Of a stretch of 40,906 bases of DNA, positions 1-40,906 are shown in pieces. The notes under the pieces are model-generated. The model was given only the letters and a program-made list of their open reading frames with translations. It was not told where the DNA came from and did no database searches. The stretch comes from a virus. Position 1 is the first letter of the stretch, and each line of letters begins with the position of its first letter. The stretch covers positions 1 to 40,906 of the IMG/VR virus record IMGVR_UViG_3300033145_001122; one strand, written 5' to 3'. The translations under genes and the position numbers were made by a program.

Positions 1-73
1 TTCAGCCACGGCAACGATTACCGCGCAGCATACTATGGTTCTTTCTTCATTCAGCCCCGATGCTGCGGTGTAA
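1..73 (+). CDS. Major capsid protein, C-terminal 24 codons (second copy of contig end)
   Basis: The reading frame from base 2 to the TAA at 71-73 is identical to the last codons of the capsid gene that ends at 40865. It is not a separate gene. It is the same gene seen again because the window overlaps itself by 114 bases. On the circular molecule the capsid gene is intact. Confidence 0.95.
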   Translation, partial: SATATITAQHTMVLSSFSPDAAV

Positions 74-80
74 CTTTTGA

Positions 81-111
81 AACTTGAGGTGTTTATATGG
101 CACCTCAAGTT
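81..111 (+). terminator. Perfect 11-bp hairpin after the capsid gene
   Basis: AACTTGAGGTG (81-91) pairs perfectly with CACCTCAAGTT (101-111) around a 9-base loop, 7 bases after the capsid stop. No T-run follows, so it may be a weak terminator, an mRNA-stabilising 3' end or a processing site rather than a full intrinsic terminator. Its core ACTTGA/TCAAGT is shared with the hairpins at 1558-1576 and 20739-20760. Confidence 0.6.
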
Positions 112-120
112 GAGTTTAAA

Positions 121-585
121 ATGAAAAAACTGTTATTTACAATTTGTACTTTCTGTACAATCTGTACAGTCGTATCGGCTGCGGAATTCGATAATCGTGG
201 TATATGGCACGCTATAGATGATACAGATTCTCTTGCACACGGTGTACGTACATCATCTGGGATAATAGATGTATCAGACCGCGAAGATGAATTAAATGTT
301 ATTGTGACTGGTGCTACGCCCAATGATGATTCGCTTGTGGTGACACTTGAAATTTACGGGCTTGCCACACCGAATTTAGCAGACACATCCAATGCGGTTT
401 TAATACATAATACGAGTATAAATGAGGATGGCGGCGGTTATGCTTTTGCTGATACATTAAGTGGTGATGAAATGTATCCATATTTATGGATTAAACTCAC
501 AAACGATGACAGTGATGAATCATTTTTACCCGATGTGTATCTGTATATGAAACAGAAAGAAATTACCATTTTACAGAGGAGATAA
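121..585 (+). CDS. Secreted or decoration-type virion-region protein with signal peptide
   Basis: I chose the ATG at 121 over the one at 97 because 97 lies in the hairpin loop and 121 begins a classical signal peptide: MKK, a hydrophobic stretch, then VSA-AEF. The mature part of about 130 residues is acidic and beta-rich in character, with a DDSLVVTLEIYG segment that recurs loosely (DDSLIITIDG) in the protein at 1670-2158. It sits directly after the capsid gene, where head decoration or head-tail completion proteins are common. I do not recognise the family. The signal peptide is unexpected for a cytoplasmically assembled virion protein and is shared by five further genes downstream. Confidence 0.7.
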   Translation: MKKLLFTICTFCTICTVVSAAEFDNRGIWHAIDDTDSLAHGVRTSSGIIDVSDREDELNVIVTGATPNDDSLVVTLEIYGLATPNLADTSNAVLIHNTSINEDGGGYAFADTLSGDEMYPYLWIKLTNDDSDESFLPDVYLYMKQKEITILQRR

Positions 586-589
586 TAAG

Positions 590-880
590 ATGCCAGAAAG
601 AATCAAAGTAACAGAACAAAAACTCGTTGTAGTTGAAGCTTGTGGTACTCGTAAAGCTATAGGCGAGACGGTTTTCGAGCCGATGGAAGGTTTTATCGGC
701 GATTGTGCAGAAATGGACAAAGAAGAAGCCGAAATCCTTATACGAGGTGAAGCACTTACCGAGAAATATAAGGAAAAATTACGTCATCTGAAGAAAGGCG
801 AAACCATTAGCCCGGATGAACAGCATGGTAAACATGTAAATTTCCGATATGCACGCAAGAAAAAGGTGGGCGTTAAATAA
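590..880 (+). CDS. Small conserved head-tail region protein, unknown
   Basis: A 96-residue soluble protein, charged and with a lysine-rich C-terminus. It has a good Shine-Dalgarno (AGAGGAGA) upstream and its TAA overlaps the next ATG (TAATG), so the two are probably translationally coupled. Its place between the capsid-proximal gene and the head-tail adaptor suggests a connector-region role, but no motif proves it. It has no signal peptide, unlike its upstream neighbour. Confidence 0.65.
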   Translation: MPERIKVTEQKLVVVEACGTRKAIGETVFEPMEGFIGDCAEMDKEEAEILIRGEALTEKYKEKLRHLKKGETISPDEQHGKHVNFRYARKKKVGVK

Positions 881-1545
881 TGTCTGTAGTTGATGGATTT
901 ACAGGTGCAGAATTAGTAACTGCGGTTGCTGAATTACTCGGTCCCGACCCGAGCAAAACAGACGTTCAAAAACAAATATTGAGATACATTGAGTATGCAC
1001 AGCTAAAAATATTTAATTTTCACGATTGGCCTGAGCTTATTGTGTCCGATTGTTCTTTTGATACCGATGGAAGCGATAGTTACGATTTAACCGATGCCGA
1101 CAATTATATAGGCGCTACATTTGGCAGGATAGCACATGATACGATGCGTATCGGGACAAAGTTCCTCACGGAAGCATCAAGACCGGCTATGGTTTATAAC
1201 GATCCCTCTTATGTTAGTGGTGGATCAGTATCTCACTACTGCCTTTTGAGCCGCAAAAAACTGTTTCTATATCCTATAGGTGCATCGAACGGCGATACGG
1301 TAAAATTTGATTATGTGAAAATACCAACAGCGATTACCTACGATTCTACGGCTGCGGAAAATTCTTTCGAGCCGTGGAACCATCAATTAATCATCGAAGG
1401 TGCCCTGTGGCCGGGTATGAGAAAGTACGGCAAACCCGACTGGATGAAACAAAAAATGTTTTTCTATCAATTACTTAAGGAATACAAAACAAGGTCAAAA
1501 ACAATAAAACGGGGTTCGCAATTTATAAAACCCATTTCATTCTAA
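880..1545 (+). CDS. Head-tail adaptor (P22 gp4 / T7 gp11-like)
   Basis: A 221-residue protein whose N-terminal half has the helical pattern of podoviral adaptors. After about residue 25 comes a helix ending in ILRYIEYAQLKIFNFHDWPEL, matching the usual 'A-x-x-x-I-x-x-x-x-DWP-L' signature of tail-completion proteins. The C-terminal half has beta strands and a basic tail. Such proteins form a ring under the portal to which the tail nozzle binds, and the nozzle-like gene follows at 2158. Family assignment is by pattern recognition. No signal peptide. Confidence 0.65.
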   Translation: MSVVDGFTGAELVTAVAELLGPDPSKTDVQKQILRYIEYAQLKIFNFHDWPELIVSDCSFDTDGSDSYDLTDADNYIGATFGRIAHDTMRIGTKFLTEASRPAMVYNDPSYVSGGSVSHYCLLSRKKLFLYPIGASNGDTVKFDYVKIPTAITYDSTAAENSFEPWNHQLIIEGALWPGMRKYGKPDWMKQKMFFYQLLKEYKTRSKTIKRGSQFIKPISF

Positions 1546-1669
1546 AAAGAGGGTTTTGACTTGAGGAAATCAAGTCTTAATTGATTGAATCGGAAGGATA
1601 ACACTAATTCTTAAATGTAATTACCTATCCGTCCGGTTTCTTAAAAACAAAGAAGGAGATGAAAAACAA
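1546..1669 (+). promoter_or_regulatory. Structured leader with two hairpins
   Basis: GACTTGA (1558-1564) and TCAAGTC (1570-1576) form a hairpin with a GGAAA loop. Downstream, CGGAAGGATA (1591-1600) pairs with TATCCGTCCG (1626-1635) with one mismatch. Then comes GGTTTCTTAAA (1635-1645) and a strong SD (GAAGGAGAT) before the ATG at 1670. The first hairpin and the GGTTTCTTAAA block recur together at 20739-20776 ahead of the metallophosphoesterase gene. No sigma70-like promoter is obvious. Confidence 0.55.
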
Positions 1670-2158
1670 ATGAAACGAATAATTTTAGGTAGTGTTTTCT
1701 TAACACTGATGATTGCTCTTGCTATCTATACATCTCAACCAACAGATGTTGAGGCATGGACCGGATGGTGGGGAGGTAAAGAGGTGCCAGTATTGAAAGC
1801 TGTCGCAGATACTACTTCTTTAACGACCTTTACCGATGTAGTTGACGCGCACGGCCCCGGTATAATTTATCGTATTGTATTTAATAACGATGCCACACAT
1901 GATGATTCTCTCATAATTACTATTGATGGCATTAAAGACACTGTGTCGGTGGCTGATAATGAGGAACGGTCGGCTTTTGTAGTATTACGTGATGGTGTTG
2001 CGAATCATACGGGAGTAGTTGATTTATTAGATGTAGCTGATTCTACATCAACCATGATTGATTTAAATATACCATTTCAAAATCAATTTCTTGTGGAGCA
2101 AAATTGTGAAGATGGGGGTTTGTCAAGTTGTACCGTTATCTATGGGGTTTTTGAATAG
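1670..2158 (+). CDS. Signal-peptide protein, virion region, unknown
   Basis: A 162-residue protein beginning MKRIILG with a long hydrophobic segment to about residue 20 and a likely cleavage near VEA-WTG (about residue 29). The mature part is short, acidic and threonine/serine-rich, with DDSLIITIDG resembling DDSLVVTLEIYG in the gene at 121-585, so the two may be distant paralogues. The start is well supported by GAAGGAGAT. Its stop TAG overlaps the GTG start of the nozzle gene. Function unknown; a surface or decoration role is only an inference. Confidence 0.7.
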   Translation: MKRIILGSVFLTLMIALAIYTSQPTDVEAWTGWWGGKEVPVLKAVADTTSLTTFTDVVDAHGPGIIYRIVFNNDATHDDSLIITIDGIKDTVSVADNEERSAFVVLRDGVANHTGVVDLLDVADSTSTMIDLNIPFQNQFLVEQNCEDGGLSSCTVIYGVFE

Positions 2159-3723
2159 TGAAGCAATTTATAAGTTTAATATTAATTCTGCTTTTCTGTA
2201 ATTACGGTTATACTGCGGAAAACTGGGGTATAATTGATATTCCAGATTTCTCGGGTGGGCTTAATACACGTGATAATGCGGGTGGTATCGCCGATAACGA
2301 ATTACAGGAAAGTTTCAACTGTTACTTGCTTGCTAACGGTGTTGTAAAAAGACAGGGGTATGAAAGTTATAATGATAGTGCCCGTATCAATTCCGCAAAT
2401 GAGGGTACGGGCATCATATCTGCACCTTTTATAACCGGTGGCACAAAAATAGTAGGTACGGCAGGGACAAAAATAGCCTATAAGGGTACTAACGAATGGA
2501 TTGATATAACCGGTTCGGTAACACTCACGACTGATAAACCGATGCTCTTTACGATGATTAACAATAATCTCGTGGGTGTAAACGGTACAAATCCTGCATG
2601 GTACTGGTCGGGTTCTGGTAATGCGGTGACATTTTCGGGAAAGAATATTCCCACTGCACCGGCGACATGCGAGACGTTTCACGGGAGATTATTTTTATCG
2701 CAGGGCAGACGGCTATACTGGTCTGGATACATGGGCAAATGGAAGGAATTCCACCCCGATGATTATCAAGATGTCGAAGGCACTATAACGGGATTAAAAG
2801 TATACGGCGATATTAACGAATCCAACCTGATTATTTTTACTAATAATAGTATACATAGATGTGTTTTTGAACCATCGATAGGTGCGAACGTAGGCGGTCG
2901 TGGAGTATTCCGATTTAATACAATCAGCGAAAAACACGGATGTATATCACAGTTCTCCATTCAGGAATGTCTTACAACAGAAGGTGCAATTGCTCTTATA
3001 TGGGCTGATAATGACGGATTGAAAGCACTATACGGTGATACGGTTGTAAAACTCACCGATAAAATACAACCCGACTGGGATAATCTGAATATTGACGATT
3101 TAAACGAATCAGTCGGAATACACTATAAGCCGAAAAGATGGTATTTACTTTCGTGTTCGAGGGGAAGAAGTACAACAAATAACCGTATTATAGTATTTGA
3201 CCTCCGTAACTGGGTTGTTGCAGGATATTTCGACTGGCAGATAAGTGCTTTTGGTATAGTACGTGACGACGGTGTTGATAAACTTATCGGCTCTGATTAT
3301 TCAGGATACTGGAATACATACGACAGCGGTAATAGTGACTGCGGAAGCGGTATCGATGCGTATTTTTCAACTAAATCCTTTGACGGTAATGAGCCGTTTA
3401 TTGATAAGGGTTTTTCGGCATGCTTGTTACAACACACGTATTACGGTGAATATAATTTAGATATAAAAGCATATTACGATTATGCAACAGATTCTTACAG
3501 TACATCCTATACGGTGGAAGCAATCGGGACTAAATTAGGTGTTTTTCTGTTAGGCACGGATAAACTTATCGGTACAGGAGGTCTTGTTACAAAAGCGGCA
3601 GAAATAAAAGGACGTGGCAAGAATATTTATGTAAGAATATCAAACTCCGATGCAGATGAGCCATTCAAGATTTATGGTATGAAAATAATTTACAGCCGGG
3701 GAAGGATGGTGTTAGCAAAATAA
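2158..3723 (+). CDS. Tail nozzle / DNA-stabilisation protein (P22 gp10 / T7 gp12-like) with signal peptide
   Basis: A 521-residue protein starting at GTG 2158, overlapping the previous stop. After a short hydrophobic leader ending near YTA-ENW comes IPDFSGGLNTRDNAGGIADNE, then NGVVKRQGYE, the hallmark N-terminus of podoviral nozzle or packaged-DNA stabilisation proteins. The rest is rich in beta strands, as expected for a propeller-like nozzle. Position after the adaptor and before fibre-like genes agrees. The leader is strange: nozzle proteins normally assemble in the cytoplasm, and the homologous motif normally lies at the extreme N-terminus. The stop overlaps the next ATG (TAATG). Confidence 0.75.
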   Translation: MKQFISLILILLFCNYGYTAENWGIIDIPDFSGGLNTRDNAGGIADNELQESFNCYLLANGVVKRQGYESYNDSARINSANEGTGIISAPFITGGTKIVGTAGTKIAYKGTNEWIDITGSVTLTTDKPMLFTMINNNLVGVNGTNPAWYWSGSGNAVTFSGKNIPTAPATCETFHGRLFLSQGRRLYWSGYMGKWKEFHPDDYQDVEGTITGLKVYGDINESNLIIFTNNSIHRCVFEPSIGANVGGRGVFRFNTISEKHGCISQFSIQECLTTEGAIALIWADNDGLKALYGDTVVKLTDKIQPDWDNLNIDDLNESVGIHYKPKRWYLLSCSRGRSTTNNRIIVFDLRNWVVAGYFDWQISAFGIVRDDGVDKLIGSDYSGYWNTYDSGNSDCGSGIDAYFSTKSFDGNEPFIDKGFSACLLQHTYYGEYNLDIKAYYDYATDSYSTSYTVEAIGTKLGVFLLGTDKLIGTGGLVTKAAEIKGRGKNIYVRISNSDADEPFKIYGMKIIYSRGRMVLAK

Positions 3724-4469
3724 TGAAAAAAATATTAATGGTTCTGTGTTTACTTACAATAGCTGCTTTCCCTGTCTGGGGATATGACAGCGATTTAAAA
3801 GAATGGGGAGAGGAAATATTAGAACCAGAAGATTTAAACGATGCTTTTTCTGATGTTGCTATTGTTGATGATATGGCAGATTCGTTATTCTTAAGGGTAC
3901 TAAAAACTTCGGTGGCAGATTCGATAAATGCAATAGTTACAGATTCACTGGCATTGTCGGTATTGAAAGTAGATGTGGCAGATTCGATAAATGCACGTAT
4001 GCAAACAAGCTTTCCACTTTTCTATACCGGAGCGTTCGTAGATTCCACCGCAGAAAATGACAGTTTAACGATAGAGATAACAGAGAATTCCCCATTAGGA
4101 ACGAAACAATCTCTTTTCATACTGAATAATGCAGGAGAAAAAGAAACTGTAACATTGGTTTTAGATGGATTTTTATGGAATAAAATAGGGGTTTTAGACT
4201 CTTTGCATTATTACATCTGGACAGAAACAACCGATAAAACGGATTTTGTTTCGACAACCGTATATCAGGATTCATTAGACACTCATTTCAAGGGTACAGC
4301 TTCTGCTTCCGTTGACAGCTCATGTAGTTCAACGGCACGAACGGCAAAGATAGTTTCGGTAACAGATATTGATATTACAGACGATGAATTCAGAGTAAAA
4401 CTTTTAGTAGAGACACAAAGCGATTCAATGTTTATAGGTGAGATAAAATGTTTTATAAGTTCTCCATAA
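3723..4469 (+). CDS. Signal-peptide protein with ADSINA/DSLALSVLK repeats, tail region
   Basis: A 248-residue protein with a textbook signal peptide (MKKILMVLCLLTIAAFPVWG). Residues about 45-95 contain a 21-residue repeat: ADSLFLRVLK, ADSINAIVTDSLALSVLK and ADSINARM, with 21 identical bases at 3912-3932 and 3975-3995. Such regular hydrophobic spacing often makes trimeric stalks in fibres. The C-terminal 150 residues look like a beta-sandwich. Likely a fibre or fibre-associated protein; this is inference from position and architecture. It overlaps the next gene by 22 bases. Confidence 0.65.
   Translation: MKKILMVLCLLTIAAFPVWGYDSDLKEWGEEILEPEDLNDAFSDVAIVDDMADSLFLRVLKTSVADSINAIVTDSLALSVLKVDVADSINARMQTSFPLFYTGAFVDSTAENDSLTIEITENSPLGTKQSLFILNNAGEKETVTLVLDGFLWNKIGVLDSLHYYIWTETTDKTDFVSTTVYQDSLDTHFKGTASASVDSSCSSTARTAKIVSVTDIDITDDEFRVKLLVETQSDSMFIGEIKCFISSP
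3912..3995 (+). repeat. 21-base direct repeat at 63-base period inside CDS
   Basis: Bases 3912-3932 (GTGGCAGATTCG...) recur exactly at 3975-3995, a spacing of 63 bases or 21 codons. The repeat is in frame and reflects a duplicated coiled-stalk unit in the encoded protein. Confidence 0.8.
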
Positions 4470-5779
4470 AAAATATAAAGTTACGAACGATATTTATTAT
4501 AGATGTAATACTTTTAATTGCTCTGTTTTTTGCACTGCGAAATTCACATGCACAGGAACTATCAATAAACAAAAAACAGACGGCATTGAAAGTAAACGAA
4601 AAACTAATTGTGAATGAGAATACAGAGGTAGAGAAACTTGACAAAAAGGGTAATTTCAGGGCAAAAGTGTATTCAGCGCCTAAATTCCATTTCGACAAAA
4701 TGAGCGGTGAATATATTCCCGTTAAACTCTCGGAGAAAAGAGAAATTGCGGGCGCTGATACATTTTCTTACGGCAATTTTTACGTGATTTACGAGCCTCT
4801 TTTCAGCCTCAAAAACATTGTAATTTATAACCAGAAATCAATAATAAGAACCAAAGAAGATATAGTATTAAAAAACAGTAATGCCCCCACAATACTAACA
4901 TGGCGGATAAGAACAAATGCGGATATAGAATTTAATAATGGTGAATTAATATATACTTTTAATAAAGGAGAATTTTTATTCAAAACATTACGTCCGAATG
5001 CAATAGATAATAAAAACAATGATATCCCCGTAGAGGTGAGTTTAGATAAGGATATATTAACATATAAATTAGATGTGACAGAAATAAGGTCATATCCCGT
5101 GATAATTGACCCGACAACAACTGCGCAGGCGGAAAATGATGGAACACTAAGGCGAACGAGTGCGGCCGATTGGGCAACTGCACGAGACAATACTACTTCT
5201 AACGATAAACGAACAGATCAGTTACAGATTGAAGCTGATTATACAGGTTCAGCCTATAATTGCGGTAGAGGTTTCCTGTCCTTTCCCATACCAGCAGTGA
5301 CAAGTTGTGCTGCTGGTACGCTATATGTAAGGGGAAATTATGATCATGGTGTCGATATGGAGATATATTTGTTGACATCAACATATGACATTAGTTTACC
5401 GTCAAGCGCATATAACGATTTCGATGGATGGACTTCTGGTTCTGCTCATACGGGAACTGTTCTTAATGCTACATGGACAGATGCTAATTTTGTGACTGGT
5501 TGGAATACCTTTATTTTCAATACAGATGGGAAAAATGCCGTTGTTGCGGCATCTGAAGATACATTAAAAATAGTAATGATTTCAAAGAAAGATTATGATA
5601 GAACAACACCTACAGAAAGGGGCATGCTAATATTTGATTCCTCTGAAGATTCGGGTACAGAGCCATATTTATCAATAGTCTATAATTTAGGTGGTATAGA
5701 CAATCGGCAGAAAATATATAATTTGACAACACAATATTTATATAAACTAACAAGGGTACCTTTATGGCAACCCGATTAA
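4448..5779 (+). CDS. Receptor-binding / fibre-like protein with DNRLRE-like C-terminal domain
   Basis: A 443-residue protein with an N-terminal basic then hydrophobic segment (about residues 15-36), followed by SHAQEL, a likely export signal or anchor. The central part ends in SYPVIIDPTT, a phrase common in large secreted surface proteins just before repeat or DNRLRE modules. Residues about 235-420 resemble a DNRLRE-type beta-sandwich, with RGFLSFPIP, then GWNTFIFN and a final EPYLSIVYN. The best guess is a tail-tip or receptor-binding protein, as it lies between nozzle and ejection genes. Enzymatic activity is not evident. Confidence 0.6.
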   Translation: MFYKFSIKNIKLRTIFIIDVILLIALFFALRNSHAQELSINKKQTALKVNEKLIVNENTEVEKLDKKGNFRAKVYSAPKFHFDKMSGEYIPVKLSEKREIAGADTFSYGNFYVIYEPLFSLKNIVIYNQKSIIRTKEDIVLKNSNAPTILTWRIRTNADIEFNNGELIYTFNKGEFLFKTLRPNAIDNKNNDIPVEVSLDKDILTYKLDVTEIRSYPVIIDPTTTAQAENDGTLRRTSAADWATARDNTTSNDKRTDQLQIEADYTGSAYNCGRGFLSFPIPAVTSCAAGTLYVRGNYDHGVDMEIYLLTSTYDISLPSSAYNDFDGWTSGSAHTGTVLNATWTDANFVTGWNTFIFNTDGKNAVVAASEDTLKIVMISKKDYDRTTPTERGMLIFDSSEDSGTEPYLSIVYNLGGIDNRQKIYNLTTQYLYKLTRVPLWQPD

Positions 5780-5839
5780 AAATAAGGCAGAGGGCATAAG
5801 GGATAAGAATTAATCATATACAAATACACGGAGGATAAG

Positions 5840-6643
5840 ATGAAAAAGGGATTATTGATTTTATTAGGGGTATTGATGTTTGCGGCAAATGTATTTTCTG
5901 CTACCGCACCCACCATAACAAAAACAGATAGTACGAGTTCGACCATTACGTTTTCTATCAGTCCGAGTGATTCTTCATATTACCCCGATTCGTTAGTTAT
6001 AGTTATGTCGGCAACGGCAGACGACTCGTCTGGAGGTGCATCGGGAAATGATTTAGAGCAGATTGTAACTCTCGGCTCAAGTTCTGTTGTTGTTTTAGGG
6101 TTGCAGGCAAATTATACATATTATGCCATTGCAAGAGTAGACAGTGCGGGCAATAAAGCATATTCAAACAGAGATACCACGACCACAGAATTAATTAATT
6201 TGGAGAATGACTGGGGCAGAGTTGTCAATTTGAACGAAAAGGGCAAACTCATGTACCGTGCCGACTCATGGAGGGATGATGATTTAATTTACGATTCCAT
6301 TACATTAGTTGGTGAAGATGATTCTGACAGCACAATATGGTACAATGCAGCACCGTTTATGAGCATAAACGGATATGCGTGGGGAGATGCCGACTCGGTT
6401 AAATTTACAATACTAACGTATGCGGGCTATCCTCTTAAAGATGAGGATAATTATTGGTATACGGTAATAGATTCAACTCAAGTAACAAAACCAGGGCCTT
6501 TTTTTACGGGAGATATTAACACAGAGTCTAATGGATGGTTTATGATAAAGGCAACTGCCGATGCGGACTGCGATCCCGATGTTGCGGGCGATTCTACTTA
6601 TTTTAAACTACGCCTTAACCGCAGTTTAACAGGGGGGAGATAA
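5840..6643 (+). CDS. Signal-peptide protein with fibronectin type III-like domain
   Basis: A 267-residue protein with a strong SD (GGAGGATAAG) and a clear signal peptide (MKKGLLILLGVLMFAANVFSA). Residues about 22-115 have the fibronectin type III rhythm: APTITKTDSTSSTITFSIS, then LQANYTYYAIARVDSAGNKAYS. The remainder contains more beta-rich sequence. Fn3-like domains are frequent in phage tail and decoration proteins and may bind cell-surface glycans. It is the last of six signal-peptide genes in this block. Confidence 0.7.
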   Translation: MKKGLLILLGVLMFAANVFSATAPTITKTDSTSSTITFSISPSDSSYYPDSLVIVMSATADDSSGGASGNDLEQIVTLGSSSVVVLGLQANYTYYAIARVDSAGNKAYSNRDTTTTELINLENDWGRVVNLNEKGKLMYRADSWRDDDLIYDSITLVGEDDSDSTIWYNAAPFMSINGYAWGDADSVKFTILTYAGYPLKDEDNYWYTVIDSTQVTKPGPFFTGDINTESNGWFMIKATADADCDPDVAGDSTYFKLRLNRSLTGGR

Positions 6644-6645
6644 AA

Positions 6646-7194
6646 ATGCCATTTACTGTAGAAGATATGTTGGAACCTGCCACAGATGGAAATGGTGGTG
6701 GAGGTAAGTCTCCCTGGGTTTCACTGATTGAATTACTTGCCGCTATGTTGCCTGCCGGTGCCGGTGCTGTAATCGGTAAATATATAGACGATGTAAACGA
6801 AAGGAATGCGTATACAGGGAAAGAGGCCGTGAGTGATGCGCAGGGCAGATATACCGGCATGGAAAACCGCCTTGATACTGCCTTGAGGGGGGAAACAATA
6901 AGTCCGCAATTACAGAGAGCCCGCAGCCAGGCAGGGGCAACTATTAACCGTCCCATAACTTCTCCGACACCATATAATCCCTATAAAAGTGGTTTCAGGC
7001 TTGAAGACCCCGTAATGCTGACGAATTTATTGCAAATGGCAAGAGGAGGTAATCCATTAATACAGCAAAATAGAAATATACTCCAGAACTCACTTATGAA
7101 TAGATTCGGGACACGCTCTATGAGACGGGGCAATGTACCCGGCACACTCACACCATACGGACAAAAGACGGCAACGGGTATGGGGAGGCGATAA
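6646..7194 (+). CDS. Small ejection-type internal virion protein (T7 gp14-like by position)
   Basis: A 182-residue protein with GGGGGAGATAAAA as ribosome site. It has one hydrophobic, glycine/alanine-rich segment near residues 25-45 (LIELLAAMLPAGAGAVIGKY), then a polar, arginine- and glutamine-rich tail. It is the first of three genes of increasing size before the lysis cassette, as in the ejection modules of podoviruses (small membrane protein, then two large ones). There is no cleavable signal peptide. Assignment is positional. Confidence 0.5.
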   Translation: MPFTVEDMLEPATDGNGGGGKSPWVSLIELLAAMLPAGAGAVIGKYIDDVNERNAYTGKEAVSDAQGRYTGMENRLDTALRGETISPQLQRARSQAGATINRPITSPTPYNPYKSGFRLEDPVMLTNLLQMARGGNPLIQQNRNILQNSLMNRFGTRSMRRGNVPGTLTPYGQKTATGMGRR

Positions 7195-7196
7195 AT

Positions 7197-9569
7197 ATGG
7201 CTCTATTATATGACGATAAAACGGGGCAATATTATGATTCTAATAAAAAAAATAGAACTACGCAGCATAATGTTTTGCCTCCTGCTTATAGACCAGAACT
7301 TTTTGACCCCAATGCCCCCGGGATGACACCCGAATTAGTGGAAAGCAGAAGAAATTTTTTGGCTCAACAATGGGGTGTATTACCAGAAGATATACCACGT
7401 TATAATCAACCGGTTACTCCTTCTGTAGATTATGGGCTTGACCCGTGGTCACCGGGATATGTACCGCAACAGCAAGGCAATAATCAACTGTCTCCACCGG
7501 GGACAATACCGTTACCTCCGGGTGAACCCTATACATATTCACCACCTCCGGTAATACCTCAACGCGAACCTGTATATAATCAACCACCGCCGGTAATACG
7601 GGCTGAACCCGGTCCACCCCCACCGGGAGTGAATTATCCAGAGCCTCCGGTAATACCTTATGGAACTCCTCCGCCTGCACCTGAACCGACTCCCGTCATA
7701 GCTCCCACACAACAGTATGATCCCTATGCGGGATACTATGATATGCTGATGGCAGCATTAGGGGGTATTGGACAAAATGTACAGGGAACGTATGAGCCGT
7801 TTCAAACCTCAACCTCAACAACGGAGCTTGGACAGGCACTTCAGGACAGGGCAATGCAGATGCTTAATCGTCCTTACGGATACACGCCTGAAGAAGAAGC
7901 CTTGATATATAAAAACGCACTTAATCAGTTTAATATAAACCGTGAAGAAGATTTACGTTTACTCGAAGGTATGGGTGAACAGTACGGATGGAATATAAAC
8001 GACCTTGAATTAGGCGGCCAGGGTCGCAGTATGTATCAAGATTACTTAGGGAAACGTGCAATCGCCGAATCGGGACTTATCGGAGATATAGCCCAGCAAA
8101 TAATAAATAAACGCACAGAAGATGAAGCCCGTGCGGTCAGTCAAGCACAATCTATTGAAAGCCTATTGTACGGCGAATACGCTCAGGATTTCAATAATAT
8201 GCTTTCTCTGATGGATTTTGACAGACTTGAAGATGCACAGCGATTTGATCAGGTAATGCGGGCTTATGGATTAATGACAGACGTAAAACAACAAGACTTT
8301 ATGAACCAATTAGGTCTCAGTGACCGTGAAATAGATGCTTACTGGAAACAAAGGTCTTATGAGGATACTATGGCGCTTACGGATAGAGATTACTGGCAGG
8401 GTGCAGCAGGAACGACACCAGCGGATTTACTTAATGCACTCTCATGGGCAGGATCGACAGCCGGTAATGTAGAGGCTCGTGCAATAGAAGACCCGACAAG
8501 TGCGATGCTACCGCTGATTATGATGGGGTTGGGAATGGGAAAGGATGGCGGAAATATAAATATTGAGGGTCAGGATATGTCATGGGTTGAAAAACTATTA
8601 AATCTAATACCGGGTGTTGATATAGGAGATGGTGAAGATGGTGAATGGTGGAAACCCGATTTTTCATGGGTAGACCCAAGTGGCAAGTTAAAAATACCAC
8701 CGTTATCGCTTGATTTTCTTAAATCAATGTTTGGGGATTTTGATATATCGAATCCGCTTTCATGGAGTCCCAATATGATAAATTTCATGACTAAAGGGTT
8801 GCCCGCAGGAGCTACATTCAGATACGGAGAAAAAGAATACACAATAGGTGCAGACGGCAGGGTTGTTAAACCTGAAGAAGGAATCCCTGAAGGAACCCCT
8901 GAAGGAGAAATCCCGGATTTTGTAAAATTTGTCGGTGATTTTGCTGCCGTATATGGTGCTTATCGTCTTGTGAAAGATACACTTAAAAGTCGTGGATGGT
9001 GGTTTGGCGGTGATGAACCAAATAGTGTTGATAAAAATAGTGCCCCATACGCTGTTTATAAATTCCTTAGCTTGAATGATCCTAAAAGAGCAACAAATTA
9101 TTTTGGCAATTTCAATAATTTTGAGCTGATTGCATTATTTAAAACTCTACAAGATGGTGATTTATCATATAAGGATGAAAATGGCAAAATTAGAAAACTC
9201 GACCCAATAACCCTTGATAAAACAGAGTTGAATGAATTTAAGATAAAGGGTTATGGTTATGCGTGGGAAAATGCCGGTGAAATATTAAATAGGGTTTTAG
9301 AAATTATACCCGATAAAAATTCTTCTGGAGAAGAATGGGTAAAGTTTATAAGCGATAGCTATTTTGTCAGTTCGATGAGAAATGAATACGTATCAAGTTT
9401 TGGTGATACAATGCAGACACCCGATGTGTTTTTACCACCCATGAGCTATGATAAGGCAGTAAAATTGTTAACACAACTGGCTGATTATGGTAAGATAACA
9501 CAGAAACAAAAAGAACTGGCAATAGCCGAGTTAAAAACAGATAAAGATATTCACCCGTGGCGATATTAA
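7197..9569 (+). CDS. Large proline-rich internal virion / ejection protein
   Basis: A 790-residue protein. Residues about 85-185 are a proline-rich linker with repeated PPVIP-type units (PPVIPQREP, PPPVIRAEP, EPPVIPYG). Residues about 200-420 are mostly helical and glutamine-rich. A glycine/methionine hydrophobic patch (MLPLIMMGLGMG) lies near residue 440, and the C-terminal third is mixed. It follows the small ejection-like gene by 2 bases. No enzymatic motif is visible. A role in the ejected trans-envelope channel is inferred from size, order and composition. Confidence 0.55.
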   Translation: MALLYDDKTGQYYDSNKKNRTTQHNVLPPAYRPELFDPNAPGMTPELVESRRNFLAQQWGVLPEDIPRYNQPVTPSVDYGLDPWSPGYVPQQQGNNQLSPPGTIPLPPGEPYTYSPPPVIPQREPVYNQPPPVIRAEPGPPPPGVNYPEPPVIPYGTPPPAPEPTPVIAPTQQYDPYAGYYDMLMAALGGIGQNVQGTYEPFQTSTSTTELGQALQDRAMQMLNRPYGYTPEEEALIYKNALNQFNINREEDLRLLEGMGEQYGWNINDLELGGQGRSMYQDYLGKRAIAESGLIGDIAQQIINKRTEDEARAVSQAQSIESLLYGEYAQDFNNMLSLMDFDRLEDAQRFDQVMRAYGLMTDVKQQDFMNQLGLSDREIDAYWKQRSYEDTMALTDRDYWQGAAGTTPADLLNALSWAGSTAGNVEARAIEDPTSAMLPLIMMGLGMGKDGGNINIEGQDMSWVEKLLNLIPGVDIGDGEDGEWWKPDFSWVDPSGKLKIPPLSLDFLKSMFGDFDISNPLSWSPNMINFMTKGLPAGATFRYGEKEYTIGADGRVVKPEEGIPEGTPEGEIPDFVKFVGDFAAVYGAYRLVKDTLKSRGWWFGGDEPNSVDKNSAPYAVYKFLSLNDPKRATNYFGNFNNFELIALFKTLQDGDLSYKDENGKIRKLDPITLDKTELNEFKIKGYGYAWENAGEILNRVLEIIPDKNSSGEEWVKFISDSYFVSSMRNEYVSSFGDTMQTPDVFLPPMSYDKAVKLLTQLADYGKITQKQKELAIAELKTDKDIHPWRY

Positions 9570-9588
9570 TATAAGGTGGTGAGCTAAT

Positions 9589-10428
9589 ATGCCGAATTTT
9601 AGAGGTGCAGGAGATTTATTTACACAGGCTTTCTTTACGCTTATGAAAGATAAACAGCGCAGAGAAGCCGAACAGCGTGAAGCACAGAGGAGACAAAAAG
9701 AGCTTCAGCAAACAATGAGATACGAGACAGAACGGGAACGTATTAAAAGAGAACAGGAGCTTGCCGATATAAAAAGCGGAAGAGAATTTGAGAGAGAAAC
9801 GCAGGAGAGAGGTTGGAAAAGAGGAGATATTCTTGCGGAACAAGAGTCCACTGAAGCCCAGCGTCTTATTGATGAAGAATATGAATATCTTAAACAATAT
9901 TCTTTACAAAAAGGTTATAAATTGCCAGAACCTCCTGGTGGCAAACCAACAAAAGCGTGGTTAAAATATGCCGGGCGAGGACTTGATGATTATTTAGAAG
10001 AAATAAATGCTGAAGGGGAGATGGAAGAATATCAAAGAAAATATGATATCCAACACCCCCAAAAAGTACCTACTGATACTAATGAAATTGAAAATATTCT
10101 CAGGGGTGAATGGGAAACAATTACAAGAACAGCCGGAATTACAGGACAAGGACGCTCATTTGAAACTATTGAGCAAGAATTTGCAAATATGATGCGAGAC
10201 CCCTATATAATGAGTTTATGGGATACTCTCGCAGATCAAAACCCAGAAGCCTATGAAAGACTAAATCGTGAATTTCTTGCTGTGCTTGGCAGAGTGAGAC
10301 AGATGAGAAAAAGTAAGGTGAATTTACAGCCTACGCCTCCAAGACCGCCAATATCACAGCAAAGATACGGAAGTGTATTACCATATACAGGCGCTGACAC
10401 CTTAAAGACTTATCCGCAAGCATGGTGA
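9589..10428 (+). CDS. Coiled-coil internal virion protein
   Basis: A 279-residue protein whose residues 20-100 form a highly charged arginine/glutamate-rich coiled coil (RREAEQREAQRRQKELQ and onward). The C-terminus is proline-rich. SD AAGGTGGTG lies upstream. It sits between the two large ejection-type genes and ends four bases before the next ATG. It is likely a structural partner of the ejection proteins; no family is recognised. Confidence 0.6.
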   Translation: MPNFRGAGDLFTQAFFTLMKDKQRREAEQREAQRRQKELQQTMRYETERERIKREQELADIKSGREFERETQERGWKRGDILAEQESTEAQRLIDEEYEYLKQYSLQKGYKLPEPPGGKPTKAWLKYAGRGLDDYLEEINAEGEMEEYQRKYDIQHPQKVPTDTNEIENILRGEWETITRTAGITGQGRSFETIEQEFANMMRDPYIMSLWDTLADQNPEAYERLNREFLAVLGRVRQMRKSKVNLQPTPPRPPISQQRYGSVLPYTGADTLKTYPQAW

Positions 10429-10432
10429 TAAT

Positions 10433-13162
10433 ATGCCTTATTACATACCAAGGTCTCAACGAGGAAGAAAAAAAAGAGATTATTTGAGAAGTTTCACCGC
10501 ATCGACCAACCTTGAAAAACAAGACCGCGCTAACCAAAGAAAAATATTAGAACTTATTGAGTCGGGTGAACTCGAAGAATTTATAAAACACAAAGAGGGT
10601 AAATCTCTTTGGGATAGAGTAAAAACCTTGGGTTCGGGTGCTCTCGATGTATTACAGAGAGGTGAATATGCTGCCGCCGGTGGACTTGAAGAAGTATGGG
10701 GTGGCGAGCCCGGTATATCTGGTAGAGAAGCAGGCGCAGCTATCGGACGCGCAGGACGTGAATTATTCAGTGGTGTGGGTGGAATACAGGGGCAAAAGAA
10801 AACTTTTGGCGATGTTATTAAAAAAAATGTACCGGAATATAAAAGATGGGCTAAAGAACATCCTGTATTGTCTACTGGAACTGACCTTGCACTGAGTATT
10901 GGACTTGATCCTACAACGTATGTAGGATTAGGGTTAATTGATGATGTTGCCCGATTGACTGGCAAGGGATTTGCCAAAACAGTCGGTAAAACGAAGATTG
11001 CCAAAGGTGCTGGTGAAGTATTGGGGCGCGCGTTCGATCCTGCATATTTATGGAAGAAAGCAAAAGCAGCAAAAGGATATGACATCCTATGGAGTGAGGG
11101 TAAATTTGCAAAAGGATTGTCCCGAAAATATCATAAAGAATTAGACCCCGCAATTGATGCTATCGCTACATGGGAACCGGAAAAAGTAAAAAATTTTGTG
11201 CGAGTAATGTACGGCGATATTCCTCTATCAAGTGTATCTGATGATGTAAAAGATACCGCATTAAACCTTAAAAGCCAACTCAAAAAAATAGGAAGGCGTG
11301 AAAGTAAATATCTCGGCAAGGGAACAGACTGGATGCTTGATAATTATCTTCCCAATAACCCCAAACAATTAACAGAATTTATGGAAGAAGCGGGTGAACA
11401 TGTTACACGGGGATATGGGCAAGGGCTTGCTGATTTCAAGAAAAGTTTTGAACATTCTAAAAAACTGATTACCGGAGAAATTTTCCTGGATTGGGCTAAA
11501 AATGTCGGTATAAGTGATGAGAATCTCGGTGAAGTAGTTGTGAAAAATCTAACCGGACGAGTAGGGCAATCAATAAGTCGTGTACGACAGATACGTATAC
11601 AACATAAATTAATTCGTGATTTGCCTGAAATATTCCGGAAATTACCGTATGGTACAAAACATGTATTTGATACAAGAAATATTGGTACGGAAGAAATCCC
11701 CAAGTGGATTACTTTGGTCAAGCCGGGAGATTCTATCTGGATGCCTGCTGGCAATTTAAGATTTTTTAAACAGGAAATAATGGCAAAAAAGGGGAATATA
11801 GCTAAAGTCTGGAAAAAAGCAGGGAAATTTGACCCTGAAGATATTGAACAATTAACAGAAATAAAAGAATTAAATAAGGCTTTGGCGGCAAAAATTGAGA
11901 ACGCCATATCTGGCGGGCTTGATTTAGTATTAACGGCAGATGAATTACAAGCTATTCAAAAAACACTTGTGGGTGTTACTACAAAAGTTACCGCTTACGC
12001 TGTTCCCAAAGAAATAGTTGAAGATATTACAAAAGTATCCAAAAGACTTGCGAGTGAAACCGATATTTTAAAATGGTGGGATGATACCTTGAATATATGG
12101 AAAAATACTGCTATACTTTCACCGTTTTTTCACATGAGAAATTTTATATCATCATCCTCTCAAAATTATCTTGCGGATATTAATCCCGCACGCTTTAAAG
12201 ACGGTTTTAGAGTATTATTACCAACAACACCGGATGGGGCAAAAATACTCGGGAGAACAAAAAAAGCGTGGAATGAATTGTTTAATAGATATGGTATTAC
12301 TGGCGGTTCATTCGTGGGGCAGCAGACAGGCAAAACTGGTATTCCCGTTGTCGAAAAGGTTTTTAAATTTAATCGATGGATCGGCGGGCATATAGAAGAA
12401 CATCAAAGAGCATCTCTCTTTATGGATGGTATTAAGAAGGGTATGAAACCTCTTGAGGCAGCGAAACGCGTTAAAAAATTTCATTTTGATTATTATGAAT
12501 TAACAGATTTTGAACGTAAAGTTGCAAAAAGATTCTTTCCTTTTTGGAGCTGGACCCGTAAGAATATACCGCTTCAGCTTGAAATGATTGTAAAAGCCCC
12601 TAAAAAATATAAATATTTGGCACAATTAAAGCGTGCTGTCATCGGTGGACCAGAAAATGAATACAATCCTGATTGGTGGAAAGAGCAAGATGTATGGGAA
12701 ACAAAAGGCGATAAAGCATGGCATGTCGGATTACCCTATACTGATTTGAATATGTTACAGGGAAGCCCTGTGGGCATGCTTGGCCCCGCAGCAACAATTT
12801 ATAATATTGCTGCCAATTATGATCCGTTTTATAAAGAAAAAATAAGCCGATATAAAGGACAAAAAGTCCCTGTTGTAACTATCGGTGATAAAACTTATGG
12901 TTTAAATCCAACGCTTAAATATGCAATAGAAGGTTTTATACCTGTCGCCCAGCGTTATGGTTTTGACCTTATTAAACAGATGCAAAATTTTTTAGGTGAA
13001 AATGACGAGCAAAAACTAAAAGCAAAATATAAAATTATTAACAAATTCATCGGTATAAAATTAATACCACAACTAAAAAGTGAGCGGGAACGAGCACGTG
13101 TTTACAGATTAAGGGACGCGTTAAGAGATTATGCTCTCTATAAAAAACAAGGTGTAGAATAA
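10433..13162 (+). CDS. Very large internal virion protein (ejection type)
   Basis: A 909-residue protein and the largest gene in the window. Its N-terminus is basic (RSQRGRKKRDY). Glycine-rich amphipathic stretches lie around residues 60-130, and long helical regions follow. The C-terminal third contains PFFHMRNFISS and FPFWSWTRKNIPLQLE, phrases I associate with large phage virion-associated proteins. No transglycosylase or protease motif is evident. It ends TAATG into the holin-like gene, so it closes the structural module. Its functional name is inferred. Confidence 0.6.
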   Translation: MPYYIPRSQRGRKKRDYLRSFTASTNLEKQDRANQRKILELIESGELEEFIKHKEGKSLWDRVKTLGSGALDVLQRGEYAAAGGLEEVWGGEPGISGREAGAAIGRAGRELFSGVGGIQGQKKTFGDVIKKNVPEYKRWAKEHPVLSTGTDLALSIGLDPTTYVGLGLIDDVARLTGKGFAKTVGKTKIAKGAGEVLGRAFDPAYLWKKAKAAKGYDILWSEGKFAKGLSRKYHKELDPAIDAIATWEPEKVKNFVRVMYGDIPLSSVSDDVKDTALNLKSQLKKIGRRESKYLGKGTDWMLDNYLPNNPKQLTEFMEEAGEHVTRGYGQGLADFKKSFEHSKKLITGEIFLDWAKNVGISDENLGEVVVKNLTGRVGQSISRVRQIRIQHKLIRDLPEIFRKLPYGTKHVFDTRNIGTEEIPKWITLVKPGDSIWMPAGNLRFFKQEIMAKKGNIAKVWKKAGKFDPEDIEQLTEIKELNKALAAKIENAISGGLDLVLTADELQAIQKTLVGVTTKVTAYAVPKEIVEDITKVSKRLASETDILKWWDDTLNIWKNTAILSPFFHMRNFISSSSQNYLADINPARFKDGFRVLLPTTPDGAKILGRTKKAWNELFNRYGITGGSFVGQQTGKTGIPVVEKVFKFNRWIGGHIEEHQRASLFMDGIKKGMKPLEAAKRVKKFHFDYYELTDFERKVAKRFFPFWSWTRKNIPLQLEMIVKAPKKYKYLAQLKRAVIGGPENEYNPDWWKEQDVWETKGDKAWHVGLPYTDLNMLQGSPVGMLGPAATIYNIAANYDPFYKEKISRYKGQKVPVVTIGDKTYGLNPTLKYAIEGFIPVAQRYGFDLIKQMQNFLGENDEQKLKAKYKIINKFIGIKLIPQLKSERERARVYRLRDALRDYALYKKQGVE

Positions 13163-13380
13163 TGACAGCTCTTGTTGTAGCATTTCAATACGGAACACCG
13201 GCATTACTATTTATATTAATTGTTTTACAGGTGTGGTCAATGACAAAGATAAAAGACCTTATTAATTCTGTTAATAATCTTAAAGAGGGTGTAATATGGA
13301 ATGACAGGTTTGGAGAATTTAAAGAAGCTATGGAGACACGTGTTAAACGCCTTGAGGATAAGGCAAATGGCAGACGATAG
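13162..13380 (+). CDS. Holin candidate, single transmembrane segment
   Basis: A 72-residue protein with one hydrophobic segment (about residues 8-26, ALVVAFQYGTPALLFILIV) followed by a charged helical tail rich in lysine, arginine and glutamate. The start overlaps the preceding stop and the end overlaps the endolysin by 14 bases. Small one-TM proteins directly before an endolysin are usually holins or related lysis proteins. Sequence alone does not prove pore formation. Confidence 0.55.
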   Translation: MTALVVAFQYGTPALLFILIVLQVWSMTKIKDLINSVNNLKEGVIWNDRFGEFKEAMETRVKRLEDKANGRR

Positions 13381-13816
13381 AATAATAGAAGCAAACTATA
13401 ATATAACAGAGCATTTTAAATACAACGATTTCAAATGTCCTTGCTGTGATATGCTAAAACTAATCCCACGTTTCTACAAACATATCGAAATGCTTGAACG
13501 AATGAGGCTTGAAGCCGGTTTCCCGATAGTGGTTAATTCGGGATACAGATGTCCAAGGCATAATGAAATTGTAGGCGGCAGACCAAAATCTCAACACCTT
13601 ATATTTGCAACAGACATAAGACCCGCTATTGAAGAACATGAACTCGATGTTATGCCGCATAAAATCCGTCAACTCTATAAAATAGCTCTTGACCTCGATT
13701 TCAATGGCATAGGACTTTATAAAAATTTTATACATTTAGATTTGCGTTCTGATAAAGCACGATGGAGAGCTCTAAATGAAAATGACAATAATAAACGGAA
13801 GAAAAATAACACTTGA
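13367..13816 (+). CDS. Endolysin, peptidase M15 family (D,D-/L,D-carboxypeptidase type)
   Basis: A 149-residue protein starting at 13367, where GAGGATAAGGC supplies an SD. It carries the M15 zinc pattern: SGYRCPRHNEIVGGRPKSQHL, then ATDI, then FIHLDLR. The expected zinc ligands H77, D83 and H123 are present. The phrase normally has a glycine (SxHxxGxAxD), replaced here by phenylalanine (SQHLIFATD), a notable departure. A CxCC cluster near residue 24 is extra. It would cleave peptidoglycan cross-link or stem peptides at lysis, paired with the upstream holin candidate. Confidence 0.85.
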   Translation: MADDRIIEANYNITEHFKYNDFKCPCCDMLKLIPRFYKHIEMLERMRLEAGFPIVVNSGYRCPRHNEIVGGRPKSQHLIFATDIRPAIEEHELDVMPHKIRQLYKIALDLDFNGIGLYKNFIHLDLRSDKARWRALNENDNNKRKKNNT

Positions 13817-13973
13817 GGATGAGGAACGCCAAGAATGCGAGGTGTGGACCCGCGTGATGGGTTATTATCGCCCGGTGTCGGCATTCAACAGGGGTAAAAA
13901 AGCAGAGTTTAAAGAAAGAAAAATGTATGGCGAGAAAAGGATGGTGAATTTATATAATGCCGGCAAAGATTAA
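13776..13973 (+). CDS. Stand-alone NrdD-like glycyl-radical-tail protein
   Basis: A 65-residue protein overlapping the endolysin by 41 bases, with GGAGAG upstream. Residues 20-50, CEVWTRVMGYYRPVSAFNRG followed by KKAEFKERKMY, match the C-terminal tail of anaerobic class III ribonucleotide reductases, where the RVxGYxRP glycine carries the radical. No catalytic NrdD domain or NrdG activase is encoded here, so it could act only with host proteins, as the stand-alone radical domain GrcA/YfiD does for pyruvate formate-lyase. That role is inference. Small proteins of this type appear annotated as NrdD in other genomes. Confidence 0.7.
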   Translation: MKMTIINGRKITLEDEERQECEVWTRVMGYYRPVSAFNRGKKAEFKERKMYGEKRMVNLYNAGKD

Positions 13974-14133
13974 AAAAGTTGATGGTTATAGGGTTACTCA
14001 TGGCGGTAAGGTATCGGCTAAAAAAACAACCAAGAAAAAAGCTGAAGCACAAAGAAATTTACTTAATGCTATTAGGCATGGATGGAAACCAAGTAAAAAA
14101 AGTAAAAAGAAAAGTAAAAGGAAGAAATCATAG
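13957..14133 (+). CDS. Small basic protein (58 aa)
   Basis: ATG at 13957 with AAAAGGATGG upstream. It encodes MPAKIKKVDGYRVTHGGKVS, then a lysine-rich tail (KPSKKSKKKSKRKKS). It overlaps the previous gene by 17 bases and its stop overlaps the tRNA-like sequence. Strongly basic and probably nucleic-acid-binding; similar short proteins end the late block of other phages. Function unknown. Confidence 0.6.
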   Translation: MPAKIKKVDGYRVTHGGKVSAKKTTKKKAEAQRNLLNAIRHGWKPSKKSKKKSKRKKS

Positions 14134-14155
14134 GAGCGACGGGAATCGAACCCGC
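14131..14155 (-). other. tRNA 3'-end-like sequence, candidate attP core
   Basis: On the minus strand this reads as a T-arm (GCGGG-TTCGATT-CCCGT, 14139-14155) followed by a seven-base acceptor half (CGCTCCT, 14132-14138) and A at the discriminator position. The other parts of a tRNA are missing: no matching 5' acceptor AGGAGCG, D-arm or anticodon arm is found in the adjacent 60 bases. Such fragments are classical phage attachment cores that restore the 3' end of a host tRNA after integration. The integrase lies about 0.8 kb away. The AGGAGCG-type acceptor would fit a tRNA-Trp or -Ile-like target, but I cannot identify it. Confidence 0.6.
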
Positions 14156-14242
14156 ATAGAATGTGCGTGGTGGAAATGGAAGATATGTACGCCCTGCAAA
14201 TGCAATGAATATAAATAAAAAGTAATTGTTTGTCAAGTAAAA

Positions 14243-14261
14243 ATTATAAATTATTTATAAT
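14243..14261 (-). terminator. AT-only inverted repeat at the end of the HNH gene
   Basis: ATTATAAA (14243-14250) and TTTATAAT (14254-14261) are perfect inverted repeats with a 3-base spacer, spanning the stop of the leftward HNH gene. TGTCAAG occurs on both sides (14231-14237, 14261-14267). It is A/T-only, so a weak terminator or a protein-binding site; cannot be resolved by eye. Confidence 0.35.
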
Positions 14262-14962
14262 GTCAAGCTTGGTTGAAAATCTGTTTTAAGCCTATTGTTT
14301 TTCTTGCAGTTTTCATGTGCCCACATCGGACGTAAATTTTCTAAAGCCCAGCACTGTTTAAAATCTATATCAGTATATGAATTATAATTATGTGCACTTA
14401 CAGGTATAATATGGTCAACATGCCATTCGCCATAATTTTCCCAAGTCATATCCTCCTTGAATTGCTTCTCAAGATGTTTTCTGAGTTCTCGTTGTGTATA
14501 ACCTACAATATCTTCCCAATGTTTGCCGTTTTTGTTGCTTTTTAACGAATGCCATATTGCAGTACTCATATTATGAGAGAGTTTTAATTGAGGATTACTT
14601 CTTTGGCGATTTTTTAGATATTTATTTCTTTCTTCCCGATGTGTTTCCCGATACCTTTTTTGCTGTTTCTTTATTGCCTCCTTATTGGTTTCATAATACT
14701 CTTTTTGTTCTTTTCTGTGAGATTGGGCATAGTTTCTTTTATATTCTTTTATTTTTTCAGTATGCGTTCTTTGATATTCTTTTATTTCATCGGCATGATT
14801 TCTTCTGTATTCTCTTCCCTGTCTTTTTATCTCCTTTGCATTAGCTTTATAATATTCATTTATACATGATTTGCATTGACAACACAATCCATCTTTTGTG
14901 GACTTATTTCTACAAAACTCACTTTCTTCTTTCCAGTTTTTACAATGGCTACAACGTTTCAT
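14255..14962 (-). CDS. HNH endonuclease with N-terminal zinc motif
   Basis: A 235-residue protein. The N-terminus has CSHC and further CxxC pairs (CCQCKSC), a zinc knuckle seen in phage HNH proteins. Residues about 35-125 are degenerate repeats of a 12-14 residue charged unit (EYRRNHADEIK, EYQRTHTEKIK, EYKRNYAQSHR), probably a DNA-tracking helical arm. The HNH core is WHVDHIIPVSAHN, then NLRPMWAHENCKKNN. It lies between the attP-like core and the integrase, in the same direction as the integrase and 7 bases behind it. Probably a homing-type insertion. Confidence 0.8.
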   Translation of the reverse strand: MKRCSHCKNWKEESEFCRNKSTKDGLCCQCKSCINEYYKANAKEIKRQGREYRRNHADEIKEYQRTHTEKIKEYKRNYAQSHRKEQKEYYETNKEAIKKQQKRYRETHREERNKYLKNRQRSNPQLKLSHNMSTAIWHSLKSNKNGKHWEDIVGYTQRELRKHLEKQFKEDMTWENYGEWHVDHIIPVSAHNYNSYTDIDFKQCWALENLRPMWAHENCKKNNRLKTDFQPSLTL

Positions 14963-14969
14963 ATTTTCC

Positions 14970-16043
14970 TCATAGGTTGGCTATAATATCGTCCGTAACA
15001 CCAGAAGCTTTTTTAAATGCCTCATCGTGCAAGTGGGCATACCGTTGTGTCATCTGTGGAGATTTGTGGGTTAAAAGCTTCTGTAATGTATAAATATCGA
15101 CCTTGCCACTTGAAGCTAACATAGAAGCATAGGCATGGCGTAACCCGTGCATAGGTCGGAAATCCTTTGGGAGTCCGGCTTTTTCTTTTATTTGATTAAA
15201 CACATTATGATAAGAGCTTATGTCTAATTTTTTACCACGAGGCGATGCAAAAACAAATTCCGATGTTCTTTTCTGCCATGTAAGAACTTTTCTTGCAGAC
15301 ATATTCATTGGTATCAATTGGTCTTTGCCACCCTTGGGATCACGTATATTAATAAATTCATTCTCCCAGTCAATATCATCCCATCTTAATTTCAATATTT
15401 CCGACTTCCTCATGCCAGTAAATAATGCCATCTTCATTATATTTGCCACTGTTTGATTTGGTTCTTCATTCAAAACTTTAAGCAGTCTTTTTATTTCATC
15501 GTGCGACAAGCTTTCTGTTTTTACAGTGCTTATTTTCGGCATCTCAATCTTAAAATCTATATTCTTACACAATTTTCTTGAAGTGCCGTAATTGATAATT
15601 CTTTTCAAAAGCGCAAGAATAGATTTGGTAGTCCCGGGGCTTAATGTTTTTAAAAGATTGGATTTGAACCTGTCAATATCAATAGGCTCGATTTGTTCCG
15701 GTGATTTATCACCATAACGATTTCTTATATATTTATTATATCTGCTTTTATCACTCGGAATCGGGTTTTTGTTTTGTTTGTATTCATTCCAAATGCTATT
15801 TAATGTCCAGCTTACACCTCTGTTAGTAGATATGTTCCCCGTTATTTTTAAAATTCTTATTCTCGATGCCTTCGCCGGTGTCATATTATCCTGATACTGC
15901 CTGCCCGCCTTTTCTTCGATAGATTTTCCTTGTTTTCTATACATAATGTAATATATTTTTTCGGGAGTCTTGTCGGCAATTGATGTTCCGTTGATATAAT
16001 AAACACCCGGATATTTGGTTTTATTTCTCTTCATTACTGGCAT
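14970..16043 (-). CDS. int: Tyrosine recombinase integrase
   Basis: A 357-residue protein with the full catalytic set: R212 (FTGMRKSEIL), lysine near 237-240 (PKGGK), H299 and R302 (HGLRHAYASM), H326 (LTHKS) and the nucleophile Y335 (TQRYAHL). An N-terminal arm-binding region (residues 1-75) and a SAM-like core-binding domain (about 80-165) precede it. It integrates and, with the excisionase-like protein at 19091, excises the prophage. Two ATTCCCA direct repeats lie just upstream of its start. Confidence 0.93.
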   Translation of the reverse strand: MPVMKRNKTKYPGVYYINGTSIADKTPEKIYYIMYRKQGKSIEEKAGRQYQDNMTPAKASRIRILKITGNISTNRGVSWTLNSIWNEYKQNKNPIPSDKSRYNKYIRNRYGDKSPEQIEPIDIDRFKSNLLKTLSPGTTKSILALLKRIINYGTSRKLCKNIDFKIEMPKISTVKTESLSHDEIKRLLKVLNEEPNQTVANIMKMALFTGMRKSEILKLRWDDIDWENEFINIRDPKGGKDQLIPMNMSARKVLTWQKRTSEFVFASPRGKKLDISSYHNVFNQIKEKAGLPKDFRPMHGLRHAYASMLASSGKVDIYTLQKLLTHKSPQMTQRYAHLHDEAFKKASGVTDDIIANL

Positions 16044-16066
16044 AATAATATCTCCCTTTTTAAAGT

Positions 16067-16085
16067 ATTCCCACCTTTATTCCCA
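16067..16085 (+). repeat. ATTCCCA pair, integrase-proximal
   Basis: ATTCCCA at 16067-16073 and 16079-16085, 12 bases apart. The pattern ATTCCCAnnnTTATTCCCA is repeated at 16287-16305. A related TTCCCA pair with the same spacing occurs near 32920-32937. Confidence 0.65.
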
Positions 16086-16174
16086 GCATATAACTAACAT
16101 AATAAAGCGGTGCGAGTAAAACAAGTACAAATTAAACACAAACAAAGATATTGTAAATTTGTAAAATAACAACC

Positions 16175-16189
16175 TATTACATTGTAATA
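16175..16189. promoter_or_regulatory. 15-base palindrome, possible operator
   Basis: TATTACA-T-TGTAATA is perfectly symmetrical. It lies about 135 bases upstream of the integrase start, in a region without coding capacity. It does not resemble the TTAARCAAAA operator array near the repressor, so another regulator would be involved. Confidence 0.45.
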
Positions 16190-16286
16190 CAATGTGGGAC
16201 TGAAATCAATGATAAGCACCAGAGGTCAAATTACGTTTTAGGATAAGTAAATATAATGTAATAACTTCCACACTCCGTATAATTCC

Positions 16287-16305
16287 ATTCCCAACGTTAT
16301 TCCCA
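16287..16305 (+). repeat. ATTCCCA pair, second copy
   Basis: ATTCCCA at 16287-16293 and 16299-16305, 12 bases apart, only 11 bases beyond the end of the secreted-protein gene. Same arrangement as 16067-16085, 220 bases away. Confidence 0.65.
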
Positions 16306-16315
16306 ATATACATGA

Positions 16316-16984
16316 TTATTTGAATTTGTCAAGAGAAAAAGTATAGGCAACCCCTCCACCAATGATAAATGCACCTAAATTAATATTATCATTTTCCCGC
16401 TCATATTCTATAAAAGATTTTTCAGCTTTTAAGAATATTGAGAAATTTGAATGTTGTATGGGCATTATAATATCTGCACCAATATATGGACCGGCCTTAA
16501 GTTCATTATCATGACTTTGAGTTGTATTATATTGAGGAAAAATATAATCAGAAAATGTTTTGGGTTCATATCTATATTTTAATTCATTAATTACTTTTAT
16601 TGGAGAAACAGTAAGCCCGACACGTATACCAAGAAAAGAATCGTTAATTTCTGTTTGAAGTGGTACGCGATATACTAAAAAAACGTTATAATGAGGCACA
16701 ACCCATTCTATCGATATACTATTTAGCCTATCGGATGAAATTGTTCTCGCCTCATAATTATATCCACACATTGAAGCCCCCACGCCAAGACCTGATGCTG
16801 GAGCGCCCGTTAATATGAAAAAGGGCATACCGCACGATTCTCCATTTGGAACTACTGGTGGTGAAATATCTGGGTTTTTGGGTGTTATTATATATCCACC
16901 ACCAACACCCACCATTATTTGTGCAACAGTTAAATTAGATAATAATAGAAAAAACATAATAAATATAGGCAGTAATTTTTTCAT
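16316..16984 (-). CDS. Secreted outer-membrane barrel-like protein (lysogenic conversion candidate)
   Basis: A 222-residue protein with a signal peptide (MKKLLPIFIMFFLLLSNLTVA, cleavage before QIM). The mature part alternates polar and hydrophobic residues in strand-sized units with glycine turns (MVGVGGGYII, GPYIGADIIM, GAFIIGGGVAYTF), typical of an 8-stranded outer membrane barrel. Its start overlaps the repressor stop by ATGA, so it is co-transcribed with the repressor and should be made in lysogens. Likely a surface change or superinfection exclusion factor; the precise function is unknown. Confidence 0.7.
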   Translation of the reverse strand: MKKLLPIFIMFFLLLSNLTVAQIMVGVGGGYIITPKNPDISPPVVPNGESCGMPFFILTGAPASGLGVGASMCGYNYEARTISSDRLNSISIEWVVPHYNVFLVYRVPLQTEINDSFLGIRVGLTVSPIKVINELKYRYEPKTFSDYIFPQYNTTQSHDNELKAGPYIGADIIMPIQHSNFSIFLKAEKSFIEYERENDNINLGAFIIGGGVAYTFSLDKFK

Positions 16985-17625
16985 TTCATTTCCCTCACAA
17001 TCTTAACGGGTTTAAATATTATTGTGCCAGTATATGGCATCATATCGGCTTCGTAAACTTTGTTAGATGGCTCAAGAAGAAGCATATCGCCCCTCTTATA
17101 TACTTTCCTTATTAAAATCTTTTCATCACGTTTTATGACGCCTATGCCACCTTTGTAATTTATGAACGCTTTATCTCCGTCTATAATTAAAATATCTTTA
17201 TCTTTGAGATCGGATTCCATAGAATCGCCATCAACCTGAACGGCAAAGACATGATCACCTTCAACACCATATCGTGGTATTCTATCGAACCCCTCGCCGA
17301 CAGGATAGGAATCAATCCAGTTAATACCTTCGGCGCATTTAATTGTAGTTAATAGCGGAATGGTATCAGTTAAATTTATATCTCTGATAGTGCCGAAACC
17401 TGGAATATTGTTACCAAAATGAAATTCATTTGTCGGGGGGCCCTTGCGATATTCTTCCAGAGAAACACCGAAGGCTTTTGCAAGCATAATTTCCGTATTT
17501 TCTTGTGGCCTTTTAGCTCTTAATAGGCATGATATGTTGGGCGAGCTACATTTTAAAAGTTTCGCCAAATCTATATTTATTATTCCAGCATAATCCATCC
17601 AGTTTTTAAGCAAATTCTTTTTCAT
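16981..17625 (-). CDS. CI-like repressor, HTH plus S24 (LexA-type) peptidase domain
   Basis: A 214-residue protein. Residues 1-60 form an XRE-type helix-turn-helix (GIINIDLAKLLKCSSPNISC). Residues about 90-210 form an S24 domain with the serine in DGDSMES (S135) and the lysine in LIRKVYKRGD (K174), the self-cleavage dyad. CAEGIN near residue 97-102 may be the cleavage region. It should hold the prophage silent and be cleaved after host RecA activation. It is divergent from the early operon across the TTAARCAAAA operator array and co-operonic with the secreted protein. Confidence 0.9.
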   Translation of the reverse strand: MKKNLLKNWMDYAGIINIDLAKLLKCSSPNISCLLRAKRPQENTEIMLAKAFGVSLEEYRKGPPTNEFHFGNNIPGFGTIRDINLTDTIPLLTTIKCAEGINWIDSYPVGEGFDRIPRYGVEGDHVFAVQVDGDSMESDLKDKDILIIDGDKAFINYKGGIGVIKRDEKILIRKVYKRGDMLLLEPSNKVYEADMMPYTGTIIFKPVKIVREMK

Positions 17626-17664
17626 TTAATTAACAATTCCCCTTTCCCTCATAACATTAAACAA

Positions 17665-17693
17665 AATATAAATATATTAAACAATAATGTCAA
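17665..17693 (-). promoter_or_regulatory. Repressor promoter (leftward)
   Basis: On the minus strand TTGACA (17693-17688), 17-base spacer, TATATT (17670-17665). The spacer and -10 are overlapped by the operator copies at 17677 and 17657, which suggests autoregulation of the repressor operon. Confidence 0.6.
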
Positions 17694-17744
17694 GTATATT
17701 TTTTGTTTTTAAGCAAAATAAAAAGATTTTAAGCAAAATATTAC

Positions 17745-17773
17745 TTGACAAAAAAAGATAATAAGCATATTAT
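17745..17773 (+). promoter_or_regulatory. Early rightward promoter
   Basis: TTGACA (17745-17750), 17-base spacer, TATTAT (17768-17773), about 40 bases before the ATG at 17813. The operator copy at 17773-17782 overlaps the -10 edge and the expected start site, and the copy at 17729 lies just upstream, a layout for repression in lysogens. Confidence 0.7.
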
Positions 17774-17812
17774 TAAGCAAAAGAAATTTTATTTTTAAAC
17801 GAGGGTTTTTAT

Positions 17813-18016
17813 ATGCCTATTCCAGGAAAAGCACTCACCGAAACCGAAATAACAAAACTCCTCAAAATTATGAGTGAAACAAAAAGAACTATCGCTGAAA
17901 CCGCAAGAAAGATGCACCTGAATTATTTCGAGCTTTATAATCCACTAAATAAAAGAACGAGATGTAGTAAAAGGGTGTACGATAAAATCAAGCGTTTTTT
18001 GAGAAGGTATAGATGA
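17813..18016 (+). CDS. Cro-sized DNA-binding protein, copy A
   Basis: A 67-residue basic protein and the first gene of the early operon. TIAETARKMHLNYFELYNPL looks like a short helix-turn-helix, and the C-terminus is strongly basic (KIKRFLRRYR). It is a paralogue of 18227-18430; the last 40 codons are almost identical at DNA level. Position next to the repressor suggests a Cro- or activator-like role; family not recognised. Confidence 0.7.
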   Translation: MPIPGKALTETEITKLLKIMSETKRTIAETARKMHLNYFELYNPLNKRTRCSKRVYDKIKRFLRRYR

Positions 18017-18181
18017 AATGGGTGAGCTTCCCCTTGATTACGGACAACGGGAGTATTCCTTCACCGCTATAAGGATTCCCGTTGTACTCGTTTCCCACAT
18101 TTTGGCGGGGTTGTATGGCGGTACATACAGGGTGTCCGTTACAATGAGGTACTTCTATATCAAGGGGGCAACCCACCCATT
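18016..18181 (+). ncRNA. Structured, GC-rich element between the duplicated genes
   Basis: AATGGGTG (18017-18024) pairs with CACCCATT (18174-18181), and CCCCTTGAT (18030-18038) with ATCAAGGGG (18159-18167), closing a fold of about 165 bases. Inside, ACGGACA (18040-18046) can pair with TGTCCGT (18133-18139). ACAACGGGA (18044-18052) pairs with TCCCGTTGT (18077-18085), continued by TCCTT/AAGGA, and GTATG/CATAC form a small stem (18113-18128). Two of these compete at 18044-18046. It starts at the stop codon of copy A. It could be an RNA, an attenuator or a MITE-like insertion; no target duplication is clear. Confidence 0.6.
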
Positions 18182-18226
18182 AAAAAGATATGAGATTTAA
18201 CACAATTTGTCAAACATAATAATTAA

Positions 18227-18430
18227 ATGATGCCATCTGGAAAAGTACTAACAGAACAAAAAATAATAAAATTATTCAAAATAATGAATGAAGAGAAAAT
18301 AACTGTTGGTGAAACCGCAAGAAAGATGCACCTGAATTATTTCGAGCTTTATAATCCACTAAATGAAAGAACAAGATGCAGTAAAAGGGTGTACGATAAA
18401 ATCAAGCGTTTTTTGAGGAAATATAAATAA
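18227..18430 (+). CDS. Cro-sized DNA-binding protein, copy B
   Basis: A 67-residue paralogue of the gene at 17813. The N-terminal third has diverged (MPSGKVLTEQKIIKLF against MPIPGKALTETEITKLL), while GETARKMHLNYFELYNPLNE and the basic tail are nearly unchanged. The sharp boundary between diverged and conserved halves suggests partial duplication or gene conversion. It has no strong SD and lies behind the structured element, so its expression may depend on that structure. Confidence 0.65.
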   Translation: MMPSGKVLTEQKIIKLFKIMNEEKITVGETARKMHLNYFELYNPLNERTRCSKRVYDKIKRFLRKYK

Positions 18431-18431
18431 A

Positions 18432-18689
18432 ATGGCAGTAACGGTATGCGGTATAACAAAACCCGATCCCAAGAGTGCGTTAAAAGCTATAAGAATGAAG
18501 TGTCTCGATTGTTCGGCGGGTAATTCAAACGAGGTTAAACTTTGTCCGATTAAAGATTGCCCTTTGTATAAATACAGATTAGGGAAAAATCCTTACAGAA
18601 AAAGCAAGACAGAGAAGCAGATAAATGCTGCAAGGGAAAGTATGCTTAATTTCCACAGGAATAAGAAATCTGACGTTAAACTACCGTAG
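18432..18689 (+). CDS. Small zinc-binding phage protein
   Basis: An 85-residue protein with four cysteines in KCLDCSAGNSNEVKLCPIKD and CPLYKYRLGKNPYR, a pattern I recognise from many small phage proteins of unknown role. It starts one base after the copy B stop. The four cysteines probably hold one zinc. It lies in the early regulatory operon, so a nucleic-acid-binding or regulatory role is plausible. Confidence 0.75.
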   Translation: MAVTVCGITKPDPKSALKAIRMKCLDCSAGNSNEVKLCPIKDCPLYKYRLGKNPYRKSKTEKQINAARESMLNFHRNKKSDVKLP

Positions 18690-18763
18690 TTTTTTATTTA
18701 AAAACTCGAACAGGTATCAGAATGCCAACCGAAAATTTTTAAAATTTAAAACGCATGAAAAAA

Positions 18764-18865
18764 GGGGAGATTAATCGGAAGGAAGTTAGGAGTGTGTCAA
18801 CCACAGAAACGAAGGGATTCCTCCGAAAGGAAATGAAGGGGCCATAAAAACTCAAATTTCTCCCC
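18764..18865 (+). ncRNA. Structured element 1 of a tandem pair
   Basis: GGGGAGA (18764-18770) pairs with TCTCCCC (18859-18865). The stretch after the 5' arm, TTAATCGG, and the middle (GGAAGTTAGG, TGTCAACCACAGAAACGAA) are closely matched in element 2. A local hairpin TTCCT-CCGAA-AGGAA lies near 18818-18833. Nothing matches a riboswitch class I know with confidence. It is about 40 bases longer than element 2, owing to the added hairpin region. Confidence 0.55.
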
Positions 18866-18871
18866 TCAATA

Positions 18872-18935
18872 GGGGGGATTAATTCGGGGGAAGTGATGGT
18901 GAAATGTCAGCACCAAAAACCGAAAAAATCTCCCC
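18872..18935 (+). ncRNA. Structured element 2 of a tandem pair
   Basis: GGGGGGATT (18872-18880) pairs with AATCTCCCC (18927-18935), with one G-U pair that favours an RNA rather than DNA function. Inside, CGG pairs with CCG (near 18885 and 18920) and GGTG with CACC. The sequence aligns with element 1. CCCCT at 18862-18866 and AGGGG at 18871-18875 can form an alternative hairpin that would break both outer stems, a switch-like arrangement. Confidence 0.55.
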
Positions 18936-19054
18936 TATAAAATAATATACAAATAACGGTTAGCGAATCAATGAAAATATTCAAATACATGGCAAAATAC
19001 TTTAATCGGACACCGTACAGTTTAAATGCGATTGTCATGGATAGCAAAATACTG

Positions 19055-19072
19055 CTCGTAATCCTTTGCGAG
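19055..19072 (+). promoter_or_regulatory. Hairpin just upstream of the excisionase-like start
   Basis: CTCGTAA (19055-19061) pairs with TTGCGAG (19066-19072), one G-U pair, loop TCCT. It ends 18 bases before the ATG at 19091, so it could affect ribosome access. The SD there is weak (GATAGAG). Confidence 0.4.
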
Positions 19073-19090
19073 AATTGATAGAGAAAAAAC

Positions 19091-19429
19091 ATGAAATTTG
19101 AACAACAAGAAATAAATGAGCTTGCCAACACCATTTCGGATCGGCTTGTCCCCGGCTTATTAGATTGCATTGAATTGCTTATTAAAGAGAATTTTACCAA
19201 TCCATTCTCTGTCTCACCGAAACAAAAACTTTCATACACAACAAAAGAAACATCAGAATTAACGGGAATAGCAGTATCTACTCTTGAGCACAACAGATTT
19301 AATAGAGTAGGAATACCATACATTAAAATAGGTAAATCAATAAGATATAAGCACGATGATATTGTTAAATACATAGAAGAACACCGCATTAACATTAAAC
19401 GGGGGGTACAGCATGAAAGAATATCCTAA
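19091..19429 (+). CDS. Excisionase-like / MerR-type helix-turn-helix protein
   Basis: A 112-residue protein. Residues about 47-100 (LSYTTKETSELTGIAVSTLE, then GIPYIKIGKSIRYKHDDIVK) form the typical HTH_17/excisionase winged helix: reading head, wing with IPYIKIG-S-RY and the final helix. The N-terminal 45 residues are helical. Probably directs excision or acts as an early regulator. It overlaps the RNA ligase gene by 17 bases. Confidence 0.75.
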   Translation: MKFEQQEINELANTISDRLVPGLLDCIELLIKENFTNPFSVSPKQKLSYTTKETSELTGIAVSTLEHNRFNRVGIPYIKIGKSIRYKHDDIVKYIEEHRINIKRGVQHERIS

Positions 19430-20048
19430 AATCCAATCAATATTCAGGCGTGACCCCGATAATCATTTCAGAACATTTTTAGAAGGAGAATGGGCAACGC
19501 CAGAATTTGAATATTTGCAAAATACTCTCTGGGACTGTACTGAAAAGATTGATGGGACAAATATTCGTGTACTATGGGATGGCGAAAAGATTGAATTTAG
19601 AGGTAAAACGGACAGGGCACAAATTCCACCGTTTCTTTTGGAAAAATTAAATGAACTTTTTACATGTGAAAAAATGTGGGAATTATTTCCGAAAATGAGG
19701 CTATGTCTTTACGGCGAGGGTTATGGTGCAAAAATTCAAAAGGGTGGTGATAATTATATACCAGATGGTGTTGATTTTATGCTGTTTGATGTTCTTGTCA
19801 ATAATTTTTGGCTTATGCGTAAAGACGTAGAGAATGTGGCTGATAGTTTAAAAATAAATGTTGTTAAAAGTGTTTATGCAGGGACCCTAAACGAAATTGT
19901 AGAATTTATAAAAACAAAATCTTTAATGTCTGTTTACGGCAAAGGAGATTTCTTGGCAGAGGGTTTAGTTATGCGGCCCAAAGTTGAATTAAGAGACCGT
20001 GCTGGCAACAGAATAGTAACAAAAATTAAACACAAGGATTTTGACTAA
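19413..20048 (+). CDS. RNA ligase (T4 Rnl2-like nucleotidyltransferase)
   Basis: A 211-residue protein with all nucleotidyltransferase motifs. Motif I is EKIDGTN (K45, the AMP-accepting lysine), FRGKTD follows near 62, motif III is LCLYGEGYG (about 97-105), IIIa is VDFMLFDV, IV is LAEGLVMRP (about 181-189) and V is VTKIKHKDF (about 202-210). It lacks a large extra C-terminal domain, so it is a compact Rnl2-type enzyme that would seal 3'-OH/5'-P ends in RNA. It lies just behind two structured non-coding elements, a suggestive but untested link. Confidence 0.85.
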   Translation: MKEYPKIQSIFRRDPDNHFRTFLEGEWATPEFEYLQNTLWDCTEKIDGTNIRVLWDGEKIEFRGKTDRAQIPPFLLEKLNELFTCEKMWELFPKMRLCLYGEGYGAKIQKGGDNYIPDGVDFMLFDVLVNNFWLMRKDVENVADSLKINVVKSVYAGTLNEIVEFIKTKSLMSVYGKGDFLAEGLVMRPKVELRDRAGNRIVTKIKHKDFD

Positions 20049-20066
20049 ACGAAAGGAGAACGAAAA

Positions 20067-20384
20067 ATGAGGGCAAGAATTCTAGGTTTTATCGCAAGCG
20101 GTTTCGGGCTTTTAAAAGCCTTTAAATGGTTTAATAAAGCTCGAAAGATTATGAAACTTCTCAAGAAATTCTACAAAGAGGGAAAGGATGTTTATGAAGA
20201 AAGCAAAGACATTAAACCTGCCTATAATAAACTTTCTGCCCTTGTTAAAAATGGTGTGCCGAAAGATGATAGGGCGAAAGAAAGGTGGGCAAACGAAATC
20301 CAATCGGCTGCCCGAGAAGTTATAGAGCTTGCTAAAGAAGTGTATGATGTAATTGATTTATTTAAAAGGCCCGAGAAAATATGA
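20067..20384 (+). CDS. Small helical protein, unknown
   Basis: A 105-residue protein with AAAGGAGAACG as SD. The N-terminal 20 residues are hydrophobic or amphipathic (ILGFIASGFGLLKAF) and the rest is lysine-rich and helical. It might associate with the membrane. It overlaps the next gene by ATGA. No family recognised. Confidence 0.6.
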   Translation: MRARILGFIASGFGLLKAFKWFNKARKIMKLLKKFYKEGKDVYEESKDIKPAYNKLSALVKNGVPKDDRAKERWANEIQSAAREVIELAKEVYDVIDLFKRPEKI

Positions 20385-20719
20385 GCTGGTTTTTAGAAAA
20401 ATGGGCATGTTTACCGCCCGGTTCTAATCGACAAAGACAGATGTGTGAAGATATTGATTATCCCCAAGATGAAGAAGCTTTTGACTGTGCTGTTGAAAGG
20501 TGTAAAAAAATATTCTTGAAACGCAAGAAACGTCACGGAAACTTCATTGATAACTGCAAGAAATTCTCTAAATACACTACTGTTGGTATTCTTGAAAAAT
20601 GTTTTCGGACTATTATAGACGATGAACACGGCAAAGAAATAAGTGAAGACACCCTTATTGACCTTGCTAATTATTCTATAATGGAGATAGCGAGAAGGTT
20701 TTGTGAAACACCTTTGTAA
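20381..20719 (+). CDS. Possible nucleotide-modification-associated (DUF1599-like) protein
   Basis: A 112-residue protein. The segment RHGNFIDNCKKFSKYTTVGI with a following LIDLANYSIMEIARRF resembles the 'KKHxDYG / DxxNYA' arrangement of the nucleotide modification associated domain 1 (DUF1599) and distantly of MazG-type pyrophosphatases. The match is partial. Coupled by ATGA to the upstream gene. Confidence 0.45.
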   Translation: MSWFLEKWACLPPGSNRQRQMCEDIDYPQDEEAFDCAVERCKKIFLKRKKRHGNFIDNCKKFSKYTTVGILEKCFRTIIDDEHGKEISEDTLIDLANYSIMEIARRFCETPL

Positions 20720-20738
20720 ATTCTAATTTTGACCTTTT

Positions 20739-20777
20739 GACTTGATTATTTTATCAAGTCTTACTGGTTTCTTAAAC
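20739..20777 (+). promoter_or_regulatory. Leader hairpin plus GGTTTCTTAAA block
   Basis: GACTTGAT (20739-20746) and ATCAAGTC (20753-20760) form a perfect hairpin, followed by GGTTTCTTAAA at 20766-20776 and then AACAAAGGGGATTAA before the ATG at 20794. The same two blocks, in the same order and with a similar SD context, occur at 1558-1646. Confidence 0.55.
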
Positions 20778-20793
20778 TAACAAAGGGGATTAA

Positions 20794-21642
20794 ATGAAAG
20801 TTAAAAATATTGTAGTTATTTCTGATACACATTGTGGATGTCAGTTGGGGTTGTGCCCACCACACAGAATACATCTGGATGGCGGTGGTTTTTATGAACC
20901 ATCGCCAATGCAAAAGAAAATGTGGGCATATTGGGAAGATTTTTGGAATAATTGGGTTCCAGACGAAACAGAGGGTGAACCTTTTGCAGTTGTGTTTAAC
21001 GGTGATTTAATAGACGGCGTTCACCATAGGACAACAACTCAAATATCTCACAATTTAAGTATACAAAAAAATATTGCATTGGAAATAATGCAACCAATCG
21101 TAAAGAGATGTGCGGGTAAAAAGGGTGTCGGTAAATTATTTTATCTTGTCAGGGGTACGGAGGCTCATGTTGGTCAATCGGCGGAAACAGAGGAGATGAT
21201 TGCCGAAGAACTGGGGGCTATACCAGATGCTTTCGGTAATTACTCGCGATTTGAGTTGTTGATTGAATTTGGTGATGCCCTTATACATTTTTTACATCAC
21301 ATTGGCACAACTACATCATCTGCCTATGAAGGGACCGCATTGAGTAAAGAATATGTCGAATCGTGTGCCGCCTGTGCTATCGATAATGTAAGACCACCGA
21401 ACATTTTGGTGAGATCACATCGCCATAGAAGTTTTGGTATAGATAAAACAAGGGGGAATTTGAAGAATGAAGTAATTATAACACCCGGATGGCAACTGAA
21501 AACACCTTATACATTCAGAAAGGCGGGCGCGAGAGTATCGCAACCAGAAATGGGTGGATATTTAATTAGACAGGGTAAGAAACGTATTTATACCATGCCC
21601 AAAACGTATGTAATTGAAAGACCTGAAGCAATTAAACTGTGA
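20794..21642 (+). CDS. Calcineurin-like metallophosphoesterase
   Basis: A 282-residue protein with the family motifs in order: SDTHCG (D11, H13), FNGDLIDG (GD motif), RGTEAHVG (in place of GNHD/E), HFLHHIG and RSHRHR (final GHxH equivalent). Metal-dependent phosphodiesterases of this type act on nucleic acids or nucleotides. With the RNA ligase 750 bases upstream it could form an end-repair pair, but no substrate can be read from sequence. It has its own structured leader. Confidence 0.8.
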   Translation: MKVKNIVVISDTHCGCQLGLCPPHRIHLDGGGFYEPSPMQKKMWAYWEDFWNNWVPDETEGEPFAVVFNGDLIDGVHHRTTTQISHNLSIQKNIALEIMQPIVKRCAGKKGVGKLFYLVRGTEAHVGQSAETEEMIAEELGAIPDAFGNYSRFELLIEFGDALIHFLHHIGTTTSSAYEGTALSKEYVESCAACAIDNVRPPNILVRSHRHRSFGIDKTRGNLKNEVIITPGWQLKTPYTFRKAGARVSQPEMGGYLIRQGKKRIYTMPKTYVIERPEAIKL

Positions 21643-21653
21643 GAGGTTAACCT

Positions 21654-21878
21654 GTGAATAAATTGCCAGAAATAAAACAAGAAGAATGGATGGCAGAAAT
21701 TGATAAGTTACGCCCCCAAGATACTTTAACAGTAGAACAATATAATCGTATTGCTTATGCACGAGAACAGAACCCCCCTGTTATATGGAGGGACATAGTT
21801 AAACTTTGGGAAGCATGGGGATATGGGAAAATAAACATTAATACATTAAAAAATAGATATTATAATTATTTATCATAA
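21654..21878 (+). CDS. Small protein with GTG start, unknown
   Basis: A 74-residue protein starting at GTG 21654 after GAGAGG. It is helical, with WMAEIDKLRPQDTLTVEQYN and a C-terminal GYGKININTLKNRYYNY that looks like a short helix-turn-helix. Possibly a small DNA-binding protein of the recombination operon. No clear family. Confidence 0.55.
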   Translation: MNKLPEIKQEEWMAEIDKLRPQDTLTVEQYNRIAYAREQNPPVIWRDIVKLWEAWGYGKININTLKNRYYNYLS

Positions 21879-21914
21879 GAATTAGTATCAAACAAAGAAC
21901 CGCCATAAAACATA

Positions 21915-21999
21915 TTAGCCGGCGGGCTCAACTAATAACATTAACCCTAAACATACAAAAATTTTCTTACCCCAAAACACTCTCAAGCCTGCCGGTTAA
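21915..21999 (+). ncRNA. 14-bp stem-closed leader before the coiled-coil gene
   Basis: TTAGCCGGCGGGCT (21915-21928) pairs with AGCCTGCCGGTTAA (21986-21999) along 14 positions, two of them G-U. The wobble pairs point to RNA. The enclosed loop is A-rich and unstructured. The fold ends 20 bases before the ATG at 22019, and the intervening CTTGGGGG is the SD, so it may be a translational control or mRNA-stabilising element. Confidence 0.55.
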
Positions 22000-22018
22000 T
22001 AAAACCTTGGGGGAAACA

Positions 22019-22213
22019 ATGAACGACATAAATGACATTTTCAAAATATTCAAAATACTTGAGGGGTTGCTCAAGGAATATTTAGATGAAATACTACAAC
22101 TTCGCAAAGAGCGTGATGAACTTATAGACGAGAATGACGAATTGAGAAACCTGTTAAGAAAATATGATATATCTAACAATCATTTAAAATATGGAGAGGA
22201 CAATGGAAGATAA
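22019..22213 (+). CDS. Small coiled-coil protein
   Basis: A 64-residue protein; the ATG at 22019 has GGGGG 6 bases upstream. Heptad-like spacing of leucine and isoleucine (LEGLLKEYLDEILQLRKERD) indicates a coiled coil. It overlaps the annealing-protein gene by 11 bases, so the two are coupled, and may be a partner of that protein. Confidence 0.6.
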   Translation: MNDINDIFKIFKILEGLLKEYLDEILQLRKERDELIDENDELRNLLRKYDISNNHLKYGEDNGR

Positions 22214-23126
22214 GATTAACGAAGTACAGGCTGAAGAGACAGATTTAGTTAAAGCACCCGAAACAAAGGTTGTAACTTCCGGTGATGATATGGGAATGCC
22301 GGCTTTTAACTCTGACGAAGAAATGATTGCGTTTCTCGAACAGGTTGAAAGACGTAATAGGGCTATCGATACTATTACAAGGGCATCATTAAAAAAACTT
22401 GCCCCGACAGATTTTCACGATTTTGGCGGGAAACCACTACTCCAGGGTGTTGGTGCTCAACGCCTACTTAAATATCTTGGGATAAGTGTTTCGGATATTG
22501 AAAGAATCCCACCGAAAGGATATGATATAATCGGAGAAGATACTGCACAAAGATTGCGCGTTACTTTCCGTGCAAAATTCAAGCTCGGAAGCATGATTAT
22601 TGAGGGCGAAGGTATCCGCGATACACATAATAAATTCCTTTGTAAAACAACAGAAGGCTATAAAGAAATCGCTGATATTGAATTGCCGGACCTCGACCGC
22701 GGCGCTCGAACAGCTATGTACCGCGATGGCGTATCTACACTTCTCGGATTCAAGGGTTTAACATGGGATTATCTAAAAGAACTTGGTTTCACACAGAATC
22801 AAACAACGGGTCATACATACAAAACAGGAACAAAAGGTGGTTCTGCTGCCGGTAGTGACCTCGATACCAAAAACAAACAGACAGAAATTGCTAATATGAT
22901 TTTTGAAATGGCAGAGCACGATCCAAACAAAGCAGAAAGAGACCTTATTGAATATTCAAAATATACTTATAAGGGTAAAGAGGTCCCAGGGGTTAAATCA
23001 GCATCTCAACTTTCCCCCGGTAGAACCAATGTAGTTTATAACAAAGTCAAGCGAGATTATGACGAATTTGTAAAGGCTTATTCACCAGATACACCAGATG
23101 AACAACAGGAAAAATTGGGGTTTTAG
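22203..23126 (+). CDS. Putative single-strand annealing protein (Rad52/ERF-like phage recombinase)
   Basis: A 307-residue protein starting at 22203 after GGAGAGG. The part LLQGVGAQRLLKYLGISVSD, GSMIIEGEGIRD, ELPDLDRGARTAMYRDGVS and LLGFKGLTWDYLKELG follows the pattern of phage annealing proteins. A cysteine-nuclease gene follows, and annealing protein plus exonuclease is the standard recombination pair. I place it by family pattern, not by a diagnostic motif. Confidence 0.6.
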   Translation: MEDKINEVQAEETDLVKAPETKVVTSGDDMGMPAFNSDEEMIAFLEQVERRNRAIDTITRASLKKLAPTDFHDFGGKPLLQGVGAQRLLKYLGISVSDIERIPPKGYDIIGEDTAQRLRVTFRAKFKLGSMIIEGEGIRDTHNKFLCKTTEGYKEIADIELPDLDRGARTAMYRDGVSTLLGFKGLTWDYLKELGFTQNQTTGHTYKTGTKGGSAAGSDLDTKNKQTEIANMIFEMAEHDPNKAERDLIEYSKYTYKGKEVPGVKSASQLSPGRTNVVYNKVKRDYDEFVKAYSPDTPDEQQEKLGF

Positions 23127-23252
23127 ATGAAGCCAGCAAACCATGAGCATTATTTTATTGAGCAGATTAAAAAGGGATATTTAAGAGTTGATAATAATGG
23201 TAAGATTTTTCGCATTGCAATAAAAAACAGGTGGCATAGTAATGATAATTGA
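23127..23252 (+). CDS. 41-residue protein, unknown
   Basis: The ATG directly follows the TAG of the annealing-protein gene, and the TGA overlaps the nuclease ATG (23242). It encodes MKPANHEHYFIEQIKKGYLR with DNNGKIFRIAIKNRW after it. This resembles the first strands of some HNH homing nucleases ('G-Y-x-V-x-x-x-G-x-I'), but no HNH follows. It may be a genuine small gene or a remnant. Confidence 0.45.
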   Translation: MKPANHEHYFIEQIKKGYLRVDNNGKIFRIAIKNRWHSNDN

Positions 23253-24246
23253 GCGACTTCAAAAAAAGATAGAAAAAGAAAGGCATAAATTATATCCTCA
23301 ACATGTAAACCGTTGCAGTTCAATAGGTTTTCCATGTAATCGCTTCTTGGTTTATAGCATAATACGGTGGAAGGATAAAAAAATTCCCTCAATAGAACTG
23401 CAACAAATTTTCAACGAGGGAAATAAACAAGAAAGAATTATAAGGCGTGATATTGAAGAAGCTGGTTTTGATATATTGGAAGTAGGGGCAGAAGTATCTT
23501 TTGAAAAAGAACGTTTATATGGACATATAGATGGAATTATAAAATATCGCAAAAGTAAAATATTACTTGAAATTAAGACAGTATCAACAAATATATTCCC
23601 TAAACTCAATAATGAAATAGATTTTATTACTTCTAAAAAACCCTACCATCAGTGTTATATACCCCAACTCCTTCTTTATATGAAGGGTAAAAACCTTAAA
23701 AGAGGATTGTTACTTTTAAAGGATAAAAATAATGGTAATCTTAAAGAGCTTGAAATTAAATATGATAAATTCATGGCAGACAGTTATTTACATAAATGTA
23801 CCACAATAAACGAACGTGTTGACAAGATACGTGAAGTCCTTAAAGAAACATATCAGATAAAAGATATAGCAGATTTCGATAAGAAGAAAGATTTTGAGGA
23901 CTACATTAATATCAGAAACGATGCTTGTAAAATAATCGAGGATTACATGCCGGAACGTATTAACGATATATTTACTTGTGAACATTGCCCATTTGAACAT
24001 ATATGCTTGCCAGACAAAATTCGCGAACAGCGGGCACAAGTAATGATAAATGAAGAATTTGAACAGAAATTAAAAGACCGTGATAATTTAATAATCACTA
24101 AAACGCTTTATGATAAACTTGATAAAGAGATTAAAGAGATTGCCAAACAAACAGGTTTTGATTTCTTCCTGTGTGGTGATTTTGAGATAACAATAAAAAG
24201 AGATAAAAGAACAACTGTTAAAATCGAAAGGATAAGCCCAAGGTGA
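23242..24246 (+). CDS. Cas4/RecB-like PD-(D/E)XK exonuclease
   Basis: A 334-residue protein. GHIDGIIKY supplies the catalytic aspartate and ILLEIKT the ExK motif (residues about 90-112), followed by a QCYIPQLLLYM helix typical of RecB-type nucleases. Cysteines at CSSIGFPC (N-terminal) and CEHCPFEHIC (about 250) could ligate an Fe-S cluster as in Cas4 and AddB. Next to the annealing protein it is the likely resecting nuclease. No CRISPR array or other cas gene is present, so it is not an adaptation gene here. Confidence 0.8.
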   Translation: MIIERLQKKIEKERHKLYPQHVNRCSSIGFPCNRFLVYSIIRWKDKKIPSIELQQIFNEGNKQERIIRRDIEEAGFDILEVGAEVSFEKERLYGHIDGIIKYRKSKILLEIKTVSTNIFPKLNNEIDFITSKKPYHQCYIPQLLLYMKGKNLKRGLLLLKDKNNGNLKELEIKYDKFMADSYLHKCTTINERVDKIREVLKETYQIKDIADFDKKKDFEDYINIRNDACKIIEDYMPERINDIFTCEHCPFEHICLPDKIREQRAQVMINEEFEQKLKDRDNLIITKTLYDKLDKEIKEIAKQTGFDFFLCGDFEITIKRDKRTTVKIERISPR

Positions 24247-24270
24247 AACCAACACAAGATGGAGGAAATG

Positions 24271-24465
24271 ATGTTTATTAAAGATGATTTTGAGATTGAT
24301 GACGAAGTTAGCGGACTAAAAATTAAAGTCAAAAAAGGTAAGCTTTTTAATGTCTTACATATCGAGACCAGCGGTCAGACTGTATGTAGTGACAGGGATT
24401 TCTATTTTATGAAAAATGGTGAATTTGATGGGACAGGAAGTCCTGTTGAAGAAGAAATAAGATGA
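24271..24465 (+). CDS. Small protein, unknown
   Basis: A 64-residue protein; ATG 24271 is preferred because GGAGG lies 5 bases upstream. It is beta-rich and acidic (IDDEVSGLKIKVKKGKLFNV). It overlaps the next gene by ATGA. No family recognised. Confidence 0.55.
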   Translation: MFIKDDFEIDDEVSGLKIKVKKGKLFNVLHIETSGQTVCSDRDFYFMKNGEFDGTGSPVEEEIR

Positions 24466-24641
24466 GCAGGGATGTGCCGTATGATGAGGAAGCAATATGT
24501 GATATCTGCGGCAGGAAAGGTGCATATGATTTCACGGGGGATTATTTCTGTGATGATTGTTTAAAGAAAGATGAGGTGAATTGGCATGAAGTTAAGACTC
24601 TTACGGAGAGGAGTTCATATCACTTGAAAGGGGGTGAATAA
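24462..24641 (+). CDS. Zinc-ribbon small protein (59 aa)
   Basis: It starts in the ATGA overlap and encodes two CxxC pairs: ICDICGRKGAYDF and YFCDDCLKKDE. One zinc is expected. It ends two bases before the next start, within its GGGGGTGA ribosome site. Probably a small nucleic-acid-binding or adaptor protein. Confidence 0.65.
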   Translation: MSRDVPYDEEAICDICGRKGAYDFTGDYFCDDCLKKDEVNWHEVKTLTERSSYHLKGGE

Positions 24642-24642
24642 A

Positions 24643-24900
24643 ATGTCAGATACTGGTCAGAGACGACTACATTTTTACGAAAAGCTTGATGATTTAGATG
24701 ACCAGGTAGTAAAAGTAAAAGAGCTGTCTTTGAGGATTGAGAATTTTGTTGATGACATGGTTGGGGCATCGATAAGGGATATAGCCGATAAACCAGAAAG
24801 AAGGGAACCGTCTGGTTGTTTTGTGGAGAGGCTTTCAAGCTCCATAGATAGTTTATCTTATTATCTTCAAGAAATAAATGAGAATATTAACAGACTATGA
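24643..24900 (+). CDS. Small helical protein, unknown
   Basis: An 85-residue protein; ATG 24643 follows a strong GGGGGTG. It is helical and acidic, with an LDDLDDQVVKVKELSLRIEN coiled-coil-like start. In the replication operon, directly before the initiator. No family recognised. Confidence 0.55.
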   Translation: MSDTGQRRLHFYEKLDDLDDQVVKVKELSLRIENFVDDMVGASIRDIADKPERREPSGCFVERLSSSIDSLSYYLQEINENINRL

Positions 24901-24941
24901 GCAATAGCAGATCGGATAATAATATTATAGAAGATGAATAA
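24897..24941 (+). CDS. Possible 14-residue leader peptide
   Basis: ATG overlaps the previous stop (ATGA), the frame reads MSNSRSDNNIIEDE and the TAA overlaps the initiator's ATG region. It may keep ribosomes moving from one gene to the initiator. There is no protein-level evidence, so treat it as tentative. Confidence 0.25.
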   Translation: MSNSRSDNNIIEDE

Positions 24942-25848
24942 AATAAAAAAGGGATATATTATAGTTGCAAGGAAACTGTGGGATAGTAATATAAAACACA
25001 AACCACCACATTTCCGTGAATTATGGATATGGTTACTTGGCAAGGTAAACCATAAAGATAATTATTGTGATAATATTTTAATTAAGCGTGGTCAGACTTT
25101 AACATCGATAAAAGAAATACAGGAAGAGTTGTCTTGGTATGTGGGATATAGAAAACAGAAATATAAAAAATACCAAATTGCGAAGGGCATACGAAGGCTT
25201 TGCGAAGAAAACATGATAGTAACAACGAAAGCAACAAGGGGGTTGTTTATAACCGTATGTAATTACGATTATTATCAGTCACCCAAGAACTACGAAGGCA
25301 ACAGCGAAGGCAACACGAAGGCAACACGAAGGCAACAAGAGAGTTCCACTAGAAACAAGAATGATAAGAATATAAAGAAAGAAAAGAAAGAAATATATAA
25401 AGAAAGAAAAGAAAGAAAAGAAGATTTACAAACACGAAAGAATAAAATAATAACACAAAAGGAAGCTGGGATTTATTTAAAAAATTTCCATTCGAAAGAA
25501 TTCCAAAAATTACAAAGTGAAGCTTGTGAAGTATTGCAATATTTGAATAAACAATGCAATAAAAATTATCCTGTTAAATTTGAAATATTAGAACCGATAA
25601 TGGGGCGATTAAATGAAAATGGTATTACAATCAAAGAATGTAAACATATTATCGACGTGAAATTACACGATCCTTATTTTCAATCACATCAAAATTTCTA
25701 TAATACCCACACGCTTTATGGTAAAAAATTTTATACGTATTTAACACAATCAAAAGATGATTTCAAGGAGAGAAAAGAAGAAAAGATGATAACACGTGGT
25801 GAAGATTATAGGGAAAGTAGAAATGACTTAGAACCGGAGGATAATTAA
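24934..25848 (+). CDS. Replication initiator (lambda O / phage replisome organiser type)
   Basis: A 304-residue protein. The N-terminus (about 1-110) resembles the winged-helix organiser domain: GYIIVARKLWDS, then HFRELWIWLLGKVN and LIKRGQTLTSIKEI. A charged linker follows. Residues about 190-275 match the conserved C-terminal domain of phage replication proteins: VLQYLNKQCNKNY, GRLNENGITIKECKHIID and LYGKKFYTYL. It contains four 11-bp iterons. The DnaC-like loader follows, completing an O/P-like pair. The start has a weak SD and lies behind a leader peptide. Confidence 0.85.
   Translation: MNKIKKGYIIVARKLWDSNIKHKPPHFRELWIWLLGKVNHKDNYCDNILIKRGQTLTSIKEIQEELSWYVGYRKQKYKKYQIAKGIRRLCEENMIVTTKATRGLFITVCNYDYYQSPKNYEGNSEGNTKATRRQQESSTRNKNDKNIKKEKKEIYKERKERKEDLQTRKNKIITQKEAGIYLKNFHSKEFQKLQSEACEVLQYLNKQCNKNYPVKFEILEPIMGRLNENGITIKECKHIIDVKLHDPYFQSHQNFYNTHTLYGKKFYTYLTQSKDDFKERKEEKMITRGEDYRESRNDLEPEDN
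25293..25337 (+). repeat. Four 11-bp iterons inside the initiator gene, probable origin
   Basis: CGAAGGCAACA occurs at 25293, 25305, 25316 and 25327, with a near copy (CGAAAGCAACA) at 25226. The period of 11 is not a multiple of 3, so the copies are read in different frames: the repeat is conserved as DNA, not protein. It is followed directly by a purine-rich, AT-rich stretch (25338-25440). Iterons then AT-rich DNA within the initiator gene is the arrangement of the lambda origin. Confidence 0.75.
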
Positions 25849-26730
25849 ATGGTGACAAAAGAGGAAGCGAAATATTTTAGCAGAAAATTAATTAAACAAA
25901 TTAAAGTTTTTCTCGAAGATAATCCCGATAAAGAGCGCGTTGAAATTGGTATTAAAAGAGAATCTGACGGCGATTATATCTGGTATAGGGATTGGCATAT
26001 TGTACCGCCTACAAAACCAAAATGTTCATTATGTGGACAAGCCATGTTAGAAAGTGGAATATGCGATCCAGATGGACGCTTAGGCTATCCATTATGGTTT
26101 TGTGATAACAAAAAATGCAGGAAAATGTTAATAGTACGATATGAAAAAGAAATTGAGGAATATAGGCGGGGAGAGGGTCAAACAAATTTATTAAAAGCAA
26201 TAATGGACAAAATGAATATTCCATTAAGTTATCGAAATAAAACATTATCAAATCTTGAGTGGAATGGCAAAAATGCAATAAGAGAAAAAATGAAATCGGG
26301 TTCTAATTTATTCATATACGGAAACACAGGAACAGGTAAAACCCATCTCGCAGTTGCCCTACTTATAGATTATGGACGATATAAACCACATAAATATAGA
26401 TTTGAGAATGTACCGATTATGTTTTCTAATATACAGAGAATGGTAGATAATGATGAAAATTATACGAAAATAATTGATAACACAAATATGTATGATACGC
26501 TTGTGCTTGATGATTTAGGCGCTGGTAAAATAACAGACTATCGCCGTGAAGTGCTTTATAACATAATTTCAGGTCGAGAATTAACTGGTAAACAAACAAT
26601 AATTACAACGAATATGACTTTGAGACAAATAGGAAAAGAATTTGATGATAGACTCGCATCGAGAATTGATGGTTATACGCATGTTTCTATGAGAGGTGAA
26701 GATCAGAGGAAAGTGAGGAAAACGGCATGA
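25849..26730 (+). CDS. DnaC-like helicase loader (AAA+ ATPase)
   Basis: A 293-residue protein with GGAGGATAATTAA before its ATG. The N-terminal third has CSLCG and CDNKKC, a zinc-binding pair. The AAA+ core has Walker A GNTGTGKTHLAVA (about residue 158), Walker B TLVLDDLGAGK and a sensor region TIITTNMTLRQI, then RLASRIDGY, with the arginine finger expected in DRLASRI. It would load the host helicase at the phage origin. It overlaps the next gene by ATGA. Confidence 0.85.
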   Translation: MVTKEEAKYFSRKLIKQIKVFLEDNPDKERVEIGIKRESDGDYIWYRDWHIVPPTKPKCSLCGQAMLESGICDPDGRLGYPLWFCDNKKCRKMLIVRYEKEIEEYRRGEGQTNLLKAIMDKMNIPLSYRNKTLSNLEWNGKNAIREKMKSGSNLFIYGNTGTGKTHLAVALLIDYGRYKPHKYRFENVPIMFSNIQRMVDNDENYTKIIDNTNMYDTLVLDDLGAGKITDYRREVLYNIISGRELTGKQTIITTNMTLRQIGKEFDDRLASRIDGYTHVSMRGEDQRKVRKTA

Positions 26731-26984
26731 AAGAAATAGCACGGGAAATAATTGGACAGATTGAAAAAGATGTAGAAATACCAGCTCACGGTAGAATGAA
26801 ATATCCTTTCCAGAAGATGAAGGTGAATGATTCTTTTAAATTGCAGGTTAAAAATGGCGACAATAAGAAAGTAAGGCAATGTGTTGCATCCGCTGCATCA
26901 AATTGGGCAAAACGTTTTGGTAGCGGTCGTAAATTTGCAACACGAGATATGGGTAATGAAATACGTGTTTGGCGGGTAGCGTAA
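26727..26984 (+). CDS. Conserved small phage protein (KYPFxKMKVxDSF type)
   Basis: An 85-residue protein with MKYPFQKMKVNDSFKLQV in the middle and GRKFATRDMGNEIRVWRVA at the end. This 'MKVGDSF ... RVWR' pattern is widespread in phage replication neighbourhoods and is usually of unknown role. It is small and basic, so nucleic-acid binding is plausible. Confidence 0.65.
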   Translation: MKEIAREIIGQIEKDVEIPAHGRMKYPFQKMKVNDSFKLQVKNGDNKKVRQCVASAASNWAKRFGSGRKFATRDMGNEIRVWRVA

Positions 26985-26987
26985 TAA

Positions 26988-27728
26988 ATGCTTGAATTGA
27001 ATAAAATATACTGTGGTGATTGTTTAAAATTGATGAGAGAAATTGACAGTAATAGTGTAGATTTAATTGTTACTGATCCGCCTTATGGCTTCAATGAATT
27101 TGGAAGTTGGTCAATTAAAGATGCACAAGAATTTTGGAATAATTTATTTGAATATGATCATTTGCTAAAGGCAGGTGGTAGTTTTTATTCCTTTACAGGA
27201 TGGAAATATTATTGTGAAGCAAGAAGGGCAATGTCAAATAGTTTAAATATAAAATATTTAAAGACACTCATTTGGGATAAAAGAACATTTATTGGAACAA
27301 GAGGGGATATTAAAACACTTACTTATCATAATATTTCAGAACCAATAATATTTGGTTATCATGATGGTAGAGATTTAACATTTAATCTTGAAGATATAAG
27401 AATTCGGACAATTCATAAGGATAAAAGGTCAAACCCAAGAGGTAAAAGACCGGGTGATATTATAAATTACATATCCCTAAGAAGTAATTCAAAAGAAAAA
27501 GTAAACCATAAAGGGCAAAAACCATTAGAATTGATTAAATTTTTCATAAAAGCAAGTTCAAATGAAAATGATTTGATTCTTGACCCATTTATTGGTTCTG
27601 GCACAACTGCAGTAGCTTGTATTCAAACAAATCGTAATTTCATCGGTATGGAAATATCACCAGAATATTGCAAAATAGCAAATAAAAGAATAGAATATGA
27701 AAAATCACAGTTAAAACTGGAGTTATGA
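26988..27728 (+). CDS. DNA methyltransferase, beta-class (N4-cytosine/N6-adenine type)
   Basis: A 246-residue protein. Catalytic motif IV TDPPYG is near the N-terminus (about residue 29-34) and the AdoMet motif DPFIGSGTTAVACIQTNRNF is near residue 198, the order of the beta class. There is no restriction endonuclease next to it, so it is an orphan methyltransferase, likely for protection from host restriction or for regulation. The recognition sequence cannot be deduced. Confidence 0.88.
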   Translation: MLELNKIYCGDCLKLMREIDSNSVDLIVTDPPYGFNEFGSWSIKDAQEFWNNLFEYDHLLKAGGSFYSFTGWKYYCEARRAMSNSLNIKYLKTLIWDKRTFIGTRGDIKTLTYHNISEPIIFGYHDGRDLTFNLEDIRIRTIHKDKRSNPRGKRPGDIINYISLRSNSKEKVNHKGQKPLELIKFFIKASSNENDLILDPFIGSGTTAVACIQTNRNFIGMEISPEYCKIANKRIEYEKSQLKLEL

Positions 27729-27729
27729 G

Positions 27730-27855
27730 ATGGCAATAACAAAAGAATTAATTGGTTGGGCGATAATATCGGGGTCATGCGGGGCGATGTTTGGTGCGGT
27801 TATAATGGCTGTTATATTTGCAGCGAAAGAGAGGAAAAATGGAAATGTAAAATGA
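27730..27855 (+). CDS. Small membrane protein (41 aa)
   Basis: ATG at 27730 follows the methyltransferase stop. It encodes one hydrophobic segment (AIISGSCGAMFGAVIMAVIF) and ends with a charged tail, KERKNGNVK. A single-TM mini-protein in the early operon; might be a lysis modulator or a membrane anchor. No family. Confidence 0.5.
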   Translation: MAITKELIGWAIISGSCGAMFGAVIMAVIFAAKERKNGNVK

Positions 27856-27862
27856 GGGAGAA

Positions 27863-27940
27863 ATGATGGTTGAGCGAAAATGTGCGCAACAGAAGATATT
27901 AACCATAAATAAAGCAAGGAACAGGGGGAGTAATGAATAA
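27863..27940 (+). CDS. Possible 25-residue peptide
   Basis: ATGATG after GAGGGAG, giving MMVERKCAQQKILTINKARN. The frame is short, but its stop overlaps the next gene's start with a conserved GGGGGAG SD, so translation is plausible. Low confidence. Confidence 0.25.
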   Translation: MMVERKCAQQKILTINKARNRGSNE

Positions 27941-28037
27941 AGACACTATATTCCTTGTGATTTTATTTTTCATCTGGATTATAGTTTCCCTTTTCTTGGG
28001 TATAATCTTTAATGAAACATCAACTGGGGGATGGTAA
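27933..28037 (+). CDS. Small membrane protein (34 aa)
   Basis: ATG at 27933 after GGGGGAG, encoding a nearly all-hydrophobic peptide (IFLVILFFIWIIVSLFLGII) and ending TSTGGW. It is the second small TM peptide in 300 bases. Function unknown. Confidence 0.5.
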   Translation: MNKDTIFLVILFFIWIIVSLFLGIIFNETSTGGW

Positions 28038-28039
28038 GA

Positions 28040-28240
28040 ATGAAAAGAAGTGAGTTTTTGGCGATGATATGCGGTTTGGCTGTAGCACCATTTGTTCCGA
28101 AAGAGAGAGTTATCCCAGAATATCCATTTACGATAGTTCGAGACTTTGAGGTAAAATACAAAATATGGGAAAAGCAACCACAAAAAAACTATAGTTTTGT
28201 AAAGGTAGTTCGGGAGATACAACAGGATATGATGAAGTAA
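28040..28240 (+). CDS. Small protein with MKRxEF leader, unknown
   Basis: A 66-residue protein; ATG 28040 follows GGGGGATGG. The N-terminus MKRSEFLAMICGLAVAPFVP resembles the start of the protein at 33829 (MKRIEFIKSLIGLIFAPALF), so the two share a short hydrophobic leader type. The 3' end lies in the first copy of the 90-bp repeat. Export is possible but not shown. Confidence 0.5.
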   Translation: MKRSEFLAMICGLAVAPFVPKERVIPEYPFTIVRDFEVKYKIWEKQPQKNYSFVKVVREIQQDMMK

Positions 28241-28314
28241 AATATTGCGCTAATTTTTATGAAAATATTATGATGTTTAATGTGAGAAAAAAGAAGAAAA
28301 GAGGTAAATGGTGA
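28225..28314 (+). repeat. 90-bp direct repeat, copy 1
   Basis: Identical to 29116-29205 except at two positions (28232 A/G and 28311 G/A). In this copy it spans the end of the gene at 28040 and the start region of the resolvase gene, and does not encode its own protein. Copies are 891 bases apart and direct, so recombination could delete or duplicate the cassette between them. Confidence 0.85.
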
Positions 28315-28802
28315 TTGCAATTAATATTTTAGCAATTGATCCGGCAACAAAAACAGGGTGGGCAACACTCATTAACGGACAGGTGGAATCAGGTGTCCAG
28401 GACTTCACAAAAAAACGTGGCGAATCGAACGGGATGCTGTATATTAAGTTTAATGCCTGGTTGTGGGAATTGCATAAATATGCCATAGGGTTTGATCCAG
28501 ATGGCACAACCTCTTTTAGCTTAGCAATCTATGAACAGGCTCATATGAGGGGTGCATATGCTACCGAACTGCTTCACGGGCTGACTACGCGTATACAGGA
28601 GTTTGCGGCTGAAATAGGGGCTGAATATACCGCGGTACATACCGGGACGTTAAAGAAATATATCACCGGACGTGGTAACGCCTCTAAAGATGATATCATA
28701 GACTGGTTTACCGAGAAGATGAGACGCAGACCGATTAATGATAATGAATCAGATGCTTATGCGGTACTGTACTATGCTATACATGAATTAGGGGGCAAAT
28801 GA
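28308..28802 (+). CDS. RuvC-like Holliday-junction resolvase
   Basis: A 164-residue protein of the RNase H fold family. ILAIDPATKTGWA holds the first acidic residue (D11), AIYEQAHMRG a second (E76), and NDNESDAYAVL the C-terminal pair (E147, D149). GTLKKYITGRGNASKDDI is the conserved mid-block of the family. It would cut junctions made by recombination or replication. The start lies inside the 90-bp repeat, with GAGGTAA as SD. Confidence 0.82.
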   Translation: MVIAINILAIDPATKTGWATLINGQVESGVQDFTKKRGESNGMLYIKFNAWLWELHKYAIGFDPDGTTSFSLAIYEQAHMRGAYATELLHGLTTRIQEFAAEIGAEYTAVHTGTLKKYITGRGNASKDDIIDWFTEKMRRRPINDNESDAYAVLYYAIHELGGK

Positions 28803-29038
28803 TGAAAGAGATTGAATGTCCAATATGCCATAAAAATAACTATATAGAGTTATATACTATGCCTCCGGATAAAACACTTTTAACAACCAACCATGTCCCG
28901 CTTAATATCTTTGCATATTTTTGTCTTTCTTGCGGTAAATTATTTAGTGTTAAGGTAAAGGTAGAGCGTATTTATACAATGAAACCTTTTGAATGGGTAG
29001 AGAAATGGAAAAGAAACGTAAACGAATTAAACCTGTAG
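28799..29038 (+). CDS. Small zinc-ribbon protein
   Basis: A 79-residue protein with CPICHKNN near the start and CLSCGKLF in the middle, a two-CxxC zinc ribbon. It overlaps the resolvase end by ATGA. No family beyond the zinc motif. Confidence 0.6.
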   Translation: MMKEIECPICHKNNYIELYTMPPDKTLLTTNHVPLNIFAYFCLSCGKLFSVKVKVERIYTMKPFEWVEKWKRNVNELNL

Positions 29039-29202
29039 AAATGTCAATGCGCATTGAACCGGCTATATTCCATAAAGAAACAATAGACAAAGTAATATCT
29101 TTTTTTAAGTCAATAGGATATGGTGAAGTAAAATATTGCGCTAATTTTTATGAAAATATTATGATGTTTAATGTGAGAAAAAAGAAGAAAAGAGGTAAAT
29201 GA
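29005..29202 (+). CDS. Small basic protein carrying the second 90-bp repeat
   Basis: A 65-residue protein that overlaps the previous gene by 34 bases. An earlier ATG at 28993 is possible. The final 29 codons are repeat copy 2, encoding YCANFYENIMMFNVRKKKKR. This is the functional source frame of the repeat: the first copy is out of context. Function unknown. Confidence 0.5.
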   Translation: MEKKRKRIKPVEMSMRIEPAIFHKETIDKVISFFKSIGYGEVKYCANFYENIMMFNVRKKKKRGK

Positions 29203-29205
29203 TGA
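29116..29205 (+). repeat. 90-bp direct repeat, copy 2
   Basis: See copy 1 at 28225-28314. Here it is the C-terminal coding part of the 29005-29202 gene and ends at its stop. Confidence 0.85.
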
Positions 29206-29244
29206 ACACGGATGGAGTTACCACCCCTCTTTAGTTAAATAAAA

Positions 29245-29267
29245 AAGGGGGCAAATACGCCCCCCTT
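29245..29267 (-). terminator. Terminator between convergent blocks
   Basis: AAGGGGGC (29245-29252) pairs with GCCCCCCTT (29259-29267) with one bulge. Read on the minus strand it is followed by TTTTTTATTT, a good intrinsic terminator for the leftward accessory genes. It may also stop the rightward replication transcript, although there the T-run is weak. Confidence 0.75.
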
Positions 29268-29508
29268 ATGTAACGGCAATTCCAATAGTTAGTACTGGAA
29301 ATAGTTTATCCCCGTCTTTTCTTTGGGTTTTCACAAAAGTAAACTTTACGTTTTTTACAGGTGGAATGAAATCGCAGAAAGGACACTCTTTAAAAACTGT
29401 ATTCTCCATCATCTGCTCTATCATTGAGCCCATAGCTTTTTGTATATGCTTATTATCAAATTTTATTACAGCACATGAGTTTCTATATATATACATTGGC
29501 TCTTTCAT
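29266..29508 (-). CDS. Small protein with CxxC pair, unknown
   Basis: An 80-residue protein, last of the leftward accessory operon; its stop lies in the terminator arm. It has one CPFC pair and alternating strands (VKFTFVKTQRKDG, PVLTIGIAV). No family. Confidence 0.5.
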   Translation of the reverse strand: MKEPMYIYRNSCAVIKFDNKHIQKAMGSMIEQMMENTVFKECPFCDFIPPVKNVKFTFVKTQRKDGDKLFPVLTIGIAVT

Positions 29509-29543
29509 AGTTTCCCTATCGCCTCTCTTATAGATGTTTATGC

Positions 29544-29726
29544 TTATTCGCTAAGAATAAACGCAATATACCCAAGTCCAACACTGTAATATGTATATCT
29601 TGACCAACTATGCTTAACAACCCTAAGCCAAATAGGTTGTCTTTTAGTAAAAACATGAATATAGAACCTTCCAATATTTAAAGAATACATATTTTTAACA
29701 GAGTGACATTTACGGAACCAATACAT
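29544..29726 (-). CDS. Small aromatic-rich protein, unknown
   Basis: A 60-residue protein; ATG 29726 follows GGGAGG on the minus strand. It is rich in Y, W and R (MYWFRKCHSVKNMYSLNIGR). No family. Part of the leftward operon. Confidence 0.45.
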   Translation of the reverse strand: MYWFRKCHSVKNMYSLNIGRFYIHVFTKRQPIWLRVVKHSWSRYTYYSVGLGYIAFILSE

Positions 29727-29730
29727 TTTA

Positions 29731-29916
29731 TTACCTCCCTGTAAACTCAATTAAATCTTTCCCTAAATATAAGTGTCGATTACCTATTTTCCTCTTCGGT
29801 ACGAGCCTATGTAGACGATTCCATTTATACAGGGCATCAATACTAACACCTAATAGCTTACACGTCTCCTTTGTACTGTAATAGGCATCGGGATCAATAT
29901 TATTTAATTTTAACAT
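29731..29916 (-). CDS. AlpA/excisionase-like HTH protein
   Basis: A 61-residue protein of the HTH_17 type: YYSTKETCKLLGVSIDALYK, then RLVPKRKIGNRHLYLGKDLI. It resembles the excisionase-like protein at 19091 in fold. It may regulate this operon or act as a second recombination directionality factor. Confidence 0.7.
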   Translation of the reverse strand: MLKLNNIDPDAYYSTKETCKLLGVSIDALYKWNRLHRLVPKRKIGNRHLYLGKDLIEFTGR

Positions 29917-30251
29917 AGTGCCTCCTTATATGTTTTTGTTATAAACCTACATATTTTTGGGTCAATATTATTTTTACAATTCATCATTGCTAAACCCAAT
30001 GCCTCAATCAGTGCGTCATGATTATTACAGGCACGGACGATAAATTCAGCGTTGGCTTCGAGTGTATCCATGGCCTCTTTTGATAAAGTACCCTTATGAT
30101 ACATTTCACCTTTATTGGGTTCGACACATGCAATACCGGCGATAGCTTGCCCGCCAGAAGCTATGATTTGACTTTTGCCATAACCACAGCCAAATCCAGT
30201 TGATGGCATATAATCGTTATGCCACGGTGTTGGTGTGTGTTTCGTGCTCAT
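29910..30251 (-). CDS. Conserved phage protein (HTPTPWH...NAEFIVRAC type)
   Basis: A 113-residue protein; ATG 30251 follows AGGAGG. It has the widespread phage pattern KHTPTPWHNDY at the start and LEANAEFIVRACNNHDALIE near residue 80. Function unknown in general; frequent in accessory regions. Confidence 0.7.
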   Translation of the reverse strand: MSTKHTPTPWHNDYMPSTGFGCGYGKSQIIASGGQAIAGIACVEPNKGEMYHKGTLSKEAMDTLEANAEFIVRACNNHDALIEALGLAMMNCKNNIDPKICRFITKTYKEALC

Positions 30252-30252
30252 G

Positions 30253-30438
30253 TTATTCCTCCTTTGCTTTGGCAAGGGCTTGTTTTGCTATTATTATTGC
30301 AATAGCCTCGTTCCGTATAAGTCTATCACCATTAAGCGCCCCTACTATTTTTCTTAATGCCTTAATTAGTTCTTTATTAATAGTTTCAAGACGCTCAACT
30401 TCTTCCACCAATTCAATCGCCTCTCTTATTGCCGACAT
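30253..30438 (-). CDS. Small coiled-coil protein
   Basis: A 61-residue helical protein with AAGGAGGGAAT as SD. REAIELVEEVERLETINKEL indicates a coiled coil. Coupled closely to the gene downstream at 30251. No family. Confidence 0.5.
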   Translation of the reverse strand: MSAIREAIELVEEVERLETINKELIKALRKIVGALNGDRLIRNEAIAIIIAKQALAKAKEE

Positions 30439-30501
30439 ATTCCCTCCTTGTTAAGGTAAAGTTATGATTATTAAGAATGAATTGGATTACTCCAATGTGA
30501 A

Positions 30502-30747
30502 TTAATAGCCGAGCTGGTTGCAGAGCTCGGTTTCTTGTTCCACAGTCGAATCATTATCGAGATAATCCTGGGCTGTTTGAATCTTTACCAGTTTATCAAA
30601 TTTGCGCTTCCATAATAAAAATGGTAATGGATTCTGTACCATTCCTAAATGGTATTCATATTCATCACGGTAACTTTCGCCACGTGAATTCTTGCCCGCC
30701 TTACTGGCTCGGCATTTCCATTCTTTAATCATGGCTTCTGAAATCAT
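30502..30747 (-). CDS. Small protein, unknown
   Basis: An 81-residue protein; I chose ATG 30747 because AAGGAGGTTG sits directly upstream. The conserved 27-bp leader repeat lies just before it. It is a basic then acidic soluble protein. No family. Confidence 0.5.
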   Translation of the reverse strand: MISEAMIKEWKCRASKAGKNSRGESYRDEYEYHLGMVQNPLPFLLWKRKFDKLVKIQTAQDYLDNDSTVEQETELCNQLGY

Positions 30748-30755
30748 TACAACCT

Positions 30756-30782
30756 CCTTGTTAGTGTTTAATCGGATACACT
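30756..30782 (-). promoter_or_regulatory. 27-bp leader repeat, copy 1
   Basis: On the minus strand AGTGTATCCGATTAAACACT is followed by AACAAGG, running into the SD of the 30502-30747 gene. AGTGT and ACACT can pair. A copy with one difference lies at 32045-32071 before another gene. Possibly a small operator or an RNA leader. Confidence 0.55.
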
Positions 30783-30801
30783 CTGACATATAATATGCTG
30801 A

Positions 30802-31503
30802 TTATTCCCCTTCCCATACAATTTTTGCTTCTTCCCCGGTATGCAATCTCCATACCTTACCATCAAAAGAAGGAACTATACCTTGCTTCCATAAATCGAC
30901 TGCGGGTTGAAAAGGATAGACTCCCTTTTCATGTTTAATATATTCCCATCTTTTTATGTTTGGAAAAAAGCTCCCTATATAAGCCCAGGTGGCATCCCAG
31001 GTGGCATCCCAGATTGAATCCACAGCTGAATCCCTATCTGAATCACAAACTGAATCCCAGACTGACTCCAAGACTAAACCCCTAACTGAAGTCCAGACTG
31101 ACTTCCGAACTGAAATCCAATTTTTTAGTGATATTAAATGCTTTTCTTGAATTGTGGGAGGTTCTATTAGGAAGGGATTTACAGGATTAATTGCTTCTTC
31201 ATAGTTCCAGCCAAACAAGCTATTAAGGTCTTGTATTTCCTCTATGATCTTGAGTGCCTGATAACGGGACTTCCATTCATTACCACTAATTTTCTGAATA
31301 CCCTTCACTCTAAAGGCTCTGCAGGGTATTTCACTTCCGATAAAACAATCATTTGGATTACGTGAAGCATGAAATCCCTTTCCACATGGGCCTTTTTCAG
31401 GAGGGTCAAAATCCTTGACTCTGACAATTTTACCTATATTATCAGCATAGTTAATTTTACCGCTAAAAAAATCAGTACCATCGAGTCTTGTAAGTTTATA
31501 CAT
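30802..31503 (-). CDS. Protein with tetrapeptide (xSVW/DSxx) repeats
   Basis: A 233-residue protein. The N-terminal part contains GPCGKGFHASRNPNDCF, a pattern of DUF7666-like phage and plasmid proteins. Residues about 130-180 are a run of 4-residue repeats: ISVR KSVW TSVR GLVL ESVW and then DSVC DSDR DSAV DSIW DATW DATW. The C-terminus ends in DGKVWRLHTGEEAKIVWE. The repeats would form a regular solenoid or helix. Function unknown. Confidence 0.6.
   Translation of the reverse strand: MYKLTRLDGTDFFSGKINYADNIGKIVRVKDFDPPEKGPCGKGFHASRNPNDCFIGSEIPCRAFRVKGIQKISGNEWKSRYQALKIIEEIQDLNSLFGWNYEEAINPVNPFLIEPPTIQEKHLISLKNWISVRKSVWTSVRGLVLESVWDSVCDSDRDSAVDSIWDATWDATWAYIGSFFPNIKRWEYIKHEKGVYPFQPAVDLWKQGIVPSFDGKVWRLHTGEEAKIVWEGE
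30985..31118 (-). repeat. 12-bp tandem repeat array within CDS
   Basis: The array has a 12-bp period (for example GGTGGCATCCCA twice in a row near 30988-31011, then degenerate CTGAATCC-type units). Twelve bases are four codons, so gain or loss of units keeps the frame. It underlies the tetrapeptide repeats. Confidence 0.8.
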
Positions 31504-31528
31504 GATATAATCCTCTTTATGATAGGCT

Positions 31529-31774
31529 TTAAAAGTGTTTACAAGCTCGCTTCCACATATTAGCTATGTCAATCAAGTCATTTGGGACGTAGTTGTTCCC
31601 TAAAACCCCCTCTGAATTTCCTGCTTCAGCTTGTTCTTTAATATATTCATCACAAAAAGTTGAGGAATAAGAACACCTCAATTCAGAATTTGCTTTGGCA
31701 AGTTCGATTGCTTCAGCTTTGGAAGAACCTCTTAAAGCATGGTACAGTTCTGTGAATGATTTAATCTTTCTCAT
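31529..31774 (-). CDS. Small protein, unknown
   Basis: An 81-residue protein preceded on its own strand by GGGGGTAAAAA. It is helical and alanine/lysine-rich (AEAIELAKANSELRCSYSST). Part of the leftward accessory operon. No family. Confidence 0.45.
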   Translation of the reverse strand: MRKIKSFTELYHALRGSSKAEAIELAKANSELRCSYSSTFCDEYIKEQAEAGNSEGVLGNNYVPNDLIDIANMWKRACKHF

Positions 31775-31823
31775 TTTTTACCCCCTGTTTAATGTGATTT
31801 GTATAAGACTGTTTTTTCTTAAC

Positions 31824-32036
31824 TTAATCAGAACAATATAACGGCTCAATGCCGTAAAAGAATGTATCTAAATCATTCTCATCGCAGATATGATAACCTT
31901 CCATATATGGGTTACCATCATCATAAATGACATAGAAAATGAGACTGGTTTTATCAGTTAAATAATCGGCCTTAGTTTTTGCAGACTGAAAGTCTTGATA
32001 AACTTTCCCTGTTATACTGTTAATTGTGGTTTCCAT
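31824..32036 (-). CDS. Small acidic protein, unknown
   Basis: A 70-residue protein preceded by AAGGGGGTTGCG. Acidic C-terminus (DENDLDTFFYGIEP). A small acidic protein could be a DNA mimic or inhibitor of a host factor, but this is only a guess from composition. Confidence 0.45.
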   Translation of the reverse strand: METTINSITGKVYQDFQSAKTKADYLTDKTSLIFYVIYDDGNPYMEGYHICDENDLDTFFYGIEPLYCSD

Positions 32037-32044
32037 CGCAACCC

Positions 32045-32071
32045 CCTTGTTAGTATTTAATCGGATACACT
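32045..32071 (-). promoter_or_regulatory. 27-bp leader repeat, copy 2
   Basis: 26 of 27 bases match 30756-30782. It overlaps the stop of the 32050-32181 gene and precedes the SD of the 31824-32036 gene. Confidence 0.55.
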
Positions 32072-32181
32072 TTAGCTAATAAGTTCATAAAGCATCTATA
32101 ACAAAATATACCCTTTAGTTTACCCTTATTAAAACCGTAGGGATATTTTACTGACTTTTTGCATTTTTGACAGGTTTCCAT
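32050..32181 (-). CDS. Zinc-ribbon mini-protein (43 aa)
   Basis: ATG 32181 after GGGAGGTCGTA on the minus strand. It encodes METCQKCKKSVKYPYGFNKG with a second pair in IFCYRCFMN: two CxxC pairs. Probably a single-zinc protein. Its last codons are part of the 27-bp leader repeat. Confidence 0.55.
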   Translation of the reverse strand: METCQKCKKSVKYPYGFNKGKLKGIFCYRCFMNLLAKVYPIKY

Positions 32182-32205
32182 TACGACCTCCCATTGTTTG
32201 TGTGG

Positions 32206-32430
32206 TTATATTAATCCTAATAATTTGTAACGGTAAAAAACCTGTTTCTTATAAGGTGAGGATTTCATATTGTGTAATATGACTCTTGCATATCTGCTTA
32301 CTCTTTGCAAATCGGTTTCTGTTAATATATCTTTTGACATCGCTTTAAAACCCAGAATGTCCAATGTATCAGACATGGATTTTAGTAATAAGTCAAGCTC
32401 TGGTTTAGATAGTTCATTAAATATATTCAT
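32206..32430 (-). CDS. Small helical protein, first gene of the leftward operon
   Basis: A 74-residue protein; ATG 32430 follows AACAAGGGGGATGCG. It is helical (NIFNELSKPELDLLLKSMSD). It lies about 45 bases from the TTGACA/TATATT promoter at 32475-32502. No family. Confidence 0.5.
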   Translation of the reverse strand: MNIFNELSKPELDLLLKSMSDTLDILGFKAMSKDILTETDLQRVSRYARVILHNMKSSPYKKQVFYRYKLLGLI

Positions 32431-32474
32431 CGCATCCCCCTTGTTAGTGTATGTTCTGTGCCTGACTATCAACT

Positions 32475-32502
32475 AATATAATACATTTTACTGGCTTGTC
32501 AA
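32475..32502 (-). promoter_or_regulatory. Promoter of the leftward accessory operon
   Basis: Minus strand: TTGACA (32502-32497), 16-base spacer, TATATT (32480-32475). It points toward the ATG at 32430. Confidence 0.6.
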
Positions 32503-32801
32503 GTGTTTTTTTTAAAAAAATGAAAAAAACTTTGAATAGCTATGTATATACTGTATTAATAGTGGTTACACTAGGAGCCTATAATGTGTTTATATTATTT
32601 ATTATATTATTTAATTAAATACTGTCTTTATACTGTCTTTATAAGGGTGTTAAATTTTGACACTCTAATATTTCTGATAAATATGAATCTTTAAGATAGT
32701 AAATTGAGATATATATAAGACACACCTTGATGAAGCAGTTATTCTTAATAGTAATCATTCCTATTAGTGTTTATTACGCTATTCATATAATGGGCGTTCC
32801 G

Positions 32802-32860
32802 TTAACCAATCGGTTAATTCATATATGAACATTATATATTGGTTGACATTCAGAGTCAAC
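32802..32860. promoter_or_regulatory. Cluster of three inverted repeats
   Basis: TTAACC-AATC-GGTTAA (32802-32817), TTCATATATGAA (32818-32829) and GTTGAC/GTCAAC (32842-32847, 32855-32860) lie in 59 bases. The last includes a TTGACA. They look like binding sites for one or more regulators of the late or accessory genes. Confidence 0.5.
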
Positions 32861-33216
32861 GGTGTTTATGTGCTATCTCTTTGCGATACAACCCCTTATC
32901 TCTCCTGAATATCTCTGTTCCCAGCTCTGTTCCCATCTTTCCAGTGGTGATTTGAAGCAAAAAGTGATAAAATTTGATTTTGTTCGGGATTCGGGGAAGA
33001 GCTTTAATAATAAGGAATTTACCCGAACACAAGAATATGTGGGTATTTGAGTTAGCGGGTACCCTTGACCCCCGCGTTTTCCCGTATATATATCTACTGG
33101 GTAGCCACTGTTTAGTTAAATAAAATAAATACTTACAAAAAATTTTTTCTAAAAAAAACGACGGTAAACAAGCCTTGTATAGACCACAAGGGATAGCGGT
33201 ACATTTAGTTATCACT

Positions 33217-33228
33217 ACAACATGTTGT
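33217..33228. promoter_or_regulatory. 12-base palindrome upstream of the late promoter
   Basis: ACAACATGTTGT is perfectly symmetrical and ends 9 bases upstream of the -35 at 33238. The position fits an activator or repressor site. Confidence 0.5.
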
Positions 33229-33237
33229 GTTTTTTGC

Positions 33238-33266
33238 TTGACTTTTGTTTTGAAATGTAGTATATT
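33238..33266 (+). promoter_or_regulatory. Rightward promoter for the late-block leader genes
   Basis: TTGACT (33238-33243), 17-base spacer, TATATT (33261-33266), 18 bases before the ATG at 33284. It reads towards the terminator at 34262 and the packaging genes. Confidence 0.6.
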
Positions 33267-33283
33267 TAACCGAAGAAACTAAA

Positions 33284-33463
33284 ATGCCCCAAAACCCCAA
33301 AATATATGTTAGGGAAATACCTAAGGCCAGAAACATACCTGAAGTTAAGGATGATTGTATTGGTTATTATGGGAATTTTATAGGGATTGCAGTGAAGGGT
33401 AAAGAATGGATTGATCTCGGTGATGGCGGGTATATGAGAAGAGTGCTTAAAGCAGATGGATGA
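33284..33463 (+). CDS. Small protein (59 aa), unknown
   Basis: Encodes MPQNPKIYVREIPKARNIPE and later GKEWIDLGDGGYMRRVLKAD. First gene after the rightward promoter, with a weak SD (CGAAGAAACTAAA), possibly a leader with a very short 5' UTR. Small, mixed charge. It overlaps the next gene by 8 bases. No family. Confidence 0.5.
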   Translation: MPQNPKIYVREIPKARNIPEVKDDCIGYYGNFIGIAVKGKEWIDLGDGGYMRRVLKADG

Positions 33464-33620
33464 ACCGACAAAAGAGAAACAGACACAGAAAACACGGGAC
33501 TATAGATACATGCCTATGATTAATATTTTTCTATTAAACAAGCCACGGGGTGTAAGAATAGATTTTTTTAATACAAATGGCGTGCTTTTATCTTATTGCA
33601 TACCGATTTCCCTGAATTGA
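33456..33620 (+). CDS. Small protein (54 aa), unknown
   Basis: ATG inside the end of the previous gene. It encodes MDEPTKEKQTQKTRDYRYMP followed by a hydrophobic half. No family; translation is supported only by the overlap arrangement. Confidence 0.4.
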   Translation: MDEPTKEKQTQKTRDYRYMPMINIFLLNKPRGVRIDFFNTNGVLLSYCIPISLN

Positions 33621-33626
33621 GATGGG

Positions 33627-33827
33627 GTGAAATATCATTTCATGAAAAACAAAAACCCTGTTGGTCATATTATGAAACTAATTGAAGTATTAAAACGGAT
33701 AGAGAGTATAGTTGAGGACTGGAGAAAGCGCAGAAATAGTGGTGTTTTGACTTTTCGCCTTTCTATTTCAAAGGGCGGAATAAGGGACATGGAAATTGAA
33801 AAGAAATATAATATAAATCAGGGATAA
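33627..33827 (+). CDS. Small helical protein, start uncertain
   Basis: The frame opens at GTG 33627 after GAGATGGG; ATG at 33642 or 33672 is possible. It contains KLIEVLKRIESIVEDWRKRR, a basic helix. It stops one base before the next ATG. No family. Confidence 0.45.
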   Translation: MKYHFMKNKNPVGHIMKLIEVLKRIESIVEDWRKRRNSGVLTFRLSISKGGIRDMEIEKKYNINQG

Positions 33828-33828
33828 A

Positions 33829-34179
33829 ATGAAAAGAATAGAGTTTATAAAATCGTTAATCGGGCTTATTTTTGCACCGGCATTATTTATAATAAAGCCG
33901 AAATACTCTCCTGAGAAAATGAGATATATTACAAAGAAACTTCCTAATAGCATGTATACACAAGAAACAATAAAAATATTAGAAAATGCTGCAATAGAAA
34001 TCGCCGAAAGAGTGTTTTATATTGACAGGAACAAAGTCGAATTTATACACGATACCTCTCTTGATTATTATAATAAATTTCAAATAGTATTGGTAGTCCC
34101 GAAAGGCACGAGAATGAGAAAATGGCCGAAATGCTGGCCGAATGGGGAGAAAAGAAATTTAAATAAAATAGCCATATAG
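33829..34179 (+). CDS. Small protein with MKRxEF hydrophobic leader
   Basis: A 116-residue protein. The N-terminal 20 residues (MKRIEFIKSLIGLIFAPALF) match the type seen at 28040. The rest is mixed alpha/beta and lysine-rich. It might be exported or membrane-anchored. No family. Confidence 0.5.
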   Translation: MKRIEFIKSLIGLIFAPALFIIKPKYSPEKMRYITKKLPNSMYTQETIKILENAAIEIAERVFYIDRNKVEFIHDTSLDYYNKFQIVLVVPKGTRMRKWPKCWPNGEKRNLNKIAI

Positions 34180-34261
34180 GAATAACCGGACATCGTAAAA
34201 TACGCTTAGTTTAGCAGCCTACCCGGGATTATTCCCAACTGCAAAACACAGGTTCTATTTA

Positions 34262-34328
34262 ACGCCCGGAATAGTTTCAATGAGGACAAGTGTCAAGTCC
34301 TTTAAGAAATTGTTTCGGGCGTTTTTTT
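34262..34328 (+). terminator. Strong intrinsic terminator ahead of the packaging operon
   Basis: ACGCCCGGAATAGTTTC (34262-34278) pairs with GAAATTGTTTCGGGCGT (34306-34322) over 17 positions, three of them G-U. An inner AGGAC/GTCCT stem completes the fold, and TTTTTTT follows. It lies only 11 bases before the ATG of the first packaging-block gene (34340). Genes downstream would be silent unless read-through or antitermination occurs, or the structure is itself a regulated attenuator. Confidence 0.85.
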
Positions 34329-34339
34329 GTGAGGGAAAT

Positions 34340-34561
34340 ATGCCAAAGACAAAGAGAGAAATCAACCACCCCATGAGAAGGAAAAAATTTTGGTACGAAG
34401 ATAAAATTATGAGTAAACCATTTTTCCATGTTTCTCAAAAACGATGGGATATAATATTCCCACCGCATGAACAAATGACACTAAGAAGATATATCAAGAA
34501 ACAAAAGGGAAACCCTGAGTTTTACAAGGCATACCAGGAAGTGCTTGAAGAAGAGGCATAA
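34340..34561 (+). CDS. Small basic protein before the terminase
   Basis: A 73-residue protein starting at 34340 after GAGGGAAAT. A more upstream ATG at 34280 lies inside the terminator and is rejected. It contains KKFWYEDKIMSKPFFHVSQK and LRRYIKKQKGNPEFY. Its stop (TAA 34559-34561) overlaps the next ATG (TAATG). No family; likely a packaging-associated protein by position. Confidence 0.5.
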   Translation: MPKTKREINHPMRRKKFWYEDKIMSKPFFHVSQKRWDIIFPPHEQMTLRRYIKKQKGNPEFYKAYQEVLEEEA

Positions 34562-34950
34562 TGGGGACATACACAAAAAGAGAAGAATGCAAGGCAATAC
34601 TTGATTTTTTCCGAACGCTGAAAAAGGAAATGCCGGCAAAAGAAGCACAGAAAGAAACAGCATCAGAGTTTAAGAAAGACATCCGCACTATAAAAAATAT
34701 ACTCAAGGGTGAGGAAGAATTAGAGAAATATGAGATCAGGGAAAAGTTGATACTTGATGCACAGAATAAAAGGGGTGTGAACTGGAAAAGCCTTGAGTCG
34801 AAAGCTATCGATATACTATGCGATGTTATCTGGAATGAAAAGGAATTAAATGTATCCGAGAAATGGGTGGTAGAAATGATTTTTAAAAGAATAGATGCTG
34901 AAGCAAAGAAGGGCAAAAATGAATTAGATGAATTGGAGGTTTATATATAA
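34561..34950 (+). CDS. Small terminase subunit candidate
   Basis: A 129-residue helical protein directly before the large subunit and overlapping its ATG. It has a candidate helix-turn-helix around KKDIRTIKNILKGEEE and an acidic C-terminus, as small terminases often have. Recognition of pac sites is expected; sequence similarity to a known family is not visible by eye. Confidence 0.55.
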   Translation: MGTYTKREECKAILDFFRTLKKEMPAKEAQKETASEFKKDIRTIKNILKGEEELEKYEIREKLILDAQNKRGVNWKSLESKAIDILCDVIWNEKELNVSEKWVVEMIFKRIDAEAKKGKNELDELEVYI

Positions 34951-36599
34951 TGGGTTATAATTTCCCACCCGAAATAATGGAAGGGTATATACCCGCAGAT
35001 GAACGTGACTGGTATCCGTACGAAGAGCCGGCAAAAGAATGGTTTAAAGAGAATAAAAAGCGCAATCCGCTCGCACTTCAGGAAAGAAGAAAGAAAATTA
35101 CAAAACTTGCAACTAATGATTTTTTCTTCTTCTGTGAAGTTATAATGAGGAATGCGGATGATTTCCATCTGCAAATAGGATTACACGATGTTTTCTGCCA
35201 TATACTGCAGAAAGTAAGCGAAAATCCTCAAATCGCCCCCAATGGTGTGCTTAATTTACTTCCCCGGCTTCATTTAAAATCAACTCTGGGATCGATAAAT
35301 TATTCTATATGGCTTTTGGGTAAGAATCCCAATTTAAGAATCACTATTCTATCGGCAACATTAGATTTGCCAATGAAATTTTTGCGGTCCATTCAACAAC
35401 ATATACTTTATAACAAAAAACTGCATTACGTATTCCCGAAACTAAAGCCGGCGATGGCAAAAGGGAATAAAAATCATCTCAATTGGAACCAATACGAAAT
35501 AACAGTTGCGAGAAATAAATATAGCCTCAAAGAACCCTCAGTGATGATAGGCAGTACAGAGCAGTCTATGACAGGTGTACATACCGATTACATGATTTTC
35601 GATGATGTTGTAACGGATAAAAATGCCGATTCACCGGAAAAAATGAAGAAAATATTTCAGTGGGAACAGGATATACAAAATACGGATGATTTTGACAGTG
35701 TATACATTTATCACGGAACACGTTATCAGGACGGAGATTTATATGGCGATTTAATAGACCTCCGTAATATACCAACATTACGCAGAAAAGCAATAGAAGA
35801 CGGTGAATATATCTGGAAGGAACCGGCAAATATAAGACGTGTGGAAAGAAAACGTAAAAATCTTTCTGCTTACAACTGGGCATGTCAATATCAAAATGAT
35901 CCAATTGTTAAAGGTGAGCAAGAGTTTGAGGCGGATTGGATTAAGTACTGGAATATAGAATTAATAAGAGAAAAACTTTCATCCACAATTTCTGAAAACG
36001 ACATTGATTTATTGAAGAAATGGTACGAGACCTTAAACATATTTATGGGATGTGATCCCGCAAGAACAGATAAAAAAGATAGTGATTATACAACAATGAT
36101 GGTTGCCGGTGCAGATAAACACGGTAGGATGTATGTTCTTGATATTATCCGCAAAAGAATGCGTTCGCCCGATATAGTAAAAAATTTCATCGGGAAATTT
36201 GATTTATGGAACCCCATCACGGCAAAAATAGAAACATACGGTGGAGATGTTCATATTTACAACTATATCAAGAAAGAAATGCGTGAACAGAAAAAACCGT
36301 ATACGCGGATAAGGGAATATACCAGAACGGCACATCAGACAGGTAATGACAGGATTCGTGAGCTTCAAGTACCTTTTTCAAACGGTATGGTATGGATTGG
36401 TAAAGATAGTAAATTCAGTGAAATAGTCGAAGAATTACTGCGATTTCCTTACGGGAGACATGATGACCTGATTACTGTCATGGCTTATATATGGTCACAG
36501 CAGATAAAACCGAAAAAAGAGAAGAAAAAAAGAAATAATGTTGTCTGGATAGGCGGCAAAAACAGAAACACAGGTATTAAAGATTGGAAGGTTGCTTAA
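34950..36599 (+). CDS. Terminase large subunit
   Basis: A 549-residue packaging motor. ATPase: LLPRLHLKSTLGS (Walker A, with HLKST replacing the usual GKS/T) near residue 105 and DYMIFDDVVTDK (Walker B) near residue 213. Nuclease: MGCDPARTDKKDSDY near residue 369 with a further acidic site at HDDLITVMAY near the C-terminus. It overlaps the small-subunit gene by one base. Confidence 0.9.
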   Translation: MGYNFPPEIMEGYIPADERDWYPYEEPAKEWFKENKKRNPLALQERRKKITKLATNDFFFFCEVIMRNADDFHLQIGLHDVFCHILQKVSENPQIAPNGVLNLLPRLHLKSTLGSINYSIWLLGKNPNLRITILSATLDLPMKFLRSIQQHILYNKKLHYVFPKLKPAMAKGNKNHLNWNQYEITVARNKYSLKEPSVMIGSTEQSMTGVHTDYMIFDDVVTDKNADSPEKMKKIFQWEQDIQNTDDFDSVYIYHGTRYQDGDLYGDLIDLRNIPTLRRKAIEDGEYIWKEPANIRRVERKRKNLSAYNWACQYQNDPIVKGEQEFEADWIKYWNIELIREKLSSTISENDIDLLKKWYETLNIFMGCDPARTDKKDSDYTTMMVAGADKHGRMYVLDIIRKRMRSPDIVKNFIGKFDLWNPITAKIETYGGDVHIYNYIKKEMREQKKPYTRIREYTRTAHQTGNDRIRELQVPFSNGMVWIGKDSKFSEIVEELLRFPYGRHDDLITVMAYIWSQQIKPKKEKKKRNNVVWIGGKNRNTGIKDWKVA

Positions 36600-36600
36600 T

Positions 36601-38526
36601 ATGCCAGCAGCGACAGCAAAAACAGAAAGAACCTGGGAAGATTTAGTAGATAGTGATGCCCGTGATTTTTACAAGGGGTTTTTAATCAGTAAAGCACATC
36701 GCGTTAACTCCGGATGGGAAAGCAATGCTGAAAAAAGCGAACGATTTTATCGTGGTGATCAATGGGAGACAAAAGACAAACAAGAACTTAGAAATACGAA
36801 TCGTGCACCATCGGTATTCAATATGATTCTACCTGCCGTTGATCTTATTCTGGGGCACATGATCCAGAACAGAATCGATATTATGACCAAAGCGGTCGAT
36901 AGATACGCCGATCCATATATAGCACGCCTTTTGAACCAAGTTATTAAACAGATAGAGAAATCTAATTTATTGTCATTTGAACGCAAAGAAATGTTCATGG
37001 ATGGGTTAATAACGGGTGTGGGTATTATCGAAAAATGGTGGGATACAGAAGAGAATATCGAAGGTAAAATAAAAGCACAGCAGCGAGATTCATGGGATTT
37101 CTTCCTCGACCCCTATTTCAAGAAATATGATTATTCCGATGCACGCGTACTTTATCGTGAGATATGGTACGACAGGGATCAAATAAAAAGAAAATACGGG
37201 AAAAAGGTTGCTGAACAAATAACGTATATGGCGCCGATGGCGGAAGAATTTCCAACGGGAATTGTTCAACATGAATACAATAAACCGGCTGATTACGGAA
37301 ATGCGGGTGGGTATTCAGAGCCTGTATCAGATAAACTTTCCAGCGAATTGGGTTATGACCGTAAGGGTAAACTGATACGTGTGATTGAGGAATATAAAAA
37401 AGTATGGGAAGAGGTTGAAGTTTATTATGACGAAGAAACGGAAAAATGGGAAAATGTCAGCGCTCTTTCGGATGACGAAAGAGAATTGATTAAAGATACA
37501 ATAATAAAAACTAATAAACCGCATATACATTTAAGAACGCTTATAGGAATGGAAGTTGTTCAAGATGTTGCACTCGAAGCCACGGAATTTTACCATTTAT
37601 TCGAATTTTATTTTCCATATTTCATCAACGGTAAATATATGGGTGTGATAAAAAATCTTTTCTATCCGCAGGAAGAGGTAAATAAACGCCATAGCACTAT
37701 TGTTCATATTCTATCGTCAATGGCTAATACAGGTATTTTTTATACAGAAGATGCTTTCAGCAATGAAGATGAGCAGGATTTAAACGATAAATTAGCAAGA
37801 AACGATGTGGCAATAAAAGTAGACAGACTTTATGATGACAGAAACCAAAAAACAATCGAATATAGAAAACCACCGGATGTTCAACCAATATACGAACGGT
37901 TGGAGGATACAGGAAAAGAAGATGTAAAATATATCAGTGGTGCTGGTGATGCAATACAGGGTATAAGCCAGAGAAAACAATCGGGTGTGGCTAAGAGAAT
38001 AGAAGTAGCGCAATCGGCGGTAAGACTTACAGGTATAATTGAAAATTATGTGCATACGTTAGTGTTGGGTGCAAAAGGGTTTTTATGGCATATACAGAAT
38101 TATTATACCACAGAGACAATGGTACGTATATATGGCGAACGCATGGGTGAAACAGACGAGGAAATTACACTTAATAAACAGGCAATGAATGCAATCGCAA
38201 ACGATATAACGATAGGTGAATACGATATAGTTGCTTCGGTTGAAAGACAAACACCCACAGAACGTGAACACACATTCTGGAAATTAAATGAACTTCAAAA
38301 AGCAACACCAGAATTTGCCGACATAATCGGAGAAGTAGTGCTGGGATTATTCGATTTACCCGAAAAAGACATAATACTGGCAAAATGGCGAGAAAGACAA
38401 CAGATGACCCAAAAAATGCAGCAAATGGGGATGATGCAGCAAAATAATCCCAATAGAGGCCCCATAAGGTCTGCACCGCGGCCAAGTGCGGGGCCGGTAA
38501 GGATACCACAAAGAGTACAAAGTTAA
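36601..38526 (+). CDS. Portal protein (P22-like)
   Basis: A 641-residue protein; ATG 36601 has GGAAGG upstream. Its N-terminal region matches portal proteins: FYKGFLISKAHRVNSGWESN and the following ERFYRGDQW, then FNMILPAVDLILGHMIQNR. A DSWDFFLDPYFKKYDYSDAR segment and a C-terminal glutamine/methionine-rich tail (QQMTQKMQQMGMMQQNN) are typical of large P22-type portals. Confidence 0.88.
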   Translation: MPAATAKTERTWEDLVDSDARDFYKGFLISKAHRVNSGWESNAEKSERFYRGDQWETKDKQELRNTNRAPSVFNMILPAVDLILGHMIQNRIDIMTKAVDRYADPYIARLLNQVIKQIEKSNLLSFERKEMFMDGLITGVGIIEKWWDTEENIEGKIKAQQRDSWDFFLDPYFKKYDYSDARVLYREIWYDRDQIKRKYGKKVAEQITYMAPMAEEFPTGIVQHEYNKPADYGNAGGYSEPVSDKLSSELGYDRKGKLIRVIEEYKKVWEEVEVYYDEETEKWENVSALSDDERELIKDTIIKTNKPHIHLRTLIGMEVVQDVALEATEFYHLFEFYFPYFINGKYMGVIKNLFYPQEEVNKRHSTIVHILSSMANTGIFYTEDAFSNEDEQDLNDKLARNDVAIKVDRLYDDRNQKTIEYRKPPDVQPIYERLEDTGKEDVKYISGAGDAIQGISQRKQSGVAKRIEVAQSAVRLTGIIENYVHTLVLGAKGFLWHIQNYYTTETMVRIYGERMGETDEEITLNKQAMNAIANDITIGEYDIVASVERQTPTEREHTFWKLNELQKATPEFADIIGEVVLGLFDLPEKDIILAKWRERQQMTQKMQQMGMMQQNNPNRGPIRSAPRPSAGPVRIPQRVQS

Positions 38527-38542
38527 TATTAATAACGGATAC

Positions 38543-38580
38543 CGCCTAAAAGACCCCGATCGGGATACTCATAAAAGGCG
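38543..38580 (+). promoter_or_regulatory. Hairpin between portal and scaffold genes
   Basis: CGCCT (38543-38547) pairs with AGGCG (38576-38580), and the palindrome CCCGATCGGG (38555-38564) sits inside. It ends 12 bases before AAGGAG. No T-run. It may attenuate transcription or stabilise the scaffold/capsid mRNA. Confidence 0.5.
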
Positions 38581-38602
38581 ACCCGAAACAAGGAGTTTTA
38601 CA

Positions 38603-39616
38603 ATGTTACAACCAACAGCCAACGCTATTAATTTCGCAAAAGTAGGAACCGACGAAAGCACGCCCGAAGAAGATCAAGCTGCTCTTGAACAGTTGTTTGC
38701 GATGGATGAAGGAACCTATACACCACCAGAACCTAAGGATACCATTTCTAAAAAAGAAACGCCCGAAGGTAATGCAGGGGAAGAGGTAATCCAACAGACA
38801 GAAGAGGAAGTTTCTGAACCAGAATCTGAAACTGATGAAGATGATACCGGAAAAGAAACAGAAACCGCATCTACAGAAGCAAAAAATCAGAAAAACTGGG
38901 AAGAAGAATATAAAAACCTCAAGGCAAAACACGAGAATCTTCAGAAGCTTCAAGGAAGACAAGCGGTAGAACTTGGCGAATTACGCCAAGGGAGAGAGCA
39001 ATACGAAGAAGTTCGGTCACTTATCAACGGCAATCCTCATATAGCACAGGCACTTTTAAACGCAAGAACGGGCACCCCACAAGATCAGGCATTCCCCGAA
39101 GAAGAATTTGATCCGATGGATCCGAAAAGCGTTGAGAAACTTGTATCAAAAAAAATGGCTGAGTATGATCAGAAACGTCAACAAGCAGCCCGGGCTGAAC
39201 AACAGAGAAATTATCAAACTGCTGTAACCACAAGAAGCAAATTAACACAGGATAGACTTATTGCCTCCGGTGTGGCAGAAGATACTGTTGTGAAAAACAT
39301 GGCCAAATTAACTCAGGACACAATAAATGGTTTGGGCCCTGAAATTGCCATGTATTGGGCGAATAAAGATGCTGACCTTGCGAAAGCCAGAAAAGAGGGG
39401 CGAGACGAGGCAATAGCAGAACTGAAAAAGAAACAAAAAACAGCAGTTCGTGCGACTGGTACGACCTCCTCAAAAGGAATTAAGGGAACAGCGGGTAAAG
39501 TCGATATTACGCAGATAAACTCTGCACAGGCAAGTAAATATATAGACACTTTGCCAGATGGTCATCCTGATATCGAAAAGATTGCAAAATTAATCGCTGA
39601 GGGAAAAATGAAATAA
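38603..39616 (+). CDS. Scaffolding protein
   Basis: A 337-residue protein. The N-terminal 130 residues are highly acidic and disordered (EEEVSEPESETDEDDTG). Residues 120-250 are coiled coil (NLKAKHENLQKLQGRQ, KMAEYDQKRQQAARAEQQRN). The C-terminus is lysine-rich. Position between portal and capsid genes is diagnostic. It guides procapsid assembly. Confidence 0.8.
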   Translation: MLQPTANAINFAKVGTDESTPEEDQAALEQLFAMDEGTYTPPEPKDTISKKETPEGNAGEEVIQQTEEEVSEPESETDEDDTGKETETASTEAKNQKNWEEEYKNLKAKHENLQKLQGRQAVELGELRQGREQYEEVRSLINGNPHIAQALLNARTGTPQDQAFPEEEFDPMDPKSVEKLVSKKMAEYDQKRQQAARAEQQRNYQTAVTTRSKLTQDRLIASGVAEDTVVKNMAKLTQDTINGLGPEIAMYWANKDADLAKARKEGRDEAIAELKKKQKTAVRATGTTSSKGIKGTAGKVDITQINSAQASKYIDTLPDGHPDIEKIAKLIAEGKMK

Positions 39617-39644
39617 TAAAAAAATAAAAAGGAAGTGAAATAAA

Positions 39645-40865
39645 ATGTCAACATATCCAGACAGTACGCTCGGTACAGAAGGATCGGGTTATGGTTTACC
39701 CGGGGCAACTGATCGAGTAGCATTAGTATATAAAATCGCAGATAGAAGACTGCGCAAGGAACACGTTGATGGTATGGTGTTTACCCCCTGGATTGGTAAA
39801 GAAGGGGAAATGTCACCTATCATCACAAAAACCGATCTCACAAAAAATAAAGGCGAGCAAATTCGTATGGCATTGCTGCCTAAACTTGATGAGTACGGCA
39901 AGCCAGGTGATCTTACGGTGCTTCAGAGCGAAGAGGTAATGGATTTCTCATATCAGGACGTATATGTGAACCAGTTACGTCATGCGATTAGAACAGTTGG
40001 TAGAGCAAGTGATCAGCGTGGATTATTCAGTATAATCGAAAATGCACGACCTGCTCTTACAAGCTGGCTTAACCAGAGAAAAGAAGCGGAATTTTTCCGC
40101 ACTGTTTATTACGGTTGGCCGGCTTTCATTCACTGCGGTACGACATACGGTGGGCTTAATATTAATAGCCATATCGCCAAACCATGTCGTTACTGGTATT
40201 GCATGGATGAGGAGAATAACGCCATTACTTATAGTGCTACCGATGCGACTTACGAGACAAGTATTGAGACAGCAGAGGGCACGCTTGCCAATACGCCTAC
40301 CGATTGGTTCTCGCCTCAAGCACTTATCTCAATGGCTGCGAAGATGAGACAACTTAATTTCCCCATGATTGATTTTAAGGGATTTACGGGTTATCTCTGT
40401 ATTCTGCACCCTAATCAGGTTGCACAGTTACAAACGCATGAAAAATGGTTTGAGGCAAACATAACAGCAGGCCCGCGTGACGAAAAAGGTAATGCAGTCT
40501 TTAAAGGAGTGGGTAATGCGAGAGAAGTTGGTTGCTGGGGTGGATTCTATATCATGGAATCAAATAAAATCGATTCGAGTAATCCCAGTACGCTTTATAC
40601 CGATTCCACACCTATAGCCGGTGCTGCGGAAGCGAATGTTAAACGTGCTATTTGCATGGGTGCTAATGCGTTAGCTTATGCAGTTGCCGATGAACCTCAT
40701 TTTGAAGTTGAGAGCATTGACTACAAAAATCAAACCGGTGTGGCTGTTGTAACTAATTTCGGTATCGCGCGTGCTGATTATACGCTCGACGTTTCAGCCA
40801 CGGCAACGATTACCGCGCAGCATACTATGGTTCTTTCTTCATTCAGCCCCGATGCTGCGGTGTAA
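39645..40865 (+). CDS. Major capsid protein (N4-gp56 family)
   Basis: A 406-residue protein with AAAAGGAAGTG as SD. The pattern RMALLPKLDEYGKPGDLTVL, VMDFSYQDVYVNQLRHAIRT and GRASDQRGLF, plus a C-terminal GFTGYLCILHPNQVAQLQ, is that of N4-gp56/DUF4043 capsid proteins with the HK97 fold. The gene reads through the end of the window and its last 72 bases recur at the start. Confidence 0.88.
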   Translation: MSTYPDSTLGTEGSGYGLPGATDRVALVYKIADRRLRKEHVDGMVFTPWIGKEGEMSPIITKTDLTKNKGEQIRMALLPKLDEYGKPGDLTVLQSEEVMDFSYQDVYVNQLRHAIRTVGRASDQRGLFSIIENARPALTSWLNQRKEAEFFRTVYYGWPAFIHCGTTYGGLNINSHIAKPCRYWYCMDEENNAITYSATDATYETSIETAEGTLANTPTDWFSPQALISMAAKMRQLNFPMIDFKGFTGYLCILHPNQVAQLQTHEKWFEANITAGPRDEKGNAVFKGVGNAREVGCWGGFYIMESNKIDSSNPSTLYTDSTPIAGAAEANVKRAICMGANALAYAVADEPHFEVESIDYKNQTGVAVVTNFGIARADYTLDVSATATITAQHTMVLSSFSPDAAV

Positions 40866-40906
40866 CTTTTGAAACTTGAGGTGTTTATATGGCACCTCAA
40901 GTTGAG
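40793..40906. repeat. Terminal direct repeat, right copy (circular overlap)
   Basis: Exact copy of 1-114. It includes the capsid C-terminus and the 11-bp hairpin (40873-40903). See left copy. Confidence 0.95.

Follow-up and report, generated by a model that had tools for sequence, protein, structure and literature searches.

By the textbook account, tailed phages are assembled in the cytoplasm of the host cell. How, then, is one to read a late gene block in which six tail-region proteins, the tail nozzle among them, begin with what look like Sec-type signal peptides? The block occupies positions 121 to 6,643 of the window, by which we mean the whole stretch of DNA analysed here, that is, all 40,906 bases of the virus record IMGVR_UViG_3300033145_001122. 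Proteins are named below by the first position of their genes.

The phage and its gene order

The record is that of a complete phage genome, the first and last 114 bases of which are identical. Its gene order is that of a P22-like temperate podophage, running from TerL (34950), portal (36592) and a presumed scaffold (38603) to the leaderless major capsid protein [MCP; 39645..40865, + strand; phrog_334, E 1.4e-34; 29.6% identity to the MCP of phage KLEP18-1] and, across the join, to the leader block, presumed ejection proteins, a putative holin, an endolysin, an integrase and a presumed S24-type repressor. The four presumed internal or ejection proteins (6646, 7197, 9589 and 10433; 6646..13162, + strand) are leaderless and cysteine-free, and 10433 has a weak match to a tail-fibre profile. 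The lysis genes (13162..13816, + strand) comprise the putative holin (13162), with one predicted membrane segment, and the endolysin (13301; phrog_894, E 5e-27). The lysogeny region also encodes, on the - strand, a presumed outer-membrane protein (16316..16984), which has a signal peptide of the same style as the tail-block leaders and no Pfam match.

The host is probably a member of the Desulfobacterota, since the phage integrase shares 45-54% identity with its counterparts in that group. When the nozzle, the MCP and sister family B (see below) were used as queries against 395 Desulfobacterota genomes, no useful prophage came up; no prophage relative of the phage was found, single-protein scans gave no close relatives of the nozzle, MCP or portal, and the portal alignment yielded no usable pattern.

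Six leaders in the late block

All six leader-bearing reading frames (121, 1670, 2158, 3723, 4448 and 5840) lie on the + strand, and each product starts with a basic n-region and a hydrophobic h-region, that of 4448 including one Asp. The first protein (121..585, 154 aa) carries the leader MKKLLFTICTFCTICTVVSA, encoded by positions 121 to 180 with a predicted cut between VSA and AEF, and found no family match in profile searches. Upstream of it, between the MCP gene and the first leader gene, lies a perfect 11-bp inverted repeat with a 9-nt loop (81..111; arms 81-91 and 101-111); the alternative start of this frame, an ATG at 97, sits in the loop of that perfect stem, and 121 is for this reason the better start. 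Two leaderless products follow, a small head-tail region protein (590..880, + strand; phrog_11679, E 0.0016) and the head-tail adaptor (880..1545, + strand; PF24175 SU10_adaptor, 36.9 bits against a cut-off of 27). Directly after the adaptor comes the second leader-bearing protein (1670..2158, 162 aa; leader MKRIILGSVFLTLMIALAIYTSQPTDVEA, cut before WTG), in which a second cut between ALA and IYT is possible, and then the nozzle (2158..3723, 521 aa), with a 20-aa leader, MKQFISLILILLFCNYGYTA, cut before ENW. The fourth protein (3723..4469, 248 aa; leader MKKILMVLCLLTIAAFPVWG, cut between VWG and YDS) has a mature start with the pattern W..EIL.PEDLN.AF, which resembles fibre N-termini and recurs among the compared loci solely in a leader-bearing fibre (L298). 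The fifth (4448..5779, 443 aa) has a leader ending in TIFIIDVILLIALFFALRNSHA, cut between SHA and QEL, and the sixth (5840..6643, 267 aa) has the leader MKKGLLILLGVLMFAANVFSA, cut between FSA and TAP. Good Shine-Dalgarno sequences precede the leader starts of 1670 (AAGGAG), 4448 (AGGTGAG) and 5840 (GGAGG); those of 121, 2158 and 3723 are weak. The leaderless genes are those of head, neck and capsid-interior proteins, and the leaders are found on the nozzle and on candidate appendages.

The leaders were scored with a heuristic that asks for a net positive n-region, an uncharged h-region and agreement with the -3/-1 rule, and that had been tried on known Escherichia coli signal peptides. It accepts five of the six; 2158 fails at -3 (Tyr) only, and small residues occupy both -3 and -1 in the other five. 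The background is low: 0.8% of random internal segments pass, as do 9 of the 421 ORFs (2.1%, several of them real) downstream of the MCP gene in 86 relatives, and one, weakly, of 54 virion proteins of T7, P22, epsilon15 and KLEP18-1. At the 2.1% rate, the chance of five passes among the eight genes of the block is about 2e-7. A limit of the scorer is seen in some nozzle homologues, where it makes false-positive calls inside the GGL motif. In a looser ORF set from the 86 MCP relatives, 13 forward matches stood against 11 on the reverse strand, so that single matches carry little weight, and for this reason only recurring families were used. A lipoprotein reading of the six leaders was rejected, no lipobox being called, and so was their identity as Sec-exported or SAR endolysins, as profile searches found no hydrolase domain in them and the phage's own endolysin starts without a leader.

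Taken together, the heuristic and the comparative data support a reading of the six leaders as Sec-type, on tail-region proteins of which the nozzle is one. The sequence-only reading, which had placed signal peptides on these six proteins and on neither 590 nor 880, is borne out on both counts. It had also described six such proteins in a row; there are indeed six, but they are contiguous only if the leaderless 590 and 880 are skipped.

The tail nozzle

A structure model of 2158 built from 39 sequences (mean pLDDT 63) was compared by Foldseek, and each of the top 29 matches was a phage tail protein (lowest E 2e-17); the structural matches include the nozzles of Pa223, VP1, SU10, P22, Sf6 and T7. 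The predicted fold, a nozzle beta-propeller, confirms the earlier proposal that 2158 is a true podoviral tail nozzle, and its gene lies near that of the PF24175 adaptor (880) in the late block.

About 30 residues, including the leader, precede the conserved motif of 2158, compared with about 12 or fewer in homologues, and no leader was found on the nozzle homologues of public phages or on those from more than 80 IMG/VR contigs. A wrong start was considered and rejected, as no in-frame ATG, GTG or TTG occurs between the GTG at 2158 and the motif, so that this GTG is the sole usable start. The nozzle leader must then be translated, and on this evidence we read it as a lineage-specific addition and not as an annotation error. 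Homologues without the leader had earlier been named as a finding that would count against it; for the nozzle they are what was found, yet the leader of 2158 stands, there being no alternative start. Among the six predicted cleavage sites that of the nozzle is the weakest, Tyr being unfavourable at -3, and both an anchoring and an exporting role are possible for this leader.

Leaders in a sister podophage clade

Three MCP relatives (L033, L083 and L084) encode leader-bearing small proteins between the MCP and adaptor genes and directly after the adaptor gene. A scan with the post-adaptor protein led to 24 contigs of another podophage clade, in which leader ORFs number 50 on the forward and three on the reverse strand. 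They form family A (pre-adaptor), family B (post-adaptor), family C (about 183 aa) and a rarer family D; A, B and C are mutually unrelated. Without exception, the 38 leaders aligned from families A, B and C retain an AXA-type site, in which small residues occupy positions -3 and -1. Elsewhere the leaders are less constrained than the proteins behind them, with identities of about 0.5 versus 0.74-0.82 and pN/pS of 0.52-0.67 versus 0.24-0.30 (for family A the boundary column of this comparison falls one residue ahead of the cleavage site). Signal peptides evolve in this manner, their sequence diverging and their cleavage site being retained. Family C has a predicted TNF/C1q-like fold, as in cyanophage tail fibres, tail-needle knobs and phage receptor-binding knobs, and one family A protein (L241) continues into a fibre-like stretch.

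No homology was found between the leader proteins of our phage and families A, B or C beyond the leader itself, and 1670 is not homologous to its positional counterpart, the post-adaptor protein of the sister clade. It follows that the leader feature arose more than once. The likely nozzle of the sister clade, identified by a weak profile match, is leaderless.

Leader-bearing tail fibres

Three other MCP relatives (L078, L079 and L081) encode a tail fibre (match to phrog_863, E 5e-43) whose N-terminus reads MLKRILIAALWLPLIALA, with QTYPSPTF after the cut. Fibres of this widespread class, found in many prophages, are also encoded by Shewanella phage vB_Sb_QDWS, in whose record the ORF is unannotated, and at 35 IMG/VR loci, isolate prophages included; 33 of the 35 score as leader-bearing, a proportion biased upward because one of the two scan patterns spans the cleavage region, although the loci of the other pattern are leader-bearing as well. 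In Bradyrhizobium phage ppBdUSDA122-1 the annotated tail fibre, of 865 aa, begins with a leader. In one fibre (L264) the profile match begins at position 249 of 690, the usual N-terminal part being missing.

The portal, the scaffold and the four presumed internal proteins contain no cysteine; the leader proteins contain 15 beyond residue 25. In family A a cysteine pair is complete in 12 of 13 members and absent from the other; in family B it is complete in 15 of 17, absent from one and reduced to a single cysteine in one copy whose end is damaged. A pair spaced 17 residues apart is conserved in the fibre class, one of its two cysteines being included in the scan pattern. These pairs are compatible with disulfide formation outside the cytoplasm, which they fit but do not prove.

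Leaders on tail-region proteins are, on these comparisons, more general than the sequence-only reading had supposed, and among the options that it offered, cleavage and export fit the sister families best.

A proposed route and its rivals

We propose that the outer, distal parts of the short tail, namely the appendages and, less certainly, the nozzle, would be directed to the host Sec system by leaders that act as signal peptides and are removed by signal peptidase I. The cleaved proteins would fold in the periplasm, partly with disulfide bonds, while the leaderless head, portal, adaptor and ejection proteins would remain in the cytoplasm. The exported parts would dock on DNA-filled heads late, most simply at lysis, when holin and endolysin would merge the compartments. 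P22 tailspikes are added last and can be added in vitro, which makes late addition of outer parts plausible. This sequence of Sec export, cleavage, periplasmic folding and late joining is in our judgement the best explanation, held tentatively and with a little less than even confidence. Export of leader-bearing tail parts in general appears well supported by comparison; for this phage we infer that export and cleavage take place, that the mature proteins are present in virions, and when and where they would join the heads. Such a route, if used, may be one not described so far, as the earlier reading had suggested.

The nozzle is the difficult case for export, since nozzles help to close the packaged head, as in P22 assembly, and since its cleavage site is the weakest; if it joined late, another plug would be needed. 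Counting against the proposed route are also the Tyr at -3 of the nozzle and the leaderless likely nozzle of the sister clade, and, separately, the fact that the leader proteins of this phage have no close relatives and are not homologous to the sister families.

Other readings were weighed. Uncleaved leaders might serve as hydrophobic anchors, tethering tail parts to the inner membrane while these are assembled or entering the envelope as the DNA is ejected; the long hydrophobic stretches of 4448 and 1670 (19-residue mean hydropathy 2.58 and 2.16) and the poor nozzle site speak for this, but -3/-1 sites follow most leaders, the sister leaders keep theirs without exception and the cysteine pairs suit an oxidising compartment, so that we hold it to be rather unlikely. 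The main rival for the fibres is a role at the cell surface instead of in the virion, either as exported fibre-like decoys, masking receptors or keeping out superinfecting phages, or as adhesins on the infected or lysogenic cell. The conserved sites of the Sec leaders, TNF-like and fibre-like folds able to bind surfaces, the L264 fibre without its usual N-terminal part and the presumed outer-membrane protein (16316) would all agree with it; however, the leader genes are found within the late head-tail block, with those of adaptor and nozzle among them, and what use a nozzle would have at the cell surface is not evident, and we regard this role as unlikely. We find it equally doubtful that the proposed route extends to a tail completed outside the cytoplasm, in which nozzle and appendages alike would leave the cytoplasm, mature in the periplasm with some disulfide bonds and dock on packaged heads at the membrane or at lysis, as part of a widespread unrecognised class. 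Chance, in the form of short hydrophobic N-termini, or misplaced starts, with the true ones lying farther downstream, would agree with the leaderless nozzle homologues, which begin at the conserved domain, and with the weak Shine-Dalgarno sequences at three starts, but are very improbable given a background of 0.8-2%, the lack of another nozzle start, the good Shine-Dalgarno sequences at the other three and the strong comparative evidence from the sister families and the fibre class.

Comparison with known systems

Outer tail parts may, then, be exported from the cell interior before the particle is finished, and similar tags on the fibres of other viruses suggest the same. If true, part of the virion would come from a different compartment, in which disulfides can form, the last assembly steps would be late, and the way in which receptor-binding proteins should be expressed and tested would change. 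Our searches of the open-access literature brought up no work that treats signal peptides on virion tail proteins (fibres, nozzles) as a class; in Bacteroides phages signal peptides have been counted and not assigned to virion parts (PMC5723332). Late phage proteins with a Sec signal that are exported before lysis are known from Lys44 of fOg44 and from SAR endolysins (PMC6116005). These are, however, lysis enzymes, whereas the six proteins described here belong to a virion block. Loss of an N-terminal segment from a virion protein also has a parallel, as the P22 record describes removal of 20 residues from the ejection protein gp7 by the host protease OpdA; the heuristic, however, does not call that N-terminus a signal peptide, and the protease is a different one. 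The same record has a stem-loop after the coat gene, in the place of the repeat at 81..111.

Paracoccus phage KLEP18-1 shares the order TerL-portal-scaffold-MCP-small proteins-adaptor-nozzle, but its structural proteins are leaderless. Shewanella phage vB_Sb_QDWS and Bradyrhizobium phage ppBdUSDA122-1 likewise start a tail fibre with an AXA-type signal peptide, but have leaders on one or two proteins and none on a nozzle. The nozzles P22 gp10, Sf6 gp8, T7 gp12 and those of SU10, VP1 and Pa223 are like 2158 in fold, in their place after the adaptor and in an FSGGLN-type domain start; the sequence homologues examined are all leaderless, whereas 2158 has a leader, so that known folds and a known export signal meet here in a combination so far unexplained.

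Leader-bearing proteins in compared phages

In the sister podophage clade, a fourth leader-bearing family, D, is encoded within the structural block of two of the compared loci (10767-11147 in L241 and 4147-4527 in L243), and its leader, with the predicted cut, reads MKYKILITSCIFLLLATLAYA|LNS. A leader-bearing tail fibre of 687 aa is encoded on the reverse strand at 14004-16067 of Shewanella phage vB_Sb_QDWS (L261), the annotation of which lacks this fibre and calls different ORFs across the interval.

The QDWS record (OK094664) and that of 'Hujiaoplasma phage zrk29-1' (OP650936) are both 47,902 long and give the same match, yet their named hosts are very different; the host has probably been wrongly assigned in one of them. 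In 'Microcystis phage MaAM05' (MW495066), the nozzle homologue is flanked by lepA, proS, ftsH and pgcA together with a tRNA; this record may be bacterial or chimeric.

Other features of the window

In the lysogeny region, a 222-aa protein encoded on the reverse strand (16316-16984) beside the presumed repressor, for which a Pfam search returned no match, is a candidate lysogenic-conversion surface protein: its signal peptide is clear, and its C-terminus resembles that of an outer-membrane barrel. The integrase (14970-16043, also on the reverse strand) shares approximately 50% identity with many Desulfobacterota integrases and 45% with that of a 39.8-kb plasmid of Lawsonia intracellularis. Two closely similar 67-aa proteins are encoded a few hundred bases apart (17813-18016 and 18227-18430), apparently the result of a duplication. 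Outside the structural block, the small proteins at 28031-28240 and 33829-34179 have similar leader-like N-termini (MVRMKRSEFLAMICGLAVAP and MKRIEFIKSLIGLIFAP, respectively) that look Tat-like but lack the twin arginine.

Directly 3' of the major capsid protein gene lies a perfect 11-bp inverted repeat (81-111), the loop of which holds an alternative ATG at 97; in P22, a stem-loop is annotated in the equivalent position.
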